Shown in pieces: positions 1 to 64,000 of a stretch of 64,000 bases of DNA; position 1 is the stretch's first letter, and each line of letters opens with the position of its first letter. The position numbers and the translations under genes are program-made. The notes under the pieces are model-generated. The model searched no databases and had not been told where the DNA came from. It worked only from the letters and a program-made list of their open reading frames with translations. This stretch comes from Branchiostoma lanceolatum (lineage: Eukaryota > Chordata > Leptocardii > Amphioxiformes > Branchiostomatidae): contig NC_089724.1 of assembly GCF_035083965.1 (NCBI RefSeq), positions 32,554,352 to 32,618,351 of the forward strand, in the 5' to 3' direction.

Positions 1-290
1 AGTAGCTGACCCTTATCGAACGATTATGGACATAATAACTTGAGGAATTATTATTTGTTACTATTATTTATTCATTATTGATCTATTCTTTGTATTATTG
101 ATATAATTTTAAGTCACCTTGGTTGACCAAGTATTAGTTATCTATTGTTATGTTGACCCCTTGACATGCCTACATCTCGACCTCTATGAAAAGCTAGCGG
201 CTCTGATGGCCGAATGGAGCATTTGCGAGACTAAATAAAGGCACAAATAAACAAATAAACAAACAAACAAACAAACAAGCCGATGGTTGG
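1..290 (+). mobile_element. Probable LINE 3' end with (AAAC)n tail
   Basis: AT-rich sequence ending gactaaataaaggcacaaat followed by a run of caaataaa/caaacaaa units. This resembles a non-LTR 3'UTR and tail; no coding part is visible, and the left edge is outside the window. Confidence 0.5.
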
Positions 291-415
291 ACAACTTGTT
301 GTTTAGGTACAGAAGATCATTAAGTATTGTTATCTATGCATACGAGGACATGATTTGCATAGTCAGTGAGAAAGCATCATTTGGCGAAGGAATGAGGTCG
401 CGGAACTCTAGTTTA

Positions 416-1216
416 TTTTAAAACCGCGCGGAGAGAGCCAGATTTTTAACCAATGGAAAAAGAATATCAGCTCTTCTAAAATGAATAATGCATTCATTGT
501 CTGTAACTTGTTGTCCCCTTGTTTATCGCCGTGCCAACATGAATATTAATACAGAAGTCTTTGATGAAGAACAGTGCTAGGGTTACCAATTATTAATGAT
601 ATGCCCTACTTATAATGATGACAATAAGACAAAAGTTAATGCAATCAATTACATGTAAGTCGAATATTACCCTGCCACACCCAAGTACCGATACTTTCAA
701 TGTACTTTTATCTTGTCCAGATTCCTTATAGGCCAATACATTCATTTGTGGTAAAATAGACCTAGATTGTTAATTATGTTATCTGTACATTGCCATACAT
801 TGTCACTGATGCAATTGTTGTGCAATAAATCATTCATTCATTCATTATCGTTCGTCAAGAGTCTTTCTCCTTCTAGTGCTCTTCTCGAGGGGCTCGAATC
901 GCTATAGATAATTTGAATATCACAATAAGGATTAACGTCAGCTACATGTACTTTTAAAAGATACTAGCTTGTGTGCAATTTAGAAAAACATGATGAAGTA
1001 CGCGGTGACGAATTGCATTTGAAATGCGTCATTCGTGACGCTTCCAGACAACTTGACTTCATTCTGTTTATGTCGCTAGAGATAAACCTATTTCATTGCT
1101 TAGTAGATGTATAAGGGAGAGTCGTGACTAAGGACCATACATATGACGTTCTTTATTGCTCATGAAAACTGGCTTTAGCATAATACACCTCGACATGTGG
1201 ACATGACCCAAAGTGG
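416..1216. repeat. Dispersed repeat, copy 1 (pair at 18128)
   Basis: The segments aaccgcgcggagagagcc ... gaagaacagtgctagggtta (about 421-590) and gacgttctttattgctcatg ... gacatgtggacatg (about 1120-1215) recur in the same order at 18131-18290 and 18541-18645. The middle differs by a LINE tail insertion and divergence. Nature unknown; not coding in either copy. Confidence 0.7.
591..846 (+). mobile_element. LINE 3' tail insertion
   Basis: AT-rich block ending gtgcaataaatcattcattcattcatt, like the 3' end of a non-LTR element with a short tandem tail. It interrupts a repeat whose other copy (near 18291) lacks it, so its limits can be read from the empty site. Confidence 0.65.
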
Positions 1217-1272
1217 ACAATAATTTGGACCAAGACAACACAACTTGTTTGCTGTGTATCCGGAATATGGCC

Positions 1273-4200
1273 TTAGAATTCAAGACTACCGTTTGACTGA
1301 TTTCGAAGAGATTTCTGAATATCCCTCCACTGTTTGTAGATCTCTTCCTTCGGGGTACCCCACCACCTGTCGATGAGTTTCCAGAGACCTCCTGCTGTGA
1401 CCATGAGGTATTCTCTGTTCTCGGGATAGATACTGGCGGTGTGGTGTCCAAACACGTAGGACTGTAACGCCCTGGCAACAACACAGTAGTACAGGACATC
1501 CCACTCTACCGGCGTCAGAGCACGAACGCTTTCGAATCCTGTAGATAGACAAACCGCATTCAACTTAGCAGTTGAAAAATATATAACTGTAAAAAACACA
1601 AGCAAATGGACAGACCAAAAACAACACCTTCCCTCAATAGTCAATACATTGATGAAGGTTAGACATCCAGGTAGTAAGATACGCCAAAAATAGTTACTCA
1701 AGCAACTGGATAAAATTTTTGAAACAGTCAGACGTTTCAGACAGCATCCGCTGCCTTCCAGTCCTTATCGTTAGTCACTGACAAAAGACAGCGGATGCTG
1801 TCTGAAACGTCTGACTGTTTCAAAATTTTATCCAGTTGCTTGAGTAACTATTTTTGGTGTAACACCTTCCCTCGAATTAGTAGCCTACTCTATGGACTCT
1901 CTCTGACATGTTTGATTTATGAGTAGACTACCAACTCTGACCTGCCACTTCCTGAATTTGACCTTTGGGGTTATCTTCTGTCACTTTTGACCCAACCTGC
2001 TGTTAGTGGATTCTCACTTGTCATAGGGACACCATCACGGACTGCATTTCGTAGTTCAAGCGTGTTTTCCGATATCTACAAACCAACGCAAATAATCTGC
2101 ATTAAGCATGTATAGCTAAAAGAAGAGAATATCAGAAGACTGCTTAAATAAAAACAAAAACGATGTGTACGCTTAAGCAACGGTCCATTAAAATGCAAAT
2201 GAAGGGCACCAACATGGCAGTCGGCACCTGCCTGCTTCGTTGAATGGGGGCGAGGGTTGGGATCCCACTTCTGACACCATACTATGTTCTTGTTATGGAG
2301 ACGCAGACTGAGACAGGAACATGCTTTTCACTGCATCGATGCTTTAATCTAGTCTCTACCAGATTGACTACACCGGCTATCAGGGAGAATATTTGCCTTG
2401 AGAGTTTGGCCACCACAAGTTTTCATTTGCAGACGCGGCCATTTCCGAGGGGGAAATGTTAACCTTCCCGTGAACTGAATCTCCTGACAAATTATTCCCT
2501 TTTTTTGCCGAATTCTACAATCCGTACCCCCATAGGAAGGCCTGGTACAGGCTAGCTTTGGTTCACAAGGGTTAGTAGAGGGACTTGACAAGCAGGAACA
2601 AAGAGGTGGTTTTTGAGCCTCGAATTTCTTTAGTAGAGGCTGACTATTCGTAGTTCTTGGGCTAGTCTATTACAAAGATCTAGAGGGGTGCCTTACTAAT
2701 AATACAACACTACCTACCTGCCAAAAAGTGTCCTCCGAAAGTGATTGGATCATTCGGGTCTCTCACTGCAGACATTAGATACATTAGGCCGACGGCAAGG
2801 TCAAACACGTACGGGTTGAAAATGATGAGATCGAAATCCAGGAGGCCACAGATCCTGTACTTCCCTGGATGTGTGGGTTCTTCTTCAACGAGCACATTCT
2901 GGTCGTTGAAATCTCCATGTACTGCACCTGAGAGAGAAAGGTTGGTAGAATGTAATTCTGCATACATCCGTGAGTACAATGCAGGGTAAAACGTCGTATG
3001 TTTGCATCGTGGACGTTGCTAGCTATACATTGTGATAGTGTTGTTGGAACTAATCATGTGTACACATTATTAAATAGATTGACTTTTAAAATCCGACTTT
3101 TCAGACCATAATATTGCTTGGGTTTCCTTTAAGTGTGACAGGTCGTTCAGTGTAATATAACCCGCTGCCGCGATACGTGCCTATGAAGCTGGTGTGTTAC
3201 GCCAAAGGGCGTCATACCGGCTTTACAGATACGTCAACAGAAGCTGATCTGGTTCGCCGAAGGGTGGTTATACGAGCTATACAGATACAGGTGTGCAATT
3301 CGTCTTGATATTCTAAGGAACTGACCTTGTGGCAGCTCATCCATGCGAGACAACACCTTTTCTCCAAAGGTGTGCACAATCTTTCTGATTTCGTCCTTGA
3401 TTCGCTCATCCTTGAGACAGTGCAGGTATTTAACCAGACTGGGGAGACCAGCCAAGCTCCATAGATTGTCGGGCCGGCGGAGTGCTGGGTGGAAGAAATC
3501 CTACAAAGGAGGAATGAGTTTTTATTGTCGCTGCCTCTATTTAAAGTTTCCTGCTTTTCTCGATTTAGTCATTATTGCAAAATTTCTCGCCAATTCTGTC
3601 TATGCGATACCAACCTTTCCATCCTGCATGTCTCCGGTTACACCATTTATCCTCTGCCTCACACCCTGTCACTCTGCAATATTCAAATAACTACGGACAC
3701 GCACGCGAACAAACAAATATACACACAGACCGAAAACAATACCTCCGTTTTCACGGAAGTAATAACAACTATACAGTGAGCGGAGGCAACAGAAAGCAAC
3801 TACAACTCACCAAGCAATAGATATCACATGTTATGTTATTATGATGAAAGAACTCGTGAAAGGGCTATACTAGCGGTCTCTTAAAGCAGTCAATGAAACT
3901 ATGAAAAACTTTGGGCCATCAATGACAGACAAGTCAAGTCCATCAGAGTGCCCATAAGACACAACTCAATATCATGGACAAACACATCTTATTCGTGTCA
4001 ATGAGCACTACCACGCCAAATGTGCCCGCGTTAAAAACAACTGTGTCTTTCTCAAGCAAGGCTTTGAATACCTTTGATACATTTTCTAAGTCCAGCAAGT
4101 CTCTAATCGACTGTAGGTATGGACCTTAGAGATAGACCATTTATCGCACTAAGTTGTTGACAAAATATTGCAGAATGAACACAATGAATAAAGATCATAG

Positions 4201-6500
4201 TTGATAACAGAGTGGGGCATGTACTCTGATTTCTGATGATAAATGTCTACATCGAAGTTTGTTGGGTTTGACGCATCTCTATATGAAGACAATACGTGCA
4301 CTTACCTGCAAAGCTTCTTGCACTTTGGCTAGGAAGACGCCAGAATCATAGGCCAGAGACAGGGTCATAGGGACATCGTAGAGAATGCTCCCGGGTAGGT
4401 AGGTCGAAAGACGCACCATGTTTTCAGAACATGGACCTGTATCGGATGGGAGAAACAATGTAGCGGCAACAAAGAATATTTCTTTCATCATTCAGGCCAT
4501 GTTGATTTGATTATATGGATGACATCCTCTCAGAACCCCAAAAGTGATGCGACTGTGCGAATAAAAACAGTCTGGCAAAAAAAGTCCATCCTTATGAAAT
4601 CTACGTGGTCAGGAAGTGTGAGCAAAACTAAACACACAGAGTATGGTGTACCGAATAATAGATTCTTCATTTTTGTCCTTTCACATCTTCTTCTTTGACT
4701 TCGGCATTCTACGACATTAGTATCCACTTTTCCGGAATACTATTTTCAATTTACAGCATATATTTTCCCTTTTTGCAGCTGATTTTAAGTACAGCCGAAA
4801 ACCTTTTATTTTGAAATAGACGAAATTTGATACGCGCGGGGCGGTCATCCATATGGTCAAATCAACATGGCCTCACCCATTATTGACTTCGCCCGCAGCC
4901 TACAGAATATACATGTACCTTGGGGAGACCAAACCGGGCTGAGGTTTCCACTTTTGTGGGCGTGGCCTCTAACCAGCTGTCAGCCAAACAGAGAATCTGC
5001 TTTATGCTTAGGTCCCAATTGGAAAAAGAGGCCCCACCGGGTAGTTCGTGGGCTGTTTTTTTTCGCGCTTTCGGACTTGAGCCCCACGTGGCCGCGTGGG
5101 ACAACCTGCGGCTGCCGGGATTTTTGGCCGGGCCCCGGCCGAGCCCCGAGATGAGTTTAACTCGGACTTAGATTCAATCGTGCGAGCTCCAGAAGGTAAC
5201 ACACACACCCCGTAACCGGCAGTCCGGCCGGGACTACACCCCCGACGGCACCGGTGCCATTGGGACTGTAGCATTACTAAAGAAGATATTCCCGTTGCTT
5301 GAGTAACTGTTACCTTGGGTATGAAAGAACATTTGAGTAGTCGTCAATCATCTGCACATACCGTTGTCGTTTCCCCGCAGACTTTCCAAACTCATGACCT
5401 CCCCGCGAAGGTTGGGTACTGCTTGAGGCACCGGAAATCCTTTGTGTTCCAAGAACGTCGTCATTTGGGTCTGTGCCTCGAATACATCTGGATAGGATGG
5501 AGCAAAAGATAGCCTGACTTATGATATGGTCACATTTCAAACCAGGCTCCGGCCGGTTTGATTGCGGGTATGAAGAAATATACACAAATTATACTGACTA
5601 ATTGTTTTTAGCGTCTTGTGTGTTTTCATATCACAAGTGCCAGTATCAACAGATCTAGAGATGGGATAATGGTGGCATAAACTTCTGGTACATTATGACA
5701 AATAGTCGACTGATCCTACCTCCGTCAAAACGTAGAAATGCAAAATAAGAAAATAAAAATGAGAGCCATGCAGCTAGCATCTCATTTCCTAAACCACTAA
5801 TTACCATGCGTTCAGGATCGGTCTATTGCCGACACTAATAATCATGTGTCACGTGATCTAGGTGATTGGTCTCTTGAATTCTTGCGACTGCAGTAAGACA
5901 GTAGAAATTTTTGTGTGTGCGTGTTGAAACAAAATTTTAACTCTAAAATATGTTATCAAGTTCATGACAATGGTAATAATAGCAATCAGAGTCACGATTC
6001 TAAGTAAACATGCGCAGTGAAAAGCATTGTGGGTAATATGTCAAAGGTGAAGGCCCCTAACATGTAAACAGTTCCTGTCTGACTATTGTCTCGATTTGTA
6101 TAACAATGTCCAGACGTGTTTATTAATGTCTCAGAGGCCTTCACTTTGACATATTGCCCACAATTCATTTCACTGCATTCACATGCGTACTTAGAATCGT
6201 GAGCCCCCTTATTTGGACGGACAACATACACCCACGGCCATACATTTCATACTAAAACGTAATCCGAACAAAATTACCTCTATTTCTGGAAAAAGTACCG
6301 TTGGTAACTTTTAATGTGTATCCGTAAGGCCAAGAGACGTCGTCCTCAACTTTTACATGGAAATTCAAATCAATGTAACTATTCATTGGCCTCAGAGATT
6401 TAACTTTGAACCCGTAACGCTCTTCTATGAGTCGTCTTGCTTCTTCCTCTGTCAAACTGGGTTTCTCAACTGTCTCCCCTGTGCTGTCTGTTTGGTCCAT
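1273..6500 (-). CDS. HYKK: Hydroxylysine kinase (HYKK/AGPHD1), six exons
   Basis: Aminoglycoside-phosphotransferase-fold kinase that in vertebrates phosphorylates 5-hydroxy-L-lysine using GTP, in lysine/collagen breakdown. Coding exons in transcript order are 6299-6500, 5362-5487, 4306-4436, 3326-3500, 2718-2927 and 1273-1538; they sum to 1110 nt (369 aa plus stop), close to the vertebrate length of about 373. All introns are GT-AG and phases agree. Seen in the protein: an N-terminal EEARRLIEERYGFKVKSLRP segment; HGDFNDQN near residues 215-222, the catalytic loop with Asp217 and Asn222; LLDFD near 240-244, the metal-binding Asp; and the family-typical C-terminal IYPENREYLMVTA. The start is the first ATG of the first exon (MDQTDSTGE). 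Introns hold MITEs and a foldback repeat. No disabling mutation seen. The family call is firm; substrate is by homology. Confidence 0.93.
1681..1860. mobile_element. Foldback MITE-like hairpin in HYKK 3' flank/intron 5
   Basis: Arms of about 72 bp (1681-1753 and 1789-1860) are near-perfect reverse complements, from acgccaaaaatagttactca to gcatccgctg, around a 35-bp loop. The gttactcaagcaactggata motif of its arm also recurs alone at 12796 and, reversed, at 5296. A direct copy of aacaccttccctc sits on both sides (1623 and 1861). Confidence 0.85.
3188..3300. repeat. Two tandem ~50-bp units (agctggtgtgttacgcc family)
   Basis: Units beginning gaagctggtgtgttacgcc and gaagctgatctggttcgcc each end in a tacagatac motif. 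The same unit occurs twice in tandem, inverted, at 28809-28916. Intron 4 of HYKK. Confidence 0.75.
4495..4872. mobile_element. MITE, TIR ggccatgttgatttga (gatgacatcc family)
   Basis: Left end ggccatgttgatttgattat followed by atggatgacatcc; right end is the reverse complement with two differences. 378 bp, intron 2 of HYKK. Other family members are at 6643-7170 and 61229-61450, with a lone right end at about 30429-30454. Confidence 0.85.
4935..5010. repeat. Repeat shared with 33188-33303
   Basis: gaggtttccacttttgtggg then cctctaaccagctgtcagcc recurs in reverse orientation at 33240-33303. The 4873-5290 interval around it is GC-rich and otherwise unassigned. Confidence 0.65.
5992..6203. mobile_element. 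MITE, TIR cacgattctaagtaaacatg
   Basis: Left arm 5993-6060 (cacgattctaag ... aaggtgaaggcccc) pairs with right arm 6136-6203. Related copies at 17300-17495 and, more diverged, 59019-59170. Lies in HYKK intron 1. Confidence 0.8.
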
Positions 6501-6642
6501 GTCTCCCGTTGCTATTCACTCAGGCTATTGCTGTACACTCCCGTTGCTGTTCAATCGTCTTATGCAGGCTTTTCCCAGTTGACAGCTGCACTGCTCAAAG
6601 GGGTGAATATTTGCAAAATAGTTAATCATACTCAAGCGTTAT

Positions 6643-7170
6643 TCCATACTGCCTTGATTATATGGATGACATCCGCGCGCATCAGTTTTCGTCCGTTTCC
6701 CCCCAAAAATGTAGCTTCCGATGCAGACTCAACCCGGCTGTTTTCTTTTTCAAGTTATTGTTTTTATACTATTATATTTTTTTCTTATTGTATTATTCCC
6801 GGCCAGCAATAAGAAAAAAATATAATAGTATAAAAACAATAACTTGAAAAAGAAAACAGCTGGGTTGAGTCTGCATCGGAGGCTACCAAAAATGCGACTA
6901 TAGTGAAATCATGCAAAGAAGCTGCAAAAAGACCAAACATGTGGTGGGCTTAAAGTAAAAAAAAATATACTAAAGAGCGAAGTCTTCCAAAGTCATAGAA
7001 GAAGATGTGAAATGACAATAATAAAGGATTTTAAGTCATTTGTAAAACCTTCCTGAACACTTAAATGTCATAATGAAGACAAAGTTTCGTAGGCCCAACT
7101 TTTCGTTCGCACACTCGCTTTGGGGTGCTTAAATTATGTCATCCATTCTGTAATCAAATCAGTACGGCCT
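6643..7170. mobile_element. MITE of gatgacatcc family holding a long hairpin
   Basis: Ends ccatactgccttgattatat (left) and gtaatcaaatcagtacgg (right) pair as terminal inverted repeats. Inside, 6711-6790 and 6807-6886 form an almost perfect 80-bp stem with a 16-nt loop. Confidence 0.8.
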
Positions 7171-7199
7171 TACTGTTTCATCAGTTTTGTTCACCAACG

Positions 7200-8260
7200 T
7201 TACATCTGATAAATGTACAAGTAAAGATGATGCGCCGCTGAATAGCTACTTGTCTGCCAATGTTGTCTGCTTTAACAGTGTTAAAAAAGATAAAGATTAA
7301 TGAAAATGGATTTACAGAGAATTTACTGATGAAGGTTCATATAAAGCGAGTCTGCTATATCTAGAAAGTGGAAAACGTCTCAAATTTACTGGCATGAAAA
7401 AGGTTTCCGACTATCACGAATGACATAAATGACAATAGTAAAACACAGCTTATGGCTATCTGTGTTCTCTGGCTTTCTACTCAAACAGTAGAAATTGGTT
7501 ACAGGTACAAAAATACATATCTTGTACCTGTAGCTAATTAACCATTACCAGTTTAAAATAGAAAGAAACAACTTTGCTTGTAACAAAATAGTAACGTTAC
7601 CCCTCACATAACAGTCTGTCTGAAGTACGACAATATCAAGGTCAATATAACGTCTTTTGTTGTATCATAATAAACATCGTCAGCCTTATACACCTGTTCA
7701 GTCTTGCCAGACTTACGTCTACGTTGTCCTCAACCCTTAATAAAGATAGCGGCTCCATTGATGTAAAAACTCACCGGCCGACGTTTGGATAAAACTATGT
7801 ATCATAGCCTGTGAATGGCACCAACAGCTGCTTGAGGCATTTTTTAGTTGTCTGCATGTACAGCGCAGGGGTGTTAGGGAAGGGTGACCTTTGACAAGGA
7901 ACACCCGTCCCGCCATACCTTCCACCTGGTTCAGTGGACAAACATACTAAATAGATAAACAAGTAAAAAGAATAGACTGATACGAGGGGTGATCAATACG
8001 TCCTGGGCCCCAAACGTCGTGTTTTACATGCATGTAAAAGACTATTCAAACAATGCATAAATTATATACAATACTACTAGAAAGGCAATATTTGCTAGAG
8101 CAAATGCAACATATTTTATCCAATTCCCTTCCTGCATCCACAAAAAAAAAGACTTTTTCATAAGCTTATATCGGCGTGCATGCCGTTTTTCATTGTGGTC
8201 ATAAGGGAAGAGACAATATATAACAGATTACGTCATTTAAGCCACAATTTCAACAATGTA
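7200..8260. other. Intergenic stretch, nothing recognised
   Basis: AT-rich, no convincing exon on either strand. A 62-codon frame at 7737-7925 (minus) has no recognisable domain. Confidence 0.5.
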
Positions 8261-8729
8261 AATCTATAAACATATGTCATAACACATACATAGCGTAAAA
8301 CGCACTTTTTCATCACTGCAAATGTCTTTTTAATGCATTTTAACCAGTCTACATTGATTTTTAATTCAGCAGCAACACTGCGATTTCCAATAACCTGATT
8401 AGCTGGGCTTCAAACGCAAATGTGTCGCACACCAGTGTAACGTTAACCGCAAGGGAAAATTTGTTGAAAATCCGTAGAATTGTTTCCATTCTTTGTCGCA
8501 AACTGGCGCGGCCCATGGAGACCACTTTACTGCATTGTCCACTCGGCGTTATCGGAAGATCACAAAACAACACATACCTGTAGTCTCTACCTGACCATTC
8601 AGTGGACTGTCCCGACAACGCTGAACGCTACATTCAGGAGAACTTCCTACATTTTACTGTTAGATTCAGTAAGCTTGTACGCTAAATCCTGACACTTCCA
8701 AACGCATTGCGCAAAGCCTAAGGCTATTG

Positions 8730-8863
8730 GCAGGACGATCCTGTCAGCAGTACAAAAATTTGCACTGCTGACAGGATCGTCCTGTCAGCAGTGCAAAAAT
8801 TTGTACTCCTGGCAGGACGATCCTGTCAGCAGTACAAAAATTCTACTGCTGACAGGATTATCC
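8730..8863. repeat. Array of alternating palindromic ~45-bp units
   Basis: ggcaggacgatcctgtcagc followed by agtacaaaaattt appears three times forward and at least twice reversed, so each unit faces its neighbour head to head. Confidence 0.85.
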
Positions 8864-9342
8864 ATTTTTTTCAATGCATTTTTGCAACCAATCAGAAGGT
8901 TATTCGTGGCGTCGGAAAAATGACATCACTCGGAGACTCGAGCTCGGCATTCGACCAATTTCGACTTTATTCGTCTTTTTCAAGAATGACAGAGAGTCGG
9001 ACCACTGGTCCGTTTAAGTATTTTCTGTGTCATTCCAGTGCAGGGCGCTCTCAGTCAATTAGCCAATCAGAGTGTTTTCATAGAGAAATGTCGATTGAAC
9101 TCCCCTTAGGAGATTGCATCTACAAAATGTACCATGATCACACGCTATTTATCACTTATTCAGACCTCTGGGCATTTCTGGATGTGCTAGTCTTGATTGT
9201 TAGTGTTACAGCCCCTGCCACTGACTTTGAACTTAAGTGAATGAAAGATTTGACAAATATAGTGAATCCAGTGGACTTGGTACTAGTATCCAGTTTATCG
9301 TGAACTCGTGCAGGCTCTCTACGGGGCTGAAGGAGGCTCCGC

Positions 9343-9474
9343 CCCCGGGTCAACTTTGGCACCCGGTAGTAATTTTATGTGGCTGGAGTTAAGTTCACGA
9401 TCTCGTGAAAGGCTTATTAACTCCAGCCCAGTAAAACTACGTATACTCCCGGCTACCAAAGTTGACCCGGGCGG
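9343..9474. repeat. Foldback repeat downstream of Kazal gene
   Basis: gcccccgggtcaactttgg ... ctggagttaa pairs with ttaactccagcc ... accaaagttgacccgggc across a small loop, arms about 55-60 bp with mismatches. Confidence 0.75.
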
Positions 9475-9511
9475 CGGAGAACTCGTGGGACGCCGAAGAG
9501 AGTTGGTGAAG

Positions 9512-12500
9512 TTAGCCGGTCAGAGGAGCTCGGGTTGCCCACCACACTGCGAGCTCGGCGCAGGTCATGCCCTCCTCCCCCACAGCGTACAGGTCCATCC
9601 CGGCCAGCAGCCAGAAACACCGCGCCTTCTCAAAGAAACACCTAAGTAGGAACGTTCGTAGTTAGCTGAGTGCAACTTTTTTTACTTTCGTGTACGGAGT
9701 CTAAAGTTGTTTTCGGTCTGTCTGTTTGTGTTTGTCCGTAACTATTTTAGCAGATTGGTATGGAGTGCGTGAAAAAAATGACCACTAACGTTCACACTAA
9801 GGTCAGACTTGCCGGAATGGCAGGAAGTACAGTTCAGAGTTGGTGGAACTAGTCGTTACTCAGACATAACAGACAGTCCATGGAACAATCGTTTATGATC
9901 AATCGTTTCAGTCTTATATTAAATGGTAGAATTCGAAGATAGTCGTGCTCGACTCAGAGTGCTGACCTGTTCCCGTAGGTATTGCCGTCTACTCCACATA
10001 TCGGGTTAAACTCCTTCAAACAGACGTAATCAGGGTCGCAGTAGTCAATGTCATCCTCCTGTGCGTCCGAGTCGACCACCTTGGCAGTAAGGTGCAGTTT
10101 GGAACCTGTTGGTGGGGAGGCGCTCTTGCACAGTCCGTCGTGTACCTTGATGGGCGCCTCTTCTCCGTGCATTGCCATTCTGGAGGTTGTTATCCACAAT
10201 TACGTGGTGAGAACAGTGCAGTGCAATTCATGGTCGAACAATTGATCTAGCACGTAGTTTGATTAGAATAAGTATACCTCACTTTGACGTTCCATACGTA
10301 AAAGGAGACTGTTAAACGTTACATAGTACTCCTTGAAAGTACTTTGTAATATATCACTGGACTGCGCCTGAGTTGCGCCAAATTGACAAATGCATCAAAG
10401 GTGGCGCAAACCAATGTGTCGCCTGAAATTACGATTTTTCTTTTAGAATTGCAATTCAAAACATCTGCATTTGGCACCAATGGTCGCAAAACGGCACAAA
10501 GCGGTGCAATCACTGCAGATGTCTTTTTGATGAATTTGTACATTGTATACGTACATTGTTCATTGGATTTTAAGTCAATAGCAACGCTGTACATTCTATC
10601 TGATATAAAGCCGAAAGTGAGAATGTGACATTACGGGAGCCCATTTTGTTTGTTAAAGATCACTTATTTTACCCGTGCCCGCAAGGGAAACTGGTGAAAA
10701 TTCAGCAATAATATTAATTTGGCGCAAAATATTAGGCACAGTCTAGAGAGATATCCACTTTAGAAGTTAAGGTTACACATAAGAGACGTTGTGTGTGTGT
10801 ACTTACAGACAGACAGTAACATCCAGAACGCAGTCACTCTCGTATGTCTGTCCATCACTCGCACAGACCTGTTCGTCGTGATGAATGGGCACAGGACAGG
10901 GGTGAACCAAGCAGTCGGGATCCGGTTGCACTTCTGACGGAATCCCCATGGTGGCGCTTTCACACGGACCGTCGTGGACCTTCAGGGGCATTTCCTCTCC
11001 GTGTTGTGCCATTCTGGAGGCAGAGAGAAACGTTACAGAGCTGTTCAATAATAATTGAGCATTGTTGATGGACTAGTCGTTTTTCTAGAATCATTTTGTT
11101 CTTCTGAATAATGAATGTCACCGTGGCTGTTATAACGAAAAGTACCCCTTCCCGTTATAAAATACTCGCTTACCATGATGAAATCTAAATTGTTGCGCAT
11201 GCTCCACCGGAGATAATATGACACAGTGTGACATCAAAATTCAATCGGAAACAAGATGGCACGGGCATGACGTCAAAATCTGACATGGCGGCCCCTTGGA
11301 CGTAAACGAAAACAATACAGGTTTTGCTACTTACAGACAGGTGGAGACCTCAAACACACAGTCGCTCTGGTAGGTTTGTCCGTCACTTCCGCAGATCTCC
11401 GCATGTGGCTGTATCGGGCAAGGGTGGACCAGACAGTCTGGGGACGCCTGCAGTATGGGCTCGGTATGCTCGGTGTCGCTTCCACACGGCCCATCGTGTA
11501 GCTTGAGAGGGACCTCTTGGCCGTTCCGTGCCAAACTACTTGCAATGAAAGACATTAGACCAGTACGGCAAGTCTAAAAAAGGATACACAGTAAATGTTT
11601 AAAAAGATGAAAAGTCTGGGTTTGACAAATAACGTTATATTCTTTAACATGAATATTATATATATAGAAATCATTACGAGCATTTCTCTCATTTGTGTCT
11701 AATTGTAAAAAAATTGGAAAATATGTATGATCGCAAAAATGTAAGTCAAAATCCAAAATATATTGGGAAGCGAGGTAATCAAGCACGTTCTGTTTGTGTG
11801 TGTGATGAACAATAGTAGCCATAGGGACTCTCTTTAAAGTCTACATATGTCATAGTATCCTGGTTTTATGTATCTGGTTTGTTGTTATACATGTACGTAA
11901 ATTATTTTGTATGAGGGTCTGCATGGGGGAGGGGTACCGTCATCGCTCTATGCTAACTTCACAAAGGCAGCGGCTACGTATTACGTTAAATTCACAGACT
12001 GGCATGGCGTTACGCTTAATTCAGGCGCCCATTACACAATACGTAGAATACACCAATTACACTGTACGCTACATTTTGAGCGATTCCTGACTCTCCATCA
12101 CAATTAGCATTTAAACCAATGACAGAACGGCAATTATCGGTCCAACCAATGAGGGAGTGGCTTCATGCCCATCAAATATTTGAATTGCTATGTTGCATCA
12201 TAGTGGAAAGTACCCGGTTGTATTTCCACGTTTTGAAGGAGGTTGGCGTGGCTTTGGGTTCGTCAGTAATGGCTGCATGCTCATGCATGCTCCGGGCCTT
12301 GCATGTGTACCATTGTTGAATTCATTTTGAAAACGGAATGAAGAGAAAGAAGGGACTAAAAAGTAAAGGCACTGAACTTAAAACTTTGACGGACTGCTTA
12401 CCGACAAGCAGCCACCTGCAGAATACACTCGCTCTGGTACGTCACACCGTCACTGCCACAGATGACCTCCTCAGGCAGCGGCAGGGGACAGGGAGGGACG

Positions 12501-12912
12501 TCACAGTCAGCACACGAACCGTTGTGCAGTTTGACAGGTGCCTCCTGTCCGTTGTCTACCATGCTGATTGCAGAGAGACATCATATTAGGTGTAAGTCTA
12601 GATAAACCTGTACATACCTGTATATACCAGCATATACCAGTATATATTGCGTTTGTAAATCAAGGAACATTAAGACTTCACAGATCTAATACATCCGCGA
12701 AATATTTAGAGTTTCTCATATGTCTTGTTAAATTGTAGTTCATTTATTATGCAAATAAGATTTTGATTAACATTACAGGTATACTCCATGTAAAAGTTAC
12801 TCAAGCAACTGGATAAGTAACTTTTGAATTAAGCATCTTAATAACTGGATCCTTCATCCACACATTGCATGCTTGTTCGCTGGTCATCGCGGAAACACAG
12901 ACCAGTGAACAA

Positions 12913-12997
<85 letters not shown>

Positions 12998-15900
12998 TAG
13001 ACAGACAGACAGACACATCCTATGTCAGAGCTACTCACAGACAAGCAGAGACCTCCAGAACACAGTCGCTCTGGTACGTCTGCCCGTCGCTGGCGCACAC
13101 CTGGGCATCCGGCAGTGGTGGGGGACAGGGGTGAACCTCACAGTCTGGTGATGTCAGCATTTTCCGCAAGGTGTCGCTCTCGCACGGGCCGTCGTGCACC
13201 TTGACTGGCGCTTCTTTACCGTCCTGTGCCATTCTGCTCACGAAAGTCAAACACGTCATTCACCGTAAGATTTTATTAGAACTACAGAATCTATCAAATG
13301 TGAAATGTTCTACAAATATATACATATCTAAATGTGATGAATCTGGTCGTTTACCTATTTGCTTTCCTTTCTTACTTGTTGTATGTATGTTTGTATGTAT
13401 TTGTGTGTGTGTTTGTTTGTTTGTTTATATATTTGTTTGTTTGTTTGTTTGTTTGTTTGTTTGTTTGGAGCAGAAAACAGATAAGTCCTGCCCATTACTC
13501 ACAGACAGGCAGACACGTCAAGCTCACAGTCACTCTGGTAGGTCTGGCCGTCACTGGCACACACCTGGCCCTCGCCGTGTGGAGGCAGCGGGCAGGGATG
13601 GACCTCGCAGTCGGTGGAAGGTGCAACACCGCCCGAGACACTGCTGCACGAGCCATCGTGAACCTTGTAGAGTTGTTTTCCTTCCTGTGACGCCCTGGGA
13701 AGTTGAAACTGAATAATATTATCTCTGGGTACGTTGTTGTAAAGGGCTAGCAACCCGTCCCTGTAAAATATACCCTGTTACTGAAACAGCGAGGGAACTT
13801 GCTGCCCTATGTTCCTCTAGGCACTACAAGGGTCTGGACGGACGAACGAATGAAGGAACAAACGAATATTACCTCTGACATAAAGCAACGCAATATTAAT
13901 ACATAAACCTGCGACTAAGTAGATTAGGCTTAGGAAAATAAAAGTTGTATTTCCGGCCGCTGGCAAGGGGAAATTTCGATCTGACGTCAGAGAGATTGAA
14001 TTTTAGTAGACTTTCAAGTAGTATTGCAAGTTTTCTTACGGACTTCCTTTATTCCACACTCTGTTAACAGAATAAGGCTTTGAACAGTTGATGTAAGAAT
14101 GTGGAGTAAACATTGTGATTCTCTTCTTCACAAGTTCCGAAGAGAACTCCACTTCTTGTCTACTCACAGATAATACAATACAAGTAGGATAGTCGCGACA
14201 CCGTTACGGCGGTCGGACATTTATTGGCTCCTCATCAGATCAGTCATGCCACTGACAGAAAGTTGGTAACCGCACGTATATAACAGGAGAGTAACAGAAC
14301 GGATAACTCCGACATTACAGTTAATGGCATATCCGGGATTTCCTTACAGTCTATTATTACTTCAATGGACGTGGTTACAACGGTAGGTAAGGGATGAACA
14401 AGTAGGTAAGCTCGTAGTACACATTTTCTATGTCAGAAGTCTGTTGAAGTGCAGATCAGCCAATCTTCTTGAGGTCTAGTTTTGGAGACTTGTCATCTAC
14501 GTAAAGCCCCTGTCACACTTGTGCGCACAAACAGGCCCGCATGAGCCACGCATCAACATGTCGTTGGTCCAGGCCAAGCCTGCAGTCAAAAGCAATTTCG
14601 TTGGCTCAATAACAAGGCTGCACAACGGTGGGTCAAATTAGAACAACTTCTTCCCTGCAACTCCACATAACCCAACAATTGCTACCGCGGAACCCACGCG
14701 CACCTAAACATACGCACAAGTGTGACAGGGCCCTAAGGCCTACTTGAGGCCGACTATCGCTGCGAGCGGGCTACCCAACCCTAACTCCCCGGTGCCTGCC
14801 GGGAAGGGGGAGGTACGATTTATCCATGCTCTGTCCAGCCTAAGAGTGTTTACTCACTCTGATAAAACTGTGTATCACAAATGAGAGAGGTATAATTAAG
14901 AACGCAAGTGCTCTGATAAGGAGATCTACAATACAATAGGTACAGTGATTTTAACAAGGTAAAGTTACAGCCCAAGTACGGCCAACCGCTGGCAATACAG
15001 AAGTACTAGTACAGTACCGAGGAATAACTTCAACGTTAGACTAAGTATATTCCTCACAAGGCAACTCCAGTATGTTATCTAAGAAGCTAAAGACAGCCAG
15101 TCTGTTGCCCGAGGGTGGGAGGGTGGGGGTTAACACGTCCAACCGCCAGGGGTGGTGAACGACGAATGAAGGGAAGGGGGGAACATCTGGGATTGATAAG
15201 GGGAGGGGAGGATCACTAACACTGTGATCCGACAAGAACTGGTATTTCTTTTTTCGTCAGTCTATTGAATATACCTATGCTTGTACAATACATATCTTTA
15301 TAACTATAAGATGATATTGGAAATGCCAATAGATCACTTCGGCCGAAATCCTAAAAAATTAGAGAATCCTTAGGTGGTTCTTTTTTTCAGGACCTTAACC
15401 GAAAACACAACATTGCATTTGATTTTCCTAGGCCTTTAAACACATTTTCAGATGTTGAAGTCCCCCCCTGTAATGAATAGAGATATTACCAATCACATTG
15501 AAATGATGACGGTTATCATGACTTACATGCAGATATAGTTGTCCAGGGTACACTGGTTCTGGTAGGTTTGGCCGTCAGAGGCACACACCGGGGAATCTGA
15601 CCACGGACAAGGGTGCACATAACACCCGGCCTGACTCCGGCTCAACGCCGGACCGGTCTGGCAAACTGTGGAATGAGATAGCAATTCTAATTATCTTCGT
15701 CAAGAGGGTAATTTTTCTGTCTATCTGTCTGTCTGTCTTCTAATAACTCGAGAAGATGTGGATGGACCTTACATTGAATTGATGATAATTGGTAACGTTA
15801 CATTGGTAGGTGTTTGCAAAATGAGAAAAATCATGAGTAGATTTTGGGGCCCCGGTGGCTTTCCATGGTACTGCAGCAGTTGGACGACCTCAAACCCTCA

Positions 15901-16829
15901 CAAAATAATGAATGTCTCATTAACTAGACGTATTTTGCATATAACGTTACGTACAAATGTAAACGTTGACGTCACTTACACACGAAGTATAAGCTTGTCC
16001 AGGGAATTATGCTAAGTCTTGTTCCGAGCTTACATGTACATATTGTGAGGGTATGATCTGACATACCTTCCACATAGAAGTAATTCATTGTCTTTTGTGA
16101 CGACTGCCGTACGACTAGAACAACAAAACTGACTTTTGCCGCATTTCGGAAGATCGTTTCCTTCAAATGATGACGACGCATTGCAACCTTAATGTATCTG
16201 TAAGTCATCTGTACCCGCCCTCCCCTAGTATTCAGAGTAGTATACTTTATGTTCAAATTGGTATTACGTATATTCAACTCTTTATGGACGTTTACAAATT
16301 TACAGTAACTTTAGTAAGCTCTCGGGATGGAAAGCGTGTTCAAGTGCTATCGAGTGACACTGGACAGAATGAGTTGAGTTACCTTGTAGCGCCTAGTGGC
16401 ACATACATGTAGGTCAGAGAGTCTCCTTGCTGTTTCAGTAGCAGGGTATAGTTTTACAGGGATGGGTTGCTAGCCCTTCCCCTTTAACGTGCTTCAGGCA
16501 CCTCCTCGAATACGGGACTCACATTTACGTCCCTTCTAAAAAACGAGTGCAGCGCCAACCCAGATGTCCTGGCCCAGGATTGAACCGGGGTATCCCAGTC
16601 ACCAACTAATTGGAACCAGCTATAGCTCAACTGTGAGGCTAAGACCAGTTGAGCTACAGGAATATTAATATCCTTTATGGACGTTTACAAAAATAAATTT
16701 AGGTCCTAGAATGGAAGAGTTACTAATTGGCTATATAGTGATTTCAATGGGACAAGAACATTAGTTTGAAAGACATGGAAACGTACCTTCGAGTAAAGCC
16801 CAGAACACGAGGACCACTGGCGTCCACAT
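9512..16829 (-). CDS. Secreted protein with seven Kazal-type inhibitor domains, nine exons
   Basis: Exons in transcript order: 16787-16829, 15527-15665, 13503-13694, 13039-13233, 12402-12563, 11335-11538, 10807-11013, 9967-10179, 9512-9641; 1485 nt, 494 aa plus stop. Exon 1 encodes a signal peptide (MWTPVVLVFWALLE). Exons 3-8 all start and end in phase 2 and share one plan: GQEAPVKxHDGPC, linker, DCxVHPCP, VCASDGQTYQSDC, xVxACL. Each Kazal domain takes Cys1-Cys5 from one exon and Cys6 (HDGPC) from the next, so domains straddle introns. The last domain (exons 8-9) is more classical, CGVDGNTYGNRC, after an acidic linker. Residues at the usual P1 position (Cys2+2) appear mainly hydrophobic or Pro, except Lys in the last domain, suggesting one trypsin-like site; that is inference. 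Targets could be extracellular proteases; agrin- or follistatin-like matrix roles are possible, but no other domains are seen. Confidence 0.88.
10349..10755. mobile_element. MITE, TIR atatcactggactgcgcc
   Basis: Left atatcactggactgcgcc and right ggcacagtctagagagatat are inverted. Members of the same family are at 37597-37903 and 46019-46367, and a diverged internal part lies at about 8290-8490. Lies in the intron after Kazal exon 7. Confidence 0.8.
12910..13014. repeat. (GACA)n microsatellite next to Kazal exon 4 donor
   Basis: About 25 units of acag/gaca. On the coding strand it is (GTCT)n starting about 25 bp into the intron after exon 4. Confidence 0.95.
13377..13466. repeat. (TTTG)n/(GTAT)n microsatellite
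   Basis: Imperfect tttg and gtat units in the intron after Kazal exon 3, about 40 bp from its donor. Confidence 0.9.
13738..13840 (+). mobile_element. SINE tail fragment in Kazal intron 2
   Basis: gggctagcaacccgtccctg, ctactgaaacagc-like text and ctaggcactacaagggtctg match the 3' half of the SINEs at 52284 and 62905; the tRNA-like head is missing. Confidence 0.7.
14505..14733. mobile_element. MITE, TIR agcccctgtcacacttgtgcg
   Basis: Left agcccctgtcacacttgtgc and right gcacaagtgtgacaggg form terminal inverted repeats of about 23 bp. TAA on each side would suit a 3-bp target duplication of the PIF/Harbinger type; superfamily is a guess. Kazal intron 2. Confidence 0.8.
16384..16662 (-). mobile_element. 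tRNA-derived SINE
   Basis: On the minus strand: tagctcaactggtcttagcc (A-box-like), then ggttcaatcctgg (B box), then gaagggctagcaaccc, ctgctactgaaacagc and gccactaggcgctacaagg. Near full length. Lies in Kazal intron 1. Confidence 0.8.
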
Positions 16830-17299
16830 AATGTATTATTTGCAGTGTGCGTGGCTGTAACATCCCAGCTAGGAATCCGTTATCTCGAAACGTTAGTCAA
16901 CGGTGGGAACGGAGGCAGCTGAATTACACCCCTTGGCCCTGCCAGGATGTTTGACAGAAGAACTGAAAAAAACACCTACGTTACCAATACAACAAGGTCG
17001 ACCTCTTTCAAATGAGGTTGTCAACTATATTACACCTTCGATAACTAAGGCAATCTTTTGATAAAATCTTACATGCATGTTCACGTTTGTCCTAACGTTA
17101 CGTACAACTAAAAGGAAACATCAAGAAAACGTTTTTGAGAGATAAAAACATCGCTGTTTTGCGGGAGATATGTCATATAAGCTAGAGATAATGAATCTTA
17201 AAGCACACTATTTTGATATCAGATATCAGCGACTAATAAGGCGAATACAAAACGCTCAGATTCGAAACACAGAGATCAAGAGAAAGGATAATAAGGAGG

Positions 17300-17495
17300 T
17301 TCACGATTCTAACTACACATGTGCGGTGACATGCATTGTGGGCAATATGTCAAAGGTGAAGGCCCCTGAGACGTAAACAAAACCCGTCTGGACATTGCGA
17401 GGCAAATCGAGACAATGGTAGAGAGACACGAAATGTTTTCAAGTCAGAGGCCTTAAAGCTTCACCTTTGACATATTACCAACTAGAGTTCCACGA
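17300..17495. mobile_element. MITE, copy of the 5992 family
   Basis: Shares cacgattctaa and gtgggcaatatgtcaaaggt with 5992-6203, and ends cacctttgacatattacc. Confidence 0.75.
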
Positions 17496-17629
17496 CCTCA
17501 TACCTTCGACAGATGGTTTTAACCTTTACAACTGATGCATTATGAGTGTTTCTCATGAATTATGCAAAAGGAGTCCATTGTAGAATTTCTGATAAATTCT
17601 CACACAGAGCGAGAGAGAAATTGAGAGAG

Positions 17630-18060
17630 ACACGAGCGGATCTGTCCTTGGTGCTGACCACCATCCGCAAGCACATTCACATGGTGGTGTTACCGTGAAC
17701 TGGCACCCAGTGTTACTTTTTTTAGCCTTTCCAGTAGCAAACATCTTACCCTTTCCAATAGAAAACTATAGACTAGTCAACGCAACTATCAAATCACACG
17801 ATTCAGCATGTTCTATCTGGCTGACGAGCACATTCCCAACATTGACACTGAAACTGGACTGAATCTTTCGAATCAAATATGTGTTTATTCAACAAGAGAG
17901 TTACAGCCGGAAAAACAAGATATGTCATCTTCAGAAACAAGCCATCTTCGCTCTCTGTATCGGAAGTGTCCTTTCACAAGATTTACATTGTACCCGTCCC
18001 CCCAAACAATCTACAAACAAATACACCGTGTATATACATAATGTCATGTACAACTTATGA
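17630..18060. repeat. Duplicated block, copy 1 (pair at 21185)
   Basis: ctgtccttggtgctgacca, cacacgattcagcatgttct, gctgacgagcacattcccaa, ccatcttcgctctct and aaacaaatacaccgtg recur in the same order at 21185-21875. Confidence 0.8.
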
Positions 18061-18127
18061 CTAAGCGATCAGCATCATGTAACGGAACATAACCAGTTTA
18101 CGTCCGATTTATTCAAAACGTTATTTA

Positions 18128-18646
18128 TCCTAAAACCGCGCGGACAGAGCCAAATTTCAAACCCATGGGCAGAAATATCAGCTGTTCTAAAAAGAAAATG
18201 CATGGTCTGTAAGTTTTTCTCCGCCTGTTTAACGCCGTGCGAGCATGTATCTATACTGAGGTATATGATGAAGAATTGTGCTAGGGTAACCCATTATCGT
18301 CCACTTCTGAATCTTTTCCCCTCTAGCGCTATGGTTGAAGAACATAGACCAGAAAAAAACTGCACAGTAACTGTCCAAAGTAGTCTGCAGACAAATGATA
18401 GTAAAATCACTATGTCTGTCCGGCCACTTGCTTAACGCGATGGAAAAAAAACAATGTTTATTTGTAAATTCCCACCACATGCGCGGCACGTGGCGTTCAC
18501 GTGGTAAACGCATGGCCATTATGTTTTGCTGTGCAAAAATTAAAGAGATGGCTAAGGATCATACTTATGATGTTCTTTATTGCTCATGAGAACAGGCTTT
18601 GGCATATTACACCGCGACATGTGGACATGAGCCAAACCGGACGTAA
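18128..18646. repeat. Dispersed repeat, copy 2 (pair at 416)
   Basis: Matches copy 1 at both ends as described there, but without the 255-bp insertion, so it represents the empty site (ggtaacccattatcgtcc). Confidence 0.7.
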
Positions 18647-18660
18647 ATAGCTTCTGCACG

Positions 18661-20319
18661 TAAATAGGTCATGTTACGTTAGCTGTGGGCAACCGATCCC
18701 ACCACTGACGCTCCAACAACGACCATCGCGACTTCAGAGCTAGGGTACAGACTCAAGTCTGTGTTGTTCTCTAGAAGCACACTGTCCATCTTAGCGGCCG
18801 CATCTTGACGAGTCGCTGTTTGCTGTGTCCGCGATGCCGATGGAACCATCCGTTTCGGGCGTCAACTCGGTCATCTCGGCGGGAAAAGCACTGGAAGCTG
18901 AGGTCTCATCAGGTGGCACCATGTCCATCTCAGCGGCCGCATCCGGGTTCTTGACGTCGCTGTTTGTTGTGCGTGTAATTGATAATGTCAGTGGACATGT
19001 CCGTTTCAGGCGTCAACTCGGTCATCCTAGCATCGGGAGGGGCGTTGGAAGCTGAGGTCTCATCAGGTGGCACCATGTCCTCGGGTCGATCCAGTTTGTC
19101 GTCTCCTGTCGGGGCGGCTGGTACTTGAGTGTGGTGGTGGCGACCCTCTTCAATATTTGTTGTTTCCACGTCGGAGAAGACCTTATATGGCACGCGAGTA
19201 GTATTTCAGTGGTTATCATCCGGCTTCATGTCCGAATTCATGACGCCATCTCGCTCGTCGTCCTCCAAACGTGATCGCACCTTCGTCTCCAGGCTCTTCG
19301 GCCCATTCTCGCTGAGGGGAACACCAGCGTACACGCCAACACGGCGTATTCAGTGTTCTCTTCACTGAATACACTCTGCACGCGAACCCTCTCGCTGAGG
19401 TTGTGGCGGGGGATCCCGATGGGACCTCAGGCATCTCCCCAGGCTCTGTACGGGGGGAGGGTGGCCGCCCGGTCTGCAGCGGTAGTCACGACGATCACCT
19501 GAAAGAAAAGCATCAGTTTTATTGTAATACAGTGTGGACTTTGTGTTTGCCTACTGGTGTCAGGATTCAGGACTTGATTACTGATCCATCTTTATATGAC
19601 TTGGACTATATTATTTGATATCAGATATCATCCGAACTATCGGATTGATTATATTGTATTAGTTGAATAGAATATTACGCTAACTAGTATACACATGTAC
19701 TGTAGTAGAAGCCAGAAAGCAGCCAAACTAAACTCGCCTCGTCTGACTTGTGCGTAACGTTACAGTTACAACGTCGGACTTCAGTGGTCTTACAGAAAAG
19801 AACTAATAATTTGCTTATTCCTAAAAAAATGGTTTTGGAACCAGTAGATATATCAACAACCTGCCTAACCTGCCTCCTGGCAGCCGCATACTGTTAAAAG
19901 GCTGCATTGCGAGGTAGTTTACAGTCGATAAAGGAATATTGTACTTACAGGTTGCCATCGTTTTGTAAACGACACACTAAAACACTCTGATTCGACAATG
20001 AAAACCCAAATAAAATGATCTGATTCAAATATAGTTTTCCAAACAGTACTCCATACAGTATATGCACCATTAGATATCATGACGTCAATTATAAAGGTTG
20101 TCGGCAAGTTTAAGTTCTAAGGGTTACTAAATAGTTTAAAGTTCGTATAAAACTCACCGTCGTCATCGCCAAAAGAAACATCACCGTGATGACGGTAGAT
20201 CTGAACATCGTTAACCGCCGTCGTCCATCGGACTTGTCAAAGGCCGGAATGGAGGCGGGGGCTGTCGCAACGCGAGACCGCCGGTTTCTGTGGCGACCAC
20301 GCCGCACACGTCTCGACAT
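18661..20319 (-). pseudogene. Broken or poorly resolved gene for a type II membrane protein
   Basis: The start at 20319 (MSRRVRRGRHRNRRSR) gives a strongly basic tail, then a hydrophobic stretch (FRSTVITVMFLLAMTT) ending at a GTGAGT donor (exon 20152-20319). A good acceptor at about 19497 continues in frame with VIVVTTAADRAATLPPYRAW, completing one membrane span as in Golgi type II proteins, but a stop follows after 23 codons. Protein-like stretches then appear in shifting frames: QSVFSEENTEYAVL, LSENGPKSLETKVRSRLEDD, and a tandemly repeated acidic unit (MVPPDETSAS ... MTELTPETD) at about 18830-19075, followed by MDSVLLENNTDLSLYPSSE near 18790-18720. Frames change between repeat copies. Either it is a decayed gene, or it has short introns I failed to place, or the assembly has indels. 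Family not recognised; no catalytic domain seen. Confidence 0.4.
18830..19078 (-). repeat. Tandem duplication coding for acidic PDETSAS/TELTPETD unit
   Basis: Two clear copies (about 18835-18950 and 18985-19078) of the same coding block, both reading MVPPDETSAS then MTELTPETD on the minus strand. A third, shorter and gapped remnant lies at about 18780-18830 around the shared gcggccgc stretch. The copies sit in different frames relative to their joins, so the repeat cannot be read straight through. Confidence 0.7.
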
Positions 20320-20978
20320 ATTTGTCTGAAGTTTGAGCTAAGCAACAGAATGAACGTATACTAGTGAGTAGCAGCTCAATATTACACGTCTGTCTCTTAG
20401 AACAGACAGTGGTAACTGTAAACAAATCAAGTGAACGCCGTTGCTAGTCTAGAACACAAGGAGTTTGCGGTTCCAGAACAACTTTTCGTTTCCATGAAGG
20501 AGACGAGGAAGATTTCCCCACATGGGGAGGTGGTAAACGCTGTGTAATCCTGAAAAGGTACGCAGATATATTTCTCTCATTCAACATAGATCCTGCTTCC
20601 TTACTTGTATTAGCAAGTGATGGACAACTTACAAAGTTTCGTGAACATTTCTAGATCAGCGTCAGCAAGCCACTATGGTTATATATCGCAAGAGGGCGCT
20701 ACAGTACTGCAGATATACTCACCCTGTTTCAAGAGACCAGGAAGCTTCCAGCCTGACAAAATCGCCCTAGGGAGGGGTTCATTAACCCCAGCCAGCGAGA
20801 GATTGTGCAAACACAGGCTAAGAAAGCTTTGACGTCAGAGCAAGACGGTGTGCAAGTTTGGACGAGGGTAGTTTTCTTCATGAAATAACGAATGGAGACA
20901 TAGAACTTGATCGCCAATTTGCAAGGACAGTAACGTGTATTGTGCTATAGTACAGAACGATCTTGTCCTTGGTGCTGA

Positions 20979-21024
20979 TCACACACACGAACGCACGCAC
21001 GCACGAGTGCAAGCACAATCACAT

Positions 21025-21071
<47 letters not shown>

Positions 21072-21111
21072 CACACACGCACACACACACACGCACTCAC
21101 ACTCACACACG

Positions 21112-21150
<39 letters not shown>

Positions 21151-21174
21151 TCACAAACACACATTCACACACAC
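20979..21174. repeat. (CA)n microsatellite
   Basis: Imperfect CA repeats with cg, ct and aa interruptions; opens spurious Cys/Val- and His/Thr-rich frames. Confidence 0.97.
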
Positions 21175-21184
21175 GACACTCAGA

Positions 21185-21875
21185 TCTGTCCTTGGTGCAG
21201 AACAACATCCACAAGCACACACACAAGGTGGTGTTACCATGAATTAGAATCCAGTCTTACTTTTTTTAGCCTTTCCAATAGAAAAGAGTTGACTCCTAAA
21301 CTAGTCAACGTAATTTTTAAGTCACACGATTCAGCATCTTCTATTTCGCCGACGAGCACATCTCTAACAATCCAGGCTGAAACTGAGCTGCATCAAAATT
21401 GTGTTTATTCGACAAGAAAGTAACCACCGGGAAAACCTTGATTGACAAGATCAAGGGATCGTGCAGACAAGTCAAATGTTACAGATGCGTGGCAAGTTTG
21501 TAAACCTAACAACCCCCTGTGAGCTCTGGTTTCGGTTTGATGACAGATTATAAAAGCGGTGTAACAACTAACAAGTATTTCTAGCCGGGACTTTCTGGTA
21601 CGTATCTACAAAGTTCAGAAGCCGCTGTTGCATCTTTAGTGAATACTCTATCGATTCAAATGGCACGACAGGAAATGTCAGATATCATAGTTCAATAAAT
21701 GTGAACCTCAAAAGTTGCCGCTGGGTTATAACGTCTTGGCACGCATAAGACTGTCATCTTTAGCAACGAACCATCTTCGCTCTCTCGGAAGTGTTAACGT
21801 TATTACACAAGACGCACATTGTACCCGTCTCCCAGCCGATCTATAAACAAATACACTGTACATGTACAACAAGGC
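21185..21875. repeat. Duplicated block, copy 2 (pair at 17630)
   Basis: Same landmarks as copy 1, same orientation, but with about 300 extra bp between 21438 and 21746. The two copies bracket the broken type II protein gene. Confidence 0.8.
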
Positions 21876-22189
21876 TTATTATGGAGAGTGATTAGTATTT
21901 ACATGCTTATCACCCCTCTGCAAATTTGATCATACACCATACCGTTTGGAAGTTATGAGGGGGGGGGGGCGAATGAGTCCAGTCTTGATAGGGTTAAAAA
22001 TCATTTGGTGGTACAGGACTAGTATATGTGTCTAGTGTGCTGATATATGTTATAACTGGTCATGAAAACAAATATGAGTATGTTGATATTATATGGGCCA
22101 CACAGATTTGATATTGCAGTGTTGTAAGTTGAAAGTGATGATGAAATGGTACAGTCAATATATAACTATATGAATAGAATAAATCTTTA

Positions 22190-22570
22190 TTCAGGAGAGA
22201 CTGTGTAAATATTGTACAATGGATACAGTGGAAGATGAAATACATTTCGTTTGTAACTGCCCTCATTATGAGGATGAAAGAAACAAGCTTTTCGAAACAA
22301 CCAAAACAATATTCCCGAGCTTTCACCATCTAGAAGACCTCCAAAAAACTACATTTCTACTAAAATCACAAAACCCACTAATCATTAAAAACGTGGGACT
22401 TTTCATCAGCCACTGCCTCCAAAGAAGAAGTCAAAACCCCCAGGAATGTTGTATGTAGAAATTTTAGTTAGATGCATAGAATAGACACTCGTTACCATTG
22501 CTACCCTTTCTACTGTTTGTAACCTTGCAATTAGCCTACGGGCATGAATTTGCAAATAAAATATTATTAT
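22190..22570 (+). mobile_element. LINE 3' fragment with zinc-knuckle C-terminus
   Basis: Encodes RLCKYCTMDTVEDEIHFVCN, CPHYEDERNKLFE and SHCLQRR, the Cys-x2-Cys ... His ... Cys end of a non-LTR retrotransposon ORF, then a 3' tail (gcaattagcctacgggcatg, then aataaaatattattattt). Same family as the copy at 60147, whose ORF and tail align with it. Truncated at about 22190. Confidence 0.8.
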
Positions 22571-22643
22571 TTATTCCATATCATGCACATTTTTAAAGAC
22601 ATATTACATGTGACTTTTCCGTACCTAGCAGTGGTGCAGTTTT

Positions 22644-22837
22644 GGTGCAGGGTACTCTCCTAGCAGAGGAGTGGGTTTGGCTGGTCTGTGACGTGTTTTT
22701 AGGTGTTTTTGTCAGGCTTTCTATTTTGTCCTCTTTTCGTTATGTCGCCAACCGTGTGTTGGACAAAAATGCCTAAACTGAACACGTTAAAAAACAGCCG
22801 GACCCACTCCTCTGCTTGGAGAGTAGTGCCCCATCTG
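22644..22837. mobile_element. MITE, TIR tactctcctagcagaggagtgg
   Basis: ggtactctcctagcagagga with gtgggtttggctg at the left pairs with cagccggacccactcctctg and cttggagagtagtgcc at the right; about 190 bp. Confidence 0.8.
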
Positions 22838-23129
22838 TTGTTTATATGACCTACTTTTGCAAGGCCATTTGTTTATATGACCTGTTTATGGGGACACTGT
22901 CACATGTTTGAGAGTCCCATTATGAAATGCAGTGGATTTACAAATTTTCCGTACTAATTATGCAAATTAGCTCCTGATTTGCATTATTACTTTTTGATTA
23001 TGCAAAGCACCATCTGAGCTCTCTACATACCAAACGATCTGTCGACCCCTTCTCAAGTTATTCATGTCCGAAGGTCAAAACAAAAACACCTACACACAAC
23101 TTACTTCCTGTGGCATGAACTATCTACCA

Positions 23130-23650
23130 CACAAAAATCATGCCCATACCACTTACAGAAAATATGCCCCCAAATTTTGAAGCTCCGCTGCAGTACCTTA
23201 GATACCCGCTAGAAGGCCCATTATCAAACTTGACCTTCCTTTTTGTAAACCCTACGAATTCACTAAATATCATACAGAACCATCAACAGCTTCTCGAGTT
23301 ATTTTGGCGACAAACAAACACAGAAACATACACAGCTCGCTGCACAACGGTAGGAAAGCGCCAGGTAAACCATTTTCGAAGTTGACCTCCGTTCCCACAA
23401 CCGCTACACACCTACAAAAATCATGAAGATCCATCAACGTTTCCGTCACTTTTTTGCCTACATGCAATCACACAAACATGCAAATTCCGCTGCAGTACTG
23501 TTGAAAAACGCCAGGTAAACGATTTTTGAACTTGACCTTCCTTTGCACAGCCACTACACACCTAACGTTACCAGAAATCATGAAGATTCATCAAAGGTTT
23601 CTCGAGTCATGCTCTTGACATACATACAGACCCACCCTGCAGCTGGCGTA
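23130..23650. repeat. Satellite-like repeat, ~150-bp period
   Basis: Three diverged units starting at about 23181, 23335 and 23484, each with ccgctgcagtac-like text, cgccaggtaaac, cttgaccttcc, ctacacacct and atcatgaag-atccatcaa. A single further unit lies at 40750-41000 in RAB28 intron 1. Confidence 0.75.
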
Positions 23651-23761
23651 ACCGAAAACATAATCTTTTCGGCGAAGATAATGATCATGAACAAATTACG
23701 TATACAAGGGTTGTAGCCTCAACTACATCTGACAATCCCTTCTCTCCTCTCCGTGTCTGTT

Positions 23762-26700
23762 TTACTCAAAGTCAAACTGCAGACCGGTTCCCTCCAACTT
23801 CTCCCTGTACTTGGCGTCATAAGCCTCGCTCTGAGCCCTCGTGAAAGTGTTCTTCCAGTCGCCAACTACACCTGCAATCACAAAACGAGGATACATGGAG
23901 CTAGTTTTTGGTAGAAAATGTTCGTAAGGCCACAGCAAGTAAATTTTATGGATGACATCCTCCGCAGACTCCAAAATTAATGAGATAGGGCGAAAAAAAA
24001 ACAAGGCGAGCCAAAAAAAACAAGATTCCTATATTTTCAAATTGTGAGATCATACGTGTTGTTAAACAAGAATTGAGGCGACGAAATATGATATCATGAC
24101 CAACAGGTTTTTTATTCCTGTATTCAACCAATGAGGTTTCATACATGATATATATATATAATATATAATATAAAACCTCCTTGATTTAATGTAAACATGT
24201 CCTTGTAGATGTGTATACATCTCAATAGACTAACTACAACAAATGCAGAAAAGAGCTTCTTGTACCATCCGAAGCAACTACACTGGGAATTCATATGCGA
24301 TGAAACACCTTGTGTATACAGCTCAATTAACTAGACCCCCCCCCAATTATCTATATAATGTCCTTGCTAGGACAAATGCAGAAAACAGCTTGTTATTATA
24401 CCATCATTGGCAGGAACTACACTGGGTAGTCATATGCAATGAAACACCTTAGACTGTCAACATAAAACTGTTCTTGAAGATGTGAATACAGCTCAATTAA
24501 CTAGACCCCCCCCCCCCCAATTATTTATATAATGTCCTTGCTAGGACAAACGCAGAAAACAGCTTGCCATACTAGCCTCCGTTGCAGGCTCTGAAGCGGC
24601 TTTTTTGGGGGCTAAATAATACACTTTTTGCAGCCACCCCATAACTATCAGCCATCCTGTAACTATCAGCCGTCTAGGGCCCCCAAAAAGCCGATTCAGA
24701 GCCTACAACGGAGGCTATTGCCATACCATCATGGGCAGGAACTACGCTGGGTATTCATATGCAATGAAACACTGTCAACGTTTATGCGACATATTTGCCA
24801 ATTTTTGGCATGTTGACCACCGTCGGAGGGCAATGAAATTTCTTGTTTTTTATTTCGAAATCAGGCGAAAATTAATGAGCGCGCTGATGTCATCTATAAA
24901 ATTTACTTGCTGTGGCCTAATGGGAGAATTATGAATTTTAACGTTACTTTTTATTTTGTGCCATACAAAATCTCTGACGTATCTGTTCTGTAATCAATAT
25001 TCAAGGCCGAAAGGGATCAGGGCGATTTGGCCCTTTACCAGCACCAACACTCTAGTCAACTCAGCCCAACACCCTGTTCATCTCGGTCAGGGTTAGGGTC
25101 TGGGTTAGGTCTAGGGTTGGGCTGAGTTGACCAGGGTGTTAATGTTGAGCCAAGTTGGTATGATTAGCCATAGAATGAGTTGTTACAAAGGGCCGAAACG
25201 TCAGACAACCGTCTAGTTACATGCAACATAGTTACAACAGTCCAAGACATTTCCATCAATCACAAAATATAAGTATCGGTATTGGTCAGTAACTATGCGC
25301 AACACAGCACAACACAACACAACACAACACAACACACATTTACACACATTAATGTCAGCACAGCACAGCACAAAACAATAACAACACAACGTAACTCAAA
25401 ACTGCACAAGACAAGAGTTCGAAGAACACAAACCTCCGTGAAATAGACATATAGTTCGGTGAAATCATGTTCAAGTTCAAAGTGTTGCTGAGTCTTGAAT
25501 GACGAATGCAGTCAGTTTGATCTTTGCATGATAATTACGTGTATCTAAGGTGCCCCTGTGATGATTGTTGATGTCAAATCAACGACCTTGAATGTTCTAT
25601 AGCGGTTTTTGTAATCAACGTCAGCGTCAACGCAACACAATACACCTCAACACAACACAACACACAACTACTTTATCATTTCGTGTTTGTAAGAATTGAG
25701 TTTGAAAGTCCACAATACTTCACCTTTCCTGACGATGAGACTTTTTGTTTGATTTCCCGACTCGGCCCAAGAAGCCTTCAGACTGGCAAAGGTACAGGAA
25801 TCCACAATGCTCGAAGTGGTGACGTCATCCAAAGTGATGTCCAAGAATTCTTTCATCTTCCCAACAGCACTGGATAAGTCCTTTGTGAAATCAATAATAT
25901 AGAATGTAATACAAATAAAACTATGAACTGTATCTATATACATGATAAATAACATACTACGGGCAATTTGCGGATGTCCCAATGGCTTAACAATGGCCTT
26001 AAGGAACGAACGAGCAGACAATGTATGAATCTTTAAAAGCTATAGCTAGCTAATCGAAACCTACATGTGTATATCCTTTTAAGAAAGCTTCCATCTTAGA
26101 CCTTTCAGAAATGGTCAATGTATGAAAATGTCTACTCGGATTCGCACCTTCTTCATATCTTCATACTTCAGAAAGAGGAAATGGGGGTCGTCTCGCATCT
26201 GCCACCAGCCAAGTGCGTGGTCGTAGAAGTCGCCATGTGGAGCTAGATATGAGGGAAAACACGTATGAAGTGTCATTACGTATTGGGTGTTTAACATAAA
26301 GAATTAAAACTTTTACACACGACTAAAGGTTGCTTGATGAAAAGTGAAGGTGTTTCCAAGTGACATCAAAGCCACCATGCTGATTGGTTGGACCCGGAGG
26401 AGTTTACACGTAACCGTAACTGCATGTACTAGTATTCAATTATGCAAGTATGCGTGCAATTCAATTAGACTATCCATCCATCCATCCATCCCTATATATG
26501 TATATGAATAACGTTATATATATAAATACTTTACATTTGGGACTGCATCTGTAAATAGCGACACCTGTCGCTGCAGTGCAAAGTGAATCAGTCAGGTTTG
26601 CCCTGGCCTGAGGAAGTCTATAAAGCTTGGTTTTCTATAAAGAATATTGTTATCCATTGTAATATGTACCTATCCCATTCAGAAAATCTTGAGCACACTT

Positions 26701-27972
26701 GTCCCAGGATATGACAGACTGTATGCCCGTCAGAACTTCGAACTTGGCAAGAAAATGGTACAGAGACACCGCCGTGTCTTTCGGGTTTCTCATCACGACT
26801 ATGACTTTCACCTGAAAGGAAGAGAAAGAAAAAAAATGTTCTGTCATATAATTCCACCGTACATTTCTTTCTGCATCTCTACAATTAGATAAACGAAAGA
26901 ACGATAAACAGTACTAGTATTACCGGAGCCTTTTATTCTGTTAACTAGATGTACGCATCTGCATCAGGCCATGAGGAAAAACGTACAGGTTTGCCTTAAA
27001 AGTGTCATTTATGTCGGGGGGGGGGGGGTAGGTTGCATGCTTTCTAGGAGTGAACATTGTATGCAGTTAGCATATATCTTACAATGTCAAACTCCCTCTA
27101 TAGGTCTAACAAAGTGGGAGAGAAATTTTAGAAATACAAAGAAGTTTAAGAAAAACAAAGCACAGAATACCTTGCCCTTCGGCTTGGAAATCTTTTTGGG
27201 AGCCAGGTGCCACGGAAGGTGTGTGTGAATGATCCTCGGCGATGGGTGGTTCTCCACAATCACGTGACCTGGCTTGCCAAATTCGGGCAACTTCCCTTCA
27301 AAAAACCACGGAATGTCTTTTGTCTGCATGTCCGTCTTCCCAGCTGCCCTCATGAGTTTGTTGACGATCTCGATGGTCCAGTTTGTGCCTGACAAAAAAT
27401 ATGCCCCACATTTTGTTTGTTTACTTTATTTACTTACTTTGTTACATTTATTGTGCTTGTTTTAAGTAAAGTCATTAGTTTGTTGTATGATCTTGAAGAA
27501 CAACATTTTGCTATGTAATTTTTTATCATTATTGTACCTAAGTTTGTTGTACCTTTGTATTATATTTTGTTACTTCAGTTTGTTCTGTTCATGTATGCCC
27601 GCAGGGCTCATTGAAAACCGCCCTTGTGGCGATATGTTGTCCCTGGATAAATAAAAATTAGAGGAAATGAAATGTTTATTTGTTTGTTTTAATAGGATCT
27701 ACATTAGTGTATAATGGGATTCATACTATTTTTTCTGGAGTCCGCTACAGTACAATAAAATATAATGTAAAGAACAAAAACGTATATAATTGATAAAAGT
27801 TGCATGCCGGATGTGACGTCACCCCCTTGTTACCAATCTTACCTGCTTTTGGATAAGTCAAAATGACGACGTCATCATCGCGTATGACGTAATCAGGCAT
27901 GTTGTCGAGGGTCTCTTTTGTAACCACACGGGGGTCAAAGAAAGCTCCTTTGTATTCAAACCACTGTTCCAT
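23762..27972 (-). CDS. Cytosolic sulfotransferase (SULT1-like), six coding exons
   Basis: Transfers sulfate from PAPS to small hydroxyl or amine substrates in the cytosol. Coding exons: 27843-27972, 27171-27388, 26670-26811, 26148-26242, 25724-25880, 23762-23871; 852 nt, 283 aa plus stop, usual family length. Motifs seen: the 5'-phosphosulfate loop TYPKAGTNW (39-47); catalytic His100 in HTHLP; the 3'-phosphate site RNPKDTAVS with Arg124 and Ser132; FLFLKYEDMKK before the exon 5/6 join; and the C-terminal RKGVVGDWKN (246-255). Oddity: the usual KTH around the catalytic His is HTH here. The start chosen is MEQWFEYKG. An upstream exon ending at 28645 can splice in frame to 28000 and would add a KKKKRHRYRKEVVK leader, so a longer N terminus or a 5'UTR exon is possible. 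Substrate cannot be told from sequence. Confidence 0.92.
24239..24765. repeat. Direct repeats inside TIR element
   Basis: Units starting acaaatgcagaaaa at 24239, 24373 and 24545, each with gaactacactggg, catatgcaatgaaacacc and poly-C aattatttatataatgtcc; the third is split by a MITE. Confidence 0.8.
24564..24718. mobile_element. Nested MITE with ~40-bp TIR
   Basis: tagcctccgttgcaggctct ... ttttttgggggc and gcccccaaaaagccg ... gcctacaacggaggcta are inverted. It interrupts the third direct repeat unit. Confidence 0.85.
25047..25145. repeat. Short inverted repeat (ggttgggctgagttgac)
   Basis: aacactctagtcaactcagc at the left and gctgagttgaccagggtgtt at the right pair around tandem ggttagg-like text. 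Sulfotransferase intron 6/7 region. Confidence 0.7.
25297..25345. repeat. (ACAAC)n microsatellite
   Basis: About eight acaac units; similar short runs follow to 25400 and at 25626-25668. Confidence 0.9.
27480..27670 (+). mobile_element. LINE 3' end in sulfotransferase intron
   Basis: The block ending cccgcagggctcattg, cttgtggcgatatgttgtcc and ctggataaataaaaatt looks like a LINE 3'UTR and tail. It lies in the first coding intron of the sulfotransferase gene (between 27843 and 27388). Confidence 0.5.
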
Positions 27973-28804
27973 CTTCACAACTTCTTTGCGATATCGATGC
28001 CTGGAACAACGTAGATAATGAAAGTTACCAGCTCTTGTAGTTAATATGCTAGTCTTTGAAGCTAATGACAAAGTCTCTTTAATATGAAGCCGATTACATC
28101 CTGGATAAGGAAGTGCCCCGCACTGTTGCTGCAAATTGAGTGGCCCCCATTGCTACATAATCATATAAAAGTCCTAGACTGTCTAGAAGTTGAAATTCGA
28201 AAAGAAAGGCAGGAGCAGATTAGCATGGTACTGGTCAAAATATTCAAATATATTTCTTATCGTGTCCCAAGAGACATCATCAAGTACTAGTAATTGGTTT
28301 GCTTTTCTTGCACCACCTGTTGAGATTTTGTCATTTTTCATAATCATATTCTCATCTAAACATTTCAATTTCAAACTGTCTCATCGTCGTTCAGGTATGA
28401 CAACATTGAAAGGAAGATACCATATATTGTAGCATATTGGAAAACGAAGGCAGGCAATGTTCCGAAAATTTGCGTGCATGCATGTACGATCACGACCTGC
28501 TGGAAAGTCGCAAACAGGTGAGCAAGAAGTAAAAGAATCAGCTTTCTGACTGGCATGGGTCAATACAACACTACAACCGTTACAATTCAGTGTGGTAGAA
28601 TTACAGTAATCAAGATATACAATCTAATCGTTAAAAGTACTCACCTTTTTTTCTTCTTGGGAACAACGAGGATGACTTCGCATGGATGGCATGCAAGCTG
28701 TCTTGCTCTAGTTAGCAGGTCTTGAGTCAGGTTACATGATCCGCTGGAGGCGGGGTAAAATTGCTGACCCCCAGATGAACTCACTGGGTTGCAGATAGGA
28801 TGTG

Positions 28805-28918
28805 TCTGTATCTGCAGAGCCGGTATAACTGCCCTATGGCGTAACACACCAGCTTCGGTATCTGCATAGTCGGTATAATCGCCCTACGGCGTGTACGCGT
28901 AACACACCAGCTTCCGGA
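28805..28918. repeat. Two tandem ~50-bp units, inverted relative to 3188
   Basis: gtatctgcagagccggtata ... gcgtaacacaccagcttc is followed by a second copy with a small tacgcg insertion. Lies just upstream of the sulfotransferase gene. Confidence 0.75.
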
Positions 28919-29058
28919 GCAATGCTCCCAAAACCTGCCGGACATTGGTATGATCTTGTATCCCTTGAGTCTCACTTCTGAAACAATCCAGCACTTCTGT
29001 TTGCGCTGAAATTCCCGTCATTTCTCCACTCAAATGACACACAAGTAATCCACATCAG

Positions 29059-29365
29059 GCCACAGCAAGTAAATTTTATGGATGACATCCTCCGCAGACT
29101 CCAAAACTAATGAGATAGGGCGGAAAAAAACAAGGCGGGCAAAAAAAAACAAGATTCCTATATTTTCAAATTTTGAGATCATACATCTTGTTAAACAAGA
29201 ATTGAGGCGACCAAATATGATATCATGACCAACAGGTCTTTTATTCCTGTATTCAACCAATGAGGTTTCATATATAATATAAAACCTACTTGATTCAACA
29301 GTTAACATGTCCTTGTAGATGTGTATATATACATGTACATCTCAATAGACTAACTATAACAAATG
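29059..29365. mobile_element. Partial copy of the 23927 TIR element
   Basis: Aligns to 23927-24248 from aggccacagcaagtaaattt to ctcaatagactaactata-acaaatg, then runs straight into a (TG)n tract; the rest of the element is missing. Confidence 0.85.
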
Positions 29366-29542
29366 TGCGTGTGTTTGAGTGTGTGAGTGTGTGTATGTGC
29401 GTGTGTTTGAGTGTTTGAGTGTGTGTGTGTGTATGTGCGTGGGTTTGAGTGTGTGCGTGTATGTGCATGTGTTTGAGTGTGTGCGTGCGCGCGCGCGCTC
29501 GTGTGTGTGAGTGTGTGTGTGTGTGTGTGCGTGTGCGTGTGC

Positions 29543-29641
<99 letters not shown>

Positions 29642-29645
29642 CGCG
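29365..29645. repeat. (TG)n microsatellite
   Basis: Long imperfect TG tract with gag and gcg interruptions, about 280 bp. Confidence 0.97.
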
Positions 29646-29974
29646 CGTGTTGAAACAGTGTTCAGCACCAAGGACAGCTCGCGTGCATGTCTCTGGAAGG
29701 TAACAAATACGCATTGAACAGCTCTTGTCATACATTAAAGAAAGGTATTTCAATTTAGCACCTGTTCATGGATCAAAAGTGTCACCAGCAATTCTTTCAT
29801 AGACTTCAATTGTCTGCTGCGATTAAAACTACATTCTTATGGATCAAAAGCGTCACCTATCAATGTTTACTAGAACTGCAATAGTTCAAAAGCTCTTAGA
29901 TATTTCTTTTGTGTGTGATAGTCTTTAGCACCAGGAACAGTAGTGTTTTTCTCTCTGTCTGTGTGTGTGTGTGT

Positions 29975-30105
29975 TTCAGTTTCAGTTTATTTGTTTTACC
30001 AGAAATATATGTCGCCTGGTGGCGTTTTTCAAAGATTTCTGGAGGGGTAAAACCCCTTACATATAAATACAAAGCAACATTTAAAAATATCAAATAATAC
30101 AGCAG
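29975..30105 (-). mobile_element. LINE-like 3' tail, reversed
   Basis: Read on the minus strand this ends gtaaaacaaataaactgaaactgaaac after a cgccaccaggcgac stem, like a LINE 3' end. No coding part is visible. Confidence 0.35.
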
Positions 30106-31233
30106 TAAAGATCAACTTGAAAATATAAGTCTACGACAAAGAAAGAAACCATAATTAGATGATAACCGAAGTAACGATAACTCAAGAGACTAGAAATATT
30201 GAATCAAACATAATGGAGAGTCAAAGCAATGAAACAAACTTTTAAGTGTAACGGAATTTGCATATCAATGTGTAAATTATAGGAGAACTCATATCAAAAA
30301 TCACTCTAATAATCAAATCATATTATCAAATAAAAACAAGTAGAAAGCATACTGATTCATTGAAGAGTGAAAGGAACGTGTGTGTGTGTGTGTGTATATG
30401 TGTGTGTGTTTGTGTTTGTGTCCCAAAGGTCATCCATATGATCAAATCAACATGGAGTTATGCTCAAAACGTGCAACGCTTAATTAAGAAATACAATTGA
30501 AAACTAAATTGACGTTAGTCGAACTCCTCTCCGTGTTCTATATATACGGCAGTAGTATGGATATCCTTAAGTTCCTGGGTCTTATGCCGATAGTCCGTGA
30601 CTGAAGCTATGCTAACACTGATGGTACCAGGACTAACTTCCCTCCTTTCGCCATACCACTTTTGTTATCATTTATCAAAGATCGGAAAATGCCAGTCACA
30701 GGAAATGGGATAAATGAAACAATTGTCAACTTCAGCACCACAGACAGGTGTATGTTTGTGTTTGACAGATGTGGTGTTCACAACATCAGGGACAGATATG
30801 TCTGTATGCGGACGGTGTTCAGTACCATTGTGTGTCTAACACGTTTTGTGTTCAGCTTCAATGGCAGATATGTAAGCGTGTGCGTTTGTGTATGTCTGTG
30901 ACTTTGTGTATGAGTTTGTGTGTGAATTTACGTAACGTTAGTGTTCAGCGCCAGGGACGCACCGTATTCTGCGTGATCGAGCCTTATTGATAAAAGCCAT
31001 GAACGACAATCAGTAGTAGAACTACAATTAACTGCTGTCAAAGACATGCTCATCAAATAAGCGGGTCAAAAGCGTCGCCTAGCAATGTTTACTAGAAGTG
31101 CAAGAGTTCGAAGTCAGGCATCGTATAAAATGCTCACCAGCACCGCGAAGAGGTGTGTTTGTGTTTGAAAGTTGTGGTCTTCAGCATCAATAACACGATG
31201 AACACCACACACACGTGTCTCTCTTTCTCTCTC

Positions 31234-31368
<135 letters not shown>

Positions 31369-31371
31369 GTT

Positions 31372-32985
31372 GCCAACACACACGAAGTTGCCAACACGAC
31401 CAACGCTGACCTGTGTCTCGTTTCCGACTGGTTCCTCGTCTGGGGATTGCAATTACACCCTGACAAATGCAAGGTTATGTGCATCAAGGCTCTTCAGAGC
31501 AAAGTAAAATTGCCCCCCATTTACATAGCAGGAGAGCTTGTTGAAGAGGTGACCTGCTACACACATCTGGGAGTCACAATTCACTAAACTCTGCGTTGGA
31601 AGGAACACGTAGAAATTGTCTCCAGCAAGTCGAAGAAAGTGCTAGGTTCGCGGCGAAGCAAACTCCAACGTAAGCTACCTCGTGAAGCCATGGGGATTGC
31701 CTACAACACTCTTGTGCCCACGAAGCTAGAATATGCTTCGATCCTCCTTAGTAACATTAGCACCACTGCGAGCAAGTCTCTTGAGCAAGTACAGTACCAC
31801 GCGGGACGCCTTGTCTCAGGTGCGATGGTACGCACGCCTCAAGGTAAACTCCAGGAAGAACTAGAGTGGGATAGTCTCGCGGTCAGAAGAGACTACCACA
31901 GACTGGTGATCATGCATAAACTAGTATCAGGTTCTGTGCCATCTCACCTCCAGCTGTTGATTCCCACCACTAGAGGCAGTCAAAGACCACTGAATCTTCG
32001 CCTACGGAATGACACACACCTGCATGTTCCCTACTCCAGAAACAAATACCTACAAGAACAGCTTCGTTCCATATACTACACGTCTATGGAATAGCCTTCC
32101 AAAGGAAGTGAAGGAAGCCGTATCCTCCAAATCAGTTCAAGCAGAAGTGTCGAGCCCACATGTTGTCACCTCGTCATCACCAGAAGTTCCGCAGGCTTGG
32201 TGACCGCCGCAGTAACATTCTTGCGACCAGACTACGTCTTGGCTGGTGTCAGCTCAACTCCACGTTGGCCAAGTTCAACCTTACCTCTCGGAGATGTACC
32301 TGTGGTGCGACATCCGAGACAGTCACACACTTCCTTCTTCACTGCCCCCTGCACGCAGTGGCACGGCAATCACTAGCAACAGTAGTGTATCACCTCTTGG
32401 AACGACCCCTTTCCACCAACCTCCTCCTCAACGGGTCTCCAGACAATGACACCACCTTAAACAAAAGGCTCTCAGACTCCTTGCATACTTATATCATCTC
32501 AACGAACCGATTCTAGGTACACCTTGGGTACAGTTAGTCCGTGGACAGAATTGAAATCGTTCTTAACTAAATTAGACAACTCCAAGTACTTTTAGAATCA
32601 TCGATTTTTTCTATGCACGTTTGTTGACACTTCCACCCGTTCCTCCTAACCTGTGTTGGCTAAACATGTCCTAGTGTTGTGAGACAGTCGTGAAACATTT
32701 ACACCTATATCCTGAACTCTGACCTCCGAACAAATTTATGTACAAATCTTTCTGATCCAATTCTCATAGTCTGTATTTAAGTATTTTAAGGACATTTATT
32801 GATGTATAACTGAGTTGTATGACCAATTTTAATGTTAAGTTAAACTGTATCATAACTTAGTTAAGTGTAATTTGCTATTCATACATTTGTGTTTTTGTCC
32901 CTGTAAATGTTGGCTCTCGAAATCAGCTATGCTGCCTGAGAGACTGCGTAGTGTCTTGTTACATTTGCAAATAAATAAAATAAAT
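31372..32985 (+). mobile_element. 5'-truncated, decayed non-LTR retrotransposon (RT C-terminus)
   Basis: Reads as the end of a LINE reverse transcriptase: DWFLVWGLQLHPDKCKVM, then TCYTHLGVTI, an in-frame stop near 31585, LEYASILLSNIS, and AGRLVSGAMVRTP. A frame change near 32070 gives RLWNSLPKEVKEAV, and a second near 32150 leads into RLGWCQLNSTLAKFN and a Cys/His motif CTCGATSETVTHFLLHCPLH typical of LINE C-termini. It ends in an A/T-rich tail (aaataaataaaataaatt). At least one stop and two frameshifts; inactive. The 5' end abuts a (CA)n tract. Confidence 0.85.
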
Positions 32986-33187
32986 TGTAATGATTTTAGT
33001 GGACAAATAAGTACATTTTAACACACTATCATTAGAAGAAAGAATCTATGTATTTGTCATCCTATATTGCTTTTGCATAGAATCTATTCAAATAAAACCC
33101 AAAATTAAAGACAGTTCATACTTCTATATCTATTTGTATGAAGATATATCTGTGTCCGTGGCGCTGTCAAGGGCTCTGTACATGGAT

Positions 33188-33303
33188 AAACCAGCTGTCA
33201 GCCAATCAGAGAATCCCCTATTAAAAATTTCTAGGTTAAGCCGATACTCTGATTGGCAGACAGCTGGTTAGAGGCCATGTCCACAAAAGTGGAAACCTCA
33301 GTC
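33188..33303. repeat. Small palindromic MITE-like repeat
   Basis: accagctgtcagccaatcag at 33191 and its inverse ctgattggcagacagctggt at 33250 form a hairpin; the outer right part matches 4935-5010. Confidence 0.7.
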
Positions 33304-33309
33304 CAGTTT

Positions 33310-34700
33310 AGCAGAGACTCCCTCCCCCCCAGGTATATTGTATAGGCCGCGGGCGAGGCTCTGCGTAGATGCATGTACATATATGTGGTGATGACACTCA
33401 GTGTATTTTACAACCGTTACGTTTAATCTGAATTTTCGACACAAAAAGATTGAGAAGAAATTTAACCCTATGTAAAGAAACATATCTTTACAGGTGCAGC
33501 CAGGTAGGTCTGAACTCAAGTCCAAAACTAAATACAACAGGACAAAACACATAGTGTCACAAAATTCAAACACTGGGAAGAGTCAGAACAATGTCTATCT
33601 AATATCTGACAGGTATAATATTTCTGTCACAGATATGATATTTCTGTCATAAAGAAATGCTTTCAAATATACACAAACAAGTGAATAACTGTACAAAAAG
33701 TGTAGTACCTATTAGATGACACATATGTACATAATTATGAGTGGACACAAAAAAATTATCATATTTCCTGGCAGTTAAAACAAATTTAAGGTTTCTGCAT
33801 TTTTCTGACAGATTTTTAACCTACATCACAATAATTCCCAAACACATTTTGTTATGTTAGTTTGTAGGGTACCAAATACAAGATATTGATACATGTACCA
33901 TCAGCACGTGTGCATTCACTTTAGTTCCTTTTAAAGACATACAGTTGTATAGGGGTCTCTGTTTGACAAAGTCCATATAATTTTGTCCCATCTAAAAATG
34001 AATGTTCATGAGATGATCCTAACTCTGTCCTTATAATGCAGTACCAGACAAGCGTAGTTTTGCTTCTTAACTCTTCCTTCTTCATCAAATTTATGACCAA
34101 AATATATTTTCTCTTCAAAATAACTTGAAGAATCTTTTTTCTTCTTTTCGTATATGTTGAATGTAATGCTACATACCTAAATCCCAGACCTGAACTGGAC
34201 ATAATGTTTAGCTTCAAGTTCAAACTTAGATCGTAAAATTTGCACGGGAAAAATATGAAAATATTGCTGTTTTTGTGTTTATAACTAAACTTTTGTGTTT
34301 CCTACTGACTGTATATAATTTTGCATGTATAGTTTTCAAATTGCATATAAAATTTATGCCAATATACAATTTTACATGTAACAGGAAAAAAATATTTTTA
34401 GCACACATATTCCATATGATTTATGAGTCAGGACCTGAACCTAAACCTCTGAACCTGTACTTGAACATGGGTTTAGGTATGCAGTACTAGTTGAATGTCT
34501 GCAAGGGTTTTGATTTGTAAATACTCACTTGAACATCTAATCAACCAAAACATTTTCATCTGATTAAAAAAAGTAGAGAGCATACCAGGAACTTTTCTTT
34601 ACAATAATCTGCAGTGCAAAGTACCACAAACACTGCCATAGAGGCTCAGCCATCATGCCAGGATATTACATTCACAGAGAAAATTGGGGCTCTAGGCAGG
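33310..34700. other. Intergenic stretch, nothing recognised
   Basis: AT-rich, no exon-like frame with splice sites, no clear repeat pair within the window. Confidence 0.45.
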
Positions 34701-34706
34701 TTTAGG

Positions 34707-34904
34707 TACAGTCAAACCTATACATTCAAGTAACTACCGCAACATAAGGACCACCTGGCAAATGTGACCACTTCTGGCAGTCCTTAAGATAATTTTTCCT
34801 ATTGACACAGGCATTAACAATTCTGTCCATAGTGACCACCTGTCTATATGGACCAGATTTTATCAGTCCCCTGAATGGTCTTCTTGGGCAGTTTGGACTG
34901 TACC
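34707..34904. mobile_element. Pogo/Tigger-like MITE
   Basis: Ends ggtacagtcaaacc and ggtttggactgtacc-type inverted termini with TA at the edges; inside, ggaccacctgg and gaccacctgtctata repeats typical of pogo-derived MITEs. About 198 bp. Confidence 0.7.
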
Positions 34905-35436
34905 AGGCCACCTGGACGTCAAGCTCAACATTTTGTAGAAATCGACCGACTGACTACTGGGTAGAGAACAGACAAAGGGCCTTAGCTTGCTAATAAATAC
35001 ATTTAGCTTGAAATGGATTTTAAAAATCAGTGATGCAATCTTAAAACTTTTTTAACCCTTTCAAACATTGTTTCAGTGACAACGGAAGTGCAAATGTTGT
35101 AACCTTTATAACACATCTTAAGATTTTGTACAAACAGCACAAAATGTCCTCATACAAACATAACTTTCAAATATAAGTTACACACAGTGCACTGCAACAA
35201 AAGTTTGCAGTTACGGTAACTAGTTTTAACTGGCCAAGTGCTACCCTATCATGACACTTTCCAAGTCCCATCATTAAGGACAAGTATCAATACAATTTGT
35301 GCAAAGCTACCAGTAGTTGATCCGAGCGTGAAACAGACATGGTCCAAATATTCTGCTAATTATTGCCTTGCCCTAATTATTGCCACAATCAAAACATCCA
35401 CGAATAGTTTCATCAGTTGGTAAATTACTGGAAAAT

Positions 35437-35875
35437 AAAAGTTCTTTGTACACAACTAGAGTCACCATCCCCAGGGCAGTACTGACTGGTTCTGCTTTGC
35501 ACTGCAGCTAGGTGTCGCTGCTGCAATGTGAAGAATGGGGTCCCAAACGTGGCTGAGTACATATCAGCAGTGACAGACCATATCAGAAGAAACAACTGTG
35601 TTATGGATTGGGACGGGGCCAAGGTGATAGACAGAGAGGACATCAGATGGACTCGTTGGATTAAGGAGGCTGTATGGATCAGAAAATCTACACCAGTCAT
35701 GAAGCATGATGAGGGGGATATACATTTTGTAAACTCGGGACCATATTTTTCACACTGCAGCAGGGACACTTAGCTGCAGTGTGAAGTCGAACCAGTCCTT
35801 ATCACCCCGAGGAAGGTGGCAGACGGCCACCAATACATCAGCGTATTAACTCTTTGGTTGCGTACAAAGAACTTT
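35437..35875 (+). mobile_element. Penelope-like GIY-YIG fragment within inverted arms
   Basis: The middle (35528-35763) encodes a segment typical of the GIY-YIG endonuclease end of Penelope-like elements: SAVTDHIRRNNCVMDWDGAK, VIDRED, WIKEAVWIRKSTPVM and HDEG. It is flanked by arms that align to each other in inverted orientation: 35437-35531 and 35752-35875 share aagttctttgtac, the gactggttc stretch and the ctgcag-rich 33 bp, with an internal gap in the left arm. No RT core remains. Confidence 0.75.
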
Positions 35876-36050
35876 GTAATCCACACTCAAAACCTTTAGG
35901 ATTTTATAGATCTTCCTTATGAATTAATACGGTACGATCACACGTAAAGGTGAAAGGTGAACACTTAGTGTAATATCTACAATACACTTAACCCTGGGGA
36001 AAACAACTATTTTCAGATGGCACCTTGACATTGAAATCAAATGTTCACCT

Positions 36051-37429
36051 AACAATAGACCGATCCTGACTGTCTATCACAATTAGCAGTCCGACCAATC
36101 GGCATGGCAATTAGCGGTTTGACCAATGAGAGAGTGGCTGCATATCCTCTAATGTTATCGGTCCCCCAAACGTGCGAAATGGAACGAAATGGAACGAAAT
36201 GGAACGATAATATTAAATACAACGTTTTTGCCGCGTTTGTGTGGCCAGATTCTTCCCTGAAAATGGGAGCGCCGCGTGCAAAGAGATCCACCGCTCTTCC
36301 TTGATTTTACCAACTATCTGCAAATGAAATGCTGCAAATAACAGGGAAAACCAGCAAACGGAACGGAGTATCGAAGTAAGGACTAGATTATACAGAAGTT
36401 GGTGGTAACATTGCATCTCATAATTCACCAAGAGGGCATGAGGCAAGCGTAATTTCATTATTTATACAGCGTGTTTGCGTGTTGTGTGAACCGTGAAATA
36501 CATATCCCTCTCGTTCACACCCTCCCTTTGTTTTGTCGTGAACAAGGAAGCAGAAATGTCTCTAGAGATAGTTCTCAGTCCACGTCCGTGATTGAATGGA
36601 GTGTGAAATGTCACACTGGTGATGCAGCGCAGAGCTGCATCATTAACGGAGGGGTACATTCTCCGACAGCCGACGAGCCGAACAATTGGTTGTATAAAAA
36701 TCGTTGTTGCGGAGATATGCATATGCTACGCACTAGTTATGGACTAAAACCATATGTAAATAAAACAAGTCGGAGTTTGATTCAACCTGTCAGTAGCACG
36801 CACATGTGCTCAGTTCCGATGCGCTGGTAACATTGGCGGTTCATTTGCATGCGGGGCTCCATTTGCAAAACGCAAACACGCTGTATAAATAATGAAATTA
36901 CGCTTGTCTCATGCCCTCTTGGTGAATTATGACATGCAATGTTGCCACCAACTTCTGTATAATCTAGTCCTTACTTCGATACTCAGTTCCGCTTGCTTGT
37001 TTTCCCTGCTATTTCCAGCAGTTCATTTGCAGATCGTTGGTAAACGCAATGGAAGAGCGGTGGATCTCTTTGCACGCGGCGCTCCCATTTTCAGGGAAGA
37101 ATCTGGCCACACTAACGCAGCAAAAACCTTGTATTTATTATTATCAAACAGATTCAAGAAATAAAACACGTTATATTATGTATTTTCTTCCTGTTCCCGT
37201 CTACTGTGAATGTTACAACGTTCCTGATATTTCGCTTTCTACTGGTATTTCATTTCATAATGTTACATAAGTTTTAGTTTGTTCCATTTCGTTCCATTTC
37301 GTTCCATTTCGTTCCATTTCGTTCCATTTCGCACTTTCGGGGGACCCTAATATTTGAATGTTTATGTTTCTATTTTGCATTTGTACATTTTGACAGAGGT
37401 GGGCGGGGCTATGGGATCGGTCTATTGTT
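36051..37429. mobile_element. 1.38-kb foldback element
   Basis: Outer ends aacaatagaccgatcc and its inverse. Internal arms 36160-36480 and 36862-37346 are close reverse complements (for example gaaattacgcttg and caagcgtaatttc), the right arm carrying about 130 extra bp. Arms end in (ggaacgaaat)n: three units at left, five at right. No ORF with a known domain. The end motif also occurs at about 5816-5828, 12085 and 51866. Confidence 0.85.
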
Positions 37430-37596
37430 GTCATCCCAAAGAAAAACATTATTCAATGTAAAGGGACATAAAAGTCTCTCCAAATATCTGGATTGGAGAT
37501 GAGTTTATAATAACTTGGGCAGAACGTACACCCACTCCTGTCACCATACACATTATCAACAACCCTGTACATAACAGTAAAACACGTTTAAGCAGG

Positions 37597-37903
37597 TATT
37601 TCCCTGGACTGAGGCTAATTGTGGATAATTGCACCAAACTGCGAAAGGCATTCGCAAAGTTACACATTTTTTATTGCAATTGGTAAAATGACACAAATAT
37701 GCTCAAAATGGCGCAAATCTCTTTGTGATGAATTTCATCAGTGTTTCTGAATTGGAGGTGAAACTGAGAACCTAACATGAGCAGCTATCTTTTTGTAGAG
37801 GTGACATAATTTACCCATGCGCTGTACGCCAGTTTGACAGCAAGGAAAATTTGCAAAGTTTCCACAATAATTTGGCACAATTTGGTACAGTCCAGTGAGA
37901 TAC
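37597..37903. mobile_element. MITE of the ggcacagtccagtgagata family
   Basis: Left tatttccctggactgagg, right ggtacagtccagtgagatac, with gaatttcatcagtg and agcaaggaaaatttgc inside as in the sister copies. Just beyond the 3' end of RAB28. Confidence 0.75.
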
Positions 37904-38031
37904 CCCCTTAGATTCCTGGGGACAAAATATAGTACATCGTAGATATCAAGATATTATCTTTCCATCTTAGGATATTGTCTTTTTTTAAAATAATGTGAAA
38001 AAAATAAGTCCAACTAGGGGTGAAGTTGCCC

Positions 38032-41000
38032 CTACTGTAACGAACACAGCGAGCTGCGCGTGTTCTGGTGTGGCGTGGCACGTGGCACGGACTCGGCATT
38101 ACTGTACTGGACTATGTCTGCCTTGACTACTCTGGTCTGCTGTTCAACCTCAGGCTTGGTGAGTTTGATCCCCAGGATCTCAGCAGAAATCTTCTGGAAA
38201 CACAGGTTCACCTACAGCAACAAATGACAGGACATCAAACCTAACTTCCTAACAGTTCTACACAAAAAATATTGTCAAACTTATAATGAATCACCGGTAT
38301 AACTCACAGGACAGACTCATGAAAATATTCTAATATTTCAAATTCTTAATGAGAGACAAAAATGGCATCTGGCTACTATCAGCTCAATCTTTCAGACACT
38401 TCTCATACTTTTTGGATATTCAGTTATTGAACACATACACATGTGTAAAAACTATTTCTACTCACAGAATCCCCAGTTTTGGCAGAGACAAAATGGGAGG
38501 TAAAGCCATTCTCTGTGGCAAACCTCTGATGCTTCTCCTGTTTGACGGTTCTCATGTGCTCCAGGTCACCTGGGTTCAAACAACACATAGGTTAACACAC
38601 ATATATACAATGTGTAATGAGTAATTTTTGGAGCACAGGCATTATGAAAACTGAAGACAAAATTAATGAAAATTGATTTTTGAAGACACTTTCAACCCTG
38701 CTTCAACTGCCCTTTCACTATATCACAAGTAAACATTCATTTTAACATTTTTCCACCCCTTGAATGTACTATCAATGTACTTGCATTATCCACCATTGGT
38801 ACTGGACTGCTTTTTTCACCAACCCTGTGAATACTAAGTCCTTACTTTTGTTGGCCACCAGGGCGATGTGTGGTAGTTTGGGCTGGTCTTTGCATACTTC
38901 TCGAATCTTCTCATACCAGTCCTCCAAGTTGTCGAAACTCTGGTAGTTGGTGATGTCGTAAACGAGCAGGACTCCCTGTGAAGGAATTTTATGGTCTTAT
39001 TATCACTCTTATAGCCAGTCCTCCTCTGATGACACCTATTTCCCCACTTTGAATATGGCTAGCAGATTGATACTTTCCATTGACCCTTTAAAGGAAACTA
39101 AAAGGTTAGGTTCAAAGCCTTCTATACTTTGCTGAATATACAAGTTCCCACTGGTATTATACCGGTCCTTCTTAATTTACGACTCTGGCAGCCATTTGAA
39201 AATCGCGCAGTAAGCAGGGGCCTGGGTTTGGTATGACGTCACATACATGTATTTAAGTGCATAAACACAATCAAATATAGACAGACCAAAAAAAATACCT
39301 CCTCTATGAATTAGTAGGTTCTGTCATTCACCTCACGACCTGGAATGTCTGTCACACAAGGTTGATAGATTACTAACTCTGACAACTCTGAACTCTACTC
39401 CCTGTCGCTCCTGCAACTTTGACCTTTACTTCCTGTCACTCTGGCAAATGTGACCAGAATATGGAAAATACATAAAGCAGAAACACAGACAGACAAACAA
39501 ACAAACAGACACACTGAAACAATACTTCCATTCATGGAGGCAGCACAGACAGTCATGATCAAAGCCAGAATGACTTCTTGACTTATCAGGGATATCACTT
39601 ACATGTGCCCCAAATATGTACTTGTCCAGCATGCCTCCCCCCAGGGTCTGACCACCAATATCCCAAAGCTGGAGCGCCACATGGATGTTCCCTGCAAAAT
39701 AAAATAAAACAATACATATGGTAAACAACCATATCTAGGTTTACAGCTTAAAATTTCCAATAATACGGCGAGTTCTTTTAGAAAAAGCTGATATGCCTGG
39801 TATCCATCTATATTGTAGCTGCTGAGTGTCCTCTTCACAAAGGAGACCTGGCTAGTACAGCAGTGATGGGGGCCTGCCCGTACAAGGTAATCAGCCATTT
39901 TGATTCCACATAATTTGTAGCCGGATCGCTCAAGTTAAACGATGAAGCTAAAGTAAGAGCACAATCATTGCATTCTACAAAAAGCATAATTTGTGCCTAA
40001 ATTTAGCATCAAGCGAAGCCAGCCAGCCAATTTTAATATGATAGGTAGCGTAGAGCGTTGACGGTACCCCCCATGCAGACCCCCCTCAGGAATGAAAAAT
40101 GGCCTCTCTTTTTTAGTATCAGGCACAACCAGGTAAAGGTTTCTACAAATGAGTACTTAAAGATTCATACGGGTACTTGATTGAATATTCCTACCTGGTA
40201 GAACTATTCTCCGGAGGAAGAAATCCAGTCCTACTGTCTGTTTGTACTGTTTCCCAAAGTTCTCCTGGGAATATCTCACAGCTAGCGATGTCTGCAATAA
40301 CAAACATATCAGTCTTACAGCAGCATGTAGGATAGACAAAACAAATGTGTCGTGTCATAATGATAATTGATATATGTGTATGTCTGAAATTATCTTTTAA
40401 ACTTTTTATTGCAGTCACAGTACAAATTGTACAGACTTTTTTTAAACACACTCTTAGCGTGGCAGTACAATTGTACATGTAAATGTTGCAATTGGTCCTT
40501 CCTGCTTGTTCTGATGGCACAAATTATGTTTTTATTACCTTGCCACAATCAACATGCTGTAATCTAAATGTCAAATGTACCACCTACGCCTTCAGTATCA
40601 AGGAGGTTCAATCAAAAACCTCCTTAGTAATAGTACTATGCAGGCCATCCTTTATTATTGCTGGACCAAAGAAGGTTTTGACTCAAAAGTCAAGTTCGAG
40701 ATACAGTACTGTACTCGAGTCAACAACTCAAGGATGGGGATTATAGAACGGTAACAACAAGAGCTATCTACCACCCAAAGATCGTGACCACAGCTTGTCC
40801 GTGAGATGTCGGAACCGGGAGTTCTGCTGCAGTACCAAGGAATGCCACCAGGCGGCCCAAAACCTTATCATTTCTCCGATTGGACATGTTCCATACACAT
40901 GGCCATGGTGACACCCCAAAATTTCCTGACAATCCATCCACTAGACTAAGCTTTTTGAGTTATACTGCTTGACTACATATATACAGACTACATACATACC

Positions 41001-41321
41001 AAAAATATCGAGTTAATAGAATTTTGTGCCAAATGTTATAACCTTTTTGACGTTCACAAAAAAGTAGAAAAGTATTACAAATTCACAAGTTATCTTTTGG
41101 TAACCTATAACCTAGCTAGGGGACTGAGTATATCTTTAAGTTTTGTCTGTGTTCTTGCTACATTCTCAGGGAGATCCCAGAATGATAAGCTGAAAAACTA
41201 TCATATTGTTGTAATGTTGTTGTTATTTATAGTTTACAGAACCAACCTTTCCAGACGCTCCGTCGCCCATTATCACAATCTTCAGTTGTTTATCTGGATT
41301 TTCATCCTCCGAGTCCGACAT
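38032..41321 (-). CDS. RAB28: Ras-related small GTPase RAB28, six exons
   Basis: Atypical Rab GTPase linked in animals to ciliary and extracellular-vesicle trafficking and photoreceptor maintenance. Exons: 41247-41321, 40195-40291, 39603-39691, 38846-38975, 38466-38569, 38032-38211; 675 nt, 224 aa plus stop (human 221). Protein starts [20 protein letters not shown], then GDGASGKTS P-loop (19-27), [17 protein letters not shown] switch I region, WDIGGQT with Gln72 in switch II, NKSD as the G4 base-recognition motif, SAKTGDS as G5, and a C-terminal CSLQ CaaX box, so prenylation by one lipid (probably farnesyl, from the terminal Gln) is expected rather than the double-cysteine tail of most Rabs. 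All splice sites are GT-AG. It lies head to head with EIF3A, 400 bp apart between start codons. Confidence 0.96.
39290..39560. repeat. Repeat family with tacctcc...ggaggta ends
   Basis: aaaaaatacctcctctatga at the left and cttccattcatggaggc at the right, with actctgaactctactccctg text inside. Related sequence at 1861-2050, 51270-51600 and 55080-55440. RAB28 intron. Confidence 0.55.
40750..41000. repeat. Single unit of the 23130 satellite-like family
   Basis: ctatctaccacccaaagatc, tgctgcagtaccaagg, cctgacaatccatcca and gagttatactgcttgac match the order of motifs in the 23130 array. Confidence 0.55.
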
Positions 41322-41721
41322 GATTTAGTCCCTGAGAACAGCAGAAAATTTCAGGCAAGGGTTTAGATTCTTCTTCTCCTTCCTAGACGGACATTACAGC
41401 GCCAAATCCAAGGAAAACATCGGTGTGTCCTCAGCTGTTTTCCTGCAGGTGAAACTATGTACAGGTGTTTGGTGTAGTGATGCACATGTAGTGATGACGT
41501 TTTTAACATGTTCTCGCGTGGTCTCGTGTAATCTCGCATATTCTCGCGTGATCTTGTGTGGCTCTCGTGTGATTTACGCAGTGCATGCCGGGAGATTTAG
41601 GTGCCCTGTCCCGCCATATTGTAGAGAGTGGTGCAATCTTCTCAGCACATGCTGACGAAGATTCCTACTTGAAAAAAGTACATTTTTCCACGGTTTACGG
41701 ACGAATGCAGGAGACAGGAAA
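41322..41721. promoter_or_regulatory. Shared head-to-head promoter region of RAB28 and EIF3A
   Basis: The 400 bp between the two start codons must hold both 5'UTRs and core promoters. Around 41510-41575 lies a run of TCTCGCG/TCTCGTG-type motifs at roughly 10-12 bp steps on the plus strand. At about 41585 is gcatgccgggaga, and at about 41613 ccgccatattg, which resembles a YY1 site (GCCAT core). No TATA box is evident near either start. Motif identities are by eye; promoter sharing is inference from spacing. Confidence 0.6.
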
Positions 41722-44700
41722 ATGCCTACCTATTTCCAGAGGCCGGAGAACGCCCTGAAAAGGGCAAATGGTAAGGAGGGAAGCGGTGGGAATGATTTAA
41801 AAGGGAAGCATATTGTGAGGCGCGGGAGGTCACGAGAAGAAGGCAGCATGGCCGGCTCTGGTGTGAGTAAGAGCACATCTGCGAGCTCTCGAGATCACCA
41901 AAACCTTTTAGCTCAATATAGACACATGTAGTCTTCTTACAATACCAACAAAATGTTAGTCTAGATGTACCAGCAGACGGTTTGGTAGCCCTGGAAATTC
42001 CAGGCCCTCAGTCCTGAGATAATAAGATTTTCGTATGACGTGGTTAAGGTTGGGATGTTACTGTACTTCCCCTAACCTTAATAGTCACTGTAATATTGAA
42101 GACATCCATACTTTGCGGGGCTGGACATGAAACCGCTACAAACAGTTTCAACTGTTGCTGTAGTGTTGAAAAAAATTCTCAGTCTGAAAATAATGTATAA
42201 ATGTACATAGAATATTCCCACCCATATGTCATAAAACAGATAAAGTAAGATACCAGTAGTTCATGTTAAAAAAAATCATTGGATTTCAAATCGGTTTGAA
42301 ATCAATTTGGTAGACAATTGGATTTGAATCGATTGGAATTTTGCGTTCATCACTTCATGTCTCAAATGCAAACAAGCACCTACACTCAATCGGCTTGGAT
42401 CGGCACTGAACAGCGGTCTTGTTAAAACTGCATTCAATCATTGCCTTCGAAATGTCTTAAAATACAGTCTGATTCTTTAATGATGTTTCTGCCAGATTGC
42501 CTGATCCCCAAAAGTTGTTTTCTCGTTAGTTCAGTGAGAGATTGAAGTGTTGGCCATTTGGCAAGATATTACAGTTTAAGAACAGACTTAATTGACTTTC
42601 CCACACGGTGCGACAAATTCTGACTTCCTGTGAACTATGACCCCACGTATCTGGATATGCAACGCCATAGATTGATTGCATGTCCTTTTGCATACACGTC
42701 TGCCGAATTCATTAATTCAGCAAACTCCAAACTTGGAACTATCCGATTTGAGGCTATTTGAAACCGATCTGGTTACTCTCTGTAACGAAAACTCCCGCTG
42801 TCTGGGGCTTTTATATATATTATGGCCCCTCCCACAGTGGATGGGCACTGTTGGGCCCCTGAAGCGCGACTTAAGGCTACGATCTGGTCAGTTACACACA
42901 TTTTTGAACAAGCGTTTATTCAATATGAAATATCGACATCAATTCAAACATGACACATTGGCATGTCAAATCCCTTCGGATCTGCTAAAACTTGAAAAGG
43001 CTGCCTGGACAGGGGCACCCTTCTAAAAGCAGGACCCCTATCGCTCGATTTGTTGGCTCGCCCGCGTAGGGGCCCTGCTCTTCAGCTCCGGTAGACACGG
43101 TTCTGGCGCCATCGCCACCAAAACAGCTTCAGCCAATCAGAGGGTTTGCTAAATCTCATCCAGAGCAAAAGCGCAAAGGACGCTGGGAAGCTATCAACCA
43201 ATCAGGTTACGTCTCACAGTCACATCGTTACTTTAGGTTCAGAACAAGTTAACTGCCAAATTGTGCCAAATAAGGATAGCTCATTAATTAGTCATGAGCA
43301 ACTGTCAGTAACGTTACCAGAACCACGTCTACCGGGACTAAAGAGCAGGGCCCCTACGCGAGCAAGCCAACGAATCGAGCGATAGGGGTCCTGCTTTTAG
43401 GAGGGTGGACAGGGGTTGTGAGCATGTAAGTTAGGGGTTTCTCTGTTGAACGTGTCAGCTCCCTTGTTCAGGTCTGCCATCCCCCACAAAATGCACAAAT
43501 GGGGGTTCATATGCAGTTGGGATATGCAATATTAGCCTGTGAGAAAAGAGATAAGTGGCTGTTCTAAGTTCTATGTTGATTTTTGGTCTTGGCTGGATCA
43601 TAAAGAACAATGTCTATGCACAGCCCTGCCCTTGGTTTCATGTGGGACTGCAAATACCTGCATTAGGATCATTTATCAGTGATCTTTCATTTATCAGTGA
43701 TCTTTAGTTCCAAATAAGTCAGTTTTAATGAACAATGAAATCTGAATAATTGTTTGTTTTCAGCTGCAAAATTGCTTATCAATTTTTAAAAAATATACAA
43801 TGTATATGAGTGTAACAGTAAACAGCATATTGTTGGTAATCATTAACAGAGCCCAGTGATGTTGAATTACTGTAGATTGATTTATTTTCTCAAGAATCTA
43901 ACTTTGTGGTAGGAAGGGAAGTGACATTTTGTCTGTTTTGAGTTTGAGCTAAAAATAATTCTGTAGTAATACAATAGAAACGCATGTTCATAATGTCGAT
44001 TTCTTGAAAATAGAATCATTGCAAACACTTCAAGTACACTGGACATAAAGCCCTGCTGGCATTTGGCACAAGACTTAGTCTAACACAAGGGGCATAATAA
44101 CAGTGGAAAGAAGATTTTCGCAGTGTTTAAGGTCGAGATAGAAACAATACTCTTGCCCCAAAACACATGTTTGCAGTGTCATGATCTGGGTGGAGAGGCA
44201 CTGCAAAAACTGGGAAAGAAAAATTAAAACCACTGAACATTTCAAGATTTACAGTAACAGGAAACCACGCCTCAGTCCAAAACTGTTACTTTGTCCTGAG
44301 CCTCAGACCATGATTTCACTTTATTGAAAATAAGTGATTTTCACATCAGATTTTCTCAAATACTGCACATCCATGCAGAAGAACATCTTCGATCGGTGTG
44401 TAAAATAGTGTAAAATTTGTACGTGGAGGCTTTATGTTCGCGGTTTTCGCGGTGACCTCTAAAAACCACTGCAAAAAGTTTGCTTTTTCTCCGCGTTCGA
44501 AATTCTGGGTGCATGTGCACCTTTGTGTACCCAAAATTGTGCTTTGCACATAATGTTTGACTGGGTGCACCAGTGCACCTAGGTATTTTTGAAGGCTATA
44601 GAGTAAAAAACAGGTATTCTTGAAATCTAAGAATCAGAAAAAACAATGTAGTCTTTGTTGTAGTGTATTTACTTTGATATATTAATAATATTACTTGTAT

Positions 44701-47700
44701 AAATTTTGAAGTTAGGTACAAAATTTCAAATCAAAGTTCGTAAGAGAACATTCTACTTCATTTTATGTTGTGCACCCAAAATTCTTTCAGTGCACCTAAA
44801 TTTTCAGGTTAGGTGAATTTGGAGCCCTGTTTCTTCTGCCCCCCTGCCCCCTTGTGTCAACCGCAAACTTTAAACCACAGCGAACATTTTCACCCTACTG
44901 CAAAATTAAAAACTTAAAGCCTTTCGCAGTGTGCTCCAAAATTTGCTAACGAGAATGTTGACATACTTGTAAGAAGAGCCAGTACTTAAAAAACAATTTT
45001 TGTGATTTCTTTTCTTCCAGAATTCATTGATGTTGGGAAGAAGCAGCCAGCTCTTGATGCTCTCTATGATGTCATCAAGAGCAAAAAGCATCGAACATGG
45101 CAGAAGATCCACGAACCCATCATGAAGAAGTACCTGGAGCTGTGTGTGGACCTGCGCAAGAGTCACGTGGCCAAGGAGGGACTGTACCAGTACAAGAACA
45201 TCTGCCAACAGGTGAGCAAAAAGCAGTTGTTGCTACTCCACCCACAAAGCAAATATTTCAATACTGAACGCAACGGAAGTTGAGAAACGAAGAATTGTAA
45301 GAACATAAATTCCAATGTGAATTTAAACAACTGCACCCGCAAATTATTCTATATGTAAGCCCGTGGGATACAAGTAGAAGCCTGTTGGATATTTTTAAGG
45401 AATTTTATCAAATATTTAGCCGCTCAGCCTCTAGTGGAAAGGGGGTGTTGTTGAGATATGTAAAAATGTAGGTTATAGTAGTGAAATGTGACAGATAAAA
45501 GCCAGTAGGTCGCATTAATTGTGTCAAGTTTCGTTCTGCAAGTGCCAAATGTAGTCCCATAGCCTTTTTGAGGTCGTGGGTTGTTATCCACTCTAGTCTA
45601 GAGCATGGTATTGGAATGCAGAGCCCATCCCTCTCCTTCCACTGCCTTTTATACCTCTCCAACCGAAGTCAAGTATCCATTTTTACACTTGGATGGAGTG
45701 AGAAATGTGTTTCCTAAGGGTACAACGTTGGTGTCACGGGACTTGAACCTAGGTCCTCTGGGTTCTGGGCCAAATATGCCAACATGATACCACTAAGTAC
45801 TGAAGGACATGATTGTAAGAACATTCTTCCCTCCTGCTGTCCTACAGGTGAACATCAAGTCCCTGGAGGATGTTGTTCGTCAGTACCTGAGCCTAGCGGA
45901 GGAGAGGACGGAGCAGGCCCGCTCCTCCTCCCAGCAGGCTGTGCTGGACATCGACGACCTGGAGTCTGAAATCTACACCCCAGAGCTGTACGTCACATAT
46001 CACCTGTACTTAAGCGGGTATCTCCTGGACTGCGCCTGGAAAGTGGCACAGACCAGTGCCAATGAGCCCAATGTGGTGCATGAAATTACGAATTGTTTAC
46101 AATTATTTAAAAAAATTGTGATTGGCAAATGGGCGCCAAACATTGAACATCCTTTTATTACTGCAAGTGTCAACATTTCCAATACAGTTGTCTTGTATCG
46201 AAACTGAGAATGTGACATTCCGGGTTACGACCATTTTGTTTGGCTCATCTGGGCTTCATATACAAATCATCATCATCAGTAAGTCATCCATATACAAATG
46301 CTGCGCATGTCAGTGTGACCGCAAAGGAAAAGTTCCTACCACAATTTGGCACAGTCCAGTGAGGTATTTACTTGAACCCTTTTGCTGCTAGTCAAAATCA
46401 AACCCGTCAAAATTTAGAAATGCAAATGAAAATGCAAATATCTAAAGGACGTGCAGCCACACTCTCATTGAATGAACCACTAGTTGCCATGCTGTCATTG
46501 GTTGAACTGCTAATTGTGATGGACTGTCAGGGTTGGTCTATGTGAGTAAGGGAAAAAAGTCTGCCTTCTCTGATGGTCTTGTTTTTGGCAAGGCCTCAGG
46601 GCGGCCTAGCCCAATGGTATATAGTATGGTGTGCAGTTTGCAAGAATTCCAGGAATTCAACAGGTATTTCTTTGGTATGTCCAGTCATGTATAGTTAACG
46701 TCTGTTTGTATTTTGCCCGTGCCAGTCTGTGATGGCCATAGTGAGTTTTTTCAATGAAAATTGACAACTTTTTTCGTTTGCTTCCTTTGCAGCCTTCTAC
46801 TGAGTGCAGTGAGCGGTGAGGACATCCAGGCGCGACACGATCGCCTGATGCTGACCCCCTGGGTCAAGTTCCTCTGGGAGTCGTACCGCCAGTGTCTGGA
46901 CCTGCTGCGTAACAACTCCCGTGTGGAGCGGCTGTACCAGGACATCGCTCAGCAGGCCTTCCAGTTCTGCCTCAAGTACAGCCGCAAGACAGAGTTCCGC
47001 AAGCTCTGTGACAATGTAAGCATGCACTTACAAGTTTTTCAGTTGAAGTCCCGTCACACATTCATCACCTTCCCATGACTTTGCACCTATTTCCAAAAAA
47101 GACATTCAAGCCCTGATGTGGACCATCTGGTAGGCCGATAAAACATATACAATGCCACATACAAACCCTACACTCTAAATGTACATCTTTGTTATCCCAG
47201 TTCAGGGTTCGAAATTCATTTTTGGAAATAGGTGCACTGGTGCACCCAACCAAAAAAAATTAGGTGCACAGAAAGAATTTTGGGTGCACCACATAAAATG
47301 AAGCTGAATGTCAGCAAAACATAATTACAAAGTTTATTGCTACTGCCTACATATTCTAAACCTAACTTTAAAATTTCAAACAAGTAACACATCAAATGAA
47401 GTACAGCAAAAGGTTATATTGCTTTTTCTGATACTGTACTCACATTTCAAGAATATTCCGTATACTAGTAGTGTACAATTATAGTACCTTTACCCTATAG
47501 CCTACAAAAATATCTAGGTGCACTGGTGCACCCACAGTCAAAAATTAGGTGCACAGGTCCAGTTTTGGGTGCACACAGGTGCACATGCACCCAGTATTTC
47601 GAGCCCTGCAGTTGTTGACATCTGCTGTTAATCACTTTTCAGCTGCGAAGCCACCTGCAGCAGGTGCTGAACCGCCACCAGACCCAGTCCACTGCCATCA

Positions 47701-50700
47701 ACCTGAACAACGCGGACAGCCAGCAGCTGTTTCTAGAGACGCGCCTGGTACAGCTGGACTCTGCCATTACCATGGAGCTGTGGCAGGTCAGTATACCCCC
47801 AACATTCACAAATTAGACATCAAAAATCTCAAACCTCTAGAATATTCCAGGTTTTTGTAAGTTTCTTATCTTATTCATTATTGTAAATTTCTCTCTCATA
47901 GGTTTTGTCTATGCATTGTCTATGCTCCCATAAGACACAAACATGCACATTGCACGAAATAAGATATATTTGATAACTTAATATGGGATCTTCCTTTCAA
48001 TGTCCCTGGCATGACTAACATGTTGATATGGAAACACACACAGACAAACAATCACAATCAACAGCTCCTTTTTAATGTAGTTAATAAAAGGAAAAACACC
48101 AAAAGTATTACTCTCCTTCTATTATTTTATTTGTCACCATTAAAGCAGTCATTCTTCAGATTAAAGGTTTTTGTCGCAAGGCAATCCAATTACCTGTTCA
48201 GAAACCTATATTGGGGTTCACACGGGTCTACATTTGAAAAGCAAACAGTGCTTAATCATTATGATTGAAAAGTAGGATGATAGGATGATACAGTAGTTTG
48301 CTTTGACGGCTTTTCCAGAAAAACTTTTTTCTGGAGTCGCTTTGCAGCGAACCTTAGATCCCCACTCAAGTCGTTGATGAAGAAATTGATGGTGGTTGTG
48401 CTTAGGAAGTTTTTAAGTTAAATATGTTGTCTCTCCCTTAACAGGAAGCATACAAGGCTGTGGAGGATGTATGGCAGCTGATGAACCTGTCCAAGAAGCC
48501 CCCCAAGCCTCAGCTCATGGCTAACTACTACACCAAGCTGGGGATGGTGTTCTGGAAGTCTGGTAACCAGCTGTTCCACGCCTCCGCCCTTCACCGCCTC
48601 TTCCACCTGTCCAAGGAGCAGAGGAAGAACCTCAGCCAAGACGAACTGCAGAAGTCAGTACTGTACATCTTGAAATGTTCACCGTGGTTTTATTTTTGCC
48701 GAGGAAAACTTTTAGGGAAGATGAGCTAAATTTTTGTTTCTAATATTACTACTATACTACATAGCTCAGAAAATGGGCAGCAAAAAATCATTGCACCATG
48801 AGTTAAAGTAGCAGATTACAGCCTTTTGAATGACACCGTGAACATTGTATAGTGTTCTTTTTTTCATGTACGTAAAGGTATTATTGTACACTAAATGTAA
48901 AATACATTGTATGTTCCTGACATTTAAGTGTCGTGAAAAATAATAAAAGCTTTGTTGTATTTTTTGTCTAAAACTTCAAATTTAGCAGTGAAATTTCAGA
49001 TTGAAGCTCTGAAGAGAGACAGTTTTGTAATTAGGTTTTGCTGACATGCTACTTCATTTTTGTTGTACACCCAAAAACATTTTCTGTGCACCTAAATCTT
49101 TATTTTCATGCACATATGCACCTTTTCCTCAAAAGTGACTATAAGCCCTGACATCTAGCCTGAGTGTCCTGTTGTTATTTTCCTGTAGGATGGCGTCCCA
49201 GGTAGTCCTGGCTACCCTGTCCATTCCCATCTCCACCCCTGCCACAGAGTTTGACAAGCTGCTGGACATGGAGGGTGTTAGTATGGAGAAGGCACGCCGC
49301 CTAGCAACCCTGCTGGGACTGCAGGGGCTGCCCACCAGGGCCTCCCTCATCAAGGACATGGTTTGTTTGTTTGTCTCTGTGCTTGTTTGAGCCTCTGTTT
49401 ATTAATGAATGAGCCTGCGGGCTGCTTCTCATTGAGGTCAGAAGGGGAGGGGTAAGGGACAGACAAAATGCAGCATAGATACAGATTATGTGATTGAAAT
49501 CCGAAAACAGCTAACTTCTGGTTTATCTATCTTGTGTTCTGGTCATAACAAGCTGTGGTCATAATATTTGGTGGTAGATTTTATTTATTTCAGTGTTTGT
49601 CATGTAATGTTAGAAAGTTAAGCCTGTTTATAATGCTATTGACCAACACAGATGAACTTTCATGCTTTGACCTACCTTGTTGTGTCATGTTTAGGTGAGG
49701 TCGGGTGTCCTGCAGCACGTTCACCCCCAGCTGCAGGGCCTGTACGAGTGGCTGGAGGTGGAGTTCCACCCCCTCAAGCTGAGCAGCAGGGTCGCCAACG
49801 TCTTCAACTTCATCCTGTCCGCCAAGGAGCTGGAGCTGTCGCAGTACGTCCCCGCCCTGCAGAACGTCACCCTCATGCGGCTTGTGCAACAGGTGGGTAC
49901 CGTAAATTCATTTATTTTCGCAGGGCCCTTCGATTTGGGGCAGGAGTTCCAAACAATTATGTAATAGAGTAGTAATTGAAATACACATATTTGCAGTGTT
50001 GTGAATTTGCAATGGAGAGGTCACTGCAAAAATGGAACCACTGCAAACATTTCAATATTTACAGTATTGAGCTGTACTTGCATTAAGTTTAACTTAAGCT
50101 CCTGCAAAGGATTTCCTTTGTTTTTGAAAACATTACATGAAACTAGTACTGAAAATCTTGAAATATTTACAGTATTAAGTTTTGATCCTAAGTTTGTGGA
50201 TTTTGTACTCCCTCAAACAACAACTTCAGATTTTGTATCTTTTGTCTTGGACAGGCTGTGGTCTTGATTTTTAAGTGGCAGATTTCTTTTAATGTTAGGA
50301 GGGTGGTGTGGGTCTGTGACCCCTAGCAGCTTTCTCTGGAACATATTTTAATTGAACAAGCACAAAGTCAATGGTACACAAATGAAGAATTCTTGTAATG
50401 CATTCATATTCCCTGAATAATAGGTGTCGCAGGTTTACCAGACGATCCAAATGTCGCGCCTGGTGGCCCTGGCTCCGTTTGCCTCGTCCTTCCAGCTGGA
50501 GAGAGTCGTAGTGGAAGCAGCCCGGAATGGAGACCTCAAGGTTCGCCCTCTCTTATTCCTCACTCTTTTCTTCTAATGTTTCCTCGAAAGACTTTAAGAC
50601 TGCACAACAGAATTTCTGTGGTTCCTGAAATTTTCCCTGAATTTTAAAAAAGACTGTAGGGAATATATTAGGTAACCTGAATATTGACACAAAACATTTT

Positions 50701-53700
50701 GTGTTTGAATATTTATATACGAAAATTCAGCAAGAAAGGTTGAATGAAAACAGGTCAGGGGAAACAGTAGACCCATCCAGCTGTCATTCAAATATAGCAG
50801 TTCAACCAATAAGAGAGCAGATACATGTTGGTCAAAATTTTGCTTTTGTAAATTTTTGTTTCACTTTGTTTTTGAGTTTCACGGGCTTAGGCACAGCTAT
50901 AAGATGAGCCTACTGAAAGTGTGTAACGTGCATGTGTACTAAGGTTTTCAGACCTTCCCCTCTTAATCTTACAATGTTTTTTAAATCCAAGAACCATCAA
51001 ATTGAATTGGTATAGCTAATGCATTATGCATTGATTTGAAGTTAACATGATCTTGTAGGTTCGTCTGGACCACTGTACCAAGTCCTTGCGGTTTGGAGAA
51101 GAGGTTGGGCTGTTCTCCAGCGAGGAGATAACAGAGTCGGAGGGCCCCACCCTACAGCCCCTCCAGTCCGAGCAGTTTAACCGCCAGCTGGTGCAGATGT
51201 CCGTGGCTCTGAACTTGGCCGTCTCGGTCGTTCAGCCTCCACATCTCAAGGTGAACATCGTTTTCTATGTGTCAAGGTTGATAAGTCATTAAATCTACCA
51301 ACTCTGAACTCTGCTTCCTGTCACTCCCACAACTCTGCGTTTTTGCAGTCATATCCATATGCTAGGCAAGTCTCACCACAGAGTGACAGGAAATGGTCTC
51401 ACCACAGAGTGACAGGAAATGGTCTCACCACAGACTGACTAAAAGTGAAGGTTCCATAAGGGGAGTTGTGAAAGTTACAGAAAGAGTTCAGAGTTGGTAG
51501 ATGTGATGTGCTGTGTCAACATTGTGTGACAGCTGACAGACATTCCAGGTCACGGGGTCAATCAAAGAGACCACCAATTTACAGGGAGGTATTGTATTGT
51601 CTGTTAATTTGTGTGTTTCACAGTTGTATATTGTCCATGTTAACCATACAGTGATTAGTAGTGATCAAAACCTTGTTTGCATAATTAATCTTTTGTGTTG
51701 ACCTACAGAAGGAGCATGAAGACCTGCAGCTGAACTGCGTGGCCGCGTACCGCAAGGCTGCCCGCCAAGAACACCTGCACATCCTGGCACGGCAGAGAAC
51801 CATCGAGGAGCGCAAGGAGAAACTAGAGAACCTCAACATGCAGAGGGTGGGTCAGACATCTTATGGACTGATCCTGACTGTCCATCACAGTTAGCTGTTC
51901 GACCAATGATAGCATGGCAATTGGCAGTTTGACCAATGATAGCATGGCAGAGTGACTCCACTTTCATAATGTTTTTTTATGCGTATCTATGTTTTGACAT
52001 AAGTGGGTAGAGATATGGACTCATTTATTGTACATAAAAGTGATCTTAGAGCAGTTCTACATAGGAGGGGATGGTCTGGGGGCTTAGTTTGTGTCAACAA
52101 GAACAGATTTTGGATTGTGCACTCCCTAGCCAAAGCTAGGTATTCATTTTCACCTGAGCCAATTGAGGAAATAGGTGTTAAGTGCCTTATGACAGCAATT
52201 GGGGCCTGCTAAGGATTCGAACCCAGAACCTTTATATTCCAAGTCTACTAGCCACCATCACACTTCACCTCGTTGGAGGGTAGGGATGTCTCCGTAGCTC
52301 AACTGGTTTTGCTCCAGTTTCCAGTTAGTTGCTAACAGGGAGACTCTGGTCCAATCCTGGAATGGGCATCTCGGTTGGGACTGCACCCGTCTTCAGAAGG
52401 GACATGAAATGGAGGTGGAGATGGTGCCTGGAGCATGTTAAATAGGAAGGGCTAGCGACCCCTCCCTGTAGAAAATGTACCCTGCTACTGAAACAGCAAT
52501 GAGACTTGCTGACCTGTGTGCCACTAGGCACTACAACTTACACAAGGGTCTGAACAAACTAACATCAGAGGATAACCTGCTTTGATGCTTTTGACCCCTA
52601 CAGGAGGAAGAAGAGAAGCGTGCACAGGAAGAACAGCTCCGTCAGCAGAAAGAGGCGGAGGAGGCGCGCCTCGCCCAGGAGGCCCAGGAACGAGAGCGAC
52701 AGCGGCGCCTGCAGGAGCGCCGGGAAATCCAGCGCAAGCAGGTTCAGGAGCGGCTGGACATCCTCCGCAAGTCCAGTCTAGGAGCAAGGGCACTGAAGGA
52801 CATCGACTTAGAGGTACAGTACAGATCTCCAGGAACTTTCCATCTAGTCGTGTTCAAAATGTGTTTGAAGTCCTGCAATTCCCAATTTAAATGCAAGCAA
52901 AGGCTTTGTAAAACGCATGCTTTTCTTCACGAAATATTTTTAGGTATGCATGTAAACACGTTTGGTTATGTGTGCAAATTTGTGTGGGCAGATTGGTGCA
53001 CAGCCAAAACCTGTAGGAAGAAATTAATAGAGTTCAGACACACCACTTTTTATTCATAAATATTTTCTAGACACCAGTGCAGAATACCCCTGCAAAAGTT
53101 TGGGTTTACACAGAAATATGCCTCTTCTCACATGCAATTTCCAAAGACAGTACATGTTGCATGCTCAGATTGTATAAACTTTCACTTTGCGCATGCCACT
53201 CCGACCTTACTTTACCTTCACAATTCTCCTCTGTAGGACATAGATGAACTGGACCCAGATGCCATCATGCAGAAGCAAGTGGAGCAGTTAGAGAAGGAAA
53301 AGAAGGAATTGGCCGAAAAACTCAAGGCCCAAGAGAAAAAGGTTTGTACATAAAGCATCTATATGTTGTATTGTCAACATTGTATGTAAGTGTGTGTGTG
53401 TGTGTGTGTGTAAGTGTGTGTGTGTGTGTGTACGCGTGCACATGTGTGTGTGCAGGCTATTAGATAGGATGTATAGACATGACATCCAAAAAATTGGATT
53501 TCCCAATTGACTATGGATTAAAAATTACCTGGTAGCTCTGCATGTCAGGAAACAGGGCGTCCTCTGGGTGTCCCCTGCAAAAGAAGGGCATCAAATTTAT
53601 TTGTTTTCTTATTGTAGGGCATCCAGAAGGTGCCCTGACACCTTGCTAGCTAATACTTATAGCCTGTTTGTGTGTGTATAAATGTGTGTGTGTGTTTGTC

Positions 53701-56700
53701 TATGTATTTTTGTGTGTGTATTTGTTTCCATGTCACTTCAAATTAAAACTTGTTTTTGCTAGCCACTTGCCTATCATAGAATAAAACATTTGCAAATGAC
53801 AGTTTTACCTGCTGCGACTGTTTTACGAGCCCTAGTCCTGGTTGTGCCCCACCTGTGCTGCAGGTGGATCATTTTGAGCGTGCCAAACGTCTTGAGGAGC
53901 TTCCCTCCCTGCAGAAGAACCATGCAGAACTCCTGGAGGAGCGCAGAGTCACGTGGGATCAAGTAGAGGAGGAGAGGGTAAGCAAACTAATTCAGCTTTG
54001 TTTTTTATCTAATCTCTTGGCTGAAGACTATTTTGGTGGTACGAAAGATCTAGCATGGGATGGCCCTTTGGCTTAACTGGTAGCAGCCTCACAGTTGAGC
54101 TGGTTCCACTTAGTTGGTAACTGGGAGACCTCGGGTCATAACGTCTAGGTTGGGGCTGCACCTGGTCGATGCCTCACCGCAGAACGGCTCACTTACTTCT
54201 AGTAGGATGTTTCATTGCTTTGATTATTACTATTTCAAGGGCTCTATTTTGAAAATGTAGGCATCTTGTTTTTTTGGCCTATCTTATGTTTATGTGCTCT
54301 CGCATTATATTTGGAGTCTGCTGGGGATGTATGTATAAACTAACTTGCTCTCCTTACCGTATAAATCTGGCCTAACTGGAAAAATCTGGTCTGAGCTCGG
54401 TGTATAGATTACTACCTCGACTGAAAACCGTATGATTTCTGGACATTCTCTTAAGTTTATATCTTTCTAGTGATTATACTATACTGGATACCACTACTAC
54501 TACCCTGGTCTAACACGATGTTCTCTCTACAGATCACAAACCTGACAGAAGAGCGCCAGCTTGCTCTCCAGCACAAACACCGCATGGCCTGCATGATGGA
54601 GGACAAGGACAAGTTCATCAACATGCTGAAGGACTCGCGCAAATCTGTCTTCAAGGTGAGGCTGCAAATACGGTAAAAGGGGAATTGTTCGCAGTGGTTT
54701 TGTTTGTGGTTTTCACTGTGACCTTGTTACCACAAACTTATAACCACGGCAGATATCTTTTTGTCTTCTGCCCGCCTACCCCCTTCTTTCAACAGCAAAC
54801 TGAAAACCACTTAACACATTTTATTTCTACCACAAAATTGAATCCCGGCAAACATTTCTCCTTTTGCAGTATCTGGGCTCCAATTATCAGACGTTTGTAC
54901 ACCAGTTTGTTAGTGCACACACACACACGCACACACACACACTAATTTCTCAAAATAGTTCACAAAAACAATGGCAACAACTAAAACATGAGATTGAACA
55001 TCTCCTACGTCTGAATTATTTCTAGTTTTCATGGATTACTTCATTTATTCATTACTGAATCTACATGTAATGCAGTTTTCCCACTGGCTCCCATAAGGCA
55101 ACAGACATGCATATTGCAGGAACTGAAGACAGAAAATGAGATAACCTATTCTGGGACCTTTGACCTAACTCCCTATCAGTGTACCCAATGTGCCTAGCAA
55201 ACCAGCCACTCGACTGCATTCTAACTAGTACAGATAACTAACAGACACAACGAAAACAGAACCTTGGGACATGGGGGTAAAAATGACAACTTGAACTACA
55301 GACAAGTTAACTACAGACACACAAGCAAACACACAGACAGACACACCAAAAAGAAAACCTCCTTCCACAGAGGTGATAAAGGACAACTTGAACTGAGTTA
55401 TCAACAAGTCGAGTGGAGCAAAAAGATGTCAAAAGCTAGTCATTTACATGCTTGTACAACATTTTAAGTTCTTACCAACAACTTTTCTTTCACCCAGGAC
55501 AAGATAACGGCCTTCAATGCCCAGCTGGCCACAGAGCGAAAGAAGCGCCTCTTGCAGAGGAAAGATCAGCGGAAGGAGGAGCGCCGGCGCAAGTGGCTGG
55601 AAGAGAAGGAGGAGGAAGAACAACGACGTCGCGACGAAGAGCTCATACGAGGTATGAACTGTATTCTTGTTACCTCCGCGAAGGAGGTTCACCTCCTACG
55701 GGGGTAGGGTTCTAGCTAGCTTGAAATTTTTTTCCATCATCCCAATTCCCATGGACAGAAAGGTCCTACAAAGAGTCAGAATGGTCTAAAAAATTTCAAT
55801 CACATGCAACAAAATTTGTCAATTGGTGGAATGACGGGTGCTGGCTAAAATCCTGTAAGGGAGTATTGCGATTGATTGTTCGTAGCTATTACTCAAGATC
55901 CCTTTGATGCATTTGTTTGTACTTTGTCATGTTGTCTGCTAGTATGGGCGAGATGATGCACACTGATTTTGGGCACGGTAGCAGTATTTCTAGATAATGA
56001 AACATCACAGACAACACCCCTATCTTGATGGCATTATGGTGTAGCTCATTAATTTATTCCTTCTAGAATTCTGATGTGTGCTCTATTTGGTATCTTGTTT
56101 TACATTTTTACTCTGTCCAATCAACGTGCTCGGACCTCGAAGTCGAATCAGCCATGACCAGACAGATCGCCTCCTAGCTCACCTAAACCAAAGTTACCAA
56201 ACCCACCTATTCCATGTGGGATGGTGTCAGCTTTTTATTTGTAGACTGTCTTCAGTTTGATAATTGTGGCAGTTCGGAAATGAAATGATCCGCGCAGTCG
56301 ACCATCACTTATGTTAAAATGTTTAATGGTAGCTTCTTTGAGAACTGCCACAATTTTCAATCTGAAAAGAAACCAGGGTGTCTTCTGTAGTTGAGCAATC
56401 CGTATTTGTTGTGTTTATCAGAACGAGAGCAGAAAGAGGCGGAAGAACAAGAGCAGCGCGAGAAGGAGGAAGAAGCATACCGAGCCAAAATTGCACAGCT
56501 GGAGGCAATCGCCGAGAAACAGCGCCAGCGGGAACGGGAGATCGAAGAGCGAGAAGCTAAGAGGAGACAGGAGCTTCAGGAGGAGTCGTCAGGACGGGCC
56601 CAAGATGGCGGCAGGGACGACTGGCGCGCAAAGGACGGGCTGGGAACTCGGGACGAGGGGCCGTGGAGAAGAAGGTTAGCAGTTCTCACCTTCTACATCT

Positions 56701-57995
56701 GTAGCAAATACTGTAGATTCACTTATTTTCTCAAATTTCATGGTAGAAGAAGGAAAGAGGTTTTAAGTTTGCAGTTGAAACACTTCTGTGATACATTGGA
56801 AATGTCAAAGAGAAAATAAACCACTGCAAATATTTCAAGGTTTACAGTAGTGTGGCAATGTATGTTGGTGCCATTGACAACAGCTAAGGAGAAATATATA
56901 CAGGTTTTCAGAACTAATCTAACATTATTTTTATTGGTTTTGGAGTGTCAGTAGCAGAAGAGCTAACATCAAGGACTGAAGGATGAAAGTGATGTTATGT
57001 AACACATCATATTGTGATAAATTATTACCACAAAGACAAATCAATATATATATTGACAGTTTCAAACCACTAAGGATCATGTAAAAAGTTTTATGTAGTT
57101 TGACAACATTTTACTGTTCCTCTGCAGAGGTGACGATGCCCCACGCAGTAGAGATGTGGAACCACAAGCCCAAGAACCCTCTCCCGCGAAACAGCCATGG
57201 AGACCGTCTGGCCGTTCTAGCTGGCGTGATAGGGAGCAGGGCGGGGGCATGAGAGACGGGGCCCCCACTGATGGCCGTTACCCTCCCGACGACAGCGGTC
57301 CTCGCCGCGACGACTGGGAAAGGCGCCCACCGGTGGATCGTGACAGGCGGCCGCCTTACGAAGACGGGGAACGCCGCCCGGATGATCGGGACCGCAGAGG
57401 TCCACCTGAGGAACGCTGGAGGGACGCCGACCGTAGACCGGCACCCCGGGATGACAGCGACTGGCGCCGCGGCCCAGTCGAGCGTAGCAGCTGGAGGCAG
57501 GATGGTCCGGGACGGGACGATCGTGACGACTGGCGCCGCGACGGGCCGAGGAGGGACGACCGCGGTCCTCCACCTCGAATGCCACCAGCTCGGGATGAGC
57601 GCGAACGTAGACCACAAGACGACGACTCCAACTGGCGCAGAGGAGAGAGAGCCCCCGCTGCAGACGATCGTGAGAGGTGGGGCGGACGAGAAGACCGCGG
57701 TCCCCGCCCAGGTCAAGACAAATGGAGGGATCGTGATGATCGTGGCCCCCCGAGGGGTTTCGACCGAGACAACCGAGGCCCACCCTCCAGAGAGGATCGT
57801 AGTTTCCCGTCCAGAGGATATGATCGTGACGGCACTCCTCCGTCCCGTAGGTTCGAGCGCGACGACCGTGGGATGCCAAACCGTGGAATGGACCGTGATG
57901 AGAAGGGTGGTGAACCGGAGGGTGGGATGCGCAAGGAGAAGGACAAGTGGAGGAGCGAGTCAGACCCCGATGGCTGGACGACCGTCAAGCGTTGA
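41722..57995 (+). CDS. EIF3A: Translation initiation factor eIF3 subunit a, 18 exons
   Basis: Largest scaffold subunit of eIF3, binding the 40S ribosome and organising the PCI/MPN core. Exons: 41722-41770, 45021-45211, 45848-45987, 46793-47015, 47643-47786, 48445-48653, 49189-49360, 49695-49892, 50424-50540, 51059-51250, 51709-51846, 52604-52813, 53237-53341, 53864-53977, 54533-54655, 55498-55651, 56422-56674, 57128-57995; 3600 nt, 1199 aa plus stop (human 1382). Seen: the conserved N terminus [16 protein letters not shown]; helical repeats including [16 protein letters not shown] domain about residues 320-500 (exons 7-10); a long charged coiled coil from about 546 to 890 (KEHEDL ... REREIEERE); then an Arg/Asp/Pro-rich tail of degenerate DDRGPRR-like repeats and a final GWTTVKR. 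The tail is shorter than in mammals, which explains most of the length gap. Exon 9's donor (GTTCGC) is weak. The ATG fits the family start exactly. Confidence 0.97.
43016..43407. mobile_element. hAT-like MITE with 8-bp target duplication
   Basis: TIR cacccttctaaaagcaggac and its inverse at the right; arms about 75 bp. gacagggg flanks both sides (43008-43015 and 43408-43415). 392 bp, EIF3A intron 1. Confidence 0.88.
43869..44256. mobile_element. MITE, TIR tactgtagattnatttattttc
   Basis: Left tactgtagattgatttattt, right caagatttacagta; inside, cactgcaaaaactggg. Same family at 49899-50066, 56709-56849 and, diverged, 54669-54870. EIF3A intron 1. Confidence 0.7.
44494..44830. mobile_element. MITE, cagggctcgaaat TIR family (gtgcacc-rich)
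   Basis: gttcgaaattctgggtgcat at the left and ggagccctg at the right, with repeated gtgcacc/ggtgcac blocks near both ends. Sisters at 47203-47608, 48960-49150 (partial) and 62570-62640 (partial). Confidence 0.7.
46019..46367. mobile_element. MITE of the ggcacagtccagtgagata family in EIF3A intron 3
   Basis: Left tatctcctggactgcgcc, right ggcacagtccagtgaggta. It starts only about 30 bp after the exon 3 donor (45988). Confidence 0.8.
47203..47608. mobile_element. MITE, cagggctcgaaat TIR, best copy
   Basis: TIRs cagggttcgaaattc and gtatttcgagccctg; cagtt flanks both ends as a 5-bp target duplication. Subterminal ggtgcactggtgcaccc palindromes. Ends 34 bp before EIF3A exon 5. Confidence 0.82.
48960..49152. 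mobile_element. Partial copy of the gtgcacc MITE
   Basis: ctacttcatttttgttgtac then cacccaaaaac, tgtgcacctaaat and aagccctga match one half of 47203-47608; it lies just upstream of EIF3A exon 7. Confidence 0.6.
49899..50066. mobile_element. MITE, tactgtaaattcatttattttc family
   Basis: Left taccgtaaattcatttattt, right ttcaatatttacagta, only about 6 bp after the exon 8 donor of EIF3A. Confidence 0.75.
51270..51600. repeat. Inverted/tandem repeat in EIF3A intron 10
   Basis: ctaccaactctgaactc (51296) and gagttcagagttggtag (51485) are inverted; between them tctcaccacagagtgacagg-aaatgg is repeated in tandem. Same family as 39290. Confidence 0.65.
52284..52565 (+). mobile_element. tRNA-derived SINE in EIF3A intron 11
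   Basis: gtctccgtagctcaactggt head, ggtccaatcctggaatgg B-box region, gggctagcgacccctccctg body and gccactaggcactacaac end. Closest to full length on this strand. Confidence 0.8.
54058..54225 (+). mobile_element. SINE head fragment in EIF3A intron 14
   Basis: ggcttaactggtagcagcc and ttggtaactgggagacctcg match the SINE head; B box degraded (gggtcataacg); no 3' body. Confidence 0.65.
54669..54870. mobile_element. Diverged MITE of the same family
   Basis: tacggtaaaaggggaattg, gcagtggttttg-tttgtgg and ccgcctacccccttc; right end less clear. EIF3A intron 15. Confidence 0.5.
56262..56359. repeat. Short inverted repeat in EIF3A intron 16
   Basis: ataattgtggcagttc and gaactgccacaattttc are inverted, about 65 bp apart. 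Confidence 0.55.
56709..56849. mobile_element. MITE, tactgtaaattcatttattttc family
   Basis: Left tactgtagattcacttatt, right ttcaaggtttacagta; EIF3A intron 17. Confidence 0.75.
57240..57930 (+). repeat. RD/RP-rich degenerate repeat region of eIF3a tail
   Basis: Within the last EIF3A exon, the protein repeats short units such as [22 protein letters not shown] and DRDDRGPP without fixed spacing. This matches the decapeptide-repeat tail known in vertebrate eIF3a but is more degenerate. The GC-rich, stop-poor DNA also opens long meaningless frames on both strands. Confidence 0.8.
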
Positions 57996-59015
57996 TGACT
58001 TCACTATAGTCATATCTGCACCTGATTAACCTACAGTCAGTCTGGTGTATATGGTCAAACAAGTGGTGAGATAACAGAGGCCTCTATTGTAGGAATGGGG
58101 CAATGAAACAAGGGAATATTTTTGTCATTTATTTACATCATGAATTGAATCTACCTTATCACATCGCCTATTACAGATGTGCTGTACGAACGTGTTGAAA
58201 AAATGATTTGTTTTCGTCCCGGACTAATGCAATCCCATAATGTACTGGTCATCTTTTGGACATCAGCAAACACCTGAAACATGATAGATTTGAATATGTT
58301 TGAAGAAGTTGTTACATGAAAGGCAAAATTTTGGGGAGAATATTCCAGTTTTGCTGCCCAAATTCTACAATAGGGGCCTCTACAATAGTATGACACCTTG
58401 TTTGATGCAGTTTCCTCAATTGTCTGTCTCAATCTTCTTCCCTTCATGGAGAAAAAGTGTAAAACAGACCATCAGTAAGCTCTTGTAATGGTTAAGGAAC
58501 GTAGCACTGTCCTCAAAACATGATTGTGGACAAATTGTGGCCATCTCTCAAAGGGAATGCAGAGAGTAAAATTCTAGCTGCAAATACATAACCCAACTAC
58601 AGGCCCACAACTATAGTTAGTTATTGCCAATGATAATTACTTGCAAATGCTATATGTTCTTTGGTGTAGCAAATTTGGAAATTTGTACCTATTACGTGAA
58701 ATGCTGTTAGGATGACACCATTTCAATAATCTGTAAGGTCCATGTTAAGCATAGAGATATAAATGGAGACGTTTCAATTACGACATTATTGAATACATAA
58801 CTTGTGAAAGATGACGATATCCCTTAGATTTTGAAGCGTTACAAATTGAAATTTGGCTGATATTATCTTCTTACATGTTTGTCGCGTTGCCCATCAGAAT
58901 TATTTTAAAACCTTCTCTTCGCCAAGTTTGAGTTGTGTAGAGTATAAAATATTTTTCATTAGCTGTTCCTGGCTGTATCAAAGCTCTACATACTGGCACA
59001 AGAAGCTGTTTCACA
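57996..59015 (+). other. EIF3A 3' flank, likely 3'UTR
   Basis: AT-rich sequence after the EIF3A stop. I found no clear aataaa close to the stop, so the 3'UTR end is not placed. Nothing else is recognised. Confidence 0.4.
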
Positions 59016-59018
59016 GTT

Positions 59019-59170
59019 TGAACTGCACATGCGCAGCTTGATGCTTCATGGCTAAAATGTCAAAGTTGAAGGCTCCTGAGACATAAAGCATTAAGCTTGG
59101 TAGACAAGAACTGTTCACAAGTTTGGGGCCTTCAGTTTTAACCTTGATTATCATGTGCAGTTCAAACTTA
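59019..59170. mobile_element. MITE, diverged copy of the 5992 family
   Basis: tttgaactgcacatgcgcag at the left and atcatgtgcagttcaaac at the right are inverted, with atgtcaaagttgaaggctcc inside as in the other copies. Confidence 0.65.
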
Positions 59171-60129
59171 TGAACGCATACCCTGCACACTATCTGTAAC
59201 ATGTGAAGTGCCGTTCTGTTCACTATAGTTAGATACAGCATGTCTTTTCATATTGACTATTACCAACACATGTACAAATGAACTTCTATGTGCGAATGTG
59301 TGTTATAGGGCATTCCAATTCTGACAGTTACAATGTAGGGTCCCAAATCTAATTTAGAAAAATGGTAAGAAAATTGCTGAAATACATTTATTCATGGTCA
59401 TAATAGTCATTGGAGAACAAGTTGAATTCTTCAGTCTTTGTAATACAGAATAGTTACAATGATGCAAGTTAAGGCAAGTCGGTGTGTTAGGCCAAGCCAA
59501 GTTCAACCCTTGGTTCGTGGCTGAATCTACATTTAGCGTTTGAAAAGAATTTGCAAAGGCATTAATTCTCACATTGTTCCTGATATATTATAATAAAAGG
59601 AACCTAAGCAACTGTTGGAGTTGTCCGTTTTTTTGGTGTGTTACCAATGGTGTGTTAGCAATGGTATGTCAGGCGGAACATAATCTCACTCATAACCTTA
59701 GTGACTGCTAATGACCTGTAGAGTCTGAATATAAATAGCCCAATCCGCCTCCCTCTGTCAAATAAATACATAGAAATACAAACTTGTTGATATGGACATA
59801 CAACCATACTAAAATTGGTTGGACTGCTATTATACCTTAGAGCTAGTGGTAATGGGCAGTCGGGATTAGTTTGTTGAATCAGGGCTGTCTCCAGCCTTAA
59901 CATTTTTTCCGTCCCACTCATTGTTTGAAAGCCCATGTTGTTGATCTATGTTGTTAAAGCTGTTTTTTTTAAAGGACGGGGTGAAATTTGAAAAGCAAAT
60001 TTGTGTCCCAGTACGGAGGGACGGGTCCTGGAGACACCCTGGTATTTGATGCAACAATGAAACCTCTAACTTCATTCCTTAGGTGTGCCTGTAAATGATG
60101 GCAAGGGATCTAAGTTTTATAAGATAGCT

Positions 60130-60865
60130 TACTTCCCACCAGTGTCATGGGAAGGTGGGTACTAATCCCTGGCAAGAATGCACAAGATTCACACAACCCA
60201 CAGCTCAAACACAGGCCCTTCTTATCAGACTTTGTGGATCTGGATACGTGTATATTCAGAATTACCGATATGTATACCCAAACTTCCTGTCATAATCTGA
60301 GTATGGATACAGGCAAGCTAAGGTTTTATAAGGCATGCAAAACATCATATTCCATGGAAAAATATCTAGAACTAGATAATTTTGATTTACGCTCAGCAAT
60401 TAGCAAAATTAGAATAAGTGCCCACCCCCTTGAAATAGAGAGGGGGCGGTACAAAAAGCTACCTGTGTGCGAAAGAACTTGTAAATACTGCATGTCAAGC
60501 ACGGTGGAAGACGAAACACATTTTATTTCAAGTTGCCCCTTCTACGATCAAGAAAGAAAGGCGCTGTTTCAAGAGGCCACCAAATTCCATCCAAATTTCT
60601 CCAAGTTAACAGACAAAAAGAAAACTACTCTCCTCTTAACATCACAAAACCCACACATCATAGAAAAAGTGGGATCATTCGTCTTCCACTGTCTCGGAAA
60701 AAGAAGTCAAACCCAAATAAAATAGAATTTAGTGTTAGTATTTAGACTAGAAAAGTCACATGCTATATTGTTATCAATTGTCTGTCCGTCCTTTCATGTT
60801 ACATGTACTTGCAATTAGCCTACGGGTAAGAACTTGCAATAAACTTATTATTATTATTATTCAGG
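60130..60865 (+). mobile_element. LINE fragment, same family as 22190
   Basis: Open frame 60147-60725 (192 codons) covers the post-RT region: GKLRFYKACKTSYSMEKYLE, KIRISAHPLEIERGRYKKLP, CKYCMSSTVEDETHFISSCP and a KNPH/HCLGKR-like end. Followed by gcaattagcctacgggtaag and a (ATT)n tail. 5'-truncated, and with no RT core left. The frame is intact, so it is a fairly young copy. Confidence 0.85.
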
Positions 60866-60867
60866 GA

Positions 60868-61020
60868 CCGGCTTCATAGTTAAACTGGGAGGGGTATCCT
60901 GGTAGCTATAGGAGCTGCACCGTGCTTCGTAAGTGACATAAAATGGGGGTCCCGTGTTAGAGGATGTGTCTTGAGCGTGTTAGAACTCATTACTCAGATG
61001 GGTATCTACTGGCACTAATA
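60868..61020 (+). mobile_element. Diverged SINE-like fragment
   Basis: Shares ttcatagttaaactggg, gagctgcaccgtgc and the gtcccgtgttagaggatg/gcgtgttag body spacing with the SINE family. Weak match. Confidence 0.45.
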
Positions 61021-61228
61021 ATACAGCAAGGTGAATATTAATATTGGGACATGGCTAATTGGCTAAAGCTACATTTGCATTCATACTAGGATCTGTCAGA
61101 TCATACTCAAATCCGGATCAACCATTGAACCAGAGACCACTAAATGATAAAAAAATAAAAATCATAAAACATTTAAAGAAAAGCATCATCATTCTGGAAC
61201 CCATTGTAGAGAGATAGTGCCCTATAAG

Positions 61229-61450
61229 ACCATACTGACTAAGTCTTGATTATATGGATGACATACATTGTATGCGCATGCATCAATTTTCCTATTTCCA
61301 AAAAAAATTGTGACCATACTGTAAATCGTAAAGCTGCAAAATTAGCAAATAGATCTATGTAGATTGCAATGAAATATTCACCTTTTTCTTTACACGCATC
61401 AATTTTGGGGTGTTCAAAGGATGTTATTCATATAATCAAATCAGTATGGC
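61229..61450. mobile_element. MITE of gatgacatcc family, short copy
   Basis: Left end accatactgactaagtcttg then attatatggatgacat; right end ataatcaaatcagtatgg. About 222 bp, no ORF. Confidence 0.8.
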
Positions 61451-62520
61451 TAGATTTTCAACAACACTTTCCTGGCATTTTCACAAACAGGAAACAATAA
61501 ATGAGCAAAGCCTGGCTAGTGAATAATCTCTGATTTTATTCATAACAATGTAACATTAATACTTTCTATTCTTTTGTTTTCATCTTCATGACTTACAAAG
61601 TGAATCACGGAGGAGCTCAGTCAGCATCAGCTGCTCTCATCGACATGTACATTTTCAAACCTATAATTCAATGATTTCTGACACGAGAAACGCTGAAACC
61701 TTGGTCCATCTATGTACATGTATTGTGGCGTCTTCATTCTGTTTTAGATCTATTTTTCAGATCACAGTCTGTTGAGGATCAGATAATTTAGACTAAAACT
61801 TACACGTAGTAAGATTTTCAAATTCATTTTTCTTTCAAATTTCACCAGAGTTCTGAAATTTGTGTTGCGTAGTTGACATAAGGTGGTTGTTTGTAAAAGC
61901 ACACATACACATCCTCACCATCTTCCTTTCCATGCACTCAAAACTTGTTGGACTGTAATCAGAAATAACTTATATCTAAAACTTTTCCTGTGCGTTTTAG
62001 CTCAAGGCAAAGTTCTAAACTCGCCCTACAGGCTTCATAAACTATAATTCAACAGTTTCTGTTTGATCTAGATGCATCTGATTCAGTGTTTTCTGACCGT
62101 GTAATTTTATAACTAACATGCAACAACATAAACAATAACTGTGTTTCCCATATTATGTGTCAGTTTAACACACTTACACATTTACAACAGTGGTGCCTCA
62201 AAGCAAAACTGGCAACCTATTGACCTGTTGCTATGCTTTCTTTTGTTACATCAAAACATACAAATCATTCTTAACCTACAGGCAAATACGAGAAACGTGC
62301 TAATACTAATGCCAAGCAAGTTATCTTTTGTTCGAACTGTTAACAACATACAGGAGCGATACAATCTATACTCAAAATAGGTGTGGTGGTTTCTTTTTCT
62401 TCAACAGCTGTAACACTGTAATAGGTTGATTCCTACTTTAATATTCTAAATCCTCACTACGGTTTAGCTGTGACATACATAAATCACGGTTTGAAATGCA
62501 TTTAAATGTCAAGAATATGC
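61451..62520. other. Intergenic stretch, nothing recognised
   Basis: AT-rich, with no exon-like frame and no repeat pair noticed within the window. Confidence 0.45.
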
Positions 62521-62569
62521 TGTATTCCTCGGTATAAGTACATAATCCTACAGATTACAAGTATCTATA

Positions 62570-62640
62570 GCTAGGTGCACTGATGCACCTACAGTCAAAA
62601 ATTAGTTTCAATTTTGGATACGTATTTCAAGCCCTTTCTT
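62570..62640. mobile_element. Terminal fragment of the gtgcacc MITE
   Basis: aggtgcactgatgcacctac, agtcaaaaattag and tatttcaagccctt match the right end of 47203-47608. Confidence 0.6.
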
Positions 62641-62904
62641 ATCATTCAGTATTTGGCGTGGTCCAAATTGCTGCAATACAGTGGTGGCACTATGCTTGGA
62701 GTCTTGAGTGCTATTGTGCAAATTTGCGTCAAACAAAATACTATCGCACATCGAAACTGTGTATTTTGAACCCCAAAACTTCTCTTGAACTGAACTCATT
62801 TGATCGCACATAAGAAACTGAACACTAGAATTCTCCCTTCTGTTGGCAAACCCATGTATTAATTTGATACTGGCTGAATGAGCCAGGATGGAGAGGTCCC
62901 TGTA

Positions 62905-63138
62905 CTAGCTCAATTCATAGCAGCCACACAGTTGAGCTCCTGGTTCTAATTTAACTAGGAGACCCCGGTTCAATCCTGGGTCAGGATGTAAATGGAGACG
63001 TGGTGTTTGAGGAGGTGCCTCATGTTTAAGGGGAAGGCCTAGCAACCTCTCCCTGTAAAAATATACATTGTACCCCGCTACTGTAACAGCAGGGAAACTT
63101 GCTGCCACTAGGCACTATAAGGGTCTGAACAAACGAAT
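62905..63138 (+). mobile_element. tRNA-derived SINE
   Basis: tagctcaattcatagcagcc, ggttcaatcctgggtcagg, gcctagcaacctctccctg, ctactgtaacagcaggg and ccactaggcactataagggt. Near full length, B box intact. Confidence 0.8.
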
Positions 63139-63346
63139 CAGCCTGGATGGGGTAACCTCAGTTCCAATCGAAGTTTGACGAATTTCTTTCTAGGAAAATA
63201 ACACCAACTGTGTTATCAAGTATTAAATGGACTTGCGATGCAATAATAAATGGTTACCATAAGTTACAGGCAAATTATGTCTTATTCAACTTTTGCCCAA
63301 GTTTCTACAACATCTGAGAGGATCACTTATTGTTTATTTGTTACTT

Positions 63347-63621
63347 TTAGTACATCAAAACGTCTTCACTCGGTCGTTCCTTCATGCTCCCGCTTCTGTT
63401 CTGGAAGACGGAGCGTATGTGTTTTCCCGACAGGTACACCAGCCCCTCGTTTACGAGGAAGGCCGCCAGGGCGCCCACGACCAGCCAGTACGAGTAGCCG
63501 AACCCCGAGGTCTCGACGTAGAACTTACTGCCGATCTCCGTCTGTGTGAGGAGGCTGTTGCCGCTCAGGTACAGGTGATACAACACCGCATACAGGATCA
63601 GGCACACCAGGCAGAACACGG
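63347..63621 (-). CDS. Clarin-like four-span membrane protein, last exon only
   Basis: Terminal coding exon of a minus-strand gene that continues past the right end of the window. Acceptor at 63622 (ttctgttgcag on the minus strand), then 90 codons plus TAA. It encodes a hydrophobic span (VFCLVCLILYAVLYHLYL), a loop (TQTEIGSKFYVETSGF), a second span (YSYWLVVGALAAFLVNEGL) and a short cytosolic tail ending DVLMY. The loop-plus-YSYW span order and the terminal LMY match the clarin family (CLRN1-3, linked to hair-cell and photoreceptor membranes in vertebrates). Spans would be TM3 and TM4 of the fold. Which clarin it is cannot be told from one exon. The next intron begins directly with a minisatellite. 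Confidence 0.7.
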
Positions 63622-63900
63622 CTGCAACAGAAGGTGGAACAGCGTTACAACTACTACAACATCTACAACACTGTACACAACACCTGGCAGAACACAGCTG
63701 GAACAGAATGTGGACCACTGTTACAACCACTACAACATCTACAACAATGTACACAAAACCTGGCAGAACACGGCTGCAACAGAAGGTGGAACACTGTTAC
63801 AACCACTACAGCATCTACAACACTGTACACAACACCTGGCAGAACACAGCTGGAACAGAATGTGGACCACTGTTACAACCACTACAACATCTACAACATT
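63602..63900. repeat. 76-bp minisatellite, alternating A-B-A-B units
   Basis: Unit starts at 63622, 63698, 63774 and 63850, exactly 76 bp apart, last one partial. Units 1 and 3 (ctgcaacagaaggtgg) are closer to each other than to units 2 and 4 (ctggaacagaatgtgg), giving a 152-bp higher-order repeat. Each unit holds a copy of the clarin exon's 3' splice acceptor with the first bases of the exon. Confidence 0.95.
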
Positions 63901-64000
63901 GGATATTTGGAGTTTCTTTTAACACAACCAGGTAATCTCACCTGCTGATGTTTTGGTGTCTGTCTGAAGAAGGTGTCTGACAGACACCGAAACGTCAGCA

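Follow-up and report, generated by a model that had tools for sequence, protein, structure and literature searches.

Mirage minisatellites have been described in lancelets in Adh3, in the globin genes BflGb6 and BflGb9, in TnC and in PGBD5 (PMC3087553, PMC3902484); the second of these papers adds PGBD5 and mentions troponin C. Their units are given as 10-160 bp long and present in few copies (PMC3087553), and as far as the accessible text of the two papers goes they are reported not to disturb regular splicing (PMC3087553, PMC3902484). Repeats that carry splice signals could nevertheless serve as cryptic sites according to PMC3087553, which calls the mechanism of mirage formation unclear. The same source cites the Rogers model and later surveys for the gain of introns from tandemly duplicated segments containing AG/GT (PMC3087553).

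The window analysed here, a stretch of 64,000 nt from Branchiostoma lanceolatum (NC_089724.1, positions 32,554,352 to 32,618,351), holds near its right-hand end a minisatellite that crosses the boundary between an intron and the probable terminal exon of a clarin-like, minus-strand gene (Table 1). Taken as a whole, the locus is very probably best explained as a mirage-type array that arose by duplication between two TGTTGTA words and is mostly neutral, with its decoy acceptors tolerated.

Table 1. Coordinates, within the window, of the array and of the features of the adjoining clarin-like exon
Feature	Positions	Strand	Basis
Probable terminal coding exon, clarin-like: 2 bases of a split codon + 90 codons + stop, 275 nt	63347..63621	-	Open frame, phase
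AATAAA, possible poly(A) signal, just 3' of the stop codon	63333..63338	-	Sequence
Minisatellite, 76-bp units, 3.9 copies, A-B-A-B, across the intron-exon boundary	63604..63898	-	TRF, unit comparison, repeat search
Inferred true splice acceptor AG, copy 1	63622..63623	-	cag/CCGTG before the only long open phase; score 10.8
Decoy acceptor AG, copy 2, type B	63698..63699	-	Score 8.2
Decoy acceptor AG, copy 3, type A, with the 23-mer of copy 1	63774..63775	-	Score 10.8
Decoy acceptor AG, copy 4, type B	63850..63851	-	Score 8.2
In-phase TAG after 10 codons, decoy copy 2	63663..63665	-	Translation
In-phase TAG after 10 codons, decoy copy 3	63739..63741	-	Translation
In-phase TAG after 10 codons, decoy copy 4	63815..63817	-	Translation
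9 nt of the exon (+19..+27) absent from all three intronic copies	63595..63603	-	Gapped comparison
TGTTGTA, exon +37..+43, block edge in the exon, proposed microhomology	63579..63585	-	End of homology
TGTTGTA, -49..-43 of the farthest copy, block edge in the intron	63892..63898	-	TRF array end coincides

TRF describes the array both with a period of 76 bp (3.9 copies, 89% matches) and, over the same interval, with a period of 152 bp (1.9 copies, 96% matches), and the two periods bear out the A-B-A-B order of 76-bp units that an earlier note on this DNA had proposed. The note had also placed a splice-site signature in each unit. This 22-base signature of the array, TGGCAGAACACRGCTGSAACAG, occurs four times in the window at up to three mismatches and in none of 100 dinucleotide shuffles; as all four matches lie in the array, a repeat dispersed through the window is rejected. 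The array ends 102 bases short of the end of the window and so is not cut off. Between the two, at 63943-64000, shortly before the array as the gene is read, lies an inverted repeat with arms of 25 nt that are 88% complementary and 8 nt apart. It is possibly the end of a mobile element; its 26-nt core has no second copy in the window at up to three mismatches.

The copies are numbered from the exon side outward on the gene (minus) strand, copies 1 and 3 being of type A and copies 2 and 4 of type B. The first 'exon' base after the four acceptor copies is at 63621, 63697, 63773 and 63849, respectively. Comparison of the units was confined to the 67 columns common to all four copies, the nine columns from -58 to -50 being excluded because copy 4 is unmatched there. 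Over these 67 nt copies 2 and 4 are identical, the pairs 1-3, 2-3 and 3-4 differ at six positions each, and the pairs 1-2 and 1-4 at eight each. Types A and B are distinguished at -18, -12, -4 and +2. Four changes are private to copy 1 (-31, -22, -21 and +13) and two to copy 3 (-38 and +17), with none in copies 2 and 4. Since copies 1 and 3 have the C of the exon at +2, type A is the nearer to the parent sequence. As regards homogenisation, for which the 67 columns offer few sites, copy 1 would suit a boundary copy left out of the process, but the copy at the other end, copy 4, is the same as copy 2.

The contribution of the exon to the unit is larger than had been supposed. The units were said to start exactly at the splice site and to include the first 12 or so exon bases, whereas the array reaches 18 nt into the exon ungapped, where 16/18 positions match each decoy, and about 43 nt into it when one gap of 9 nt is allowed after +18. 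With this gap, exon positions +1 to +43 match copies 2, 3 and 4 at 29/34, 28/34 and 29/34 positions. Gap lengths from 0 to 24 were tried: a gap of 9 gives 13/16, 12/16 and 13/16 matches past +18 for the three copies, and each of the other 24 lengths gives at most seven. The segment from +19 to +54 is best placed at offsets of -85, -161 and -237 (22/36, 21/36 and 23/36 matches; next best, 18), which are the three units displaced by 9, and its 23/36 match to the intron was reached by 0/500 dinucleotide shuffles, their maximum being 22. For the 16-mer from +28 to +43 alone the score was reached by 9/500 shuffles, and for +28 to +60 by 34/500. Where 13/16 positions match past +18, seven of the matches are TGTTGTA itself, and the other nine positions give 6/9, 5/9 and 6/9. 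Agreement among the three intronic units counts once, as they are copies of each other. A limit of 18 nt to the exon part of the unit is rejected, 16 more positions being recognisable beyond the gap. At the gap the exon contains an imperfect 9-nt tandem repeat, TGCCTGGTG TGCCTGATC (7/9), and the gap length is a multiple of three; slippage, towards loss or gain, could plausibly have occurred on this repeat.

The same word stands at either edge of the duplicated block. When the 60 nt that precede the far acceptor are compared with exon positions +1 to +60, TGTTGTA is the longest word in common; the farthest copy, which adjoins unduplicated intron, agrees with the other copies from -49 on. A further TGTTGTA at -40 of the far copy means that the breakpoint in the intron is not unique. 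This arrangement suggests a microhomology-mediated tandem duplication between two TGTTGTA words, which would have copied the last 49 nt of the intron and the first 36 nt of the exon, together 85 nt, into the intron. A slip that removed 9 nt from the copy, or a gain of 9 nt by the exon, would then account for the 76-bp unit (85 - 9 = 76). Units A and B may subsequently have diverged, and the A-B dimer may have doubled to give A-B-A-B. The simplest history that we infer from the copies would begin with a single duplication, followed by divergence of A from B and doubling of the dimer. Against the simplest form of dimer doubling, copies 1 and 3 differ at 6/67 positions although both are of type A, which is no fewer than the 6 or 8 that separate A from B; it holds only if copies 1 and 3 gained their private changes (4 and 2) themselves.

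The identity of the gene as a clarin is probable. The exon is read as CC, then GTG TTC TGC, to a protein end of ...SEDVLMY, and its other two phases meet a stop after 7 and 31 codons. Clarins have four membrane segments; the single exon that lies within the window has two hydrophobic stretches, at residues of about 1-20 and 40-64. In local alignment the exon scores 42 against a human CLRN1 sequence entered by hand, which was reached by 6/1000 residue shuffles and 37/1000 block shuffles, and 39 against human CLRN2, likewise entered by hand, which was reached by 7/1000 and 11/1000. The last clarin exon has about 87 codons and a protein end of ...DLMY, to be compared with 90 codons and ...DVLMY here, and we take the intron at c.433 of CLRN1 to be the one that precedes the final exon of the 232-aa form. 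In human CLRN1 the change c.433+1G>A is entered in a table of PMC8074154; as 433 = 3 x 144 + 1, the intron interrupts codon 145 after its first base, and CLRN1 and the exon here share a phase-1 intron. The gene is probably a clarin, with about three chances in four. The earlier description of the exon as clarin-like is probable in that intron phase, length and protein end agree, but finds no backing in the database searches, which gave three weak matches in Pfam and one in the PDB sequences, with no clarin among them.

A control for duplicated splice boundaries is provided by the gene for eIF3a (translation initiation factor 3 subunit A), which lies on the plus strand at 45017-53926 and probably extends to 57995, its exons being taken from PDB sequence matches. 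Twelve introns of about 330-810 nt were placed between 45211 and 53864, with junction 3 set by hand. A weak further match to eIF3a lies near 55471-55650, and the reading frame at 57099-57995, for which there is no Pfam match, is presumably part of the same gene. For each splice site, the surrounding 36 nt were searched for within 800 nt on either side. At the clarin-like acceptor 34/36 nt recur 152 nt upstream, a level reached by 0/100 shuffles. The 24 mapped eIF3a splice sites yielded no duplication within 800 nt (0/24), the best match being 21/36, which was reached by 6/100 shuffles. Judged by these eIF3a sites, boundary duplication is rejected as a general property of the locus. One intron of eIF3a contains a tandem repeat at 51370-51439 (26-bp unit, 2.7 copies) with GTGAGAC on the minus strand, which does not fall at a mapped eIF3a splice site.

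Elsewhere in the window, sulfotransferase-like exons are present at 25668-28149 on the minus strand, with a PDB match to amine sulfotransferase (E 8.7e-07) and a sub-threshold Pfam match to Sulfotransfer_1 (E 0.00026). Reading frames at 31129-32513 on the plus strand, which resemble the end of a non-LTR reverse transcriptase, include one with a sub-threshold zf-RVT match and have a CA repeat in the first frame. There are other tandem repeats: one at 8731-8857 consists of 41-bp units, each near-palindromic, and two arrays about 1.1 kb apart, at 36175-36207 and 37281-37331, share one 10-bp unit and are oriented oppositely (CGAAATGGAA / GTTCCATTTC), each adjoining similar GGGGGACC sequence. Rfam at the gathering threshold and a tRNA scan found nothing in the window.

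The acceptor of the clarin-like exon falls at 63621/63622, the position that had been put forward for it, as judged from the reading frame, and the idea of tandem look-alike acceptors in the intron is likewise sustained, there being four in all, the presumed true one and three decoys. Their strength was gauged with a weight matrix made from the 12 mapped eIF3a acceptors of the window, a small set that compares local signals only, by which copies 1 and 3, with identical 23-mers, score 10.8 and copies 2 and 4 score 8.2. The 12 eIF3a acceptors themselves range from -1.9 to 12.5 when each is left out in turn, and among all AGs of the window on both strands (n = 7563) 0.4% reach 10.8 and 1.3% reach 8.2. 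Further AGs within the units score 8.8, 8.8 and 7.3 (TGTAG/ATG), so that the competitors at the end of the intron number more than three. Scores of this kind show no more than a failure of local signals to separate the true acceptor from the false ones. The equality of decoy 3 and copy 1 in local score counts against the decoys being ignored. Signals within the intact exon are the likely reason for the choice of the copy 1 acceptor; the spliceosome would normally take the acceptor followed by the intact exon, with the decoys being tolerated.

The consequence of using a decoy can be read from the phase that the exon sets (two bases, then GTG). In this phase the decoys read GTG TTC TGC CAG GT(G/T) TTG TGT ACA (G/T)TG TTG TAG, and copies 2, 3 and 4 all translate as VFCQVLCT(V/L)L followed by a stop, a total of 10 codons. 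The exon reads TAT at this point, whereas the last G of the TAG is the first base past the common word; it is therefore the junction itself that creates the stop. The suggestion in the earlier note that a distal acceptor would add repeat-coded residues with frame shifts fails on this point, all three decoys stopping after 10 codons, and an extension of the protein through the decoys is ruled out by the stop in each. Because each decoy gives practically the same truncation, the number of copies would not tune an extension. If used, a decoy would end the protein at this TAG and remove its C-terminus together with the second, and last, hydrophobic stretch. Junction-dependent nonsense-mediated decay is not expected for a stop in the last exon; as the exon here is probably the last, mRNA made with a decoy would probably escape it.

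This outcome bears directly on whether the array could act as a splice switch that depends on copy number, in which regulated use of decoys would yield a clarin cut short before its last hydrophobic segment. Such a switch would have suitable parts, in that the 23-mers of copies 1 and 3 are identical, the scores of copies 2 and 4 lie inside the span of real sites and practically one truncation results whichever decoy is taken; the possible cryptic use of repeats with splice signals raised in PMC3087553 also speaks for it. However, every decoy destroys the end of the protein, published mirages are, in the available text, reported without effect on splicing (PMC3087553, PMC3902484), and the identity of copies 2 and 4 points to a recent doubling rather than to long conservation, so that a regulated switch seems very unlikely. 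A graded form is also very unlikely: each added unit would bring a near-equal acceptor and a junction-made stop, and copy number would set the share of truncated clarin lacking the last membrane segment. Were it true, any boundary duplication of this type would contain a truncating stop from the outset. Regulation by copy number seems unlikely; little speaks for it apart from how good the decoy acceptors are.

It could also be asked whether the number of units is real, since joining two alleles of an A-B array head to tail in the assembly would give the same order. Copies 1 and 3 differ at 6/67 positions and copies 2 and 4 at 0/67, and allelic divergence in lancelets is of this order of magnitude. 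A and B, however, differ at 6 or 8 of 67 positions, which makes at least two units probably real; the unit is shorter than usual reads, and 63300-64000 contains no other direct-repeat family, the flanks there not being duplicated. An artefact of assembly is highly improbable. The least probable reading is that the units are raw material for a new intron or for a 14-nt microexon, an acceptor and CCAG/GT being found in each intronic unit. AG/GT is indeed present in all three intronic units and intron gain from mirages is modelled in the available part of PMC3087553, yet the donors score only 2.2-2.9, near the bottom of the leave-one-out range of 1.4-9.0 for the 12 eIF3a donors, an exon of only 14 nt is very short to be recognised, and the frame is shifted by either one or two such inserts. 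A mirage-type array with tolerated decoys remains the preferred explanation, and its function, we infer, is mostly neutral.

The probable clarin gene would be one more among the few genes recorded as having a duplicated splice boundary; among the matches listed from open-licence papers there is no report of a mirage in a clarin gene. The clear edges of the array suggest a start by tandem duplication between short words common to intron and exon, which is a prediction for all other mirages. The array may also be seen as a natural test of how the spliceosome chooses among near-identical acceptors.

The Rogers model, as cited in PMC3087553, has a duplication around splice signals supply the boundaries of a new intron. 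The units here also hold AG/GT, but where that model yields a new intron none is seen here, and the duplicates lie inside an existing one. The array may be classed as a boundary-spanning minisatellite of the mirage kind, a membership that rests on anatomy. Like the mirages described in the accessible text, it is a tandem repeat across an intron-exon boundary with few copies, and its 76-bp unit falls in their 10-160 bp range. In BflGb6, as far as that text describes it, the 3' end of the intron and a 5' part of the exon have been copied together with the splice signals, which is the anatomy found here, and the boundary copies of BflGb6 stand apart from the homogenised inner ones. From the published mirages, in the parts of the reports available, the array differs in its clarin-like gene, in its A-B-A-B dimer, in the 7-mer at both of its edges and in the stop codon made by the junction itself.
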